Origin: Alphaproteobacteria bacterium
GTDB lineage: Bacteria; Pseudomonadota; Alphaproteobacteria; UBA828
NCBI GenBank assembly: GCA_022826345.1
Contig: JAJDVB010000112.1
Span: forward strand, 1-52,741
Direction: 5' to 3'
DNA: 52,741 nucleotides
Below the pieces are notes generated by a model that did no database searches, was not told where the DNA came from, and saw nothing but the letters and a program-made list of their open reading frames with translations. The translations under genes were made by a program, and so were the position numbers. Positions within the stretch are counted from its first letter, which is position 1. Every line of letters begins with the position of its first letter. Shown here in pieces: positions 1-52,741 of the stretch.

Positions 1-1821
1 GCTCACGCCTGCCGCCACCATACTCTGCGTGAGGTCGCTTGACTGCGGATCGGCCGCCTCGTCGTCGAGCTCCACCTCGCCCGTGCCATAGCCGGCCATG
101 GCCCACAGGTTCGTGCCGCCCCGCATCTGCCAGCCCACGTAGGGGTTGATGCTGGCCAGAGAGGTCGTGAGCTCGCCTGACGCGTTGGAGGCCGTATAGT
201 CCACCGTCCCGCGCGCCTGCGACACCGCCACACCCGCCAGCATGTCCGCGCCCAGCTTTGTGTCGATTCCGAGGTTGGCGCTCACCACGCTGCCGTCGTA
301 GTCCACGGACTGCGGATTGCCGCCGGCGATGCTGCGGTAGTCCCCGCTGCCCCAGAACGTCAAGTCTCCGAAGAGTCCGCTGCCCCCGTTACCTGCCGCG
401 TTGAGCGTCATGGTGAAGGACGAGTTCGCGAGCAGCCGGCTGAAATCCAGCGTGCCGTTGCCCAGCGCGTGCGCGTTCGCCAGCAGGGCGTCGGAGAAGG
501 TGGAAGCACCGCCGAAGCTCAACTCTGAAGCCGGCTCGGTGTCGGAGGTCGCCCCCTCGATGCGGCCCGAGACGGCATCGACCGTGCTCGCGGTCATGGC
601 CCGCATCACCTGCGGCAACACGGACTCGATGACCCCGTTGCCGCCTTCGGTGACCACCTCGGGCGCGCTCCCATAAAAGCCCGAGCCGACGATAAGGTCG
701 ACCGGGATTGTGCGCCCGTCCGGCGTTTGGATTTGGCCTGCGAATTCGCGGGCATATCCCACCTTGGGGATGTCGGCGCTATCGCTGTCGTCGGTGGGAT
801 CGTCCCAGTAATATTCGACGAAGCCGCCGTCCGGGCTACCGGTCGCTGCTGCGATGACCTGCGGTAGAACGAGCTCTCCGGTCACGGCGTCTCGTTGAGT
901 TGCGACCAGTGGTCGATTCTCGTATTCGTCTGGATTCGCTCCGTGAAACGTGATGATGCTGCTGTTGAGGTCCAAGACGTAGAGATACACGGAACCGTGC
1001 CGCCAGGGCCCGTTCGGATCACGCAAGGCGATCCTCGCTTTCGAGGCGGCGGCTGGATCGCCGGTCTTCAGAATTTCTAGGAAGTAATCTCCTGCTCCTG
1101 TGACGAAGGCTTTCAAGGTTGCTCGGTCCACCACGTCCGCGGCAGTAACTGCCGGGTCGCCGTAATCGATGTTTTCATTATCAACGGAAACCAAGTGAGA
1201 CTCAGTGAGATCGAATCCCGCGAGCAGCACGATCGGAGACTGCAACTCCGGCGAGTAGTATGAGGTCGCATAGCCAGCGGCGCCAGCGGCGGGCAGCGCG
1301 AATTGGCCGCCATCCGGGTTAGGGAAGGCTCTTGTTGCGTACACGTTAGCCAAGGCAGAGGGCAATGTGGCTGGGTCGGGGGTGATTCCAAGTGCCGGAA
1401 GAATCGCTCCATAGTAAATTTCGGAGCGGAGTTGCCTGCCCGACAACGACATGTCCTTCGCGTGAATGAAGACTCGGCCGTCGAGCGTCAAGGTCACGAT
1501 GTAGGTGTCACCAGAGTGCCAGATCCCATCGTCCCGCCTTATTATACATCCAATATACAGCCCTTCTTCCACGGCCGTGGCCTGCTGGGAATGCTCAACG
1601 GACCGCTCCCTCACGGCCAACGCGAAGTCCATCAAGCTGGCGCCGCGGTCTGTTACATCTTCCGCCGTCACATCCGGGTCTGCCGGAGGAGACACGCCGT
1701 CAGGGAGCGGACAAGCCTCCTGCGCCGCGGCGGGGAGACCGTTGGAAACGACGCCGGCCAGCGCGAACAGGCCAGCCACGAGAGTTAAGGAAATCCTGGT
1801 TTTCCACATCGCGGTGCTCAT
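1..1821 (-). CDS. Cache-domain / autotransporter-barrel surface protein (3' end outside window)
   Basis: The frame is open from ATG 1821 to the left edge (607 codons) with no stop. AGGAG lies 8 bases before the ATG. A second in-frame ATG at 1809 begins a typical signal peptide (MWKTRISLTLVAGLFALAG...AAAQ). Residues about 50-230 resemble a first Cache-like unit (WHSGDTYIV, then DGRVFIHAKDM and SGRQL). Residues about 235-400 are a clearer single-Cache-2 type domain: WRHGSVYLYVLD, FHGANPDEYENR, GGFVEYYWDDP, PKVGYA and GSGFYG. From about residue 430 the sequence becomes an alternating glycine-rich beta-barrel of the autotransporter class (GDYRSIAGGNP, SVDYDGSVVSANLG, INPYVGWQM, MAGYGTGEVELDDE). 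Cache domains normally sense small ligands in chemoreceptors and kinases, so fusion to an outer-membrane barrel is unusual. The ligand and the role of the protein are unknown. Confidence 0.8.
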   Translation of the reverse strand, partial: MSTAMWKTRISLTLVAGLFALAGVVSNGLPAAAQEACPLPDGVSPPADPDVTAEDVTDRGASLMDFALAVRERSVEHSQQATAVEEGLYIGCIIRRDDGIWHSGDTYIVTLTLDGRVFIHAKDMSLSGRQLRSEIYYGAILPALGITPDPATLPSALANVYATRAFPNPDGGQFALPAAGAAGYATSYYSPELQSPIVLLAGFDLTESHLVSVDNENIDYGDPAVTAADVVDRATLKAFVTGAGDYFLEILKTGDPAAASKARIALRDPNGPWRHGSVYLYVLDLNSSIITFHGANPDEYENRPLVATQRDAVTGELVLPQVIAAATGSPDGGFVEYYWDDPTDDSDSADIPKVGYAREFAGQIQTPDGRTIPVDLIVGSGFYGSAPEVVTEGGNGVIESVLPQVMRAMTASTVDAVSGRIEGATSDTEPASELSFGGASTFSDALLANAHALGNGTLDFSRLLANSSFTMTLNAAGNGGSGLFGDLTFWGSGDYRSIAGGNPQSVDYDGSVVSANLGIDTKLGADMLAGVAVSQARGTVDYTASNASGELTTSLASINPYVGWQMRGGTNLWAMAGYGTGEVELDDEAADPQSSDLTQSMVAAGVS

Positions 1822-2150
1822 TGCGAGGGCTCCTGCTGGGGAAAGGCGGGAAACCTAAAGTCGAAAACGACTCAATGAGGAGCCGAGTCGTACGGCGTGT
1901 CTATGCCGAAATCAAGATTTCTAAATCACGATTTCGACGAGAAAGGCATAATTTGCATCAATAATGATATGTAAACCTGCTCAAACTGCATGCGAAATGA
2001 CAATGTGCGTCCCTCAGAAAAACTCGCGCGGGTTTTGGAACCTCGCACGGTCCTTCTGCGGGTTCGAACGCGAACTCTTGGTAACGTTCCGGACGTCTTC
2101 CCGCCACCCGATGGCGGACCTCAACGGGGCCTATTGCAAGCTCTGGGCTG
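1822..2150. other. Intergenic region, A+T-richer upstream half
   Basis: No convincing gene is seen. The short frames on both strands overlap one another and match nothing recognisable. The part next to the Cache-barrel gene (about 1860-1975) is A+T-rich and should hold its promoter. It contains the near-perfect dyad GAAATCAAGATTTC at 1908-1921 and a further GATTTCG at 1930-1936, which could form an operator. No clear -35/-10 pair was assigned. Confidence 0.4.
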
Positions 2151-2729
2151 CTAACGCCGCCCATCCGGGTCGGGCTCGGCGGTTGCCTCCAGCCAGCGGG
2201 GGGAAAAGGCGAGAACGGGAATGCCGGGCGGCAACTGCGGGTTGAACAGCGCGTTGTGCCACCAGGTCTCTTCGCGGCGCGGGTCGTCGCGCCCGAGCCT
2301 CTGGACGGTGCAGGGCAGCGTGTAGCGCTGGCTGTCCTGGGCGAAGGCCAGGACACAGCGCCCCGCACGCTCCAGGTCGGCGGCGAGCGGCGAGCCGGCC
2401 GCGAAGGTCGCCGTCAGCACGTCGCTGAAATCGCGCGCGTACTGGTAGTAGCGCTCCGCCAGCAGGGCGAGCGCTGCCTCGCGCCGATCGCGCGGGTCGT
2501 GGGTGCGCCGCGCCAGGTGGCGGAACTCGGGCGCGAAGGACTCGGCATCCCGCCGGACGAGCAGCGTGGTCATCGCCGGGACAATTTCTCCGCCGGACGC
2601 GCTCAGCACCTGCGGCCGCATCCCCGGAGACGGCTGCCCGGCGCGGCGGCGCATGGCGTCGGCGCGGATGCGGCACTGCCAGCCGACGAAGTGATCGCGC
2701 AGGCGCTGGGCCCGCGGCGCGGCGCTCAT
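2151..2729 (-). CDS. Conserved hypothetical protein (alphaproteobacterial)
   Basis: This is a 192-residue soluble protein read from ATG 2729. An upstream ATG at 2777 would add 16 residues of poor composition. The N-terminus has an RLRDHFVGWQCRIR segment and a GQPSPGMRPQVL segment. The C-terminus has a WWHNALFNPQLPPG motif followed by VLAFSPRWLEA. From memory this pattern recurs in an uncharacterised alphaproteobacterial family, but I know no function for it. No signal peptide, membrane helix or catalytic motif is visible. It is divergent from the amidase gene, with about 160 bases between the two starts. Confidence 0.7.
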   Translation of the reverse strand: MSAAPRAQRLRDHFVGWQCRIRADAMRRRAGQPSPGMRPQVLSASGGEIVPAMTTLLVRRDAESFAPEFRHLARRTHDPRDRREAALALLAERYYQYARDFSDVLTATFAAGSPLAADLERAGRCVLAFAQDSQRYTLPCTVQRLGRDDPRREETWWHNALFNPQLPPGIPVLAFSPRWLEATAEPDPDGRR

Positions 2730-2893
2730 TGCCTCTCGGCCTGTTTGGCTACGTTGGTCCTCATCGTGCGACTGCAATGGTAGCTGCGGCTATGGGCCCC
2801 GACCACGGGGATCGGTACGGCGCGCGCCGTTGTCGGCGATGGTTGGCCGGCCTAGGATCGACCGCCCTATCCCACCAACCGAACGAGGCCCCC

Positions 2894-4459
2894 ATGTCGC
2901 GCGGTCCGGAACTTCCCTCCCTCAATCAACTCGCCGAGATCGCTGACGACTTCGGGCTCGACATGTCGTTCGACGATCTCACCAACCAGCGGGAAGCCGT
3001 GCGCGGCGCCATCGCGAGCCTGCGCCATATCGACGACATGCCGGAGGAGCGGCCTGCCGTCGCCTATCCGCGCACGCCCGGCTACCGGCCGCACCCGGAC
3101 GAGAACCCCTACAACGCCTGGTATTGGCGGACCGAGGTCAGGGGCGCTGACTCAGGCCCGCTCGCGGGTGAGGAAATCGGCGTCAAGGACGTGGTCTCGC
3201 TCGCCGGCGTGCCGATGATGAACGGCTCGCGCGCCCTCGAAGGCTATGTGCCGACCATCGACGCCACCATCGTGACCCGCATGCTCGACGCGGGCGCCAC
3301 CATCGTCGGCAAGACGGCGTGCGCCGACTTCTCCTTCTCCGGCGGCGGGCACACCAGCGGCTACGGCCCGGTGCGCAACCCGCGCAAGCCCACCCATGCG
3401 CCCGGCGGCTCGTCCAAGGGGAGCGCCGCGGCATTGGCCGCCGGCGACGTGGCGATGGCGATCGGCGGCGATCAGGGCGGCTCGATCCGCATCCCCGCCT
3501 CCTGGTGCGGCGTGGTCGGCCACAAGGCGACCTACGGCCTCATTCCCTATACCGGGTGCCTCGCGATCGAGATGACCCTCGATCATATCGGCCCGATGAC
3601 GAACACAGTCGAGAACTGCGCCCGCATGCTCTCGGTCCTCGCCGGCCCCGACCCGCTCGATCCGCGCCAGCGGGGTGTGATCCCGGCGGACTACGTGCAG
3701 GACTACCTGCCGGCGATCGGTGCCGGCTGCGAAGGCGTGCGCATCGGCGTGCTGACCGAGGGCTTCGGTCAGACCGAGGAGACCTGGCCCGAGTTCGGCC
3801 TGCCGGGGAGCGTGCCGGCGGTGGACGATGCGGTCCGCGCCACGGTGCGGCGGCTGGAAGAGCGGGGCGCTGAGGTCACCGAGATCTCGGTGCCGGGGCA
3901 TTACCACGGGCTCAGGCTCTGGTTCGCGATCGCGGCCGAGGGTGCGACCGAGTTCATGCTGAAGAACGCCGGGGTCGGCACCGGCTGGTTCGGCTACTAC
4001 GACACGCAGTTCCTCGAGCATGCGTCGCGGGCCGCGAAGACCCGCCAGAACGACTATCCACACACCGTGAAGAACGTCCTCCTGCTGGGCGGGTACCTCA
4101 AGCGCTACTACCACGGCACCTATTATGCGAAGGCACAGAACCAGCGCGGGCGGCTGACCGCGGCCTACGACAAGGCGCTCCAGGACGTGGACGTGCTGGT
4201 GCTGCCGACCATTCCGCACCTGGCCGTGCCGATCCCGAGCCTGGATGCCGATTTCGGGGAGTACATGTCGCGCGCGCTCGGCATGATCAACAACACGCCG
4301 CAGTTCAACCTGACCGGCCATCCCGCCATCAGCGTGCCCTGCGGGGTGAGCGACGATCTGCCCATCGGCTTCCAGATCGTCGGCCGCCACTTCGAAGACC
4401 TCACCGTGCTCAAGGTCGCCGATGCGGTGGAGAAGAGCGCGGATTGGCAGAGCGTGTAG
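2894..4459 (+). CDS. Amidase (amidase signature family)
   Basis: A 521-residue hydrolase of C-N bonds in carboxamides. The Ser-cisSer-Lys triad can be placed: Lys98 in the GVKDVV segment, Ser173 in GGSSKGSAAA and Ser197 in GGDQGGSIRIPAS. The C-terminal half carries the usual VLVLPTIPHLAVPIP and FNLTGHPAISVPCG elements, so the protein is full length for the family. The frame is open from 2729, but the residues before ATG 2894 are low-quality sequence and the family N-terminus starts at about MSRGPELPSLNQLAEIA. The next gene starts 46 bases after the stop on the same strand, and the two were probably co-transcribed. The natural substrate is not evident; short aliphatic or aromatic amides and ureido compounds are typical for the family. 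Confidence 0.9.
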   Translation: MSRGPELPSLNQLAEIADDFGLDMSFDDLTNQREAVRGAIASLRHIDDMPEERPAVAYPRTPGYRPHPDENPYNAWYWRTEVRGADSGPLAGEEIGVKDVVSLAGVPMMNGSRALEGYVPTIDATIVTRMLDAGATIVGKTACADFSFSGGGHTSGYGPVRNPRKPTHAPGGSSKGSAAALAAGDVAMAIGGDQGGSIRIPASWCGVVGHKATYGLIPYTGCLAIEMTLDHIGPMTNTVENCARMLSVLAGPDPLDPRQRGVIPADYVQDYLPAIGAGCEGVRIGVLTEGFGQTEETWPEFGLPGSVPAVDDAVRATVRRLEERGAEVTEISVPGHYHGLRLWFAIAAEGATEFMLKNAGVGTGWFGYYDTQFLEHASRAAKTRQNDYPHTVKNVLLLGGYLKRYYHGTYYAKAQNQRGRLTAAYDKALQDVDVLVLPTIPHLAVPIPSLDADFGEYMSRALGMINNTPQFNLTGHPAISVPCGVSDDLPIGFQIVGRHFEDLTVLKVADAVEKSADWQSV

Positions 4460-4505
4460 CGCGCCCGGCGCCCGGCCCACGCTCAGGCGGCCGCGAGGTG
4501 CGGCG

Positions 4506-6068
4506 GTGACGGGGAAGCCGGAACGCTGGCTCGTCCGCAAGCCTGCGGTGGCGAGCCGCGGCGGCGTGGTCGCGACCCAGCACCAGGCCGCGTCCGAGGT
4601 CGGCGCGCGCGTTCTGGCAGACGGCGGCAATGCGGTCGACGCCGCCATCGCCGCGAGCCTCGCACTGGCTGCGGTCGAGCCCTGGATGAGCGGGCTCGGC
4701 GGCGGCGGGTACATGCTGGTTCGCCCCGCCGGCGAGGCCCGGACGTACGCCGTCTCCTTCGGCATGGTGGCGCCGGGCGCGTTGGACCCGGCGGATTACC
4801 CGCTCACGGGCGCGGCCGGCGCGGACCTGTTCGGCTGGCCGGCGGTCAAGGAGGACCGCAACCTGCGCGGCCCACTCGCGGTGGCGGTGCCGGGGCAGGT
4901 CGCGGGCCTCGGGCTGGCGCACGAGCGTTTCGGCACCTGGAGCTGGGCCGACCTCGTGGCGCCCGCGTGCGCGCTGGCGGAGCGGGGCATGGGGGTGGAC
5001 TGGCACGCCGCCGTCGCGATCGCGGCGTCGGCGCCGGAGTTGACGGGCGATCCCGTCTGCGCCGCCACCTATCTGGCGGACGGTTTTCCGCTGGCCACGC
5101 CCTGGACCGGGGACGCGCCGTGTGTCCGGTTGGGCCGGCTGGCAGAGACCCTGCGCCGGCTCGCAGAGGCAGGCCCGCAGGACTTCTACACGGGCGAGAT
5201 CGCGGGCGCGATCTGCGCCGACATGGCGGCGCTCGGCGGGAGGCTCTCAGCGGCTGACTTGTCGGCTTACGAGGCCCAGGTCGAGGAGGCGCCCGAGACC
5301 AGCTATCGCGATGCTCGGGTTGGGACAGCACCGGGGTTGACCGCTGGGCCGACGCTGGTAGACGTGCTGGACCGTCTCGCGGCCTCGCTCGATCCGGGCG
5401 AGGCGCCCGACGGCGAGACCTACGTGGCCTACGCCGAGGCGTTGCAGCGGGCCTACGCCGCGCGGCTTCGGGGCATGGGCGCGGGCGACGACGCCGACCG
5501 CGCGTCTTGCACCAGTCATCTTGGCGCGGCCGACCGGGACGGCACCATGGTCGCGCTGACCCAGACGCTGCTCTCGCCGTTCGGCGCCAAGGTGATGCTG
5601 CCCGAGACCGGGATCCTGATGAACAACGGGATCATGTGGTTCGACCCCCGACCGGGTGGCCCCAATTCGATCGCGCCCGGCAAACGGCCGCTTTCCAACA
5701 TGTGCCCGACGATCGTCGAGTTCGCGGACGGCCGGCGTGCGGCGCTCGGCGCCTCCGGCGGGCGCCGTATCCTGCCCGCCGTCGCGCAGCTGCTCTCCTT
5801 CCTCGTGGACTTCGGCATGAGCCTTGACGATGCCGCGCATTGCCCGCGCATCAATGTGGACGGCAGCGATCTGGTCGAAGCGGATGCCGGGCTGCCGGCG
5901 GAGACGCTGGCCATGCTGGAGGCTCGGTTCCCGCTTGCGGTGCGCCCGCACGGCGTGCATCCGTCCGCCTACGCCTGCCCCAATGCGGTCGTCTGGGAGC
6001 CGGAGAGCGGAATCGCGACCGGCGCGGCCCACGTGATGTCCCCCAACGCCAGCGTCGGCGCGCCGTGA
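4506..6068 (+). CDS. Gamma-glutamyltransferase family (Ntn hydrolase)
   Basis: A member of the gamma-glutamyltranspeptidase family, which transfers or hydrolyses gamma-glutamyl groups after autocleavage at a threonine. Visible features are GGNAVDAAIAASLALAAVEPWMSG with the GLGGGGYM loop near the N-terminus, CTSHLGAADRDG containing the expected nucleophile Thr336, MNNGIMWFDP, and GASGGRRILPAVAQ. The start is chosen at GTG 4506 with GAGGTG just upstream; the frame is open back to 4422 inside the amidase gene. No signal peptide is apparent, although many classical enzymes are periplasmic. Family members also include cephalosporin acylases and enzymes acting on other amides. Placement between an amidase and a racemase-like gene suggests catabolism of an amide-linked amino acid. 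Confidence 0.85.
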   Translation: MTGKPERWLVRKPAVASRGGVVATQHQAASEVGARVLADGGNAVDAAIAASLALAAVEPWMSGLGGGGYMLVRPAGEARTYAVSFGMVAPGALDPADYPLTGAAGADLFGWPAVKEDRNLRGPLAVAVPGQVAGLGLAHERFGTWSWADLVAPACALAERGMGVDWHAAVAIAASAPELTGDPVCAATYLADGFPLATPWTGDAPCVRLGRLAETLRRLAEAGPQDFYTGEIAGAICADMAALGGRLSAADLSAYEAQVEEAPETSYRDARVGTAPGLTAGPTLVDVLDRLAASLDPGEAPDGETYVAYAEALQRAYAARLRGMGAGDDADRASCTSHLGAADRDGTMVALTQTLLSPFGAKVMLPETGILMNNGIMWFDPRPGGPNSIAPGKRPLSNMCPTIVEFADGRRAALGASGGRRILPAVAQLLSFLVDFGMSLDDAAHCPRINVDGSDLVEADAGLPAETLAMLEARFPLAVRPHGVHPSAYACPNAVVWEPESGIATGAAHVMSPNASVGAP

Positions 6069-6087
6069 CGCCGGAACGGAGAAGTCC

Positions 6088-6846
6088 ATGAGCAATCACA
6101 CGCGCCTCGGCATGATCACGCCGTCGCTCAACACGGTGCTGGAGCCTGTGACCTACGCTCTGCTCGCGGACCTGCCCGACGTGACGGCGCATTTCAGCCG
6201 GGTGCGGGTGTCCCAAATCTCGCTCGGCGAGGACTCGGCGGCCCAGTTCGCCGACGAGCCCATGCTCGCCGCGGCGCGCATGCTGGCCGATGCCCGCGTT
6301 CACGCAATCTGCTGGAACGGCACCGCGGGCAGTTGGCTCGGCCCCGACTTCGACCGGCGGCTGTGCGAGGCGATCGCGCGCGAGACCGGCATTCCGGCGA
6401 CGAGCGCGACGCTGGCGCTGGCCGAGCTTTTCCGCAGCCGGGGAGTCAGGCGCTTCGCCCTGGTCACGCCGTTCGAGGACGCGTTGCAGGAGGCCATCGT
6501 CGAGACCTACGGGCGCGAGGGCTTCGAGTGCGTGGCCGAGCGTCACCTCGACAGCGACGATACCTTCGGCTACGCGTCCATCCCGCCTGCGACGACCCAG
6601 GGGATGATCCGCGAGGTGGTGGGTGCGGAGCCCGAGGCGATCGCTGCGGTCTGCACGAACCTGAAGGGCGCGCCCCACGCAGAGGCGCTGGAGGCGGAGT
6701 GCGGCCGGCCTGTCTACGACAGCGTGGCGGCGGCGCTGTGGGGCACACTCGCACTCGCCGGCGTCGACCCCAGCCGCATCGCCGGCTGGGGGGAAATTTT
6801 CTCGGTCGCGCCGGCTTCGCTGGAGCGCCTCGGCGCCCGGCCCTAA
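6088..6846 (+). CDS. Maleate isomerase / Asp-Glu racemase superfamily protein
   Basis: A 252-residue protein of the Asp/Glu/hydantoin racemase superfamily, closest in layout to maleate cis-trans isomerase and arylmalonate decarboxylase. The opening RLGMITPSLNTVLEP is typical of the maleate isomerase branch. The two catalytic cysteines expected for cofactor-independent isomerisation are present: Cys75 in AICWNGTAGSW and Cys189 in AVCTNLKG. ATG 6088 follows the GGT stop by 19 bases with GGAG upstream, so it is probably translated from the amidase-GGT operon. Its stop TAA overlaps the stop of the convergent aminotransferase gene. The substrate is inferred only by family: a C4 dicarboxylate, an amino acid or a hydantoin. 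Confidence 0.82.
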   Translation: MSNHTRLGMITPSLNTVLEPVTYALLADLPDVTAHFSRVRVSQISLGEDSAAQFADEPMLAAARMLADARVHAICWNGTAGSWLGPDFDRRLCEAIARETGIPATSATLALAELFRSRGVRRFALVTPFEDALQEAIVETYGREGFECVAERHLDSDDTFGYASIPPATTQGMIREVVGAEPEAIAAVCTNLKGAPHAEALEAECGRPVYDSVAAALWGTLALAGVDPSRIAGWGEIFSVAPASLERLGARP

Positions 6847-7775
6847 GCGCTCGCGGCTTGCTCTTCTTCAGGCTCCAGAAGGTCGGCCACCGGCGTCGAG
6901 TGCCAGCCGTCCGCGCGCTTGGCCCAGTAGAGGTCGGAGAGGCGGCCGGTGGTGATGCCCGGCGCGCCGTTGCCGATGGGCTTGTCGTTGACGCGGACGA
7001 CCGGGACGACCCCGCCGGCCGACGACGAGATGAAGGCCTCGCCGGCTTCCTCCAGCTCTTCGGGCCGGAGGTCGGTGGCTTCGGCTTCCAGGCCGATGTC
7101 CTGGCAAAGGTCGAACACGGTCTTGCGGGTGATCCCCTCCAGCAGGTTGTCGCCGGGGGTGAGCGCCTTGCCGTCCCGGATGATCCAGACGTTGAAGCCG
7201 GGTCCTTCGGTGACATAGCCGTCGGTCGAAAGCAGCACAGGCTGGTCCGCGCCGGCGTCGAGCGCCTCGAAATGGGCGGCGGTGAGATCCATCCGGTTGA
7301 AGTTCTTGCAGCGCTGGTTGATGGCGGCGTCCGGCGCGCGGCGGGTCTGGGCGATCCAGAGGTGGGCGCCCGACTTCATCTTCGGCTCGGCGACGATGGT
7401 GTAGAATGGCACCGCGTAGGCGATCAGCTCGTTCTCGGCAGTGCGCGGGTCGCCGAACGCGCCGCCGCCGGCGTAGCGCCCGCGGGTGCAGAGAACGTAG
7501 ACGATCGAATCGCTGAAGCCCGCGCGATGAACGCACTGCGCCATGACGCTCCTGATCTGCGCATCCGGCATGGGCGGCGTGAGCCGGACGTGCTCGCACG
7601 AGGCGTAGAAGCGGTCCATGTGATCGTCGAGGCGGAAGAACGCGTTGTCACACACCGTAACCGCGTCGAACACCACGTCGCTCTTGTGGAAGGCCGGGTC
7701 GAGGATGGGTACCGACGCCTCCTCGATCGGCATGTATTGTCCGTGGCAATAGGCGATTCCCTTCGAGTCAGACAT
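6843..7775 (-). CDS. Class IV aminotransferase (BCAT / D-amino-acid transaminase type)
   Basis: A 310-residue PLP-dependent fold-type IV aminotransferase. Lys157 in QRCKNFNRMDL is the expected Schiff-base lysine. The TEGPGFNVW segment supplies the conserved glutamate that contacts the PLP pyridine nitrogen, and LLEGITRKTV and SSSAGGVVPV are the phosphate-binding regions. Substrate specificity (branched-chain amino acid, D-amino acid or another amine) cannot be read from the sequence. It converges on the racemase-like gene with a 4-base overlap of stop codons. The two genes flank each other but lie on opposite strands, so a shared pathway is an inference. Confidence 0.85.
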   Translation of the reverse strand: MSDSKGIAYCHGQYMPIEEASVPILDPAFHKSDVVFDAVTVCDNAFFRLDDHMDRFYASCEHVRLTPPMPDAQIRSVMAQCVHRAGFSDSIVYVLCTRGRYAGGGAFGDPRTAENELIAYAVPFYTIVAEPKMKSGAHLWIAQTRRAPDAAINQRCKNFNRMDLTAAHFEALDAGADQPVLLSTDGYVTEGPGFNVWIIRDGKALTPGDNLLEGITRKTVFDLCQDIGLEAEATDLRPEELEEAGEAFISSSAGGVVPVVRVNDKPIGNGAPGITTGRLSDLYWAKRADGWHSTPVADLLEPEEEQAASA

Positions 7776-8013
7776 GGTTGCAGCCTCCCTGGCGGCGTTG
7801 CGCGGTTCGATGCGGACGGTAAGGCGGTGCGGCCCTTGCCGTCAACGTGTGCCGTTCGGGGGTTGAAACGTCTCATAAGAAATTCGCATTGAACCGTTCG
7901 AAATACGCAGAATCGGATGGGGAGGCGGCGCGGAAGCCGCTATGATGGGTCATCTAAACGAAGCGGGAGAACCCGCCGAAGCGCCCGTCCCACAGAAAAT
8001 AAGTTGGTCCATC

Positions 8014-8562
8014 ATGTCAGACATCGGTTCGCCGCCCAGCGAAGGCGGCTCAATCACGGCCCAGGTCAAGTGGTTCAACCCGACCAAGGGATTCGGCTTC
8101 CTCGTGCCCGACGACGGCTCGCCCGACGTCTTTTGCCATGTGTCCGCAGTCGAGCGGGCGGGATTCGAGACGCTGCCCCAAGGGGCCACCGTCACCTGCG
8201 AAATCGTACAGGGGCAAAAGGGCCCCCAGGTTTCGCAAATCCTCAATGTCGACACCTCAACCGCGACCGTCATGCCCCCGCGGGGCGACCGACCGCGCCG
8301 CCCCGGCCCCGGAGGCTTCCAGGCCCGACGCTACAACGAGCCCATGGGCCCGACCGAGGAGATCGAGGGCACGGTCAAGTTCTACAACGTCGGCAAGAGC
8401 TACGGCTTCGTGACGCCGGACAGCGGCGGGCAGGACGTGTTCATCCATGCCAAGGTCCTTGCCCGCTCCGGCCTCGACGATCTGGAGCCTCAGCAGCGCG
8501 TGCGGCTGGAGATCACGCAAGGCCCGCGTGGGCCGCAGGCGACCAGCATCGAGCTGATCTGA
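8014..8562 (+). CDS. Two-domain cold shock protein
   Basis: This encodes two cold-shock (OB-fold) domains joined by a proline/arginine/glycine-rich linker. Domain 1, about residues 13-79, has VKWFNPTKGFGFL (RNP1) and VFCHVS (RNP2). Domain 2, about residues 117-182, has VKFYNVGKSYGFV and VFIHAK. Such proteins bind single-stranded RNA or DNA and melt secondary structure. The frame is open from ATG ATG at 7942, with GGAAG close before it. The codons from 7942 to 8013 include CTA, ATA, AGT and GGA, which are rare in this genome, so the stretch may be the leader that cold-shock genes usually carry. I prefer ATG 8014, but 7942 is possible. Tandem-CSD proteins are common in alphaproteobacteria. Confidence 0.85.
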   Translation: MSDIGSPPSEGGSITAQVKWFNPTKGFGFLVPDDGSPDVFCHVSAVERAGFETLPQGATVTCEIVQGQKGPQVSQILNVDTSTATVMPPRGDRPRRPGPGGFQARRYNEPMGPTEEIEGTVKFYNVGKSYGFVTPDSGGQDVFIHAKVLARSGLDDLEPQQRVRLEITQGPRGPQATSIELI

Positions 8563-8576
8563 AGCCGTTCGCCATC

Positions 8577-8606
8577 GGCGCGCGGCCCGCCTCGGCAGGC
8601 CGCGCC
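8577..8606 (+). terminator. G+C-rich hairpin after the cold shock gene
   Basis: The arms CGCGGCC (8581-8587) and GGCCGCG (8598-8604) can pair with a 10-base loop, starting 18 bases after the stop. No T-run follows, so this is a possible attenuating hairpin rather than a clear intrinsic terminator. Confidence 0.3.
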
Positions 8607-8650
8607 GTCGGACGTTACAGGGGGCTCTGCCCCGCCACAGGCCGGCCGCG

Positions 8651-10462
8651 ATGATACGGAATCCGGTCGCCACGCCCATCCTTGCGCGCCGTTTCGATGC
8701 CATCGTGCGCGAGATGTCGAACGCGCTGCTGCGCTCGGCTCGCTCCAGCGTCATCGCCGCCGCCAAGGATTTCTCCTGCGCCCTCCTTACCCATGACGAT
8801 CGGCTGATCGCTGCTGCCGAAGGCCTGCCGGTGCACGTGCTCGGGTGCCACCTGCAGACCCGTTCGATGCGCACCCTTCATCCGGACCTGCGGGAAGGCG
8901 ATGCCTTCCTCCACAACGATCCGTACCTCGGCAACACCCACGCGGCCGATCACGCGATCCTGGTGCCGGTGTTCATCGACGGGGTGCACACGTTCACCGC
9001 CTGCGCCAAGGCGCATCAGGCCGATATCGGCAATAGCGCCCCCACCACCTATCACGCCTTCGCGCGCGACGTGTACGAGGAGGGTGCGCTCATCTTCCCC
9101 TGCGTCCTCGTGGAGCGCGGGGGCGCGATCAACGACGATATCGTCCGCATGTGCGAACGGCGCATCCGGGTGCCGGCACAGTGGCGCGGCGACTTTCTCG
9201 CGCTGATCGGCGCCGCGCGGATTGGCGAGCGGCGCCTCAAGGAGTTGTGCGGGACGCTTGGCGCCGAGGTTGTTGCGGCCTCCGTCGAAGACTGGCTGGA
9301 CTACTCCGAGCAGCGCATGGCGCGGGCGATCGCGGGGCTGCCGGGTGCGTCGCTGGTCTCGGAAAGCGCGCACGATCCGGTGGACCCTATCTTGCCCGAC
9401 GGCATTTCGGTCAGGGTCGGAATCGAGGTGGACCCAAGCGCAGCCAGGATCACGGTCGATCTGCGTGACAACATCGATTGTGTCGATTGCGGCCTGAACC
9501 AGACGGAGGCCTGCTGTCTCGCGCACGTCTTCACGGCGATCTTCAACTGCCTCGACGACGACGTGCCGCGCAACGAGGGCGCGTTTCGCCGCGTCGAGGT
9601 GCTGATGCGAGACGGCTGTGCGATCGGGCGCCCGGCCTTCCCCCATAGTTGCTCGGTTTCGACCACGAACGTGGCCGAGCGCCTCATCTATGCCATTCAC
9701 AGCGGCTTCGCGCGTCTCGGCGAGGGGAGGGGTCTCGCCGAAGGCTCGGCAAGCATGGGCGGGGCGATGGCCGTGATCTCCGGCACCGATGCCCGCCGGG
9801 GCGGTGCCCCCTTCGTCAATCAACTGTTCCTCGGGGTCGGCGGCGGCCCTGCCGCCCCCGGCGCCGACGGGTGGCTGACCTATTGCCTGCCGACGGCGGC
9901 GGGCCTCGTTCACCTGGATAGCGTCGAGTTGGTGGAGAGCCGCTACCCGATCGCCGTGGATTCGGCGCGCATCGTCGCCGGCAGCGGCGGTGCGGGGCGC
10001 CGGCGTGGTGCGCCGGCAACGGAGGTCGTCTATGGCCCGACGCACGGCTCCCTTACCGCCGTCATTCCGTCGGACGGTCACCATGTCGCACCGCGCGGTG
10101 TGTGCGGAGGTGCCGACGCGACGGCGGGCCGCACCGCCAAGCTCGACCGCGACGGCCGGGAAACCGTGCTTCCCAATTTCGTGCAGCTCACTCTCGAGCC
10201 CGGCGAGCGGCTGCGGGCGACGGAAGGAGGCGGAGCCGGCTATGGCGATCCGTTGACGCGGGATGTAGAGCGCGTGCTGCACGACGTGGCCGAGGGTTGG
10301 GAAACGCGCGACAGCGCGCTGAACGCCTATGGCGTCGTTCTTTTGGAGCCGGGCGGTGGCCCGCTTGCTGTCGACGAGGCGGCGACCGAGGCCCGGCGGC
10401 GGGCGCTCACTCGGCGCGGACGCTGCGCCGGCGAGACAGAACCGATCCGATCACCATCATGA
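8651..10462 (+). CDS. hyuB: Hydantoinase B / oxoprolinase family protein
   Basis: A 603-residue member of the HyuB family, the B component of ATP-dependent N-methylhydantoinase and 5-oxoprolinase-type enzymes. Diagnostic stretches are the FLHNDPYLGNTHAADHAILVP metal-binding region, FACAKAHQADIG-like sequence (here TACAKAHQADIG), DLRDNIDCVDCGLNQTEA, and the glycine-rich GGGAGYGDPLTRD near the C-terminus. HyuB normally works with HyuA, the actin-like ATP-binding subunit. No hyuA lies next to it here: upstream is the cold shock gene and downstream is a convergent transporter. It could pair with a HyuA elsewhere or be a remnant of a split operon. The last 56 bases overlap the 3' end of the convergent DMT gene. 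Confidence 0.88.
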   Translation: MIRNPVATPILARRFDAIVREMSNALLRSARSSVIAAAKDFSCALLTHDDRLIAAAEGLPVHVLGCHLQTRSMRTLHPDLREGDAFLHNDPYLGNTHAADHAILVPVFIDGVHTFTACAKAHQADIGNSAPTTYHAFARDVYEEGALIFPCVLVERGGAINDDIVRMCERRIRVPAQWRGDFLALIGAARIGERRLKELCGTLGAEVVAASVEDWLDYSEQRMARAIAGLPGASLVSESAHDPVDPILPDGISVRVGIEVDPSAARITVDLRDNIDCVDCGLNQTEACCLAHVFTAIFNCLDDDVPRNEGAFRRVEVLMRDGCAIGRPAFPHSCSVSTTNVAERLIYAIHSGFARLGEGRGLAEGSASMGGAMAVISGTDARRGGAPFVNQLFLGVGGGPAAPGADGWLTYCLPTAAGLVHLDSVELVESRYPIAVDSARIVAGSGGAGRRRGAPATEVVYGPTHGSLTAVIPSDGHHVAPRGVCGGADATAGRTAKLDRDGRETVLPNFVQLTLEPGERLRATEGGGAGYGDPLTRDVERVLHDVAEGWETRDSALNAYGVVLLEPGGGPLAVDEAATEARRRALTRRGRCAGETEPIRSPS

Positions 10463-11309
10463 CGAAAGCGGCGAGCATCAGCGCTGCCGCTCCCCACACG
10501 TAGGCCGAATGGGTCTCGTCGAAGAAGAGAATGCCCCATCCGATGCCGCCGACCACGCCGATGATGTTCATGACGGAGAAGAGCGAGGCGCCGGCACGGC
10601 GCACGATCACGTAGAACATCGGCCACATGATGGCGTTGATGACGACTGCGGCGACGAGCGAGAGGTCGCCGTCCAGGTCCGGCCCGGGGAAAAGGTAGAG
10701 CTGCCCGGTCGCCGGCAAGAAGGGGACGAGAAGCAGCGCACCCGCAAAGAGGTTGCCGATTGCAAGGCCGAGCGACGAGGACTCGGGCGGACGGAAGCGC
10801 TCGACGAACACGTTGAGCGCGCCGAACCCGAAGGGAATCAGCAGCGCGATGACGAACCAGACCGCCATGCTGGGCGCAGGCAGGCTTTCCCCCGGAATGA
10901 CGATCAAGAGGACACCTGCGATGGCTGTCACCAGGCCCGCCGCGCTGATCAGGCGAAAGCGGTCGAGCCGGAAAACAACCGCGAGCGCATAGGTGAAGAC
11001 CGGGGTCAGCGTGAGCAGCAACACGGTGACGCCGGAGGGCAGCTTGGTCACGACAAAGGCGAGCAGCGCGAAGGGAAAGGCGAAGCCCAGGGCGGCGCTC
11101 ACGAAATAGAGCCTGATATGGGGCCAGGTGAGTTGCGGCAGCTCGCGCCGGGCGATTGCCGGTCCCAGAAGAACCAACCCGGCGCCGAGGGCATACCAGA
11201 ACACGTAAGCGAAATTGGGGAAGCCGGCATCGCCCGCGATCTTGTTGACCGGGATCAGCAAGCTGAAGTTGATGCCGGCGATGAGGATGAGGACGAGCGA
11301 GAGCGCCAT
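10407..11309 (-). CDS. DMT-superfamily (EamA) transporter
   Basis: A 300-residue integral membrane protein with about ten hydrophobic helices in two five-helix halves, as expected for two EamA domains. The drug/metabolite transporter superfamily exports amino acids, metabolites or drugs; the substrate here is unknown. ATG 11309 lies 8 bases after the lpxB stop, so it is the last cistron of the rseP-lpxB operon. The reading frame continues upstream without a natural start in better context. A proline and charge pattern (NKIAGDAGFPNFAYVFWYALGAG) follows helix 1, and the C-terminus ends with a basic RRRSVRAE tail. Its 3' end overlaps the hyuB 3' end by 56 bases on the opposite strand. Confidence 0.85.
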   Translation of the reverse strand: MALSLVLILIAGINFSLLIPVNKIAGDAGFPNFAYVFWYALGAGLVLLGPAIARRELPQLTWPHIRLYFVSAALGFAFPFALLAFVVTKLPSGVTVLLLTLTPVFTYALAVVFRLDRFRLISAAGLVTAIAGVLLIVIPGESLPAPSMAVWFVIALLIPFGFGALNVFVERFRPPESSSLGLAIGNLFAGALLLVPFLPATGQLYLFPGPDLDGDLSLVAAVVINAIMWPMFYVIVRRAGASLFSVMNIIGVVGGIGWGILFFDETHSAYVWGAAALMLAAFVMMVIGSVLSRRRSVRAE

Positions 11310-11317
11310 GACGGACG

Positions 11318-12508
11318 TCAGGTTGCGGTGCGGCTCTGCCGGCGCTCCGCGCCGGCTTCGATCAGGCTCAGGACGACCTCGGCGGCGCGCTCGCTCGGTG
11401 GCGGTCCGCCGCGCCCGAGCCGGGCAGCGATCTCGCGAAAGCTCTCGATCTGGTCGTGCCGGCGTCCGGCGTCGTGCAGCAGCTTCTCGACCGCGGGAAC
11501 CAGACGCCGCGGGGAGCATTGGCGCTGCACGAACTCCGGCGCCGCCCGGCGGTTCGCGATGATGTTGGGCATCGCGATGTGATCCACCAGGAGGATGCGC
11601 CGTGCGATCGCCGCGGTGAGCGGGTTCGCCCGGTAGCAGACGATCATAGGAACGGCCGCGAGCGCGAGCTCCAGCGTCGCCATGCCGGAGACCGTGAGCG
11701 CCGCGTCGCTCGCGGCGAAGGCGGCGTATTTCTCGGCCTTGCCCTCCACCACGGTCACGGGTGCGGCCCATGACGCGGTCTTGGCGGTTACGACTGCGCG
11801 GTTCTGCGGCAGCGTCGGCACCAGGACGCGGAGCCCCTCGATGCGGCGCGCCAGTTGGCGCACGGTCTCGCCGAATACCGGCTCGTGCCGGCGCAGCTCG
11901 CTGGCGCGGCTGCCCGGCAGGACGGCGAGCACCGGTTGGTCGGGCGTGAAGCCGAGGCGTGCACGGAGGTCCGGCCCGTCGGCCTCGGCAATCGGCTCCT
12001 CCAATAGGGGATGGCCGACGAAACTGGCATCCAGGTCCACGGCCTCGAAATAGGGCGGCTCAAACGGAAACAGACAGAGCACGTGGTCGAGATAACGCGC
12101 GATCTCGGCCGCGCGCCCCGGCCGATAGGCCCAAACGGTCGGCGCCACGTAGTGAACCAGGGGAAAACCTGCGCCCTTCAGCCTGCGCGCGACCCGGAGC
12201 GCAAAGCCCGGCACGTCGACCGAGACGAAGGCCGCTGGCCGCGACCGGCGAGCTGTGCGCGCCGTGGCCCGAATGCGCCCGAGCATCCGTGGCACGTGGG
12301 GGACGACCTCGAACAGCCCCATCAACGACAGCTCGGTGTAAGGAAACAGGCTTTCCAGCCCCTGCTCGGCCATGAGGGGGCCGCCGATGCCGGCGAACCG
12401 GACTCGATCGCCGGTGCGCCGCTTGAGCGCCTCCATCAGGCGGGAAGCGATAAGGTCGCCGGACGGCTCGCCCGCGATCAGAAAGATCAGCGGCGCGGCG
12501 CGCTCCAT
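11318..12508 (-). CDS. lpxB: Lipid-A-disaccharide synthase
   Basis: A 396-residue GT-B glycosyltransferase (GT19) that joins UDP-2,3-diacylglucosamine and lipid X to give the lipid A disaccharide at the inner membrane. Family hallmarks are the N-terminal FLIAGEPSGDL, FAGIGGPLMAEQGLESLFP, SVDVPGFALRVARRLK, HYVAPTVWAYRPGRA and FVGHPLLEE, plus LAVLPGSRASE in the C-terminal domain. Its length matches the family. It lies 8 bases downstream of the lpxI stop and is followed directly by the DMT gene, in the conserved alphaproteobacterial lpx order. Confidence 0.97.
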   Translation of the reverse strand: MERAAPLIFLIAGEPSGDLIASRLMEALKRRTGDRVRFAGIGGPLMAEQGLESLFPYTELSLMGLFEVVPHVPRMLGRIRATARTARRSRPAAFVSVDVPGFALRVARRLKGAGFPLVHYVAPTVWAYRPGRAAEIARYLDHVLCLFPFEPPYFEAVDLDASFVGHPLLEEPIAEADGPDLRARLGFTPDQPVLAVLPGSRASELRRHEPVFGETVRQLARRIEGLRVLVPTLPQNRAVVTAKTASWAAPVTVVEGKAEKYAAFAASDAALTVSGMATLELALAAVPMIVCYRANPLTAAIARRILLVDHIAMPNIIANRRAAPEFVQRQCSPRRLVPAVEKLLHDAGRRHDQIESFREIAARLGRGGPPPSERAAEVVLSLIEAGAERRQSRTAT

Positions 12509-12516
12509 TCCGCCCG

Positions 12517-13335
12517 TCAGCTCACGCCGACCATGAACACGCCACGCTCGTCGGCGCGCGCGACCGCCCGATCGCGCTCCAGGATCAGCGTCTCGCCGGC
12601 CTCGACCGCCACCCCCCGGAAGCCGGCTTCGGCGAGCCTCTCGATCGTGTCCGCCCCAATCGTCGGCAGATCGGCCCGGCGCTCCTGACCGGGCTTCTTC
12701 ATCTTGACCAGCACGGCACCTGGCCCGGCCTCCTGCAGCGCGGCGCAGCGTTCGATCAACCCGTCCGTCCCTTCGACGCCTTCGACGCCGAGGACGCGGC
12801 CCGCCTGTACGACCACGGCCTGCCCGATGTCCTGCGCACCCAGCGCGCGCGCAGCCTCGACACCGACGGCGATGTCGCGTTCGGCATCTTCGTCGGGAGC
12901 GCGCCGGCCGATCACGCCGGCGGGCGCGCAGAGCGTCGCAATCAGGTCGTCGGCGCCGACGACGGTGAAGCCTTCGTCTTCAAGCTCGGTAATCACGAGG
13001 GAGAGGAGCGCGTCGTCGCCCTTGGTCTTTGCGCGCGCGATGCGCCCCATGAGGCGCATGCCGCGCAGGTCGACCTTGAGAGAGGAGAGGGAGGGCCGGC
13101 GGATCGAGCCGGCAAGCACGACCTCGCGGCAACTCGCTTGCCTCAGCGCCTTCAACAGGGCGCCGACCGCGCCGAGCCCGAGCCAGCGGTGGGGAACGCC
13201 CGCGCAGGTCTCCGGGTCCGTCTCGCCCTCGAACGCGATGACCAGGACCTCGCGGCCTTCGCCCTTGCATGCCCGCGCAATCAGGCCTGGCAGCGGCCCG
13301 CCGCCGGCAATAATTCCTAGGCTACTCGCCGCCAT
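12517..13335 (-). CDS. lpxI: UDP-2,3-diacylglucosamine diphosphatase LpxI
   Basis: A 272-residue LpxI, the alphaproteobacterial enzyme that hydrolyses UDP-2,3-diacylglucosamine to lipid X in place of the metallo-enzyme LpxH found in gammaproteobacteria. The start has the GIIAGGGPLPGLIA motif, followed by VVLAGSIRRPSLSSLKVDLRG, a GDDALLS segment and ADLPTIGADTIERLAEAGFRG near the end. The start overlaps the lpxA 3' end by 14 bases, and the stop lies 8 bases before lpxB. The gene therefore sits exactly between the steps before and after it in the pathway. Confidence 0.96.
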   Translation of the reverse strand: MAASSLGIIAGGGPLPGLIARACKGEGREVLVIAFEGETDPETCAGVPHRWLGLGAVGALLKALRQASCREVVLAGSIRRPSLSSLKVDLRGMRLMGRIARAKTKGDDALLSLVITELEDEGFTVVGADDLIATLCAPAGVIGRRAPDEDAERDIAVGVEAARALGAQDIGQAVVVQAGRVLGVEGVEGTDGLIERCAALQEAGPGAVLVKMKKPGQERRADLPTIGADTIERLAEAGFRGVAVEAGETLILERDRAVARADERGVFMVGVS

Positions 13336-14122
13336 CGTCCCTGGGTTGGCAAATCGAACGTTCGCGATCGACCCGCATGAAGTCGACGATATCCATGACC
13401 GGCTCGTTGTCCTGGAACAGCTCGGTGACGTCCGCGAGACGCTCGGTCATGGTCCCTTCCTGCGCGAAGAGCAGCCGGAAGGCCCGCCTGAGATCGTGGA
13501 CGATGTCGCGGCTGAAGCCCCGGCGCTTGAGCCCGACGAGATTGAGACCGGTCAGGCGCGCGCGATCGCCCATGGCCGAGCCATAGGGAATGATGTCGTG
13601 CTCGACCCCGGACATGCCGCCGACGATCGCATGGCGCCCAATGCGGACGAACTGATGAATGCCGGCAAGGCCACCGATAATGGCCCAGTCGTCGACCGTC
13701 ACGTGGCCGCCCAGCGTCGCGTTGTTGGCCATGACGACATGGTCGCCGACGATGCAGTCGTGGGCGACGTGGGTCGCGATCATGAACAGGCAGTTGTTGC
13801 CGACGCGGGTGAGCATGCGGCCGTGGGGCGTCCCCGGGCTCATGGTCACGTGCTCGCGGATGACGTTGTCCGCGCCGATCTCGAGCCGCGACGGCTCGCC
13901 TCGGTACTTGGTGTCCTGGGGCGGATGGCCGATCGAGGCAAAGGGATAAATGCTGGTGCGCGCTCCGATCGTCGTGCGCCCGGTAACGATGGCGTGCGAG
14001 ACCAAGCGGACGTCGTCACCGAGGACCGCATCGGCCCCGACGATGCAATAGGGGCCGATGCTGACGCCGTCGCCGAGCTGGGCGCCTGGCTCGACGATCG
14101 CGGTCGAGTGAATGTCCGTCAC
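13322..14122 (-). CDS. lpxA: Acyl-ACP:UDP-N-acetylglucosamine O-acyltransferase
   Basis: A 266-residue left-handed beta-helix acyltransferase that performs the first lipid A step, transfer of an R-3-hydroxyacyl chain from ACP to UDP-GlcNAc. Hexapeptide repeats run from about residue 5 to 190. The THVAHDCIVGDHVVMANN region holds the conserved histidine cluster, followed by GIHQFVRIG and the C-terminal signature LTGLNLVGLKRRGF that begins the helical tail. The C-terminal helical region matches the family and the length is usual. It starts 1 base after the fabZ stop. Confidence 0.97.
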   Translation of the reverse strand: MTDIHSTAIVEPGAQLGDGVSIGPYCIVGADAVLGDDVRLVSHAIVTGRTTIGARTSIYPFASIGHPPQDTKYRGEPSRLEIGADNVIREHVTMSPGTPHGRMLTRVGNNCLFMIATHVAHDCIVGDHVVMANNATLGGHVTVDDWAIIGGLAGIHQFVRIGRHAIVGGMSGVEHDIIPYGSAMGDRARLTGLNLVGLKRRGFSRDIVHDLRRAFRLLFAQEGTMTERLADVTELFQDNEPVMDIVDFMRVDRERSICQPRDDGGE

Positions 14123-14123
14123 G

Positions 14124-14594
14124 TCAGGTGTCTTCCAAGATCATCGCCGAGTACGTCGCTTCTGCCACCGCCTGGCCTTCCACCTCCGCCCTGGCCTCGA
14201 ACTTCCAGACGTTCCGGCGGCGGTGCTTCTTGGTGACATGGATAAAGAGCTGATCGCCCGGCACCACGGGCCGGCGGAAGCGGCAATGTTCGACCGACAT
14301 GAAATAGACGAGCTTGCCGGCCATCGCGGGGCCGAGGGTGGCCACCACGAGCACGGCCGCGCTCTGCGCCATCGATTCGATGACCAGCACACCCGGCATG
14401 ACCGGCATACGTGCAAAGTGTCCTTGGAAGTACGATTCGTTGATCGACACGTTCTTGATGCCGACGGCGCTCACGTCGGGGACAACGTCGATCATGCGAT
14501 CGATCATGAGGAACGGGTAGCGATGGGGGATCGCATGGAGGATCTCCTCGATGTCCATGCGTTCCACTGTTGGCATTGGTGCCGTTTCGTTCAT
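14124..14594 (-). CDS. fabZ: 3-hydroxyacyl-[ACP] dehydratase FabZ
   Basis: A hot-dog-fold dehydratase of type II fatty acid synthesis that competes with LpxA/LpxD for 3-hydroxyacyl-ACP. Visible motifs are the [10 protein letters not shown] signature, the catalytic region [22 protein letters not shown] with its histidine, and a conserved FR(R)PVVPGDQL segment. I take ATG 14594, giving 156 residues, because it overlaps the lpxD stop as ATGA, the junction style used elsewhere in this operon. The frame is open back to 14651 inside lpxD, but that extension has no family similarity. Confidence 0.96.
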
Positions 14595-15619
14595 TCCGGG
14601 GTCGCCTTGCCTGTTGCCAGCCGCGCCAGATGCGCGCTCTGACGGTGCCATTGCCGGATCGGCACGGCAGGCGTGCCGCCGTAGGTCCCGCCCGGCTCGA
14701 TATCGCGAGTGACGCCCGTCTGGCCCGCGAGCCGGACGTCGTCGCCGACCGTGCGGTGATCCGCTACGCCGACCTGACCCGCAATCTGAACGAATTCGCC
14801 AACCCTGGCGCTGCCGGCGAGCGCGCTTTGGGCCGCAATCACGCTACCCCGCCCGACGCGGACGTTGTGGGCGATCTGCACCAGATTGTCGATCCGGCAT
14901 CCTTGGGCGATCACCGTGTCGGGGCCGGATCCGCGGTCGATGGTGGTGTTGGCACCGATCTCCACGTCATCTTCGATCAGGACGCGGCCGAGCTGCGGTA
15001 TCTTCACGTGGCCGCCCCGATCGATCGCGAAGCCGAATCCCTCCTGGCCGATGCGGACGCCGGGGAAGATCGCCACCCGAGCGCCGATCAGACAGTGGGA
15101 GAGAGAGGAACCGGCCCCGATCCTCGTGTCATCACCGATCTCGACAGAGGGACCTATGGTGACGTTGGCTCCGACCAGACATCGAGCGCCGATACGCGCA
15201 TCCGCGTCGATGACGGCACCCGCCTCAACCCGGCATCCGGTGCCGAGAACTGCCGTCGAGTCGATCACCGCCGCAGGGTGCACCCCCGGCTCCGGCGCTG
15301 GAACCGGATGAAACAACTGGGCAGCCTGCGCGAAGGACTTGTAGGGATTGTCGCTGGTCAGAACCGCCACGTCCTCAGGTGCGCGATCAGCCAGCGTAGC
15401 CGGTGCAATGCAGGCGCCAGCCCGGCAGGTGGCGAACGCGTCGACATATTTTGAATTGACGAGGAAGCTCAGGTGCTGCGATGTGGCGTGGCTGAGGGGT
15501 GCCACGTCGGCAAGCCGCCTCGCTGGGTCAGCCCCCGCCGCGAGCTCTGCCCCTGCGGCCTCGGCGATTTCGGCCAGCGTGAACGGTCCCGCTACGGCGT
15601 AAAAGCGTGGATCGGGCAT
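14591..15619 (-). CDS. lpxD: UDP-3-O-(3-hydroxyacyl)glucosamine N-acyltransferase
   Basis: A 342-residue LpxD, the third lipid A enzyme, which adds the N-linked hydroxyacyl chain. The N-terminal uridine-binding domain (to about residue 100) contains [17 protein letters not shown]. The left-handed beta-helix follows with many [LIV]-G-x(4) hexapeptides, including [20 protein letters not shown]. The histidine-rich [16 protein letters not shown] and [12 protein letters not shown] regions contain the expected catalytic histidine. The C-terminal helix is short ([14 protein letters not shown]). The start codon overlaps the upstream skp stop as TAATG. Confidence 0.97.
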
Positions 15620-16179
15620 TAGTTCTCGTCGAACGTGAGCACGATCTCGGGATACGCCTCGTTCAACCGTTCAATCACCATGTCGGTCAGGTTGAACTCG
15701 GAGACAGCGAATATCGACTCATGAACCGGCAGCACGAGTTCAATTCCTTGGTCGGTCGCGACCTCTTCCACGACGATGCCGAGGATTTCGCGAAAGCGAA
15801 TTTCGCCTTCAGTCACGGCGCGCTGCAGGATCTGGCCGTGCGCTTGCGCCCTCTGGTCCGCAGTTGCGACTTCGGCGTTGAAGGCACGCTGGCGTTCCTC
15901 CAACACCGCGGGTGCGAGCAATGTCGACTGTTGCTCGAGCTCGTCGCGGGCGGCGCGCAGTCGCTCCGCCTCTCGTTGCGCCTCTGCGGCATAGCTCTTG
16001 CGCTGCGCCTCGCCCTGGTTCCGGATCGAGTGAATAGCCGACGCTTCGCCGAGAATCCGCGCCATCTCGATGACGGCCACACGCGTCCCGTGCTCATCCG
16101 CCCAAGCGTTTGTGTTGCCACCCACCACGCAGGTGATGGCCAGCGCGAAGACGATCCAGATTCGGCTCAATCCCTGCAT
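15619..16179 (-). CDS. skp: OmpH/Skp-like periplasmic chaperone
   Basis: A 186-residue OmpH/Skp family protein that escorts unfolded outer-membrane proteins to the BAM complex. Residues 1-27 are a signal peptide ([15 protein letters not shown]...AWA). The mature part starts with a beta segment ([12 protein letters not shown]) and continues as a long charged, glutamine/arginine/glutamate-rich coiled coil from about residue 45 to 135. This matches the tentacle fold of Skp trimers. A hydrophobic strand near the end ([12 protein letters not shown]) closes the core. It lies 2 bases after bamA, matching the conserved bamA-skp-lpxD order. Confidence 0.9.
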
Positions 16180-16181
16180 CT

Positions 16182-18497
16182 CTAGAACCTCGTTCCGAAA
16201 CTGAAGCGGAAGTTCTCGGTCACATCGAAGTCCTCTTTAATCAGGGCACGCGAGAAGTCCAGCCGGATCGGACCAATCGGCGAACGGAATCTGAGCCCCA
16301 CACCGACCGAGACCCGCGGCGAAGCCTCGTCCAGAAGTTCCGAGCCCGAGGCGTCGATCTCGGTGAGGCTGCCGATATCAGTGAAGGTCGCGCCGCGCAG
16401 GTCGAGCTCTTCGCCTACGCCCAGCGGAAAGCTCAGCTCGCCTGTCAACGAATAGAACAGATTGCCGCCGAGAGCATCGCCGGTTTCCGCATCGCGCGGT
16501 CCCACGCCGCTCGGCTCGAAGCCACGGAGACTGCTGCCGCCGAGGAAGAATCGGTCGACGATTCCCACGTCGTCGTCAAGGCCGACAATATAGCCACTAC
16601 GAAGCAGCCCGCTCAGAATCCATCCATCGGCAATCGAAAAGTAGTGGCCGTAGCGAAGGGTGTGCTTGATGTACCGGTTATCGCCGCCGAGCCCGGCGAG
16701 CTCCTGCCCGAAGCGGACCACATACCCTTCGGTCGGGTCGATGACGCTATCGCGCAGATCGTAAGTCAGCCGGTGCGAGATGGCCGAGGTCGTCGTCTCG
16801 CCTTCCTGCTCGCGAATGAATCGTGACGCGGTCGGCGAGATATCGCTGACGTCATCATTCTTGAACGTGTAGGAGACAGAGTGCCGCAGCCGCTCGGACA
16901 ATGGATAGCCGACGCGCAACGAGAGGCCGATGGTCTCGCGATCGAACGAGCTCTCATCCTGCAGGTCGATTGTCCTGTTGAACACGTCGAATCCCGCCGC
17001 GACATCGCGTTCCATGAAGTATGGCTCGGTGAAGCTCAGATCGATCTCTTGCCGGCGGGCCGAGGCCGTGAGCCCGAGCCTGAGGTCCTGTCCCCGGCCG
17101 AGCAGATTGCGCTCCCGGATGGCAATGTCGCCGAGAAGGCCCTCCGCCGACGAGACGCCGGCGCCGAAGCTGAGCTCGCCCGTGGGGACTTCACTGACCT
17201 CCACCGTGAGGACCGAACGGTCCGGCGCCGAATCCTCGCTGGTGCTGATGTCGACCTTGTCGAAGAAGCCGAGGTTCATGATGCGCTGTCGCGAGCGGCG
17301 GATCAGGGCCGAGCTGAAGGCATCGCCCTCCACCAGTCGGAACTCGCGGCGGATCACCTCGTCGAGGGTGCGGACGTTGCCCACGATGTCGATTCGCTCG
17401 ACATAGACCCGCGGGCCCTCGTCGATCTCGAAGGTGACGTCGACGGTTGTCGCCTCGCGGTCTCGGTCGACGCGGGGCTGGACGTCGACGAACGCGTAAC
17501 CGCGGCTGCCGACGACTTCGGTGAGCGCGACCAGCGTCTCCTCGACTTGCTCGGCGTCATACCAGTCTCCAACTTCGATCTCGATGACGGGGAGCAGCTC
17601 CTCCGGCGCCAGATCCCGCAGCTGGCTTTCGATATCGATGGCGGCTACTCGATAGCGATCTCCTTCCTCCAGCGAGAAAGTGACGATGAAATCGCTGCGG
17701 TCGGGCGTGAGCTCGGCGACCGCCGAGACGACGCGAAAGTCGACGTAGCCGTTGGCGAGATAAAACCGGCGGAGCAGTTCGCGGTCGAAGGTCAGCCGGT
17801 CGGGATCGTAGTTATCGGCGGTCGTGGCGAAGCGATACCACGCGCTTTCTCGGGTCTGGATGACGTCTCTGAGAGCGCTGTCGCTGAAGTGGGCGTTTCC
17901 GATGAAGTTGATCCGCCGGATACCCGTAACCGGGCCTTCATTCACTTCGAAGACGAGGTCGACCCGGTTTTGCGGGAGCTGGATGACTTTGGGCTCGATG
18001 GTGGCGGCGAAGCGGCCGCTGCGCCGGTAGATGTCGGTCAACCGCTGCAGGTCCGACTGCACCCGCGGCCGCGTGTAGACCACACGCGGCTGGAGCTGAA
18101 TCTCCGCTTCCAGGTTGCCGTCCTCGATCGCGTCGTTACCTTCGAAGATCACGCGATTGATGATGGGATTCTCGACCACGCTGACGACGAGGGCGTTTCC
18201 CTCCCGCCGGATGGCAACGTCGGCGAACAGGCCGCTCGCGAACAGGCTCTTGAGAGACTCGTTGACCGCGTCAGCATCGAATTCATCGCCGGGGCCGACA
18301 GCCATGTAAGACCGAACGGTGTCCGCTTCGATGCGCTCATTGCCCTCGACGAGCACGGATTCGATCGTCCGTTCCTGCGCCGCGGCAGCACCCATCCAAA
18401 GGCCGAGGATGACCGCCGCCAGCCAAACGACGTGCCGCATCCGGCTCCTTGCACCTGCCGCCGTCGCTCCGCGCATTTGCCGTGCTCGCTGGGTCAT
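16182..18497 (-). CDS. bamA: Outer membrane protein assembly factor BamA
   Basis: A 771-residue BamA (Omp85), the central insertase for outer-membrane beta-barrel proteins. A signal peptide ends near AAAAQ (about residue 40). Five POTRA domains follow: TIESVLVEGNERIEADTVRSYM begins the first and VERIDIVGNVRTLDEVIRREF begins the last. The C-terminal 16-strand barrel includes the conserved FFLGGSSLRGFEPSGVGPRD loop 6 region (VRGF-type, here LRGF) and ends in FRFSFGTRF with a terminal aromatic residue. ATG 18497 is chosen because it overlaps the rseP stop as ATGA; internal ATGs at 18476 and 18440 are alternatives. The open frame extends to 18872 inside rseP but is not protein-like. Confidence 0.96.
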   Translation of the reverse strand: MTQRARQMRGATAAGARSRMRHVVWLAAVILGLWMGAAAAQERTIESVLVEGNERIEADTVRSYMAVGPGDEFDADAVNESLKSLFASGLFADVAIRREGNALVVSVVENPIINRVIFEGNDAIEDGNLEAEIQLQPRVVYTRPRVQSDLQRLTDIYRRSGRFAATIEPKVIQLPQNRVDLVFEVNEGPVTGIRRINFIGNAHFSDSALRDVIQTRESAWYRFATTADNYDPDRLTFDRELLRRFYLANGYVDFRVVSAVAELTPDRSDFIVTFSLEEGDRYRVAAIDIESQLRDLAPEELLPVIEIEVGDWYDAEQVEETLVALTEVVGSRGYAFVDVQPRVDRDREATTVDVTFEIDEGPRVYVERIDIVGNVRTLDEVIRREFRLVEGDAFSSALIRRSRQRIMNLGFFDKVDISTSEDSAPDRSVLTVEVSEVPTGELSFGAGVSSAEGLLGDIAIRERNLLGRGQDLRLGLTASARRQEIDLSFTEPYFMERDVAAGFDVFNRTIDLQDESSFDRETIGLSLRVGYPLSERLRHSVSYTFKNDDVSDISPTASRFIREQEGETTTSAISHRLTYDLRDSVIDPTEGYVVRFGQELAGLGGDNRYIKHTLRYGHYFSIADGWILSGLLRSGYIVGLDDDVGIVDRFFLGGSSLRGFEPSGVGPRDAETGDALGGNLFYSLTGELSFPLGVGEELDLRGATFTDIGSLTEIDASGSELLDEASPRVSVGVGLRFRSPIGPIRLDFSRALIKEDFDVTENFRFSFGTRF

Positions 18498-19840
18498 GAG
18501 GTCAGGCCGATGATGTCCTTCGTCGTCACCCATACCATCAATGCGATAACGAGCGTTAGCCCGACCGTCGTGCCGATCTGCTGAATCCGGGCATTCAGCG
18601 GGCGCCGGAACAGAGCTTCCAGGCCGTTGTATAGCAGGTGTCCGCCGTCGAGCGGCGGGATCGGAAACAGATTGATCAAGCCGAGGGCGATGGAAATCAG
18701 TGCCGCGAATTCGATGAAGCCCGAGACGCCCCGCTCGAGCACGCTCCGCGACATGACCGCGATGCCGACGGGGCCGCTCAATTGCTCGGTGGAGCGGGTG
18801 CCTGCGATCATCTGGCCGATCGCGCGGAGATTGGCGGCGGCTAGGGCATACGTGTGCTCGACGCCGGCCCAAATCGACTCACCGACTCCAAGATCGCGGA
18901 ACGCCGTCTGCTCCTCGGGGTAAACACCGATCCGGCCGGTCCCGTTCATGTCGTCGGGCGTGACCGTCAGTGTCTCCTCGCGCCCGCTTCGTTCAACGAC
19001 GAAGGTGAGCGGTACGCCCGCGTTCCGCTCCACGATGGTGCGAAGGTGGTCGAAGCTCTCGATCGCCACATCGCCGATACGGACGATGTTATCGCCCGCC
19101 TGGAGGCCGCCCCGCTCGGCCGGGCTGCCCGCCACCACCTGCGAGACAGATGCTGGTGTGAACGGCCGGACCCCGATATCGCCCAGCTGCTGCGGCCGGT
19201 CGAAGGCGTCCAGCACCTCGATGATCTCCGGCTTCACCGTGAATTCGAGCAACTCACCGCCTCGTTCGACCGCGAGCGTGAGCGGCTCGCCCAAGCTTTG
19301 GAGGAGGGTAAAGTTCAGCTCCTCGAAGCGCTCGACGCGGCTGCCGTTGAGCTCGACCAGTCTGTCGCCCGGCTCGAGTCCGGCGACGGCGGCGGGGCTG
19401 CCCGCCCGCACGGTGCCGATTTCTACCGGCGTGTAGCGCTGGCCGACGACGATGAAGAAGACGGCGAAGATCGCTGCCGCCAGCAGGAGGTTCGCGAACG
19501 GACCCGCGAAGGCGATGGCCGAGCGCTTCCCCACCGACTTGGCGAAGAATGAATCGGACGGGGGCGGCCCGTCGTCGTCTTTGGCCGACGTGCTGGTGGC
19601 GTCGGCGTCGCCGTGGAACTTCACATAGCCGCCGAGCGGCAGCGCACACAGCTTCCAGCGTGTCCCGTGGCGGTCGTCGATGCCGACGAGCTCCGGCCCG
19701 AAGCCGACCGCGAACACCTCCACGCGCACGCCGTTGATCCTGGCCACGAGGTAGTGGCCAAGCTCGTGGAAGAACACCACGGGCGTGATCACCGCGAGAA
19801 ACGGCCAAATATAGTTTAGTTTGTCGACAAGCAGGTCCAT
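18494..19840 (-). CDS. rseP: RIP metalloprotease RseP (site-2 protease family)
   Basis: An intramembrane zinc protease that cleaves transmembrane anti-sigma factors and signal-peptide remnants. The HELGH motif (His25-Glu26...His29) lies in the first membrane helix. Two PDZ domains occupy the periplasmic loop (EIGTVRAGSPAAVAGLEPGD and VSQVVAGSPAERGGLQAGD). The C-terminal LINLFPIPPLDGGHL supplies the NPDG-like third zinc ligand (here PPLDGG). ATG 19840 gives 448 residues and puts the metal motif at the usual place; the frame is open to 19891. It is the first gene of the long minus-strand operon. The uppS-cdsA-dxr genes that usually precede it in proteobacteria are absent. Confidence 0.96.
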   Translation of the reverse strand: MDLLVDKLNYIWPFLAVITPVVFFHELGHYLVARINGVRVEVFAVGFGPELVGIDDRHGTRWKLCALPLGGYVKFHGDADATSTSAKDDDGPPPSDSFFAKSVGKRSAIAFAGPFANLLLAAAIFAVFFIVVGQRYTPVEIGTVRAGSPAAVAGLEPGDRLVELNGSRVERFEELNFTLLQSLGEPLTLAVERGGELLEFTVKPEIIEVLDAFDRPQQLGDIGVRPFTPASVSQVVAGSPAERGGLQAGDNIVRIGDVAIESFDHLRTIVERNAGVPLTFVVERSGREETLTVTPDDMNGTGRIGVYPEEQTAFRDLGVGESIWAGVEHTYALAAANLRAIGQMIAGTRSTEQLSGPVGIAVMSRSVLERGVSGFIEFAALISIALGLINLFPIPPLDGGHLLYNGLEALFRRPLNARIQQIGTTVGLTLVIALMVWVTTKDIIGLTS

Positions 19841-19927
19841 GGTGGCGAACAAGTGGCTATGATCGGACGTCGGCGCAAGGCCAAGCTGCACCGGGCGATC
19901 GATTTGGCGGGGCGATCGCGGCGCCGC

Positions 19928-19965
19928 CAGGGATTATACATGACCGCGCCGCCCGCGCCCGCAAT
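19928..19965 (-). promoter_or_regulatory. Candidate -10 of the rseP-lpxB operon
   Basis: The minus strand carries a perfect TATAAT at 19938-19933, about 90 bases before the rseP ATG. No good -35 is seen at 16-18 bases, so this is a candidate only. It lies in the intergenic region between the divergent rseP and glnD starts. Confidence 0.35.
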
Positions 19966-20091
19966 TCCCTGGGGGCTTGCGGGCGTCCGGCAATAGGGGG
20001 CGAGTAGCGAGACGATGGGACCCGGCTCGGCGAGCGGTTTGCGTTGCGGCGAGAGACGGCCCAAGGTGGCCTGCTTACCGAGTGTGCGGCG

Positions 20092-22836
20092 GTGAACGCG
20101 CCTGACTCGCCGCCGGACCTCTTAGACCGACGGGCTCTTGCAGGTGCGATCCGCCGGCTCGGTCGGGACGACCGGACGGGCGTGCTCGAAGTCATGCGGC
20201 GCGCCCGCGATCAAGGCCGTGAGGCACTTGGGCGACGCCTCGAAGCCGGAGCGTCGGGTGCCGAGATCGTCGCAGTCCAGACCGCTCTGATCGACCAGCT
20301 GTTGGGCGTGCTGCTGGAGCGGGCGGCCGAGGTCCTCTACCCGCTGCCCAACCCGACCACGGCCAACCGTCTTTCGCTGGTGGCGGTCGGCGGCTACGGC
20401 CGGGGTGATCTGTCGCCTCACTCCGATATCGATATCCTCTTCCTGCACCCCTACAAGCTCACCGGCCGCAGCGAGCAGATCATCGAGCATCTGCTCTACA
20501 TGATGTGGGACCTCGGCTTCACGGTCGGCCATGCGACCCGTTCGGTCGCCGATTGCCTCAGGCGGGCACGGGACGACATGACGATCCGCACTTCGGTGCT
20601 CGAATCGCGCCGCGTGTGGGGCGACCAGGCGCTCTATGACGGGTTCCGCCAGCGCTTTCTCACCGAGCTGGTGCCCGGCACCGAGGCCGAGTTCGTGGCT
20701 GCCAAGATGCGCGAACGCGACAAGCGACACGTGCGCGCGGGCGATTCGCGCTATCTCCTGGAACCTAACGTGAAGGACGGCAAGGGCGGCTTGCGCGACC
20801 TCCACGTGCTGTTCTGGATTGCCAAGTATCTCTTCCGTGTAGAGCGTTTCGGCGAGCTCGTGGAGCGCGGCGTGCTCAACCAGCACGAGTACGATCGCTT
20901 TGCGCGGGCGGAAGACTTCCTCTGGAGGGTGCGCGCCCACCTCCACATCGTCTGCGACCGCGCGGAGGATCGCCTGACCTTCGACCGGCAACCCGAGATC
21001 GCATCGCGCATGGGCTACGGCCCGCGCCGCGGCAATCTCGCCGTCGAGCGGTTCATGAAGCACTATTTTCTGGCCGCGAAGGAGGTGGGGGAACTCACGC
21101 GAGTCTTCTGCGCAGTGCTGGAGGCAGAGCGGCTCCACAGCGCGCCGGTCCACCGTTCCGGGACGGTGAGCGGGCCCGCTCGCGACGGTCTGTTCGTCTC
21201 AGGCGGGCGTATTGCCGCGGTCAACGAGGACACCTTCATCGAGCGCCCGGTGCGCCTCGTGACGATCTTTCGGCGCGCGCAGACCGAGGGCCGTGACATC
21301 CATCCCGCCACTGCGCGCTTGATTCACCAGGGCCACGGACTGATCACCGCGGAGGTGTGCGACGACCCCGAGGCCAACCGCGCATTCCGCGCAATTCTCA
21401 CCGATCGGCGCGATCCGGAACGAATCCTGCGTATGATGAACGAGGCCGGCGTGATGGGGCAGTTCCTGCCCGATTTTGGCCGCGTTGTCGCGCAGACTCA
21501 GCTCGACCTCTATCACGTCTACACGGTTGACGAGCACAGCATCCGGGCCATCGGCGTGCTTGCTGCGATCGAGAGAGGCGACTTTGCCGACGAGCTGCCC
21601 CTCGCCAGCACACTCGTCCACCAGTTGCGCATGCGCGACGTGCTCTATCTCGCGCTGCTGCTCCACGACGTGGCGAAGGGGCGGGGCGGCGACCATTCGG
21701 AGATCGGCGCCGAGATCGCGCGCGAAGTCGCCACCCGGTTGGAATTCACGCCGGACAAAGTGGAAACCGTTGCCTGGCTGGTCCGTTGGCACCTTTTGTT
21801 CAGCATGACCGCATTCAAGCGCGACCCCAACGATCCCCGGACCGTGGACGATTTTGTCGGCCGGGTCCGTTCGCTGGAGCGCCTGCGGCTCCTCCTGGTG
21901 CTGACCGCCGCCGACATCACCGCCGTGGGACCGGGGCGCATGACCGCTTGGAAGGGTTCGCTGCTGCGCATGCTTTACCACCGGGCCGAGGCAGTATTGG
22001 CAGGCGGCCGAGAAGCCGAGGACCGGGAGGCCCGCGTGGCGAAGGCCCGGCAGGCCTTGCGTGCCCGCCTTACGGACTGGACCGAGGCCGACATCGCGCA
22101 CTTCGAGGCCAGACTTCCCGATACATATTGGCTGTCCACCGATGGCGGGATGCAGGAGCGTCATGCCCGCCTCGTGCAGGGTGGGGGCAGGGGACCCCTG
22201 GTTGAGACCCGTATCGATCGGGCCAGGGAAGCGACGGAGATGACGCTCTACACGCCCGATTACATCGGCCTGTTCGCCGCCATCGCCGGCGCGATGGCGA
22301 ATTCGGGCACGAATATCGTCGACGCTCGCGTCTTCACCACCAGCGACGGGATGGCCATCGACACGATCTGGATTCAGGCCGCAGACGGTGGTGCGATCCG
22401 CGACGAAGAGCGCCTGGAGCGGCTTGAGCAAAGCGTGGTGCGCGCGCTCTCCGACGATGACGCGGGTGCCGGACGCGAGAATGAGATGGCTTTCGTGGCC
22501 GCACCGCCGCCGGGGCGCTCCGCTCCGATCGCCCTTGAGCCGCATGTCCTCATCGATAACGGCGCGAGCCGGGGCTTCACGGTGATCGAGGTAAGCGCGC
22601 GCGACCGCCCGGGGCTGCTCTATGACATCACGCGGACGCTCAGCGCCTGCGGCGTCTCGATCGGCTCGGCGCACATCTCGACGGTGGGCTCTCGCGCCGC
22701 CGACGTCTTCTACGTGAGGGACCGCTTCGGCCTGAAGCTCTCCCGCGAGGCGCAGATCGCGCAGGTGCAGGGTCACCTGACCGAAATGCTCGGACGCGAC
22801 TCGGATGACGCGCCGCGCCGCCACGCGGCCGGCTAA
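20092..22836 (+). CDS. glnD: Bifunctional PII uridylyltransferase / uridylyl-removing enzyme
   Basis: GlnD senses glutamine and adds UMP to, or removes it from, PII proteins, controlling nitrogen assimilation. The nucleotidyltransferase domain has the GGYGRGDLSPHSDIDIL motif with the catalytic aspartates. A GlnE/GlnD linker carries the conserved DGKGGLRDLH. The HD domain with LLHDVAKGRGGDHSEIG performs deuridylylation. Two C-terminal ACT domains follow (the first with TLYTPDYIGLFAAIAGAMA, the second with SARDRPGLLYDITRTLSACG). GTG 20092 gives 914 residues and places PPDLLDRRALAG at the usual family N-terminus. TTG 20044 is the alternative and adds 16 residues. It is followed by murJ and trpS, a conserved alphaproteobacterial order. 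Confidence 0.96.
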   Translation: MNAPDSPPDLLDRRALAGAIRRLGRDDRTGVLEVMRRARDQGREALGRRLEAGASGAEIVAVQTALIDQLLGVLLERAAEVLYPLPNPTTANRLSLVAVGGYGRGDLSPHSDIDILFLHPYKLTGRSEQIIEHLLYMMWDLGFTVGHATRSVADCLRRARDDMTIRTSVLESRRVWGDQALYDGFRQRFLTELVPGTEAEFVAAKMRERDKRHVRAGDSRYLLEPNVKDGKGGLRDLHVLFWIAKYLFRVERFGELVERGVLNQHEYDRFARAEDFLWRVRAHLHIVCDRAEDRLTFDRQPEIASRMGYGPRRGNLAVERFMKHYFLAAKEVGELTRVFCAVLEAERLHSAPVHRSGTVSGPARDGLFVSGGRIAAVNEDTFIERPVRLVTIFRRAQTEGRDIHPATARLIHQGHGLITAEVCDDPEANRAFRAILTDRRDPERILRMMNEAGVMGQFLPDFGRVVAQTQLDLYHVYTVDEHSIRAIGVLAAIERGDFADELPLASTLVHQLRMRDVLYLALLLHDVAKGRGGDHSEIGAEIAREVATRLEFTPDKVETVAWLVRWHLLFSMTAFKRDPNDPRTVDDFVGRVRSLERLRLLLVLTAADITAVGPGRMTAWKGSLLRMLYHRAEAVLAGGREAEDREARVAKARQALRARLTDWTEADIAHFEARLPDTYWLSTDGGMQERHARLVQGGGRGPLVETRIDRAREATEMTLYTPDYIGLFAAIAGAMANSGTNIVDARVFTTSDGMAIDTIWIQAADGGAIRDEERLERLEQSVVRALSDDDAGAGRENEMAFVAAPPPGRSAPIALEPHVLIDNGASRGFTVIEVSARDRPGLLYDITRTLSACGVSIGSAHISTVGSRAADVFYVRDRFGLKLSREAQIAQVQGHLTEMLGRDSDDAPRRHAAG

Positions 22837-22870
22837 TCTGCCGGCCCTCTACCGGCCACCCGTGTAACCG

Positions 22871-24448
22871 ATGGCACTCGCCCGCTGGGCCGCGACGGTC
22901 GGCGGCTACACCATGGGCTCGCGCGTTCTTGGATTCCTGCGCGACATCCTGATCGCGTCCATTCTCGGCGCGAGCCCGGTCGCCGACGCCTTCTTCGTCG
23001 CCTTCAAGCTGCCCAACTTCCTGCGGCGGCTGTTCGCCGAGGGTGCATTCAACGCCGCCTTCGTGCCGCTCTTCGCGGGTACGCTGGAGCGCGACGGGCG
23101 CGAGGCCGCCAAATCGTTCGCCGAGGACGTGCTGACCGTCCTGCTGTGGACGCTGCTGGTGCTCGTCATCGTGGCGCAGATCGTGATGCCGTGGCTCATG
23201 CACGTGCTGGCGCCCGGCTTCGCCGACGAGCCCGGCAAGCTCGAGCTGACCGTGCAGCTCACGCGCCTGACATTTCCCTACATCCTACTGATTTCGCTGG
23301 TCTCCCTCCTCGGCGGGGTGCTGAACTCGCTCTATCGCTTCGCCGCCGTTGCGGCCACGCCGATCCTGCTCAATCTCTGCCTGATCGGCGCCCTGCTCGG
23401 GCTCGCGCGCTGGACCGAGACGCCGGGGCATGCGCTGGCTGTGGGCGTCACGGTCGGCGGGATCGTGCAGTTCGTCTGGTTGGTCGTCGCCGCCAAACGC
23501 GCGGGGATGTCGCTTCGCCTGCGCCGCCCCCGGCTCACGCCGGGGGTCAAACGCCTGCTGATCCTCGCCGCGCCGGCGGCGCTCGGCGCGGGTGTCGCTC
23601 AGATCAATCTGGTCGTCGACATCATCATCGCCTCGCTTCTGCCCAGTGGCTCCGTCTCCTTTCTCTACTACGCCGACCGCGTGAATCAGCTTCCGCTTGG
23701 CGTCGTCGGAGTCGCGGTCGGGACCGCGCTGCTGCCGCTGCTCAGCCGCCAGCTGCGGGCGGGCGAAACGGACGAGGCGTCGAACAGCCTGAACAGGGCG
23801 ATCGAGATGGCGCTGCTGCTGGCGGTGCCGGCCGCGGTCGCGCTCATCGTCATCGCCGGCCCCGTGATCGCGGTCCTGTTCGAGCGCGGCGCCTTCGGCG
23901 TGGCGGAAAGCGATGCCACGGCCGGCGCGCTCGTCGCCTACGCTGCGGGGCTGCCCGCGTTCGTGCTGATCAAGGTGCTTGCGCCCGGCTATTTCGCGCG
24001 TCAGGACACCAGGACGCCGGTGCGCATTGCGATTCTTTGTCTGTTGGTGAACGTCGCGCTGAACCTTGCCCTCATGGGCCCGCTCGCCCATGTCGGGATC
24101 GCGCTGGCGACCACGCTCGCCGGCTGGCTCAACGTCGGCCTTCTGGCGGCGGGCCTCTCACGGCGCGGCTTCCTCAAGCCCGACCGTCGGCTGAGGCGCC
24201 GGCTGCCGCGCATGATCGCAGCCTCTGCTGGCATGGCGGTCGTGCTCTGGGCGCTCGCGCTGGCTCTGGAGATGGCGCTTGAGACAGCGGGCCTGCGCAT
24301 CGCGGCGCTCGCCGCCCTCGTCGCCGCCGGGCTCGTCGTTTACGGCGCTCTCGTCATTGTCACGGGGGTCGTATCGGTGAGCGAAATGCGCGCGCTATTG
24401 GCCCGGCGGCAACGGCAAGACGAAGATCAAGACCAAGGCCAAGGTTGA
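22871..24448 (+). CDS. murJ: Lipid II flippase MurJ
   Basis: A 525-residue MVF/MATE-family membrane protein that moves lipid II across the inner membrane for peptidoglycan synthesis. About fourteen hydrophobic helices are visible. The N-terminal region has the family pattern [50 protein letters not shown]; charged residues in this stretch line the MurJ cavity. [12 protein letters not shown] in the second half is also characteristic. The C-terminal tail is short and charged ([14 protein letters not shown]). It starts 34 bases after glnD. Confidence 0.96.
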
Positions 24449-24500
24449 CGGCGGCGCGCGGGGGCGCGATAAGGCGCGCCCCCGGCGGAGCGTTCCTGAC

Positions 24501-25493
24501 ATGAAGCGGGTCTTTTCCGGCATACAGCCGACCGGCAACCTGCACCTCGGCAACTACCTCGGCGCGATCAAGAATTGGGTCGCGATGCAGCGCGAGTACC
24601 ACTGCCTCTATTGCATCGTCGACCTGCACGCGATCACGGTGCCGCAGAACCCGGAGGAGCTCACGAACAACACCCGCGAGGTCACGGCCGGGCTGATTGC
24701 CGCCGGGCTCGATCCGAAGAATTGCATCATCTTCAATCAAAGCCGCGTGGCCGCGCACGCGGAGCTCGCCTGGATCCTCAACTGCTTCACTCCGCTCGGC
24801 TGGCTCAACCGCATGACGCAATTCAAAGAAAAAGCCGGGAAGAAGCGGGAGAACGCGCTGCTCGGCCTCTATGCCTATCCGGTATTGATGGCGGCCGACA
24901 TCCTGCTCTACCACGCGACGGCCGTGCCGGTGGGCGAGGATCAGAAGCAGCACCTCGAACTCTCCCGCGACATCGCGAGCGCGTTCAATCGCGCGTACGA
25001 CGTGGACTTCTTCCCCTTGCCCGAGCCGATGATTTTCGGCGCTGCGACGCGGGTGATGAGCCTGAGAGACGGCCGCAACAAGATGAGCAAGTCGGACTCG
25101 TCCGAGTACTCACGGATCAATCTGACCGACGATGCCGACACGATCACGCTCAAGATCAAGCGCGCCAAGACCGATTCCGAGCCCGGCTTGGCCCACGACC
25201 TCGAGCGACGGCCGGAAGCGGCAAACCTGCTGAGCATCTACGCGGCGCTCGCCGACGAGCCCATCGAGAGGGTGGCCGCCGAGCATTCTCTGATGGGCTT
25301 TGCCGACTTCAAGGGCAGGCTCGCCGATCTCGCGATCGAGACGCTCGGCCCGCTCGCCCAGCGCATGCGCGAGCTGCTGGCGGACCCCGGCTACATCGAC
25401 GACGTGCTGGCCGACGGCGCCGAGCGCGCCCGGCACATTGCCGATGCCAACCTTGCCGAAGTGCGACGCATCATGGGGCTGCTCGACGCCTGA
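24501..25493 (+). CDS. trpS: Tryptophanyl-tRNA synthetase
   Basis: A 330-residue class Ic aminoacyl-tRNA synthetase that charges tRNA-Trp. The HIGH-like motif is HLGN at residues 15-18 ([12 protein letters not shown]), and the KMSKS loop is residues 194-198. The DLHAIT segment and [15 protein letters not shown] are further family hallmarks. Length and order match bacterial enzymes. It lies 52 bases downstream of murJ on the same strand. Confidence 0.98.
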
Positions 25494-25624
25494 GCGGCAT
25501 TGGGCAGCGCTTCGCGGCCCAATTCAGCGACAAAACTGCACGATTACAGACTTTTCGCTTGCGCTACTTGAGCGGGAGGCGCATGTAACGTGCGCATCCC
25601 CATACGCACGACGCTGTTTTTCCG

Positions 25625-26539
25625 ATGGAGATCTATCTCCCGATCGCCGAGCTTTCAGCCAATGCGCTGATTCTGCTCGTTCTCGGCGGCGGGGTGGGCC
25701 TGCTGTCGGGCATGTTCGGCGTGGGCGGCGGCTTTCTGATGACGCCGCTCCTGATCTTCCTCGGGGTGACGCCCTCGGTCGCCGTTGGAACCGGTACCAA
25801 TCTGATCATCGCGTCGTCGGTCTCCGGCACGATGGCGCACTGGCGCCGCGGCAACGTCGATTTCCTTATCGGCGCGCTGATCTCCTTCGGCGGCGCGGGC
25901 GGCGCCTGGCTCGGCGCCTTCCTCTTCAAGCTGCTCAGCGACGCGGGCCAGATCGACCTGGTGATATCGCTCTCCTACGTGCTGTTCCTCGGGGTGGTCG
26001 GCTGCCTGATGGCGGTGGAGAGCGTGAGGGCGACGGTGCGGCGCCAGCGCACGGTGCACCGCAAGGCCCACCACCACACCTGGATTCACGGGCTGCCGCT
26101 CAAGCTGCGCTTCCGCCACTCGCGCCTCTACGTCAGCGCGATTCCGCCGTTCGCCCTGGGTTTCCTCATGGGCATCCTCGCCTCCATCATGGGGGTGGGC
26201 GGCGGGTTCTTCATGGTGCCGGCGATGATCTACCTCATCGGCATGCCGACGGCGGTGGTGGTGGGCACTTCGTTGCTCGGAATCATCGTGATCAGCTCGG
26301 TTTCTTGCTTCGCCCACGCCATCAACAATAACAACGTAGACATCATCCTCGGCCTCCTGCTGGCGGTCGGCGCGGTCATCGGCGCCCAGTACGGTACGCG
26401 GATCGGCGGGCGCATCCGGGCGGAACATCTCCGGGGCCTGCTCGCGCTCATGGTGCTCGCGGTGGGTGGACGGCTGGCGTATTCGCTGGTGGTGATGCCT
26501 GACGACCCCTTCGCGGTCGCACCGCTGTGGGGGAACTGA
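25625..26539 (+). CDS. TSUP family membrane transporter (TauE/SafE)
   Basis: A 304-residue membrane protein with about eight to nine hydrophobic helices and two copies of the TauE/SafE signature: GLLSGMFGVGGGFLMTPLL near residue 25 and GILASIMGVGGGFFMVPAM near residue 185. Members export sulfite, sulfoacetate or other organosulfur anions, and some take up related compounds. The substrate here is unknown. A histidine-rich loop (HRKAHHHTWIHG, about residues 145-156) precedes the second half. The stop and the next gene's start overlap as TGATG, so the two products are translationally coupled. No strong ribosome binding site is seen before ATG 25625. Confidence 0.9.
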   Translation: MEIYLPIAELSANALILLVLGGGVGLLSGMFGVGGGFLMTPLLIFLGVTPSVAVGTGTNLIIASSVSGTMAHWRRGNVDFLIGALISFGGAGGAWLGAFLFKLLSDAGQIDLVISLSYVLFLGVVGCLMAVESVRATVRRQRTVHRKAHHHTWIHGLPLKLRFRHSRLYVSAIPPFALGFLMGILASIMGVGGGFFMVPAMIYLIGMPTAVVVGTSLLGIIVISSVSCFAHAINNNNVDIILGLLLAVGAVIGAQYGTRIGGRIRAEHLRGLLALMVLAVGGRLAYSLVVMPDDPFAVAPLWGN

Positions 26540-27294
26540 TGCGGCGCGTACTCCAACTGCTCGGGATGGTCTTCGCCGTCGGCGTCGCGGCAATGCCCGC
26601 CGCGGCGCAGGAGCACGACGAGCCCCTGCTGATCGCGCTCTCGACCCAGCGCATCGAGATCGACTCGAATTTCGCCGGCACCTCGATCCTGCTCTTCGGT
26701 GCGACCGACGTGGCAGGCGACGTCGTGGTCACCGTACGCGGGCCGGAGGAGCCGGTCGTGGTGCGCCGCAAGCTGCGGTCCGTCGGCGTCTGGGTCAACC
26801 AGGAAGCGATCGCTTTCCGCAACGTGCCCGGCTACTACTTCGTCGCTGCCTCAAGCCCGCTCGAAGACATTGCTCCCGAGGAGTTTCTCAATCGCGAGCA
26901 ACTGGGCTCGAACCGCCTGCTGCTGGAGGCCATCTGGTTCGACACGGCGGGCGATGCGGACGAGTTCCGCGCCGCCCTGCATCGCCATAGGGAGAGTGAC
27001 TCGCTGTACAAATCGGAGCCGGGCGTGGTCGAGTTCATCGACGAGCGGTTGTTCCGCACGACGATCGACCTGCCCGCCCACGTGCCGACCGGGGACTACC
27101 TGGTGGAGGGGATGCTCCTGGTCGACGGCGAAGTGCTCAGCACGCGCTCGGCGGCGTTCGGCATCGAGAAGGCCGGTTTCTCGGCGGACATTTCCACCTT
27201 CGCGCGGGCGGACGAGGCTCTCTACGGCGTCATTGCTATCGCGCTCGCGCTGGTGGCAGGATGGCTGGGCAGCTTCGCCTTCCGCAAGGGCTGA
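26539..27294 (+). CDS. TIGR02186 family membrane-anchored protein
   Basis: A 251-residue protein of an alphaproteobacterial family of unknown function (TIGR02186/Alph_Pro_TM). It has a signal peptide (LGMVFAVGVAAMPAAAQ), an extracytoplasmic beta-rich domain with IDSNFAGTSILLFGAT, VVTVRGPEEPVVVRRK and GVWVNQEAI motifs, and one C-terminal membrane helix (GVIAIALALVAGWLGSFAF). ATG 26539 is chosen by the TGATG overlap with the TSUP gene; GTG 26527 is an alternative. From memory the family is usually found next to TSUP transporters, so it is probably a periplasmic partner of the transporter. That role is inference. Confidence 0.88.
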   Translation: MRRVLQLLGMVFAVGVAAMPAAAQEHDEPLLIALSTQRIEIDSNFAGTSILLFGATDVAGDVVVTVRGPEEPVVVRRKLRSVGVWVNQEAIAFRNVPGYYFVAASSPLEDIAPEEFLNREQLGSNRLLLEAIWFDTAGDADEFRAALHRHRESDSLYKSEPGVVEFIDERLFRTTIDLPAHVPTGDYLVEGMLLVDGEVLSTRSAAFGIEKAGFSADISTFARADEALYGVIAIALALVAGWLGSFAFRKG

Positions 27295-27315
27295 GGACGC
27301 GGCGGGATCGATGCC

Positions 27316-27822
27316 ATGACCGAGCAGGCGCCGCCCGAAACGGGCGCGGCCCACGTCGCCGGGCAGGTCACCTTCCTGGTCTGCGTCGCGGACGACGGCC
27401 ATTCCGAAGTGGCGGCGCGGTTCGCTGCGCTGCGCGCCCGCAATTCCGGCGGCCGCGTGGCGCTCATTCACGTGGTGCAGCCGCCGGAGTTCCAGCATTG
27501 GGCTGCGGTCGGCGAGCTGATGCGGCAGGAGACGCGGGAGGAAGCGGAAGCCCTCCTCCAGTCCATCGCCGCCAAGGTGGAGGACGTCACTGGAGAGTCG
27601 CCCAGCGTGGCGGTGCGTGAGGGCGGCATCGGCGACGAGATACTGGGCCACGTGGCCGAGAACGAAGCGATCAACCTGCTGGTCGTCGGCGCGGCCCCGC
27701 CCGATCAGGGGCAGGGATCGCTGATCTCATGGCTGGCTGGGCAGCTCGCTGGCCAGCTCAATATCCCGCTCGTGGTCGTACCCGGCAACCTGAACGATCA
27801 GCAGCTCCAGGATCTGACGTAG
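27316..27822 (+). CDS. Universal stress protein (UspA) family
   Basis: A 168-residue protein with the UspA alpha/beta fold: an opening beta strand (VTFLVCVADDGHSEVAARFAAL), a middle GRVALIHVVQPPEF segment, and a final LLVVGAAPPDQGQGSLISWLAGQLAGQLNIPLVVVPG. The last segment corresponds to the G-x2-G-x9-G-(S/T) nucleotide loop, but only part of the pattern is kept, so ATP binding is uncertain. It starts 21 bases after the TIGR02186 gene and probably shares its transcript. The stress it responds to is unknown. The 12-base palindrome GGCTGTACAGCC at 27825-27836 follows the stop. Confidence 0.85.
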   Translation: MTEQAPPETGAAHVAGQVTFLVCVADDGHSEVAARFAALRARNSGGRVALIHVVQPPEFQHWAAVGELMRQETREEAEALLQSIAAKVEDVTGESPSVAVREGGIGDEILGHVAENEAINLLVVGAAPPDQGQGSLISWLAGQLAGQLNIPLVVVPGNLNDQQLQDLT

Positions 27823-27981
27823 CTGGCTGTACAGCCCCGTCGAGGGCGCAATTGCGACTGTGCATAAGCTGTGGAATATCGCGAAAACCACTTGTATCCA
27901 GATGGTTAGCCAATGGGCTTGACCTCGCAGGGAGTCTGCACCACGTTTTAGGTGCCCACTTTGGGCTGGGTTGGGAAAAGC

Positions 27982-28539
27982 ATGTTCATTCAGACCGAGC
28001 GGACCCCGAACCCGGCGACATTAAAATTCCTGCCCGGAGAGGCGGTGATGTCGTCTGGGACCGCGGACTTCCGCGATGTCGAATCGGCGGAGCGTTCGCC
28101 GCTTGCGCGGCGGCTGTTTCAGGTCGAGGGCGTCACCGGAGTTTTCTTCGGTGGCGACTTCGTCTCTGTCTCCAAGTCCGATGATGCCGACTGGCAGTTG
28201 CTGAAACCCGTGATCCTCGGCGTGATCATGGAGCACTTCGTGGCGGGCCATCCGCTCCTCCTCGACGATGCCGCGCAGACGGCAGAGGAAGCGGCGGACG
28301 ACGGCGCCGATGCGGAGATCGTTGGCCAGATCAAGGAACTGCTCGATACGCGGGTGCGGCCCGCTGTCGCACAGGATGGCGGGGACATCATCTATCGCGG
28401 ATTCCAAAACGGCATCGTGATGCTTCAGCTTCAGGGATCGTGTCAGGGCTGTCCCAGCTCGACCATGACCCTGAAGATGGGCATCGAGAACATGCTGAAA
28501 CACTACATCCCGGAAGTCGTGGAGGTGCGCGCCGTCTAG
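27982..28539 (+). CDS. nfuA: NifU/Nfu-type Fe-S cluster scaffold protein
   Basis: A 185-residue Nfu protein that carries Fe-S clusters to target enzymes. Residues 1-90 form the alpha-type Nfu N-terminal domain (MFIQTERTPNPATLKFLPG ... FFGGDFVSVSK). Residues about 112-185 form the NifU C-terminal domain, with the cluster-binding Cys154-x-x-Cys157 in GSCQGCPSSTMTLK and PAVAQDGGDI before it. ATG 27982 gives the exact family N-terminus; the frame is open to 27952. In many alphaproteobacteria this gene lies just upstream of tsaB-rimI-fur. Here three cell-wall genes intervene. Confidence 0.95.
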   Translation: MFIQTERTPNPATLKFLPGEAVMSSGTADFRDVESAERSPLARRLFQVEGVTGVFFGGDFVSVSKSDDADWQLLKPVILGVIMEHFVAGHPLLLDDAAQTAEEAADDGADAEIVGQIKELLDTRVRPAVAQDGGDIIYRGFQNGIVMLQLQGSCQGCPSSTMTLKMGIENMLKHYIPEVVEVRAV

Positions 28540-28587
28540 TGCGGCTCGTGCGCTCCCGGCGAAGCCGGGGGAGGGAGTTAGGGCGTT

Positions 28588-30021
28588 TTGATCAGTGCCG
28601 AGGGGCGGGCACCTGCGGGTGCACGCAGGGGGAGCGTCCTGTGTTGCCGGCAGAACGCGCTCGCCGCGCCGGCGGAATCGGCGGGCGGTCAGGGGGTCGT
28701 TTCCCTGTCAGCGCTTGGCGCGTGGGGAATTGCGGCCCTCGCGGCTCTCGTCTTGACTGCTGCCGGCGCCGAACCGATCAAGCCGGCCGCTGCCCGGGAC
28801 GCATCGCCGTTGGGCTTCCTCGCCGCCGGGCCGGCATCGATGACCGATGCCATGGCGGAAGCGTCCGTGCCCGACCGCTTCAATCTGGTCTTCTCTCTGT
28901 CGGAGGCTACACCTCGGGACATCCTCCCGCCCACAGTGGTTGACCGGCTTCTTTCACTGGCACTCGTTCCTCCTGGTGATCCGCGGGAAGCCGCGTGGCA
29001 AGTGACGGCGGCGGTGCCGGATCGGCCGATCACCGCTTCGCCCCGCTACGCGCCGACGATCATGCGGCTCGGGACGCTACGGGCTGAAGATCCGCCGCCG
29101 CTACCCCCGCTGGTGTCGAAGCCACGCAAGCTGGCGCATACCGGCGCGACCGACACGATACCGTCGGTGGTGCTCAAGCCCCAAACGTGGCGCATTTCGG
29201 CCAACGCCGTCATCGCGCGCTTCGAGTCGATCGGCTACGACCTCGACCAGGTGCGGAGGGCGGCCAGCCCCGTGCCGCGCTTCTATCTCGATGCGCTCCC
29301 GCGCGATCTCGCCGACATGTCGCCGGTCAGAGCGAAGAAGCGGCTCTTCTTCCAGGCGGTCCTCCCGATCGTTCTTCAGGTCAACGAGGAGATCACCGTC
29401 GACCGCTGGCGGCTGAAGCGACTGGCAGACAGGTTCACGCGGGCCGACACGCCCTCACCTGCCGACACGCTCTCGTCCGCCGACCGGGAATGGCTCGTCA
29501 CAATGGCCGAGCTCTACGGAACGGACTCATTCGACGTGCAGGAGCTTCTGAACCGGATGGATGTCGTGCCGCCCTCGCTGGCGCTGGCGCAGGCGGCGGA
29601 AGAGTCGGGGTGGGGTACCTCCCGCTTTGCGCGGCAGGGCAACGCGCTGTTCGGTCAATACACGTACAAGTCCAAGGCCGGCATCCTGCCCGCGCGGCGC
29701 GACGCGGACAGAAGGCATCGCGTGCGCAGCCACGACAATCTGCTCGCAGCGGTGCGCGCCTATGTCCACAACCTCAACAGCCATTGGGCCTATGACGACT
29801 TCCGCCACCGGCGGGCTGAGCTGCGCCGGGACGGTGGCCAACTCGACGGCGACGCTCTGGCCGGCGAGCTGCGGGCCTATTCAGAGCGGCGCGGGGCCTA
29901 CGTAGAGAGCATCCGCCGGATCATTCGCCAGAACCGGCTCGGCGACTTCGACCGGGCATGGCTCTACAACCGCCAGTGGACGGCACTGGTCGACCCGCCG
30001 AGCAGGCGGCCGCCAATCTGA
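28588..30021 (+). CDS. Glucosaminidase-domain (Bax-like) cell-wall hydrolase
   Basis: A protein of up to 477 residues with a hydrophobic segment near residues 38-60 ([21 protein letters not shown]) that should act as signal or anchor. A long low-complexity region of no recognised fold follows, then a C-terminal glucosaminidase domain of the Bax/GH73 type (about residues 325-465). Visible in that domain are PPSLALAQAAEESGWGTSRFA with the catalytic-type glutamate, GNALFGQYTYK, and AVRAYVHNLNSHWAYDDFR. It probably cleaves beta-N-acetylglucosaminyl bonds in peptidoglycan. TTG 28588 is the only start before the anchor, with GGAG upstream; the start is uncertain. Confidence 0.8.
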   Translation: MISAEGRAPAGARRGSVLCCRQNALAAPAESAGGQGVVSLSALGAWGIAALAALVLTAAGAEPIKPAAARDASPLGFLAAGPASMTDAMAEASVPDRFNLVFSLSEATPRDILPPTVVDRLLSLALVPPGDPREAAWQVTAAVPDRPITASPRYAPTIMRLGTLRAEDPPPLPPLVSKPRKLAHTGATDTIPSVVLKPQTWRISANAVIARFESIGYDLDQVRRAASPVPRFYLDALPRDLADMSPVRAKKRLFFQAVLPIVLQVNEEITVDRWRLKRLADRFTRADTPSPADTLSSADREWLVTMAELYGTDSFDVQELLNRMDVVPPSLALAQAAEESGWGTSRFARQGNALFGQYTYKSKAGILPARRDADRRHRVRSHDNLLAAVRAYVHNLNSHWAYDDFRHRRAELRRDGGQLDGDALAGELRAYSERRGAYVESIRRIIRQNRLGDFDRAWLYNRQWTALVDPPSRRPPI

Positions 30022-30070
30022 TCAGTCGGCTGCGTGTGCAGGTGGTTGGTGGGAACCGCCGGTCGCGCCG

Positions 30071-31261
30071 TCAAGGCACAACGAACTGCAGGCCGAACCA
30101 GCGCCAGCGCCCGTCTCCGGCGGGAGCGGTGCAGTTGAGCCGGGCCCGACCGGGCGGGAACGCCCCGTCGAAGCTGACCTGCACGCTGCCGCCCTCCCGG
30201 TGCTCGATTGTGGCGCCGACGCCGCCCGACGCAAAGCAGGCGAGACTGCCGCGGTTCGCCAGCGGCGGCTCGATGGTGAAGCCGATCGTCGGCGGGTTCT
30301 CCGTCAAGATTTGATCTGCCGGCGTGATGGCGCTTGCGCCGAGCGGCAGGGTGTCCACGATCAGCTTGAAGCGGTCGAATTCCCCGTAGCGTTGGTTCAA
30401 CGCGAAGCGCGACAGGTTGAGCGTGTCCGAATGCGCTCCGACGGCGCCGGAGTGTTGGCCGAAGGCCGCGGTGAAGCCCAATTCCGCGACGAGCGTTCGT
30501 AGGGCGCCGTTCCATTCGCCATAGGGGTAGGCGAAGAGCGTGGCGTCCAAGCCGAGCTCCTCCTGGATCCGTCGGCGCGCCTTCTCAAGGTCTTCTCTGT
30601 TTGCTGCGTCGTCGTTCTGCCACATGCGCCCGTGTCCGGCGCCGTGATTGCCGATCGTGACTCCGGCCGCGACCAGCTCGCGAAGCTCATCCCAACTCAT
30701 GATGCCCGCGTGGCCCTGGTCGACCGGGTCGGTGGAGACGAACACGGTGAAGGGAAAACCCGCGGCCTCGAATCGCGGCCATCCCTCGACGAAGGTCGAG
30801 CGCGTGGCGTCGTCGATGGTGATGCCGATGGTGCGATCCGGCAGAGACCGGCCGGCGTCAAGCGCGGCAAGAATCTCCGGAACCGGAAGCACGGTGTAAC
30901 CGCCAGTCGAAAGGTGCTCGATGTGCGCCTCGAACTGCTCGATGGTGACGCTCGTCGACGGGTACGCGTCCTCGCCGAAGCGGTGGTATTGCAGGATGAC
31001 AGCCGAATCAGCGGCGATGGCCGCACCACCACCCGCCGCAAGCGTGACGGCCACGGCGAGCGCGATGCTCGCAGCGCGGCCTGGGCGCAGGAGCCAGTCT
31101 AGTGTCCTGTTTCCGAAGTTCGCGTGATTTCGGGTTGCCTGTTCAGGCTCCCCGACCCTGCAAATCCTCTCGTCATGCCCGGACTTGATCCGGGCATCTC
31201 TCTGAGCAAGGCCCACCCGTCGCCGGGCAAACACGTGGATGGCCGGAATAAATCCGGCCAT
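30071..31261 (-). CDS. Polysaccharide deacetylase family protein, N-terminus altered by a repeat
   Basis: The NodB-type catalytic domain is clear: ILQYHRFGED, GITIDDATRSTF (motif 1 Asp-Asp), IGNHGAGHGRMWQ (zinc His-x4-His type) and FAYPYGEWNGALR. It resembles extracellular deacetylases acting on N-acetylglucosamine polymers. A C-terminal region of about 100 residues (from TIEPPLANRGS) looks like a beta-sandwich appendage. The signal sequence SIALAVAVTLAAGGGAAIA is preceded by no ATG or TTG of its own. The frame runs on into the dispersed repeat at 31102-31265, where ATG 31261 is the nearest ATG. GTG 31054, inside the signal segment, is a poorer choice. The true start is unresolved and expression may be affected. 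Confidence 0.8.
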   Translation of the reverse strand: MAGFIPAIHVFARRRVGLAQRDARIKSGHDERICRVGEPEQATRNHANFGNRTLDWLLRPGRAASIALAVAVTLAAGGGAAIAADSAVILQYHRFGEDAYPSTSVTIEQFEAHIEHLSTGGYTVLPVPEILAALDAGRSLPDRTIGITIDDATRSTFVEGWPRFEAAGFPFTVFVSTDPVDQGHAGIMSWDELRELVAAGVTIGNHGAGHGRMWQNDDAANREDLEKARRRIQEELGLDATLFAYPYGEWNGALRTLVAELGFTAAFGQHSGAVGAHSDTLNLSRFALNQRYGEFDRFKLIVDTLPLGASAITPADQILTENPPTIGFTIEPPLANRGSLACFASGGVGATIEHREGGSVQVSFDGAFPPGRARLNCTAPAGDGRWRWFGLQFVVP

Positions 31262-31265
31262 GACG
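31102..31265. repeat. Dispersed palindromic repeat, copy 1
   Basis: A structured repeat of about 165 bases, shared with 52452-52621. Both copies contain GTGTCCTGTT, GAAGTTCGC, TCCCCGACCCTGCA, TCGTCATGCCCGG, TGATCCGGGCATCTC and ACACGTGGATGGCCGG, in the same order. Internal palindromes include GCCCGGACTTGATCCGGGC (31174-31192), a near-perfect inverted pair, and GGCCGG/CCGGCC at the far end. On the minus strand one frame encodes 'AGFIPAIHV...RDARIKSGHDE...NHANFGNRT', a peptide pattern that I recall from repeats of alphaproteobacterial genomes. It lies directly before the deacetylase coding region. Confidence 0.85.
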
Positions 31266-31317
31266 TGGTAAGGGCGCCGTGCAGATAGACAGAAACTTCT
31301 CGATCGGGACGCTAGGG

Positions 31318-31881
31318 TCATGGAGCCATCAATCCGGTGCCGGCGGCGGAGTCCCAGAGCAAGGGATAACGGCGCGGTGTGAACATCTGATAGTGCCACC
31401 ATTCGTTGAGATAGTGATCCCAGCCGGCCGACGCCATCAGGCCGAGCAGCAGCATACGGTTGCGCTGCGCCGCCGACGTCGGCGCGGTGCTGCCGTGGAA
31501 CGCGCGTGGCGTCAGGTCGTCGAAACCGGTGCCCATGTCCAGCGGCACTCCGGTCTCCCGGTCCGCGAGGCTGAGATCGACCGCGACGCCCCGCGAATGC
31601 GGCGATCCGTGCCGCGGGTCTGCAAGGAAGGTCGGGTCCGGACACTGCCGCCAGAGCGCCCACTGCGCCTCCACCGGCCGATAGCCGTCGAAAACGATCA
31701 GCCTCAGGCCCTGGGCGGCGGCAAGACCGATGGCGCGGTCGAGCAACGCCGCGGCGTCACAGTGGAGGTAGCATGCCGCCCGGCGATAGATGGGGTGGCC
31801 GGTGACGTTGTCGTCAGTGGCGTAGGCGAGCGCCAGCGATACGTCGAAGCGCGGCGGTGCGATTTCGACCAGGTCGGTCAT
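31318..31881 (-). CDS. ddpX: D-alanyl-D-alanine dipeptidase (VanX/DdpX family)
   Basis: A 187-residue zinc dipeptidase of the VanX family (M15D) that hydrolyses D-Ala-D-Ala. The metal motif SPHSRGVAVDLSL (Ser-x-His-x3-Gly-x-Ala-x-Asp) and the downstream EWWHY glutamate/histidine pair are present. The GYRPVEAQWALWR segment supplies the family arginine. ATG 31881 gives the expected N-terminus (MTDLVEIAPP); the longer frame to 32130 overlaps tsaB. No vanHA genes or signal peptide are visible, so a housekeeping or recycling role in wall turnover is likelier than glycopeptide resistance. Confidence 0.9.
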   Translation of the reverse strand: MTDLVEIAPPRFDVSLALAYATDDNVTGHPIYRRAACYLHCDAAALLDRAIGLAAAQGLRLIVFDGYRPVEAQWALWRQCPDPTFLADPRHGSPHSRGVAVDLSLADRETGVPLDMGTGFDDLTPRAFHGSTAPTSAAQRNRMLLLGLMASAGWDHYLNEWWHYQMFTPRRYPLLWDSAAGTGLMAP

Positions 31882-32010
31882 GGGCCCCAAGGTGTCGCGG
31901 ACGAGGGCGGGCGCAAGAATAGCACCGGTTCGCCCCTCGGCGCATTGTTGCGGCCGGTGCCTGGCGAATGCTAGAGCCGCGGGGGACGGAAAGACGACAC
32001 AGTTCGGTTC

Positions 32011-32733
32011 ATGGTCTCGGACGGATTGACCTTGCTCGGGTTCGACACGGCGACGACGGCCTGCTCCGCCGCGCTTTGGGCGGACGGCGGAGTGATCGCC
32101 CACAGGCGTATCGAGACCGGGGGCCGACACGCCGAGACTCTCGTCCCCATGCTGCGCGAGGTCGCGACCGAGGGGGACACGACGCTCGCGGCGGTGGACC
32201 GGTTCGCGGTCACCATCGGCCCTGGCTCGTTCACCGGCATCCGGATCGGCCTGGCCACGGCGCGCGGCCTCGCCCTCGCTCTGAAGCGGCCCTTGATCGG
32301 GCTATCCACCTTGGAGGTTCTCGCCGCCGGCGTTCCTGCGGCAGAGCGCGACGGGCCGGTTCTTGCCGCGCTCGACGCGGGACGGGGGCGGCTCTACACC
32401 CAACTCTTCGACCGCTCACTAAGCGCGCTTTTCGAACCGCAAGCCCTCGATGCCGAGTCGTTGCCCGGCCTTGTAGCAGCGGCAGGGAACAGCGAGCCGG
32501 TTGTCGTGGTGGGAACCGGACAGGACGCGGCGCTTGCGGCGCTCGCGCCAACGATCGAGGCGCGCCCGGCGAACGGCTCGCCCACGCCCGATGCCCGCGT
32601 GCTGGTGCGCCGTGCCGCTACCTGCACCGAAACGGGAGACGGTGAAGGCAACACCGTGCGGCCGCTCTATCTGCGGGAGGCGGGAGCGCGGCCACGTAGG
32701 CGGCCGGCCGCAGGAGGACCGCCGCATGCGTGA
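32011..32733 (+). CDS. tsaB: tRNA threonylcarbamoyladenosine biosynthesis protein TsaB
   Basis: A 240-residue actin-like (ASKHA) protein that partners TsaD and TsaE in making t6A37 of ANN-decoding tRNAs. The N-terminus has LLGFDTATTACSAAL and GGRHAETLVPML, followed by the family signature TIGPGSFTGIRIGLATARGLA and LIGLSTLEVLA. The C-terminal half is weakly conserved, as in other TsaB proteins. The 3' end overlaps rimI by 8 bases. Confidence 0.94.
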   Translation: MVSDGLTLLGFDTATTACSAALWADGGVIAHRRIETGGRHAETLVPMLREVATEGDTTLAAVDRFAVTIGPGSFTGIRIGLATARGLALALKRPLIGLSTLEVLAAGVPAAERDGPVLAALDAGRGRLYTQLFDRSLSALFEPQALDAESLPGLVAAAGNSEPVVVVGTGQDAALAALAPTIEARPANGSPTPDARVLVRRAATCTETGDGEGNTVRPLYLREAGARPRRRPAAGGPPHA

Positions 32734-33220
32734 GCGGCCCGGCGAAGCAGCCGCGACCATCGCGGCGTTGCGTCCTGGCGATCTGCCGGCGGTCGCCGCT
32801 CTCCACGCGTTCTGCTTCGACGAGCCGTGGCGGCCCGAGTTGATCGGGCGTATCGCGCAGGCGCCGGGCGGGTTCGGACTGCTCTGGCGTGGCCAGGACG
32901 GGCCGCTCGGTTTCGTCCTGGGTCGCTCGAACGGCGCCCGCGCCGAGGTGCTGTCGCTCGGCGTGGCGCCCGCGGCCCGCCAGCGCGGCGTCGCCCGGGC
33001 ACTGATGAACGCCGCGGTCGAGAGCGTGGGCCGGCGCGGCCTCCGCACGCTCTATCTCGAAGTCGCGGAGGACAACGAGGCCGCGCTGTACCTCTACCGG
33101 GCGTTGGGGTTTGCCCAGGTCGGCCGTCGTCCCGGCTACTACGCCAGACCGGAAGCCGAAGCCGTGGATGCGCTCACGTTGCGCCGGGCGATCCTGCCCG
33201 CCGCGTCCGGGGAGGGCTGA
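32726..33220 (+). CDS. rimI: Ribosomal-protein-alanine N-acetyltransferase RimI-like
   Basis: A 164-residue GNAT acetyltransferase, annotated as RimI from its fold and its position after tsaB. The acetyl-CoA loop ARQRGVARALM is present, and the LEVAEDNEAALYLYRALGF segment is characteristic of RimI (V-x-x-x-N-x-x-A-x-x-L-Y). ATG 32726 is preceded by AGGAGGA at 32712-32718, which decides the start although the frame is open from 32501. The expected target is the N-terminal alanine of ribosomal protein S18. It converges with the acyltransferase gene, with only 4 bases between stops. Confidence 0.9.
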   Translation: MRERPGEAAATIAALRPGDLPAVAALHAFCFDEPWRPELIGRIAQAPGGFGLLWRGQDGPLGFVLGRSNGARAEVLSLGVAPAARQRGVARALMNAAVESVGRRGLRTLYLEVAEDNEAALYLYRALGFAQVGRRPGYYARPEAEAVDALTLRRAILPAASGEG

Positions 33221-33224
33221 CCCC

Positions 33225-34034
33225 TCAGGCGGGCCGCGGGGCCCAGAAACGTTTCCTGATCGGCGGGGTCAGCTTGCCGCTGATCGCGCGGGAGACCCCG
33301 TCGGCGATGGCGGCCTGACAGGCTTCGGCCATCTCCTTGCGGGAGCCGAACTGCTCGATGGTCACGGGCTCGTGGAACTGAATGGCGATCGTGGCGTTGC
33401 CGAGACCGGCTACGTTCCAGAGGTGGCTGGCCAGCTCCATGTCGCCGTACCAGGCGTAGAACGGGCGGTAAGGCCGCCCCATGGGGATTCCATTCAGGCG
33501 TGTATAGGCGATGGAGACAGGCTGGACCGTGAGCGGCTTGCCCTTGATCGGCTTCTCGGCGATGCCGAAGAACGCGCTCTTGAAGGGAAGCACCCTGTTG
33601 CCGTCGTTGCTGGTGCCCTCCGGAAACAGGATCAGGTTGTCGCCGGACTCGAGCCGGGCGGTCATGTTGTCGCGGTGGTGGGCGGTGCGCGAGGCGCGGC
33701 GCTCCACGAACACGGTCCGCTGCAGTCTGGCGAGAAAGCCGAACACCGGCCAGCTGCGCACTTCGGCCTTGGCGACGAAGCTCCCCGGCACCACGGCGCC
33801 CAGCGCGCTGATGTCGAGATAGGAGGTGTGGTTGCAGACGAAGAGGGTGGGCACGGTCCGGGACGCCTTACCGTACCGCTCGATCCTGAACCCCAGGATT
33901 CGGCACACGCCCCGGTGCCAGACCATGGGCAGACGCTTGGCGAGCGGCGCCCGGATCGCCATGAGAACCAGTTGAAACGGGACCAGGCAGAGGGTCCAGC
34001 CGAAGAAGCGAAAGAGCACCGCAAAGGCGATCAT
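33225..34034 (-). CDS. olsA: 1-acyl-sn-glycerol-3-phosphate / lyso-ornithine lipid acyltransferase
   Basis: A 269-residue PlsC-family acyltransferase with an N-terminal membrane segment (FAVLFRFFGWTLCLVPFQLVLM). The catalytic NHTSYLD (His-x4-Asp) motif, the FPEGTSNDG glycerol-phosphate-type motif and a VERRASRT segment are visible. Its start overlaps the olsB stop as ATGA, which points to OlsA: it would add the second acyl chain to lyso-ornithine lipid made by OlsB. PlsC activity on glycerolipids cannot be excluded from sequence alone. Confidence 0.88.
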   Translation of the reverse strand: MIAFAVLFRFFGWTLCLVPFQLVLMAIRAPLAKRLPMVWHRGVCRILGFRIERYGKASRTVPTLFVCNHTSYLDISALGAVVPGSFVAKAEVRSWPVFGFLARLQRTVFVERRASRTAHHRDNMTARLESGDNLILFPEGTSNDGNRVLPFKSAFFGIAEKPIKGKPLTVQPVSIAYTRLNGIPMGRPYRPFYAWYGDMELASHLWNVAGLGNATIAIQFHEPVTIEQFGSRKEMAEACQAAIADGVSRAISGKLTPPIRKRFWAPRPA

Positions 34035-34810
34035 GTGAGCTTGTCCCGGTAGCGCTGGTGCACGAGGTCGGTCTTGACCACGATGCTGACATCGACGCTG
34101 CCCCATTGCCAGTCGATCACGCCGCCGTCGCCGATGAAGCCGCTGAGCCCGAGATAGCCCTTGATCAGCGGCGGCACGGCCTTGCGCGCGGCCCGCCTGT
34201 CCAACTCCTCCTTGGGGATCAGGTCCAAGTTCACGTAGTGCTCGTCCCTGGCGCGCGGGCGGAGCGCCGGCGGCGCGAGGTGGTAGTGAAAGAGGTAGGA
34301 GAGCGGCTCGGCGTGCTCCTGGGGGTCCGTGCCCGGAAAACTGGCGCAGCCGAACATGATCGGCACCTCGTAATGCAGCACGTAGGCCGCGTTGCCCCGC
34401 CAGAGCAGGGTCAGGGTGGTGCCGTTGCGGTAGGCAGGATCGACGCAGGAGCGGCCGAGCTCCAGGATCTCGCCGGGTTGGGCGACGATCGTGTCGATGT
34501 CGTACTCCCAGGACGAGTAGAAGCCGCCGTGGGCGTCCGCCACCGAGCGGCGGAGCAGGCGGTAGGTGCCGACCACCTTGTCGCCTGCGCTGCGGTCGTG
34601 GTCGATCACCATGAGATGGTCGCAATAGTCGTCGAAGCGGTCGAAGTCGCGCTCGCGGGCCGCCATCTCGCCGCTCGGATCGGCCGCCATCTCCTCGTAG
34701 AAGACGCGGTAGCGCAACGCCTGAACGGCGTCCACGTCTTCCGGCGAACGGGCCAGGCGAACCTCAAGGCTACCGGCGACGATCCCGGCCATGAAATCAT
34801 CGTCGGTCAT
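34031..34810 (-). CDS. olsB: L-ornithine N-alpha-acyltransferase OlsB
   Basis: A 259-residue GNAT-type acyltransferase of the OlsB/hemolysin-like family that uses 3-hydroxyacyl-ACP to make lyso-ornithine lipid, a phosphorus-free membrane lipid. The family pattern is intact: LRYRVFYEEM, FDRFDDYCDHLMVID, VVGTYRLL, LELGRSCVDPAYRNG, VPIMFGCASFPGTDPQEH, and PPLIKGYLGLSGFIGDGGVIDWQW. It starts 15 bases after the fur stop and overlaps olsA by 4 bases, so fur-olsB-olsA form an operon. Confidence 0.93.
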   Translation of the reverse strand: MTDDDFMAGIVAGSLEVRLARSPEDVDAVQALRYRVFYEEMAADPSGEMAARERDFDRFDDYCDHLMVIDHDRSAGDKVVGTYRLLRRSVADAHGGFYSSWEYDIDTIVAQPGEILELGRSCVDPAYRNGTTLTLLWRGNAAYVLHYEVPIMFGCASFPGTDPQEHAEPLSYLFHYHLAPPALRPRARDEHYVNLDLIPKEELDRRAARKAVPPLIKGYLGLSGFIGDGGVIDWQWGSVDVSIVVKTDLVHQRYRDKLT

Positions 34811-34825
34811 GGGCTCCCGCTTGCG

Positions 34826-35266
34826 CTAGTCCTCGGGCGTGTCCAACGGGACCGCGTAGAGCTCCAGCCGGTGATCCACCAGCTTGTAGCCGAGCGCCTT
34901 GGCGACGGCGGCCTGGAGCGCCTCGATCTCCTCATTCTGAAACTCGATCACCTTTCCCGACGTGAGGTCGATCAGGTGGTCGTGGTGCTCGTCGGGATGC
35001 TCCTCGTAACGCGCGCGCCCGTCGCGGAAATCGTGGCGCTCCAGCAGGCCGCATTCCTCAAAGAGCCGCACAGTGCGATAGACCGTCGCCAAGCTGATGC
35101 GCGGATCGATGGCGGTCGCGCGCTGGTAGAGCCCCTCCACGTCGGGATGGTCCTTGGCGTCCGACAGGACGCGCGCGATCACGCGCCGCTGCTCGGTCAT
35201 CTTCAGACCGATTTCGGTGCATCGCTTTTCGAGGTTGGATGCCGGCACGGGGGCCTGCTTCTCCAC
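34826..35266 (-). CDS. fur: Fur family transcriptional regulator
   Basis: A 146-residue metal-dependent repressor. The winged-helix N-terminal domain includes LKMTEQRRVIARVL and ISLATVYRTVRLFEECGLLERH (recognition helix). The dimerisation domain has EEHPDEHHDHLIDLTSGKVIEFQNEEIEALQ, with the expected histidine/aspartate/glutamate metal ligands. The Cys-x-x-Cys structural zinc site of enterobacterial Fur is absent, as in alphaproteobacterial Fur/Mur proteins, so iron or manganese response cannot be decided. I take GTG 35266 as the start; the frame is open to 35431 but the extra residues lie over the promoter. Its usual neighbours tsaB and rimI are just downstream in convergent orientation. Confidence 0.9.
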   Translation of the reverse strand: MEKQAPVPASNLEKRCTEIGLKMTEQRRVIARVLSDAKDHPDVEGLYQRATAIDPRISLATVYRTVRLFEECGLLERHDFRDGRARYEEHPDEHHDHLIDLTSGKVIEFQNEEIEALQAAVAKALGYKLVDHRLELYAVPLDTPED

Positions 35267-35276
35267 GGCCGTGTCT

Positions 35277-35315
35277 CTCTGGACATTATAGGCGATGGCG
35301 CGGTTCGTGGCGACC
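35277..35315 (-). promoter_or_regulatory. Candidate fur promoter -10
   Basis: TATAAT is present on the minus strand about 20 bases before the chosen fur GTG, in the sequence CGCCTATAATGTCC. No strong -35 was found. If used, the leader would be very short. The same region faces the divergent foreign ATPase gene. Confidence 0.35.
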
Positions 35316-35507
35316 GCTGCCGCCCGGAATCGGCTCCGGCGGTGGCAATCAGGGTGCTTCTGTTGGCGGCCGTTGCATGACCACAGGGAATACCGCTTCC
35401 CCGCCTGACACATAATGCCGTACACCGACACGCCAACTTCGTCTCTTGACAGCCGAATGTTGACCGGTTATTTGCTAGAGATAACGGATATTCGTCAAAA
35501 TCGTCCA

Positions 35508-36698
35508 ATGATCCACCGATTTCAGGTCAGCAATTTCCAATGTCTTCGAGACCCGGTTCAGCTTGACTTCCGGATCCGAGGCACTACGCCGGACCTGCCC
35601 TGCTTTCAGCCTAGCTTCGCGGTACCCGAAGTTCGATTGCCGAGCGTGGTCACGCTTATTGGCCCAAATGGTTCCGGCAAAACCACATTGTTGCGCGCAA
35701 TTTCATATTTAGTGTGGTTCGTAACGCGGACCGACGAACAGGAGATGTTCTTTCCGTTCTTGTCTGAGGACGCTTGGACAGAGCCAACTATATTCGAAGC
35801 AGAATTCGACATTCAGTGGCCTTTCTCAACGAGCATCCAAGACCACGTCCTTTGCAGGTATAGGTTGGAGGTAGAACGCGACGGCATTGGCTCCACGACG
35901 TCGGTTGGCTATGAGGCGCTTCATATCTTCCCTAACGGTCGGCCAAGACGAATCATGGAGAGACGCAAAGAACAGCCAACCCGCGTTGCCAACGAATTTG
36001 GGTTGCGGCCCGGTGACGAACGACTCCGCTCAATACCTCCGAAAGTTTCAGCTATCGCAGCGCTTGCATGGATGGGAGTGAGCGCTTTTTCGCAATTCGT
36101 CGAAGACCTGAGCAACACAATGACAAACATCGCCGGTGCCGATCCTTGGAAGCCTGATACAGAGACAGTAACCCGGTTCTATCAAAACAATCCGGATGCC
36201 GTAGACGCTGTTTCAGAGAGGCTGGGGCGTTTTGACGTCGGCATTGAAGGCATGGACCTCGTAAAAATGTCAGATGGAAGACAATTGCTCATGTTCAAGC
36301 ATCGAGGTTTGCAATTGCCCATTCAGCTCATCGCAGAATCATCCGGAACTCGTCATTTGGTGCATTTATTTCCTGATCTGTCTTCCGCGCTAAAAACTGG
36401 ACACCCGGCAATCATGGATGCACTTGATTCTGGCTTCCATACTGATCTCGCGATGGAACTTCTCGATCAGTTTCGACGTACCGAAAGCAATCCGCATCGA
36501 AGCCAGTTGATTTGTTCACTTCACAACCTTTCCGTTCTGGACGACTTGGAGAAAGAAGAGGTCTTCATCGTTGAGAAGGCAAGGGACGGCGCGACGCGAG
36601 CCTACGGAGCACGGGATATCGCCGGGCTTCGGCGCGGTGTTAATCTCCAAAAGCTTTATCGTAGTGGCGCGCTGGGCGGATTGCCCTCCTTCGGCTGA
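35508..36698 (+). CDS. ABC/AAA-type ATPase, probable RloA/AriA-like defence component
   Basis: A 396-residue (from ATG 35508) OLD/RecF-type ATPase. The N-terminus IHRFQVSNFQCLRD is typical of AAA_15/AAA_21 proteins, and Walker A is GPNGSGKTT at residues 52-60. ESSGTRHLVHLFPDL (residues 277-291) matches the ABC-like signature helix. The Walker B region reads AIMDALDSGFH, where the family has D-E-[IL]-D-x-x-L-H: Asp304 is followed by Ala305 instead of the catalytic Glu. QLICSLHNLSVLDD provides the switch histidine. The end, KLYRSGALGGLPSF, resembles the G-x-x-G-x-x-P tail of RloB-partner ATPases. ATG 35415 is an alternative start. Codon use is visibly more A+T-rich than in the flanking genes, suggesting transfer. 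The next gene starts 3 bases later. Confidence 0.85.
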   Translation: MIHRFQVSNFQCLRDPVQLDFRIRGTTPDLPCFQPSFAVPEVRLPSVVTLIGPNGSGKTTLLRAISYLVWFVTRTDEQEMFFPFLSEDAWTEPTIFEAEFDIQWPFSTSIQDHVLCRYRLEVERDGIGSTTSVGYEALHIFPNGRPRRIMERRKEQPTRVANEFGLRPGDERLRSIPPKVSAIAALAWMGVSAFSQFVEDLSNTMTNIAGADPWKPDTETVTRFYQNNPDAVDAVSERLGRFDVGIEGMDLVKMSDGRQLLMFKHRGLQLPIQLIAESSGTRHLVHLFPDLSSALKTGHPAIMDALDSGFHTDLAMELLDQFRRTESNPHRSQLICSLHNLSVLDDLEKEEVFIVEKARDGATRAYGARDIAGLRRGVNLQKLYRSGALGGLPSFG

Positions 36699-36701
36699 AC
36701 T

Positions 36702-37244
36702 ATGCCGCGGCGCGGATCCATTCGGAAACGCGAACGCCTGTTCGTTGGGGCTGAGGGCGAGAGCGAACGATCTCTCACCACTTGGTTCCAACGCATTTGC
36801 AACAACGAAGGGCTCCATCTCCATCTTGACGCTCAGGTCTGCGGGGGTGGTGATAGCCGTGCGGTCGTGGAGTTCGCCGAAAGACGATACGGCCTCCGCA
36901 ACGAACGTCTAGGAAGGTACTCGGCGGGCTTAGTCCTGCTGGACAAGGATCGATTGGAACAGGACCGGAGGAGGGGTCGAAGCCCTATAAGTGAGGGAAG
37001 GCTTGCGCGTATCTGGCTACGCCCCAATCTCGAAGGACTGCTCCTTCGCCTGCATCTTGGTCACGAAAGTCGTTTTCCGGCGGCGGGGCGGGCTGAGGAG
37101 GAACTCAGGAAGCTTTGGCCGGACTACAAGAAACCCTGTCCAGCCGATAGTTTAGAGCAGAGGTTTGACTTGGTCGATGTGCGCCGAGCTGCACACTATG
37201 ATGCTGATCTGGCACTGCTGTTGGAACTTCTTAGATTGGCCTGA
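36702..37244 (+). CDS. RloB-like TOPRIM protein, probable defence effector
   Basis: A 180-residue protein of the RloB/AriB (TOPRIM-like) type. An N-terminal basic stretch leads into RLFVGAEGESERSLTTWFQ, where Glu18 or Glu20 would be the TOPRIM glutamate. SAGLVLLDKDRLEQD supplies the D-x-D pair (Asp81, Asp83). WLRPNLEGLLLRLHLGHE (residues 105-122) corresponds to the S-N-P-x-F-E-x-W-x-L-L-H type motif of RloB. TOPRIM domains cut nucleic acid in OLD, Gabija and PARIS systems. The 3-base gap to the ATPase gene and the shared codon bias show that the two form one operon. The family assignment rests on motif order only. Confidence 0.78.
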   Translation: MPRRGSIRKRERLFVGAEGESERSLTTWFQRICNNEGLHLHLDAQVCGGGDSRAVVEFAERRYGLRNERLGRYSAGLVLLDKDRLEQDRRRGRSPISEGRLARIWLRPNLEGLLLRLHLGHESRFPAAGRAEEELRKLWPDYKKPCPADSLEQRFDLVDVRRAAHYDADLALLLELLRLA

Positions 37245-37254
37245 CACTAGCGCA

Positions 37255-37274
37255 TGCTCAATCAGGAATGAGCA
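37255..37274 (+). terminator. Short hairpin after the RloB-like gene
   Basis: The arms TGCTCA (37255-37260) and TGAGCA (37269-37274) can form a 6-base-pair stem with an 8-base loop, 10 bases after the stop. No T-run follows. It may mark the end of the foreign operon; the remaining bases to popZ (37275-37413) show no gene. Confidence 0.3.
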
Positions 37275-37413
37275 AAGTTGGACAGTTCCAGCTCGCCGAC
37301 AATTGGGGGCAGGGGTACGACCTGAGCCAGACACGGCGCAGTCCGTGGCAGTGGCAAGAAATTCGGGCTAGGCTCCGCGCACGGAAGCGCCACGCGCCCG
37401 ACGACACGGTCCC

Positions 37414-37794
37414 ATGAGCAATCAAAAGCCCGACCTTTCGAAGCAGCAGATCCTGGAGTCGATCGGCCGGATCGTATCCGAGGGCGAGGGCCGTGAGTCG
37501 GGTCTCGATGAGGGCACTCCGCCAGAGGCCGCGCCGGCGCCGGCTGCGGGCGAGGACGACGACATCCTCGACTTGGTCGACATGGTGGACGAGCAGGGCA
37601 ACGTGATCCATCTCGATCGGGAGCCTGAAGGCGTGCCGGAGGCGGCGAAGGAGGGCCCGGCCAGCGAGAGCCAAGTGCTGGAGACGCTCCGGCCGATGCT
37701 CCAGACGTGGCTCGACACCCACATGCCGCCGATGGTCGAGCGCCTGGTCAAGCGCGAGATCGAGCGCGCGTCGAGCCGCGCCGAGCCCGAGTAA
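37414..37794 (+). CDS. popZ: DUF2497 / PopZ-like polar organising protein
   Basis: A 126-residue protein with the PopZ layout: a short N-terminal helix ([16 protein letters not shown]), an acidic proline/alanine/glutamate-rich disordered middle, and a C-terminal helical oligomerisation region ([29 protein letters not shown]). In Caulobacter PopZ builds a cell-pole matrix that holds ParB-bound origins. The position just before valS is the conserved alphaproteobacterial one. The protein is shorter than Caulobacter PopZ, mainly in the disordered part. Confidence 0.88.
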
Positions 37795-37864
37795 GGCATT
37801 CCCGCAAGGTGCCGTTCAGCCTGCCGCACTAGCGCCATCTCCCCGAAACGGTTACGAGACGACG

Positions 37865-40516
37865 ATGCTGGAGAAGACCTATCGGCCTGCCGATTTCGAG
37901 GGCCGTCTCTACGATCTTTGGGAGAAGAGCGGCGGCTTTGCCGGGCGCCCCGGCGGCGGCACGCCCTGGTGCGTGATGATGCCGCCGCCCAACGTCACCG
38001 GCAGCCTGCACATGGGCCACGCCCTCAACAACACGCTGCAGGACGTGCTCACCCGCTACCGCCGCAAGACCGGCCGCAACGCGCTCTGGCAGCCGGGCAT
38101 GGACCATGCGGGGATCGCGACGCAGATGGTGGTCGAGCGCCAGCTGGCCGAGGCGGGCACGGACCGGCGCAGCCTCGGCCGCGATGCCTTCATCGACCGG
38201 GTGTGGTCCTGGAAAGCCGAGTCGGGTGGCGCCATCGGGCGCCAGCTCCGCCGCCTCGGCGCCTCGCCCGACTGGTCGCGAGAGCGCTTCACCATGGACG
38301 AGGGCCTGAGCCGGGCGGTGCTCGAGGTCTTCGTCACCCTCTACCGGCAGGGGCTGATCTACCGAGACAAGCGCCTGGTCAACTGGGACCCGGTGCTGGG
38401 CACCGCGATCTCCGACCTGGAGGTCGAGCAGCGCGAGATGCGGGACGGCAAGCTCTGGCACATCCGCTACCCGCTGGAGGGGCGGCCCGGTGAGCACATC
38501 GTCGTCGCCACCACCCGGCCCGAGACCATGCTGGGCGATACCGCCGTCGCCGTTCACCCGGAGGACGAGCGCTACCGGGGTCTCGTCGGCAGTCGCGCCG
38601 TGCTGCCGCTCGTCGGCCGCTACCTGCCCATCGTCGCCGATGCGTACGCCGACCCCGAGCAGGGCTCGGGCGCGGTCAAGATCACGCCGGCCCACGACTT
38701 CAACGACTTCGAGGTGGGCCGGCGGAACGAGCTCGATATCGTCAACGTGTTCGACGCCGAGGCCCGGATCAACGAGAACGCACCGGAGCCCTACCGCGGC
38801 CTCGACCGGATGGCGGCGCGCGAGCGCGTGCTCGCCGACCTCGAAGCGCAAGACCTGATCGCGGCGGTCGAAGCGCACCTCCACACCGTGCCGCACGGCG
38901 ACCGCTCCGGCGCGGTGATCGAGCCGTGGCTCACCGACCAGTGGTACGTCGATGCCGAGACACTCGCCAAGCCCGCGATCGAAGCGGTGGAGGACGGCCG
39001 CATCCGCTTCGTGCCCGAGCGCTGGACCAACACCTATTTCGAGTGGATGCGCAACATCCAGCCCTGGTGCATCTCGCGCCAGCTCTGGTGGGGGCACCGC
39101 ATCCCGGCGTGGTACGGCCCCGACGGCCAGGTCTTCGTCGCCGCCACCGAGGCCGAGGCGGAGGAGCAGGCGGCGCAGCACTACGGCAGGGCAGAGCCGC
39201 TGAACCGCGACGAGGACGTGCTGGACACCTGGTTCTCATCGGGCCTCTGGCCGTTCTCCACTTTGGGCTGGCCCGAGCGCACCGACGCGCTCAAGACCTA
39301 CTACCCCAACGACGACATGATCACGGGCTTCGACATCATCTTCTTCTGGGTCGCCCGCATGGTGATGCTCGGTATGCACTTCATGGGCGATATCCCCTTC
39401 CGCACGGTCTACATCCACGCGCTGGTGCGCGACGAGAAGGGGCAGAAAATGTCGAAGAGCAAGGGCAACGTGATCGACCCGCTCGCGCTCATCGACAAGT
39501 ACGGCGCCGATGCGCTGCGCTTCACGCTGGCCGCGATGGAGGCGCAGGGGCGCGACATCAAGCTCGCCGAGAGCCGGGTCGCCGGCTACCGCAATTTCGC
39601 CACCAAGCTCTGGAACGCCGCGCGCTTCTGCGAGGCCAACGGGTGCGGGCCCGTCCCCGGATTTGATCCGGCCGGCTGCGAGCAGCGCGTCAACCGCTGG
39701 ATCGTGGGCGAGGCCGCCCGCGCCGCACGCGAGGTGACCGCAGCGCTCGACTCCTACCGCTTCGACGCGGCGGCGGGCGCGGTCTACCACTTCACCTGGG
39801 ACGTTTTTTGCGACTGGTACCTGGAGTTCTCCAAGCCGACGCTCGCCGGCCCAGACGAGCCGGCGAAGGAAGAAACCCGCGCCACCGCCGCTTGGGTCCT
39901 GGATACCATCCTGGGGCTGCTCCACCCCTTCATGCCCTTCGTCACCGAGGAGCTGTGGGACCGGATCGACGAGGGCAGGGCCGGCACCCTGATCACGGCG
40001 CCCTGGCCGGCGCCAACGGAGAGCATCGGCGACGCCGATGCCGCGCTCGAGATGGACTGGGTGGTGCGGCTGATTACCGCCGTCCGCGCCGTCAGGGCCG
40101 AGATGAACGTGCCGGCAGGCGCCCGCATTGCGCTGGGCTTGCGCGGCTGCGCGCGGGAGACGGCGGCCCGCCTCGCCCGCCACCGCGAGGTCATCGCGCG
40201 CCTCGCGCGGCTCAGCGAGGCGGAGGCGCTGGAGGGCGAGGTGCCGGCCGGCTCGGTGCAGATGATGCTGGACGAGGCGACCATCGTGCTGCCGCTCGCC
40301 GGGGTCATCGAGTTCGACAAGGAGCGCGCGAGGCTCGACCGGGAGCTCGGCAAGGTGGGCAAGGAGCGCGCGAAGCTGGAGAGCAAGCTCGAGAACGAGC
40401 AGTTTCTGGCGCGGGCACCGGCGCACGTGGTCGAGGAGCAGCGCGGGCGCCTCGACGAGGCTTGCACCGCCGAGGCCCGGCTCAAGGCCGCGCTGGAGCG
40501 GATCGCCCCGCAATAA
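37865..40516 (+). CDS. valS: Valyl-tRNA synthetase
   Basis: An 883-residue class Ia synthetase. The HIGH-type motif is HMGH at residues 49-52 ([17 protein letters not shown]), and KMSKS is at residues 528-532. The editing (CP1) domain occupies about residues 170-400, with [19 protein letters not shown] and [19 protein letters not shown]. The anticodon-binding domain follows, and a C-terminal coiled coil (from about residue 815, [17 protein letters not shown]...) ends the protein as in other ValRS. It is full length and intact. Confidence 0.98.
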
Positions 40517-40663
40517 CGCCGCCGTAAACCGCACGCGCGCCTTGACCCCGGCCCACGGGGGCGAGTAAGCCGTGCGCCGGCGGGCCCGATCTGCCGGGGC
40601 CGGCCAACGCAGAATTTAGCGCACTGTCACGAGTCTGTGGGCGGTGCGAGGGGGAAGGGCGCC

Positions 40664-42385
40664 ATGAGCACGAAATTCGACAAGTCGAAGCTGCCGAGCA
40701 GGCACATCACCGAGGGGGCCAAGAGCGCTGCGCACCGGTCGTTCTTCTACGCCATGGGTGTCTCCCGCCAGGCGATGAGCCGGCCCATCGTGGGCGTCGC
40801 GACCACCTGGAACGAGACCGCGCCCTGCAACATCACGCTGCGCCGCCAGGCGCTGGCGGCGAAGGCGGGCGTGGACGAGGCCGGCGGCACGCCGCGCGAG
40901 TTCACCACCATCACGGTGACCGACGGCATCGCCATGGGTCACCAGGGCATGAAGTCCTCGCTCGTCTCCCGCGACGTGATCGCGGATTCGGTGGAGCTCA
41001 CCATGCGCGGGCACTCCTACGACGCGCTGGTGGGCATCGCCGGCTGCGACAAGTCGCTGCCCGGCATGATGATGGCGCTGGTGCGGCTCAACGTGCCGGG
41101 CGTCTTCCTCTACGGCGGCTCCATCCTGCCGGGGCGCTTCCGCGGCAAGGACGTCACGGTGATGGACGTCTACGAGTATTACGGCAAGCTCAACCAGGGC
41201 GACGTCACCGAAGAGGACCTGGCCGAGATCGAGGCGGTGGCGTGCCCCTCCGGCGGCTCCTGCGGCGGCCAGTTCACCGCCAACACCATGGCCTGCGTCT
41301 CCGAGGCCATCGGCCTCGCGCTGCCGCATTCCGCAGGTGCGCCGGCGGTCTACGAGTCCCGCGACGAGTTCGCCGTGGCCTCGGGCACCTGCGTCATGGA
41401 CCTGATCGAGAAGAACCTCCGCCCGCGCGATATCGTCACCCGCAAGGCGATGGAGAACGCGGCGACGATTGTGGCGGCCACCGGCGGCTCGACCAACGCG
41501 GGGCTGCACCTGCCCGCCATCGCCAACGAGGCGGGGATCGACTTCGACCTCGCGGCGGTGGCGGAGGTGTTCAAGCGCACCCCCTATATCGCCGATCTCA
41601 AGCCGGGCGGCCGCTACGTGGCGAAGGACCTGTTCGAGGTCGGCGGCGTGCCCATCGTGCTCAAGGCGCTGCTGGAAGGCGGCTACCTGCACGGCGACTG
41701 CATGACCGTGACCGGCAAGACGCTCGCTGAGAACCTCGCGGACGTGACGTTTCCCACCGAACAGGACGTGGTGGTGCCGACCTCCGCCCCGCTCTCGCCC
41801 ACTGGGGGCGTGGTGGGGCTCAGCGGCAACCTCGCACCGGAAGGGGCCATCGTGAAGGTGGCCGGCCTCTCGCGGCTCCGCCACGTCGGGCCCGCGCGCT
41901 GCTTCGATACAGAGGAAGAGGCGATGAAGGCCATCGTCAGCCGCGACTACCGCTCCGGCGACGTGATCGTCATCCGCTACGAGGGACCGAAAGGCGGCCC
42001 CGGCATGCGCGAGATGCTGGCGGTTACCTCGCAGATCTACGGCCAGGGCAAGGGCGAGGAGGTCGCGCTCATCACCGACGGCCGGTTCTCCGGCGCGACG
42101 CGGGGCTTCTGCATCGGACACGTGGGGCCCGAGGCCGCCGTGGGCGGGCCGATCGCGCTGCTGCAGGACGGCGATCAGGTGACCGTCGACGCGACCAGCG
42201 GCGAGCTCAGCGTGGCACTCTCCGATGCGGAGCTGGCGGAGCGCCGCAAGTCCTGGACCGAGCGCTCGCACGACTATCAGGCGGGCGTGCTCTGGAAGTA
42301 CGCGGCGACCGTGGGCCCCGCCTACCAGGGCGCGGTGACGCATCCCGGCGGCGCGGCGGAAACCCATTGCTTCGCGGACATCTGA
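40664..42385 (+). CDS. ilvD: Dihydroxy-acid dehydratase
   Basis: A 573-residue IlvD/Edd family Fe-S dehydratase that makes 2-oxo acids in isoleucine/valine (and pantothenate) synthesis. Cluster-binding cysteines lie in [15 protein letters not shown] and [18 protein letters not shown]. The [18 protein letters not shown] and [29 protein letters not shown] signatures are present. ATG 40664 is chosen for the GGGGAAGGG ribosome site and the family N-terminus [18 protein letters not shown]. Sugar-acid dehydratases are related, but the motifs fit DHAD best. Confidence 0.95.
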
Positions 42386-42410
42386 GCGCTCGCCCTCGCG
42401 GTCGCCAGCC

Positions 42411-43634
42411 ATGAGCAAGGAGAGCGACGACAGGGGCCGCTACCGGGACGAGACGCTGCTCTCGGTCATGGGGCGCGACCCGGCGGCGAACCACGGCGTG
42501 GTCAACCCCCCCGTCTATCACGCGTCCACGATCCTTCACGAGACCGCGGCGGCGCTGAAGGAGGCGACCTTCGGCCCGCGTGAGTACGGCAAGACCTATT
42601 ACGGCCGCTACGGCACGCCCACGACCTTCCCGCTCCAGGATTCCATCGCCGCACTGGAGCAGGGCCACCGCTGCTACCTGTTCGGCTCCGGCAAGGCGGC
42701 GATCGTGGCGGCGCTGCTGGCCTTCGTGAAGAGCGGCGACCACGTGCTGATGACCGACAGCGCCTACGGCCCGACGCGCGCCCTCGCGAACGGTCTGCTC
42801 AAGCGTATGGGGGTCGAGACCGCCTTCTACGACCCCTGGATCGGCGCCGGCATCGCTGACCTGTTGCGCGACAACACCAGCGTGGTGGTGGGCGAATCGC
42901 CGGGCTCGCTCACCTTTGAGGTCCAGGACTTTCCGGCGCTCGCCGCCGCCGCCCATGAGCGGGGCGCGGTGCTGATCGTGGACAACACCTGGGCCTCGCC
43001 GCTGTTCTGTCAGCCTCTCGCCCTGGGCGCGGACGTGTCGATCCAGGCCTGCACCAAGTACATCGTGGGCCATTCGGACGCGATGCTGGGCGCGGTCACC
43101 ACCACCGAGGCCCACGTCGAGCCGGTGCGCCGCATCTTCGAGGAGCTCGGCGCGGCACCGGGGCCGGACGACGCCTATCTGGGCCTGCGCGGCCTGCGCA
43201 CGCTCTCGGTTCGCCTGCACCGGCACCAGGAGACCGGGCTCGCGCTCGCCCACTGGTTCAAGGCGCGCCCCGAGGTCCGCCGGGTGCTCCACCCCGGGCT
43301 GGAGGACGATCCCGGCCATGCGCTCTGGAAGCGCGATTTTTGCGGCGCCTCCAGCCTTTTCGGCGTGGTGCTGGAGCCGGTGCCGGAGCCTGCGGTCGAC
43401 GCCTTCCTCGACTCGCTGGCGCTCTTCGGCCTCGGCTATTCCTGGGGCGGCTACGAGAGCCTGGCGCTCCCCACCTATCCCTGGAAGCTCAGGAACGCGA
43501 CCCGGTGGGACCCGGCCTATCCGCTGCTCCGCATTTATGCGGGCCTCGAGGACCCGGACGACCTGATCGCCGACCTCGACCGGGGTTTCCAGCAGATGGC
43601 CGCGGCCCGCGAGGGCGCGCCCACGACCGATTGA
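42411..43634 (+). CDS. metC: Cystathionine beta-lyase
   Basis: A 407-residue Cys/Met-metabolism PLP enzyme. Lys216 in QACTKYIVGHSDAMLG is the PLP lysine, and VDNTWASPLFCQPL contains the PLP-pairing aspartate (Asp191). The YGRYGTPTTF stretch gives the tyrosine and arginine of the neighbouring active site. The ESPGSLTFEVQD segment and the SWGGYESLALP C-terminal motif favour the beta-lyase (MetC) branch over cystathionine gamma-synthase. It starts 25 bases after ilvD and probably shares its transcript. Confidence 0.9.
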   Translation: MSKESDDRGRYRDETLLSVMGRDPAANHGVVNPPVYHASTILHETAAALKEATFGPREYGKTYYGRYGTPTTFPLQDSIAALEQGHRCYLFGSGKAAIVAALLAFVKSGDHVLMTDSAYGPTRALANGLLKRMGVETAFYDPWIGAGIADLLRDNTSVVVGESPGSLTFEVQDFPALAAAAHERGAVLIVDNTWASPLFCQPLALGADVSIQACTKYIVGHSDAMLGAVTTTEAHVEPVRRIFEELGAAPGPDDAYLGLRGLRTLSVRLHRHQETGLALAHWFKARPEVRRVLHPGLEDDPGHALWKRDFCGASSLFGVVLEPVPEPAVDAFLDSLALFGLGYSWGGYESLALPTYPWKLRNATRWDPAYPLLRIYAGLEDPDDLIADLDRGFQQMAAAREGAPTTD

Positions 43635-43709
43635 GGCGCCCGCACCGCGCCTGCGCTTGGCGTCTCGCCTCGCGCTTTCTAGATTAGTCATCCGCCATCA
43701 GGGGTTCCC

Positions 43710-44177
43710 ATGTACAACTGGTATTTCGACGACCTGGCGCCCGGCGCGCGTTTCGAGAGCCTGGGCAAGACCTTGAGCGAAGCCGAGATTCTGGACTTCG
43801 CCTTCCAGTACGATCCGCAGCCCTTTCACATCGACATCGAGTACGCCGAGACCGGGCCCTACGGCGGGCTCATCGCGAGCGGCATTCAGACCATCGCCGT
43901 GGCGCTCCGCATGATGGTTCAGACGCGGGTGTTCGCGCCCGAGATCGTCATGGGCTCGCCGGGAGTCGAGGAGCTGCGCTGGCTCCAGCCGGTGCGCCCC
44001 GGCGATACCATCCGCTCCACCGGGGAGATCCTCGAGACGCGGGTGTCGCGCTCCAAGCCCGAGCGCGGCCTCGTGCGCTATCGGCTGGACGTGCTCAACC
44101 AGCGCGACGACGTGGTGATGACCATGACCAGCACCACGATCGTGCGGCGCGAGCCGGCGGCGGGCGGCGCCGCGTAG
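43710..44177 (+). CDS. MaoC-like hot-dog dehydratase
   Basis: A 155-residue single-domain MaoC/R-hydratase-type protein. The N-terminus YNWYFDDLAPGARFES is usual for the family. FQYDPQPFHIDIEYAE contains the catalytic Asp/His pair (D-x-x-P-x-H in R-specific enoyl-CoA hydratases), and GLIASGIQTIAV follows. LRWLQPVRPGDTIRSTGEI is the second conserved strand pair. It probably hydrates an enoyl-CoA or dehydrates a 3-hydroxyacyl-CoA; the chain length is unknown. The flanking genes give no pathway hint. Confidence 0.88.
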   Translation: MYNWYFDDLAPGARFESLGKTLSEAEILDFAFQYDPQPFHIDIEYAETGPYGGLIASGIQTIAVALRMMVQTRVFAPEIVMGSPGVEELRWLQPVRPGDTIRSTGEILETRVSRSKPERGLVRYRLDVLNQRDDVVMTMTSTTIVRREPAAGGAA

Positions 44178-44180
44178 ACC

Positions 44181-44681
44181 TTGGTCGCGACGCTGCAGCG
44201 GTGGGTGGGCGCGCGCGCCATCCCGCTCCTCGTCGCGGCGGCCAGCGCAGGCCTGCTGCTCGGCGCCTATCTCTCCCAGCACGTGGGCGGGCTTCATCCC
44301 TGCCCGCTCTGCCTGATCCAGCGCTATCCTCACTTCGCCGTCTTCGGGCTGGGGCTCGTCGCCGCCATCGTGGCGGGCGGCCGGGCGCGCGCGGGGCTGC
44401 TCGGGCTCTGCACCCTCGCGCTCCTGGTGACGTGCGGCTATGGCGTCTACCATGTGGGGGTCGAGCAGGGCTGGTTCGCGAGCGCGTGTGCGGCGCCCAT
44501 GAGCGGCGGCACGATCGAGGACATCAGGGCCCAGATCATGTCCGCGCCGCTCGCCCGCTGCGACGAGGTGCCCTGGTCGCTGATCGGCGTCTCGCTCGCG
44601 GGCTGGAACGCCATCGCCTCGGTCATCATGGCGGCGGTGGCGGCCTTCGGTGCGCTCCGGCTGTGGAGGGCCGGCACATGA
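44181..44681 (+). CDS. dsbB: Disulfide bond formation protein DsbB
   Basis: A 166-residue four-helix membrane protein that reoxidises DsbA and passes electrons to quinone. The redox pair Cys41-x-x-Cys44 in HPCPLCLIQRYPH and the second periplasmic pair Cys103/Cys127 are present. The start is TTG 44181, 3 bases after the MaoC stop, with no better start that keeps the first helix. The stop overlaps the coq7 start as ATGA. Coupling to a ubiquinone-biosynthesis gene is suggestive, as DsbB uses ubiquinone. No dsbA is seen in the window. Confidence 0.9.
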   Translation: MVATLQRWVGARAIPLLVAAASAGLLLGAYLSQHVGGLHPCPLCLIQRYPHFAVFGLGLVAAIVAGGRARAGLLGLCTLALLVTCGYGVYHVGVEQGWFASACAAPMSGGTIEDIRAQIMSAPLARCDEVPWSLIGVSLAGWNAIASVIMAAVAAFGALRLWRAGT

Positions 44682-45262
44682 AGGAAGACGCGACGCGCGA
44701 AGACGCCCGGCCCGCCGTCACCGGCGAGGACCGGCTGCCCGGCGACCCCGCGCCAGAGGAGCTGATCGCCCGCATGATCCGGGTCGATCACGCCGGCGAA
44801 TACGGCGCCAGGCGCATTTACGACGGCCAGCTCGCGGTGCTCGGCCGGAGCGCCGCCGCGCCTGCGATCCGGGAGATGGCCGAGGCCGAGCAGGCGCATC
44901 TGGATACCTTCGACAACCTGCTGGTCGAGCGCCGGGTGCGACCCACCGCTCTCTCCCCGGTCTGGCATGTCGCGGGCTATGCGCTGGGGGCGGCGAGCGC
45001 GCTGCTGGGCGAGCGGGCGGCGATGGCGTGTACCGTCGCGGTCGAGGAGGTGATCGAGCAGCACTACGCGGGCCAGGCCCGGCGCCTCGGCGAGGACGAG
45101 GCCGGGTTGCGTCAGACGCTCGAGGAATTCGGCGCCGACGAGGCGCGGCACCGCGAGACCGGCCTCGCCCACGGGGCCGAGCAGGCGCCGGGCTACGAGG
45201 CGCTCTCCGCCGCGGTCAAGCGCGGCACCCGTCTCGCAATCTGGCTTTCGGAACGGGTCTAA
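44678..45262 (+). CDS. coq7: Demethoxyubiquinone hydroxylase (Coq7 family)
   Basis: A 194-residue di-iron monooxygenase of the ferritin-like fold that performs a late hydroxylation in ubiquinone synthesis. Ligand-bearing segments are visible: IRVDHAGEYGARRIYDGQ, EMAEAEQAHLDTF (E-x-x-H), VAVEEVIEQHY and EFGADEARHRETG (E-x-x-H). The SPVWHVAGYALGAASALLGERAAMACTVA stretch is the membrane-contacting helix. The ATG overlaps the dsbB stop by 4 bases. It is the last gene before the A+T-rich insertion. Confidence 0.94.
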   Translation: MKEDATREDARPAVTGEDRLPGDPAPEELIARMIRVDHAGEYGARRIYDGQLAVLGRSAAAPAIREMAEAEQAHLDTFDNLLVERRVRPTALSPVWHVAGYALGAASALLGERAAMACTVAVEEVIEQHYAGQARRLGEDEAGLRQTLEEFGADEARHRETGLAHGAEQAPGYEALSAAVKRGTRLAIWLSERV

Positions 45263-45520
45263 GCTGAATGGCCGAGCCGTTCGCAAAGGCTGCGCCCTTC
45301 GACCCTAGCGTAAGCACAAGAGGACAAGGCACTGTTCGACCTAATGTAATTTCTTGAAATGCTTCATCGCCGTACACTGGACCGCCCATCGAGCCTCTTG
45401 GACACGCGCAAAAGAAAGGACTAAATCTGGGCGCCCCCTTACCTCGCCCATACTGTCAGGATCAAGGTCTGCGCCGAAGATTAGGTCTGAGGCCGGCTCA
45501 CAGATAAGGAGGTAGACTAA

Positions 45521-47146
45521 GTGGGATCACTTTACCTGAATAGACTGTCAAACGAAGAGCGGCAACTACTAGTCGAGACTCTTTTGAATACACAGAATGG
45601 GAACTGCTTTATCTGCGCAAAGGAAATCGATCTTACTGTTCATGCCGACCACATAGATATCGATCACGTTGAACCGACCAAAATTGGAGGAAAAGACGGA
45701 CCGAAAAATTTTGCTGTTACCCATTCTTCGTGCAATCGGGCAAAGCAAGCAAGCGATCTCCGTGTGGCGAGAATCCTCGCCTTGTTTGATGGAATCAGGG
45801 AGTCAATATCTGGCGAAAACCGCTCTCCTAATCTGGATGATATTCTCTCTCGATACGGGGGCGCGAGGTATGCTTTACCTTTTACTGTAGCTGGAGACTC
45901 CCTAAAGTTCTCATTTTCCGATCTTGGTCAGAACGAAATAATTTCAAATTCAATATACGAAGACGAAATTTCCGGCTTTCGCTCTACGTTTCTGAATCTT
46001 CCTATTGAATACCTACATCACGATAACCATATTAATCCGCGTGCTATCGGAAAAAACCTCAAAAAGCTTGTGGAGGAATTCCACCGAAAAAGACCGCAAC
46101 TCCATGTTGCATTAGGTTGGGTGAACACAGCTGAGGACTCGACAGGTAAAGTCCAAATCTTTGACGGACAGCACAAAGCAGCAGCACAAATCTTGTTGGG
46201 CGCTCGTCGTCTATTGGTGCGAGTGTTCATCGACCCAGACGCCGACACTCTGCTGACAGCCAATACTCACGCTGGCACAACGCTCAGACAGGTGGCGTTT
46301 GACAAGTCGGTGCAGCGCAGTCTTGGGAGTTCCTTGTTGGCCGATAGGATGGCTCGTTACAGACGTGATCTTGATAAAGCGGAAGATGATGAAAGCTTTT
46401 CCGAGCGCGATTTGGTAAACCACTTCAAGGGTGAAAGCAAAGAGATGAAGAGGTATATTCTCGACTGGGTTCGCAACAGCATCACCACACATTCAAACAA
46501 TAAGCTTCGCGATTACATTGACTATGGTGGGCGTGGCACTGAAATGCCGTTAAGCTACAGTACCATAGAAAAGACATTCTATTCGTTATTCGTGTACAAC
46601 GATCTGTTGTTGACTTCGTTTAACTATAAGTCTGAAGAAGGAACGAATCCTCGAGAGCTCGAAATAGAGCAAATCGTTCGATTGATGAATGTTATTGCGG
46701 AGAAAATATATGTCGGAAAATTTGACCATTCTCTCGGAACCCGGAGAATCGAAAGTAATGTTCAGAAAGGCAAGGATGTGCCGGAGGAGCATCTCTGCGC
46801 ATTTCGAATGGCCAAAGAGGAAATTATACATAACTGGCTTCGATACATAAAGCAGATTATTCAAAATTATTTCATTACTAATGGAACACCTATTGATGAG
46901 AAGAAGTTGTTCCAGTATCCGATCCCTGAACCGTGCTGGGGAAATATAGAAAATTTTATCAAAGCGCTGAAACAGCTTCCTCTGTGGGTGAACAAAGATC
47001 TGTCGTTATCAGTGTTTGGAGGAAAGCAAAATGCGGAGTACTGGCAGCATATATTTGAGAATGGACGTACACGAGATGGTTCGTCCGTTATGGAATCAGG
47101 CATTAATCTCATGGATATGATAACGCCGAGGGGGAGTGAAGCATAG
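45521..47146 (+). CDS. HNH nuclease with central DGQH (ParB/DndB-like) domain, probable defence protein
   Basis: A 541-residue protein read from GTG 45521, with a near-perfect AAGGAGGT 7 bases upstream. Residues about 22-85 form an HNH domain: Cys29-x-x-Cys32, DIDHVEP with Asp48-His49, Asn63, and THSSCNRAKQ with Cys71. Residues about 150-260 resemble a ParB/Srx-type domain with VQIFDGQHKAAAQILLG (DGQHK at 215-219), as in DGQHR/DndB and DUF262 proteins. The rest (about 270-541) is rich in charged and aromatic residues and matches no family I know. The codons are markedly A+T-rich, unlike the neighbours, which points to recent acquisition. The gene stands alone between coq7 and a convergent enoyl-CoA hydratase gene. 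Restriction of modified or phage DNA is a plausible role, not a demonstrated one. Confidence 0.85.
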   Translation: MGSLYLNRLSNEERQLLVETLLNTQNGNCFICAKEIDLTVHADHIDIDHVEPTKIGGKDGPKNFAVTHSSCNRAKQASDLRVARILALFDGIRESISGENRSPNLDDILSRYGGARYALPFTVAGDSLKFSFSDLGQNEIISNSIYEDEISGFRSTFLNLPIEYLHHDNHINPRAIGKNLKKLVEEFHRKRPQLHVALGWVNTAEDSTGKVQIFDGQHKAAAQILLGARRLLVRVFIDPDADTLLTANTHAGTTLRQVAFDKSVQRSLGSSLLADRMARYRRDLDKAEDDESFSERDLVNHFKGESKEMKRYILDWVRNSITTHSNNKLRDYIDYGGRGTEMPLSYSTIEKTFYSLFVYNDLLLTSFNYKSEEGTNPRELEIEQIVRLMNVIAEKIYVGKFDHSLGTRRIESNVQKGKDVPEEHLCAFRMAKEEIIHNWLRYIKQIIQNYFITNGTPIDEKKLFQYPIPEPCWGNIENFIKALKQLPLWVNKDLSLSVFGGKQNAEYWQHIFENGRTRDGSSVMESGINLMDMITPRGSEA

Positions 47147-47184
47147 CTGAGTCAATGCGAAAAAGAGTGGTGCGGCGTCGTTTC

Positions 47185-47220
47185 AGCTCCCTAAAAAGAA
47201 CGGAGTGTCATTAGGGAGCT
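47185..47220. terminator. Perfect 10-bp inverted repeat between convergent genes
   Basis: AGCTCCCTAA at 47185-47194 and TTAGGGAGCT at 47211-47220 are exact inverted copies around a 16-base loop. It lies between the stop of the HNH gene (47146) and the stop of the convergent enoyl-CoA hydratase gene (47223). A bidirectional terminator is likely, although no strong T-run follows on either strand. It could also mark the edge of the inserted block. Confidence 0.5.
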
Positions 47221-47222
47221 AG

Positions 47223-48011
47223 CTAACGGCCCGTGAACTTCGGCGCTCGCTTCTCCATGAAGGCGGTGCGGCCCTCGGTATAGTCCGCGCTGGTGAAGCA
47301 GGCTGTCACCAGCTCTTCGCAGAGCGCCGGGTCCACGCCCTCGGCGCCGCTCCGCGCCAGTTCCGCGATCATGCGCTTGCTCGCGCGCATGGAGAGGGGC
47401 GCGTTGGCGGCGATGCCGGCGCAGTAGCCCTCGACGGTCTCATCCAGCGCGTCGTCGGAGACGGTCTGGTTGACGAGGCCGATGCGCTCGGCTTCCGCGG
47501 CGTTGAAACGCCGCGCCGTGATCAGAATCTCCTTGGCGAAGGCGGGGCCGACGAGATCGGTCAGCAGCTTGAGCGAGCCGATGCGGTAGCCGACGCCGAG
47601 CCGCGCGGCGGGAATGGCGAAGGTGGCGCCGGCGCCCGCGATCCGCATATCGCAGGCAATGGCGAGGCCGAGGCCGCCCCCCATGCAGTAGCCCCGGATC
47701 ATGGCGATGGTCGGCCGGTCCGCGTTGCGCAGACGCTGGGTCGCGCCTTCCGCGAGCTCGTCATAGGCCGCGACCGCGTCGGTGCTCGCGCGCTCGGTCG
47801 CGAACTCGGAGATGTCCGCACCCGAGACGAAGGCCTTCTCGCCTGCGCCCTTCAGCACGATCACGCGGATCGCGGGGTCCGCCTCCAGCCGGTCCAGCGC
47901 CTCGGGCAGCGCGCGCCACATGGCGACCGAAAGCGCGTTGTGCTTCTTCGGGTTGTTGAAGGTGATCCAGCCGACGGCGCCGGCGGTCTCGACAAGCAGT
48001 TGATCGGTCAT
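47223..48011 (-). CDS. Enoyl-CoA hydratase/isomerase family protein
   Basis: A 262-residue crotonase-fold enzyme. The oxyanion-hole segments are visible: KAFVSGADISEFA and IRGYCMGGGLGLAIACDMRIA. A glutamate of the canonical hydratase pair is not obvious in the AARLGVGYRIGSLKLLTDLVG segment, so the reaction (hydration, isomerisation or decarboxylation) is open. It starts 12 bases after the CoA-transferase stop on the same strand, and the two are probably co-transcribed for acyl-CoA breakdown. Confidence 0.88.
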   Translation of the reverse strand: MTDQLLVETAGAVGWITFNNPKKHNALSVAMWRALPEALDRLEADPAIRVIVLKGAGEKAFVSGADISEFATERASTDAVAAYDELAEGATQRLRNADRPTIAMIRGYCMGGGLGLAIACDMRIAGAGATFAIPAARLGVGYRIGSLKLLTDLVGPAFAKEILITARRFNAAEAERIGLVNQTVSDDALDETVEGYCAGIAANAPLSMRASKRMIAELARSGAEGVDPALCEELVTACFTSADYTEGRTAFMEKRAPKFTGR

Positions 48012-48023
48012 GTCATTCCCACG

Positions 48024-49217
48024 TTAGACGACGCCCCGGCCCCGCAGGTCCTCGATCTCGGCGGCACTGTAGCCGAGCGCCCCCAGGATTTCGTCGGTGT
48101 GGGCGCCAAGCTCGGGCGTCGCGCCATGCACGTTGAAGGGCGTTCGGCTGAGCCGGGCCGCCTGGGAAACGATGTGCGTTTCCCCGAGGGCCGGATGCTC
48201 GACGGGGTGCGCCATGCCGAGGTGCTGCACCTGCGGGTCGGCGAACATCTCGTCGATGGCGTAGATCGGCCCGCAGGGCACGCCGGCCCGGTTGAGCGCC
48301 TCCACCCATGCGGTGCTCGGCTTGGTGCGCGTGCGCTCGTTGATGAGCGCGTTGAGCGCGACCCGGTTCTCGGAGCGGCCGTCGCCGGTCGCGAAGCGCG
48401 GGTCGGTGATCAGCTCCGGCATACCCAATGCCTCGCACAGGCGCTCGTAGATGGCGCCGCCGGAGGTCGCGATGTTGATGTGGCCGTCGGCGGTCTCGAA
48501 CACACCCGTCGGGATGCTGGTCGGGTGGTCGTTGCCGGCCTGGCCCGGCGCCTCGCCCTCGAACAGGTAGCGTGCGGCCTGGAAATCGAGCTGCGCGATC
48601 ATCGCCTGCAACAGGGAGGACTGCACCCACTGCCCTTTACCCGAGTGCTCGCGCTCCAGCAGCGCGACGAGGATGCCGATGGCGGTATAGAGCCCGGCGC
48701 TGAGGTCCGCGACCGGGATGCCCACGCGCATCGGCCCCCGGCCGGGCTCGCCGGTGATCGACATGAGCCCGCCCATGCCTTGCGCGATCTGGTCGAAGCC
48801 CGGCCGCTTCGCGTAGGGGCCGTCCTGACCGAAGCCCGAGAGGCTGGCGTAGACGAGGCGGGGGTTCAACGCGCTCAGCGTCTCGTAGTCGATGCCGAGC
48901 CGGTGCTTCACGTCGGGGCGGTAGTTCTCCACCACCACGTCGGCCGCCGCGGCCAGCCGCTTGAAGATGGCGACGCCCTCGGGCTCCTTGAGGTTGAGCG
49001 TGAGGCTCCGCTTGTTGCGGTGAAGGTTCTGGAAGTCCGGGCCGTGGCGGGCCTTGATCGGGTCGCTCGCCGTCCCTGGCGTCCACGGCGCCTCGATCTT
49101 GATCACGTCGGCGCCCCAGTCCGCAAGCTGGCGCGCCGCGGTCGGCCCTGCCCGGTAGCGGGTGAGGTCGAGCACGGTGAAGCGCGCAAGCGCGCCGTCT
49201 GCGGGTGGGTGCGTCAT
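48024..49217 (-). CDS. CaiB/BaiF family CoA transferase
   Basis: A 397-residue family III CoA transferase. The start has [30 protein letters not shown]. The middle has NKRSLTLNLKEPEGVAIFKRL and DVVVENYRPDVKHRLG, followed by SLSGFGQDGPYAKRPGFDQIAQGMGG with the catalytic-type aspartate. Members move CoA between organic acids such as carnitine, oxalate, succinate or methylmalyl compounds. The acid here is unknown. With the hydratase, PrpB and flavin oxidoreductase nearby, an organic-acid degradation route is likely. Confidence 0.9.
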   Translation of the reverse strand: MTHPPADGALARFTVLDLTRYRAGPTAARQLADWGADVIKIEAPWTPGTASDPIKARHGPDFQNLHRNKRSLTLNLKEPEGVAIFKRLAAAADVVVENYRPDVKHRLGIDYETLSALNPRLVYASLSGFGQDGPYAKRPGFDQIAQGMGGLMSITGEPGRGPMRVGIPVADLSAGLYTAIGILVALLEREHSGKGQWVQSSLLQAMIAQLDFQAARYLFEGEAPGQAGNDHPTSIPTGVFETADGHINIATSGGAIYERLCEALGMPELITDPRFATGDGRSENRVALNALINERTRTKPSTAWVEALNRAGVPCGPIYAIDEMFADPQVQHLGMAHPVEHPALGETHIVSQAARLSRTPFNVHGATPELGAHTDEILGALGYSAAEIEDLRGRGVV

Positions 49218-49253
49218 CGGAGGCCGTTCAACCGCCGCTATTGTAGAACGCGC

Positions 49254-50153
49254 TCACTCTTCGGAGAAATCGCGAACCGCGCTATCGAAGCGCCCGTAGC
49301 CCGCGTAGTCCACGATGTCATAGAGATGCGCCCTGGTCATCATGCGGGGCACGAGGCCCGGCTGATCGTCGCGCTCGTCGAGGTCGCGCAGCCCGTCCTC
49401 CACGGCCTTCATGGCGAGTCGGAAGGTCGTGACCGGGTAGATCACCAGGTTGTAGCCGAGGTCTGCCAGCGCCTTGCGCGAGAGCAGGGGCGACTTGCCG
49501 AATTCGGTCATGTTGGCCATCAGCGGCGCGTCGATGGCGGCGCGGAAGGCCTCGAACTCGCGCTCGTCCTGCAGCGCTTCGGGGAAGATCATGGCCGCGC
49601 CCGCATCGACGTAGGCCTTGGCCCGGTCGATCGCCTTCTCCAGCCCCTCGGGCCCGCGCGCGTCGGTGCGGGCGATGAGCAGGAAATCCGGATCGCTCTG
49701 GGCCTCGGCCGCTGCGCGCACCCGGCGCACCATCTCCGCCGTCGGCACCAGGGTCTTGCGGTCGAGATGGCCGCAGCGCTTCGGACTCTCCTGGTCTTCG
49801 AGGTGACAGCCGGCAAGCCCGGCCTCCTCGAGCAAGGCGATGGTACGCACGGCGTTGAGCGGCGCGCCGAAGCCCGTATCGACGTCCACGATGACAGGCA
49901 GCGTGCAGGCCCGCACGATCGCCTGCGCGCGGGCGACGACCTCACTCTGGGTCACCAGCCCTATGTCCGGCAGGCCGAGATCGGCCGCCAGCGCCGCGCC
50001 GGAGACGTAGGCCCCGTCGAAGCCCTGGCGCTCGATCAGCTTCGCCACGATCGGCGCAAATGCGCCGGGGAAACGCAGCAAGACACCGTTCGCGAGCGCC
50101 GCCCGCAGCGCCCGGCGGCGTTCGGCCGCAGGCACGGCCCCGGCCCCGATCAC
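49254..50153 (-). CDS. prpB: Methylisocitrate lyase / PEP mutase family
   Basis: A 299-residue isocitrate lyase-PEP mutase superfamily enzyme. The motif KRCGH with the catalytic cysteine lies in CHLEDQESPKRCGHLDRKTLVP. VDVDTGFGAPLNAVRT provides the metal-binding aspartates, and LLIARTDARGPEGLEKAIDRAKAYVDAGA follows. These fit methylisocitrate lyase of the 2-methylcitrate cycle, or a related oxaloacetate hydrolase/decarboxylase. GTG 50153 is chosen because GGAGGCG lies 6 bases upstream; the longer frame to 50252 has no family similarity. No prpC or prpD is in the window. Confidence 0.85.
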   Translation of the reverse strand: MIGAGAVPAAERRRALRAALANGVLLRFPGAFAPIVAKLIERQGFDGAYVSGAALAADLGLPDIGLVTQSEVVARAQAIVRACTLPVIVDVDTGFGAPLNAVRTIALLEEAGLAGCHLEDQESPKRCGHLDRKTLVPTAEMVRRVRAAAEAQSDPDFLLIARTDARGPEGLEKAIDRAKAYVDAGAAMIFPEALQDEREFEAFRAAIDAPLMANMTEFGKSPLLSRKALADLGYNLVIYPVTTFRLAMKAVEDGLRDLDERDDQPGLVPRMMTRAHLYDIVDYAGYGRFDSAVRDFSEE

Positions 50154-50293
50154 GCGGCGCCTCCGAACGCCCCGAGCGTCCCTCGGGCTAGCGTGCAGCG
50201 GCGCATGCGATGGTATATGGTGCGCCCGGCCGCCCGGCGACGGGCCGGCCAAGGGTTCGTGCGCGCATCGCTGCGGGGCAAGGGAGGAGATCG

Positions 50294-51397
50294 ATGAAGC
50301 TGGGCCTGTTCATGATGCCGATCCACAACCACACGAGGGACTATCACACGACCCTCATGGAGGATATCGAGGCGATCGTCCATGCCGATAGCCTCGGGTT
50401 CTCGGAGGCCTGGGTCGGCGAGCACTACAGCTCCAAGTCCGAGCAGATCACCTCGCCGCTGCTCTTCCTCGCCCACGTGCTGCCGCACACCAAGCAGATC
50501 GTCGCCGGCACCGGGGTCATCTGCCTGCCGCAGTACCACCCGGCGGTGACGGCCGGGCAGATCGCCATGTTCGATCACCTGTCGAAGGGGCGCTACATCG
50601 CGGGCCTCGGCCCCGGCGGGCTGCCGCCGGACTTCGAGATCTTCGGCGTAATGGATGCGGACCGCAACTCGATGATGATCGAGGCCATCGACATCATGAT
50701 CGATATCTGGACCTCCGATCCGCCCTACCATTACGACGGCGAGCATTGGAAGATCTCCCTCAAGGACTGGATCTACGAGGATATCGGCCTCGGCTACATG
50801 GCCAAGCCCTATCAGAAGCCCTATCCGCCCATCGCCATCTCGGCGATGAGCCCCTTCTCCGGCTCGATCAAGTTCGCAGGCTCGCGCGGCTACATCCCGA
50901 TCTCGGCCAACTTCATCGGCACTTGGTCGGCTAAGTCCCACTGGCAGGTCTACGCCGATGCGGCGGCCAAGGCAGGCCATTCGACCGACCCGGAGATCTG
51001 GCGGGTCGCACGCAACGTCCACGTGGACGAGACCGACGAGGCGGCCGAGGCCTTCGTGAAGAAGGCGGATGACAGCACCGACTGGTACTTCAGCTACCTC
51101 TTCAGGATCTTCGAGCGGGCCGAGATGAAGGGGCCTTTCGTGGTCAACCAGGGCGACGACCCGGCCGAGCTCACCCACGAATCGATCCGCGACAACTACA
51201 CGATCTACGGCAGCCCGGAGACGGTCGCCGAGAAGATTCTGGCGTTGCGGGACGAGATCGGCCACTTCGGCACGCTGATGCTGACGGCGCAGGACTGGAC
51301 CGACAAGGAGCGGATGAAGCGCTCCATGTCGCTGCTCGCCGAAGAGGTCATGCCCAAGGTCAACGCCGCCATCGGCACGCAGGTGGCGGCGGAATAG
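50294..51397 (+). CDS. LLM-class flavin-dependent oxidoreductase
   Basis: A 367-residue bacterial-luciferase-like monooxygenase. ATG 50294 follows GGGAGGAG directly, which decides the start. The family pattern includes KLGLFMMPIHNHTRDYH, EAWVGEHYSSKSEQITSP, KGRYIAGLGPGGLPPDFEIFG and the C-terminal YGSPETVAEKILALRDEIGHFGTL. Some similarity to limonene- or alkanal-type LLM enzymes is possible, but the substrate cannot be read from the sequence. A reduced flavin would come from a separate reductase, none of which is nearby. It is divergent from prpB, with 140 bases between starts. Confidence 0.88.
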   Translation: MKLGLFMMPIHNHTRDYHTTLMEDIEAIVHADSLGFSEAWVGEHYSSKSEQITSPLLFLAHVLPHTKQIVAGTGVICLPQYHPAVTAGQIAMFDHLSKGRYIAGLGPGGLPPDFEIFGVMDADRNSMMIEAIDIMIDIWTSDPPYHYDGEHWKISLKDWIYEDIGLGYMAKPYQKPYPPIAISAMSPFSGSIKFAGSRGYIPISANFIGTWSAKSHWQVYADAAAKAGHSTDPEIWRVARNVHVDETDEAAEAFVKKADDSTDWYFSYLFRIFERAEMKGPFVVNQGDDPAELTHESIRDNYTIYGSPETVAEKILALRDEIGHFGTLMLTAQDWTDKERMKRSMSLLAEEVMPKVNAAIGTQVAAE

Positions 51398-51431
51398 GGC
51401 AGCCTCCGGCGCGCGCAGGGGAGGGCGGGCG

Positions 51432-52160
51432 ACGACTGACTACGCCCTCATCACCGGCGGCGCGCGCGGCATCGGCCGGGCGACGGCGGCGAGGCTCCGC
51501 GCAGACGGCTGCCGGGTCGTGGTCTTCGACCGCCTGGAGCCGGAAGACCCGGTGGACGATTTCGTGGCCGTGGACCTCGCCGATCGGGAGGCCACGGCGC
51601 GCGCGCTGGAGCAGGCGCTCAGCGGGCGGACCATCACGCGGCTGGTCAACAACGTGGGCGCCGTGCGCCCGGCCCTGTTGGAAGACGCGGCCCTCGACGA
51701 CTTCGACTACCTGATGGCGCTCAACGTGCGCTCGGCCATTCAGTGCACCAAGGCTGTGGCACCGGGGATGCGGGCCGCCGGCTTCGGGCGCATCGTCAAC
51801 GTCTCCAGCCGCTCAGTGCGCGGCAAGGAGCTTCGCACCAACTACGCCGCGACAAAGGCGGCGCTGATCGGGCTCACGCGGACCTGGGCGCTGGAGCTCG
51901 GCGGCGACGGCATCACGGTCAACTGCATCTGCCCCGGCCCGACGGCCACCGAGCTCTACGTCGAGGCCAACCCGCCGGACTCGCCCCGCACCAAGGCTGC
52001 GCTCGCCGCGATCCCGGCCGGCCGCATCGGCACGCCCGAGGACATGGCCCACGCCATCGCCTTCTTCCTCGACGCGCGCAGCTCCTTCGTGACCGGGCAG
52101 GCGATCATGGTCTGCGGCGGCTCCAGCCTCGGCGCCCGCGAGAGTTACGCGCCGAGCTAG
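51432..52160 (+). CDS. SDR family oxidoreductase with no standard start codon
   Basis: A short-chain dehydrogenase with an intact Rossmann N-terminus (DYALITGGARGIGRATAARL), VNNVGAVRPA, the catalytic serine in VNVSSRSVRG, and YAATKAALIG (Tyr-x3-Lys). The C-terminal ITVNCICPGPTATELY and GRIGTPEDMAHAIAFFLD segments are complete. The frame is open from 51318 but contains no ATG, GTG or TTG before GTG 51519, which lies after the NAD-binding motif. The probable start is ACG 51432 (reading ACG ACT GAC TAC where MTDY would be expected), with GGGGAGGG about 7 bases before it. Either a non-AUG start is used or the original ATG was lost by one base. Cofactor is NAD(P); substrate unknown. Confidence 0.8.
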   Translation, partial: TTDYALITGGARGIGRATAARLRADGCRVVVFDRLEPEDPVDDFVAVDLADREATARALEQALSGRTITRLVNNVGAVRPALLEDAALDDFDYLMALNVRSAIQCTKAVAPGMRAAGFGRIVNVSSRSVRGKELRTNYAATKAALIGLTRTWALELGGDGITVNCICPGPTATELYVEANPPDSPRTKAALAAIPAGRIGTPEDMAHAIAFFLDARSSFVTGQAIMVCGGSSLGARESYAPS

Positions 52161-52411
52161 GCTGTCAGCGCGATCTGCACCGGAGGGACGACGAGAGGCC
52201 TTCCCTCGCCGGCGCGCGACGGCTCGGGCAGGTCCTCGCCCTCCCGAATCGTGGTTGCGATCAGCTCGCGCAGCAAATCCCTGGCTTCGAGGAGCGCCTC
52301 GTCGCGGTTGGCGCCGTCCGTCGCTCCCCATCCGAAATCAGGAAACGAGACGACGTAACGGCCGTCCTCGTCGCATTCGATTTCGGCGGGATAGTTGTAG
52401 ATGTCAGGCAT
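52157..52411 (-). CDS. HicB-like antitoxin family protein
   Basis: An 84-residue protein with the HicB partial RNase-H-like fold: YPAEIECDEDGRYVVSFPDFGWGATDGANRDEALLEARDLLRELI, in which the F-P-D-x-x-x-x-x-T-D-G/A-x-x-x-x-E-A pattern is clear. HicB normally neutralises the HicA mRNA interferase and represses the operon. No hicA precedes it; the upstream side is occupied by the dispersed repeat, so it looks like an orphan. The C-terminus lacks an obvious DNA-binding helix. Its stop overlaps the SDR stop in the palindrome CTAG. Confidence 0.8.
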   Translation of the reverse strand: MPDIYNYPAEIECDEDGRYVVSFPDFGWGATDGANRDEALLEARDLLRELIATTIREGEDLPEPSRAGEGRPLVVPPVQIALTA

Positions 52412-52451
52412 GCGCTTGATCTCCGGGCCTCATGCTTCGTTCCGTACTCTG

Positions 52452-52621
52452 GTGTCCTGTTGCAGAAGTTCGCATGGTTTCCGGTTGGCCGCGTAGTCTC
52501 CCCGACCCTGCACTTCTTATCGTCATGCCCGGCCCCCGGATCAAGTCCGGGGGTGATCCGGGCATCTCGCTCAGCCAGAACCGTTGAATCCCCAACCAAC
52601 ACGTGGATGGCCGGGACAAGC
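52452..52621. repeat. Dispersed palindromic repeat, copy 2 (truncated)
   Basis: The same element as 31102-31265, in the same orientation, and again directly upstream of a minus-strand gene. An extra palindromic expansion, CCCCCGGATCAAGTCCGGGGG, is present at about 52531-52551. The minus-strand frame reads 'GLVPAIHVLVG...RDARITPG...GHDDK...NHANFCNRT', matching copy 1. The final palindrome reads GGCCGGGACAAGCCC and then stops, whereas copy 1 continues into GGCCATGACG. The repeat therefore seems to be cut where the putative IS begins. Confidence 0.82.
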
Positions 52622-52741
52622 CCACTGCTGTCCGGTTTAGAGGGGTGGACAAGGTGCATGACATTGATTCTATTCGTCTCCGGACGTTTTGCGGCGTTCT
52701 GGACACGAACGGAGGTCAATGTCATGCGGCACCAGAATAGC
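52622..52741 (+). mobile_element. Left end of a probable IS4-family insertion sequence
   Basis: This covers the last 120 bases of the window. CTGTCCGGTTTAGAGGGGTGG at about 52627-52647 is a candidate terminal inverted repeat, but the other end is outside. The interruption of the neighbouring repeat and the transposase-like start at 52724 support an insertion. Confidence 0.5.
52724..52741 (+). CDS. Transposase start (partial)
   Basis: ATG 52724 follows GGAGGT (52711-52716) at good spacing and encodes MRHQNS before the window ends. That opening is the one I recall for IS4-family transposases with a DUF4372 N-terminal domain. Six residues are too few for certainty. Confidence 0.4.

Follow-up and report, generated by a model that had tools for sequence, protein, structure and literature searches.

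The window, meaning the whole stretch of 52,741 nucleotides of alphaproteobacterial DNA that was analysed, contains a gene for a predicted nuclease that combines an HNH domain with a central DGQHK motif. The gene and its features are as follows.

45506..45512, plus strand: Shine-Dalgarno sequence AAGGAGG, 8 nt 5' of the GTG start, read from the sequence
45521..47146, plus strand: HNH-DGQHK nuclease gene, 541 codons with GTG start, a single open reading frame with near full-length homologues, GC3 0.46
45605..45748, plus strand: HNH domain, residues 29-76, Pfam PF01844 (E 5.1e-7, above the curated cut-off)
45950..46291, plus strand: ParB/sulfiredoxin-fold domain, residues 144-257, from the AlphaFold model
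46163..46177, plus strand: DGQHK motif, residues 215-219, candidate NTP pocket, invariant in 250/250 members
46388..47143, plus strand: C-terminal helical domain, residues 290-541, candidate sensor, with invariant E295, R378 and W489

The base composition of the gene departs strongly from that of its surroundings. Its GC content is 0.445 versus 0.699 in the flanks (about 5 kb on each side), and its GC3 compares with values of 0.91-0.94 in five clear neighbouring genes. Very probably the gene was acquired from elsewhere. One flanking gene encodes a homologue of 5-demethoxyubiquinone hydroxylase (COQ7, E 1.7e-50) and the other, on the opposite strand, a homologue of enoyl-CoA hydratase (E 5.7e-50). 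With these metabolic homologues on both sides, no partner gene adjoins the window copy. An earlier note on this DNA had described a single gene without partner, a strong ribosome site and A+T-rich codons inside a G+C-rich genome, and all three observations were confirmed. No repeats of at least 12 nt were found flanking the window copy. Only two sigma-70-like sites were detected, both within the gene and in a number no higher than in shuffled sequences.

Two further elements of the window were recorded. About 40 nt 3' of the stop codon a perfect inverted repeat (47185-47220), its 10-nt arms separated by 16 nt, was read directly from the sequence, being shorter than the length limit of the repeat search; it is possibly a terminator. 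Upstream, a two-gene, A+T-richer island on the plus strand (35415-37244) ends 8.3 kb before the HNH-DGQHK gene. Its first gene encodes an AAA ATPase that matches AbiLi in PADLOC (E 4.5e-55), and its second a protein of 180 aa that looks RloB-like by eye and gave no PADLOC or NCBIfam match. This island is likely a second acquired defence locus.

At the N-terminus of the window protein lies the HNH domain that the earlier note had proposed; it has the fold and the catalytic His and Asn of the HNH nuclease superfamily. From their pattern C29-x2-C32 and H68-x2-C71 are the likely zinc ligands, and D48-H49, N63 and N72 likely constitute the active site. The central DGQHK motif, also named before, lies in a segment that the structure model predicts to adopt the ParB/sulfiredoxin (Srx) superfamily fold, the assignment on which the earlier reading had depended. 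In analogy to DGQQR in SspE and GmrSD, the motif is a candidate NTP pocket. For the large C-terminal part, already noted as unassigned, neither Pfam nor NCBIfam gave a match in the window protein. When modelled separately, these 252 residues formed one confidently folded helical domain (pLDDT 93.6, pTM 0.91) with no credible match in the PDB, where the absence of a match is no proof of a new fold. The arrangement of the domains in the full model is unreliable, because residues 250-261, which form the loop following the pocket, are of low model quality (pLDDT <50) and the overall pTM is 0.57. A Foldseek comparison of the whole model with the PDB returned no match at E <=0.001 (best 5.2e-3). GmrSD and SspE structures were absent among the best 50 matches for the full model, which is no argument against a shared fold.

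A protein search for relatives scored 7995 candidates, of which 2559 passed E 1e-3. The best 120 of these 2559, the window protein included, share 61-100% identity in alignments that cover at least 90% of the length. Genome searches revealed a second group of about 485-545 residues (subfamily 2), which was expanded to 342 proteins. Between the subfamilies identity amounts to 19-25% (33 pairs, 11 sequences of subfamily 1 against 3 of subfamily 2), and to 21-24% between the window protein and subfamily 2. Despite this divergence the centres of both subfamilies match at 99.6% profile probability.

For an alignment of 250 members we combined the best 120 of the 2559, the best 120 of the 342 and 10 loci. 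All 250 keep, among others, N63, D168, P173, R174, Q193 and D215-G216-Q217-H218-K219, as well as N248, A251, Q257, F260, E295, R378 and W489; the HNH histidine H49 is kept in 249/250. The pattern is beyond chance, because the homologues (best 120) are near full length and DGQHK is invariant throughout the alignment. PF01844 was matched at E <=1 in 57/57 family members. The zinc cysteines are looser: subfamily 2 has Asp in place of C32 in 120/123 sequences, and its H68/C71 pair is swapped to C/H. Where the source gives names for the listed members, these are HNH endonuclease or 'hypothetical protein', so that the centre and the C-terminus have been overlooked.

To place the centre among ParB-like proteins we compared profiles. 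The comparison used 11 of 13 DndB matches (two below the cut-off were omitted), 24 of 30 ParB loci (the other six, omitted, lacked a readable GERR-type motif) and all 120 listed GmrSD homologues. Against DndB/DGQHR the centre reached probabilities of 52-69% and scores of 37.6-41.0 with three query sets, over 22-35 columns only; with full-length alignments the probability dropped to 28-29%. The corresponding probabilities were 2-14% for GmrSD and 0.4-8% for ParB. In the DndB control, 40 column shuffles per query set gave maxima of 16.8, 18.0 and 24.0, and the reversed target gave at most 19.2. In L041, a member of subfamily 2, the DGQHR model TIGR03187 matched residues 194-411 (218 residues) at E 0.0011, with 18.8 bits versus a cut-off of 58.85. 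This was its only match among four full proteins and two window segments, the whole window protein being unmatched. PF14072 matched neither the window protein nor the 57 members nor any of 8 central segments. On these 8 segments none of the Pfam models claimed the centre at E <=10; three weak rows appeared at E 0.11-0.2, among them DUF6551 (PF20188), which was dropped after a single appearance at E 0.11. A score of 30.0 over 12 columns between the subfamily 2 centre and the C-terminal part of the family was set aside, because both cuts share a few residues. On the profile, shuffle and TIGR03187 results, the centre looks like a separate ParB-like branch; among named families DndB/DGQHR is its closest, though weak, relative.

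The family occurs in several bacterial phyla and in viral contigs, and its copies are rare, mostly solitary and patchy. Counted with the family profile A1 at E <=1e-15, and with the carrier from which each search started included, members were present in 4/400 genomes of the phylum of G002 (Chloroflexi; three carry subfamily 1 and one carries subfamily 2, G002 among them), in 2/296 of the phylum of G003 (one being G003) and in 1/249 of the phylum of G004 (G004 itself). The 400-genome sample appears to contain a 301-genome sample scanned earlier. Two sampled orders yielded 1/24 and 1/61 genomes, each the starting carrier. In IMG/VR, the subfamily 1 scan found two full-length copies (L005, L006) and the subfamily 2 scan one (L056). 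Of four other scans of viral contigs, two returned no relative and two only known loci and one fragment; this fragment, identical to L005 (residues 271-539), lies on a second viral contig. With tblastn at E 1e-5 neither plasmids nor phages gave a match to the window protein or to L041; L009 was likewise unmatched in plasmids and L006 in phages.

We then considered the genomic neighbourhoods of 13 distinct loci, nine of subfamily 1 (window, L001, L005, L006, L009, L042, L043, L044, L045) and four of subfamily 2 (L046, L047, L055, L056). Repeats (L002, L003, L004, L007, L008, L010-L013, L040, L041), re-found loci or a fragment (L052, L053, L054) and HNH-only matches (L014-L039) were left out. 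L009 and L055 are on contigs of 3-5 kb only. The neighbours of L001, L042, L043, L044, L009, L055 and L056 were mostly judged from their translations by eye; two genes of L042, two of L043 and one of L056 were scanned with profiles.

Four of the 13 loci adjoin defence or toxin-antitoxin genes. In L006, an IMG/VR contig, an Mrr_N protein gene lies immediately downstream of the member, and DrmD-like, type IIG/DrmMI-like and DruE-like genes as well as a PDC-M41A candidate are nearby. The large defence cluster around this member spans 77-18514 and includes DUF932; its PDC-M41A gene looks TcmP-like by eye. At L045 a PhdYefM-like (below cut-off)/ParE pair is found one gene upstream of the member, and the gene that directly follows it is AF2212-like. 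In L047 a SIR2_2 gene (ThsA-like) is found 259 nt from the subfamily 2 member; both are on the same strand (7147-10443) and possibly form a two-gene system. In L046 about 1.3 kb separate the member from a gene for an AAA_21 ATPase. A nearby AAA_21 gene or toxin-antitoxin pair is a weak sign of defence.

Two more loci sit among phage-type genes. A gene for a terminase large subunit is one gene away from the L005 member, and L056 is flanked by long genes that by eye resemble tail genes. The scanned neighbour of L056 gave no telling match, such that its phage-type reading rests on the source collection and on inspection by eye. The L056 gene itself (4253-5743) is on the strand opposite to the long genes on either side, like an accessory 'moron' gene. 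The remaining seven loci, the window among them, have neither a defence nor a phage gene adjacent. In L043, Ku and DNA ligase D genes (15701-19901) lie about 5-9 kb from the member. The earlier note had suggested looking for an association with defence islands. Homologues are not confined to housekeeping contexts (6/13 loci have defence, toxin-antitoxin or phage-type surroundings), and the window copy is among those without such neighbours. As raw counts these contexts are a hint of such an association and no enrichment.

Several published systems provide a frame for interpreting the protein. In GmrSD the DGQQR motif aligns to the signature of sulfiredoxin and makes up a putative site of NTP binding (PMC4619093). 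The activity of BrxU is promoted by NTPs, with a hypothesised step after NTP hydrolysis, and in SspE NTP hydrolysis in the DUF262-type domain activates the nuclease domain (both PMC10952713). In SspE hydrolysis, nicking and defence all depend on the motif arginine (PMC13251355). Conflict systems recurrently contain ParB-like domains and also HNH domains (PMC5512222; PMC12839542). One protein with ParB and HNH domains has been mentioned in an Abi2/HEPN context (PMC3710099), and a mobile element with ParB and HNH domains in another paper (PMC5906684); either may represent the present family. The portions available of the GmrSD, SspE, BREX and Dnd papers that we found, and of a paper on DndB and nucleases (PMC10853773), describe no HNH-first ParB protein. 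To this extent the family is undescribed, as the earlier note had supposed.

A defence role of the family is likely. We lean towards the view that the protein, acquired by horizontal transfer, acts alone as a nuclease effector against invading DNA and follows an SspE-like logic, i.e. as an NTP-switch HNH nuclease with reversed domain order. The ParB/Srx domain would bind and probably hydrolyse an NTP at the DGQHK pocket. The C-terminal helical domain would sense the trigger, which may be a state of infection or some property of foreign DNA or of modified DNA, the last being the modification dependence that the earlier note thought possible. The NTP switch would then free the HNH domain at the N-terminus, which would nick or cut DNA. 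The computed basis of this view comprises two predicted folds, invariant catalytic-type residues and the solitary, patchy distribution. At the place of the SspE/GmrSD motif arginine, all 250 aligned members carry a lysine (K219) and thereby a positive charge. Against this view count the seven loci without defence or phage neighbours, the PADLOC matches of the window protein, which end at residue 86 and thus cover the HNH part, the unreliable domain arrangement of the full model and its lack of a PDB match at E <=0.001, and the lack of a modification enzyme as steady neighbour that would account for the sparing of the host's own DNA. The missing constant modification partner fits recognition of foreign modification and a suicide response alike.

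A more far-reaching version, which we regard as possible and rather doubtful, is that the family founds a new class of immune effectors that consist of one protein and cut DNA under nucleotide gating. These would join an HNH domain to a ParB/Srx branch of their own and to a new helical sensor fold, and the C-terminal domain would recognise a foreign-DNA feature that no known type IV enzyme reads.

The protein may instead be an abortive-infection or suicide nuclease, in which the ParB/Srx domain responds to a phage trigger or to a change of the NTP pool, whereupon the HNH domain destroys the cell's DNA without any recognition of DNA modification. We consider this unlikely. It would agree with the missing modification partner, with the toxin-antitoxin (L045), SIR2 (L047) and ATPase (L046) neighbours and with the copies in viral contigs; however, no constant antitoxin partner accompanies the family, and sequence cannot separate this mechanism from the SspE-like one.

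Less probable still is a selfish, free-standing HNH endonuclease that spreads in a homing-like manner by cutting empty sites and uses its other domains to bind DNA. Such an element could well be solitary, scattered and A+T-rich compared to its host, and would suit the position near the L005 terminase gene and the viral L056 copy. However, by eye no neighbour gene is common to the loci, which disfavours one fixed homing site, and the window copy has no flanking repeats of at least 12 nt. The pocket motif is moreover kept in every aligned member, more than small homing HNH proteins are known to require. A housekeeping nuclease of DNA repair or recombination, for which the metabolic genes around the window copy and the Ku and DNA ligase D genes of L043 could speak, is highly improbable given the few carriers per phylum (4/400, 2/296 and 1/249, starting genomes included) and the strong base-composition misfit of the window gene.

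In the literature searched, NTP-switch HNH nucleases are known from the DUF262-first enzymes GmrSD, BrxU and SspE. If the favoured SspE-like reading is true, the same parts in reversed order, with a different pocket motif and an unmatched C-terminal domain, would suggest more than one origin or rebuilding of the switch. With a single gene, the family would also offer a system that can easily be moved and tested.

By the profiles tested, the HNH-DGQHK protein is not a member of GmrSD, DndB or ParB. Septu PtuB was rejected as well: its models match within residues 7-86 only, i.e. the HNH part, and no ATPase gene that could represent PtuA adjoins the window copy (ORFs judged by eye). With ParB, PadC and sulfiredoxin the centre has its fold in common, and P-R, DGQHK and the next strand align to ParB over 74 columns. 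ParB was nevertheless rejected as the family at a profile probability of at most 8%, and neither a GERR motif nor a ParB DNA-binding domain was recognised in the window protein. DndB/DGQHR (PF14072, TIGR03187) is the best profile match for the centre, yet stays below the curated cut-offs, and the DGQHR pentapeptide is not present, since K replaces R in 250/250 members. DndB is not known to have an HNH domain.

GmrSD and BrxU are defence enzymes that, like the window protein, unite a ParB/Srx-fold domain bearing a DGQ-type motif with an HNH domain in one protein. They carry the HNH domain last whereas the window protein has it first, the reversed architecture postulated before, and their motif is DGQQR instead of DGQHK. 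PF03235 was unmatched in the window protein (E <=1), in the 57 members and in the 8 central segments (E <=10); PF07510 was not listed for the window protein or the 57 members, and the HNH domain is of the PF01844 type and N-terminal. No SspBCD-type partner was recognised beside the HNH-DGQHK gene, and SspE differs from the window protein in domain order and family profiles. A similar NTP-switch logic would nonetheless be expected, as in SspE a positively charged pocket residue is described to gate the HNH domain (PMC13251355).
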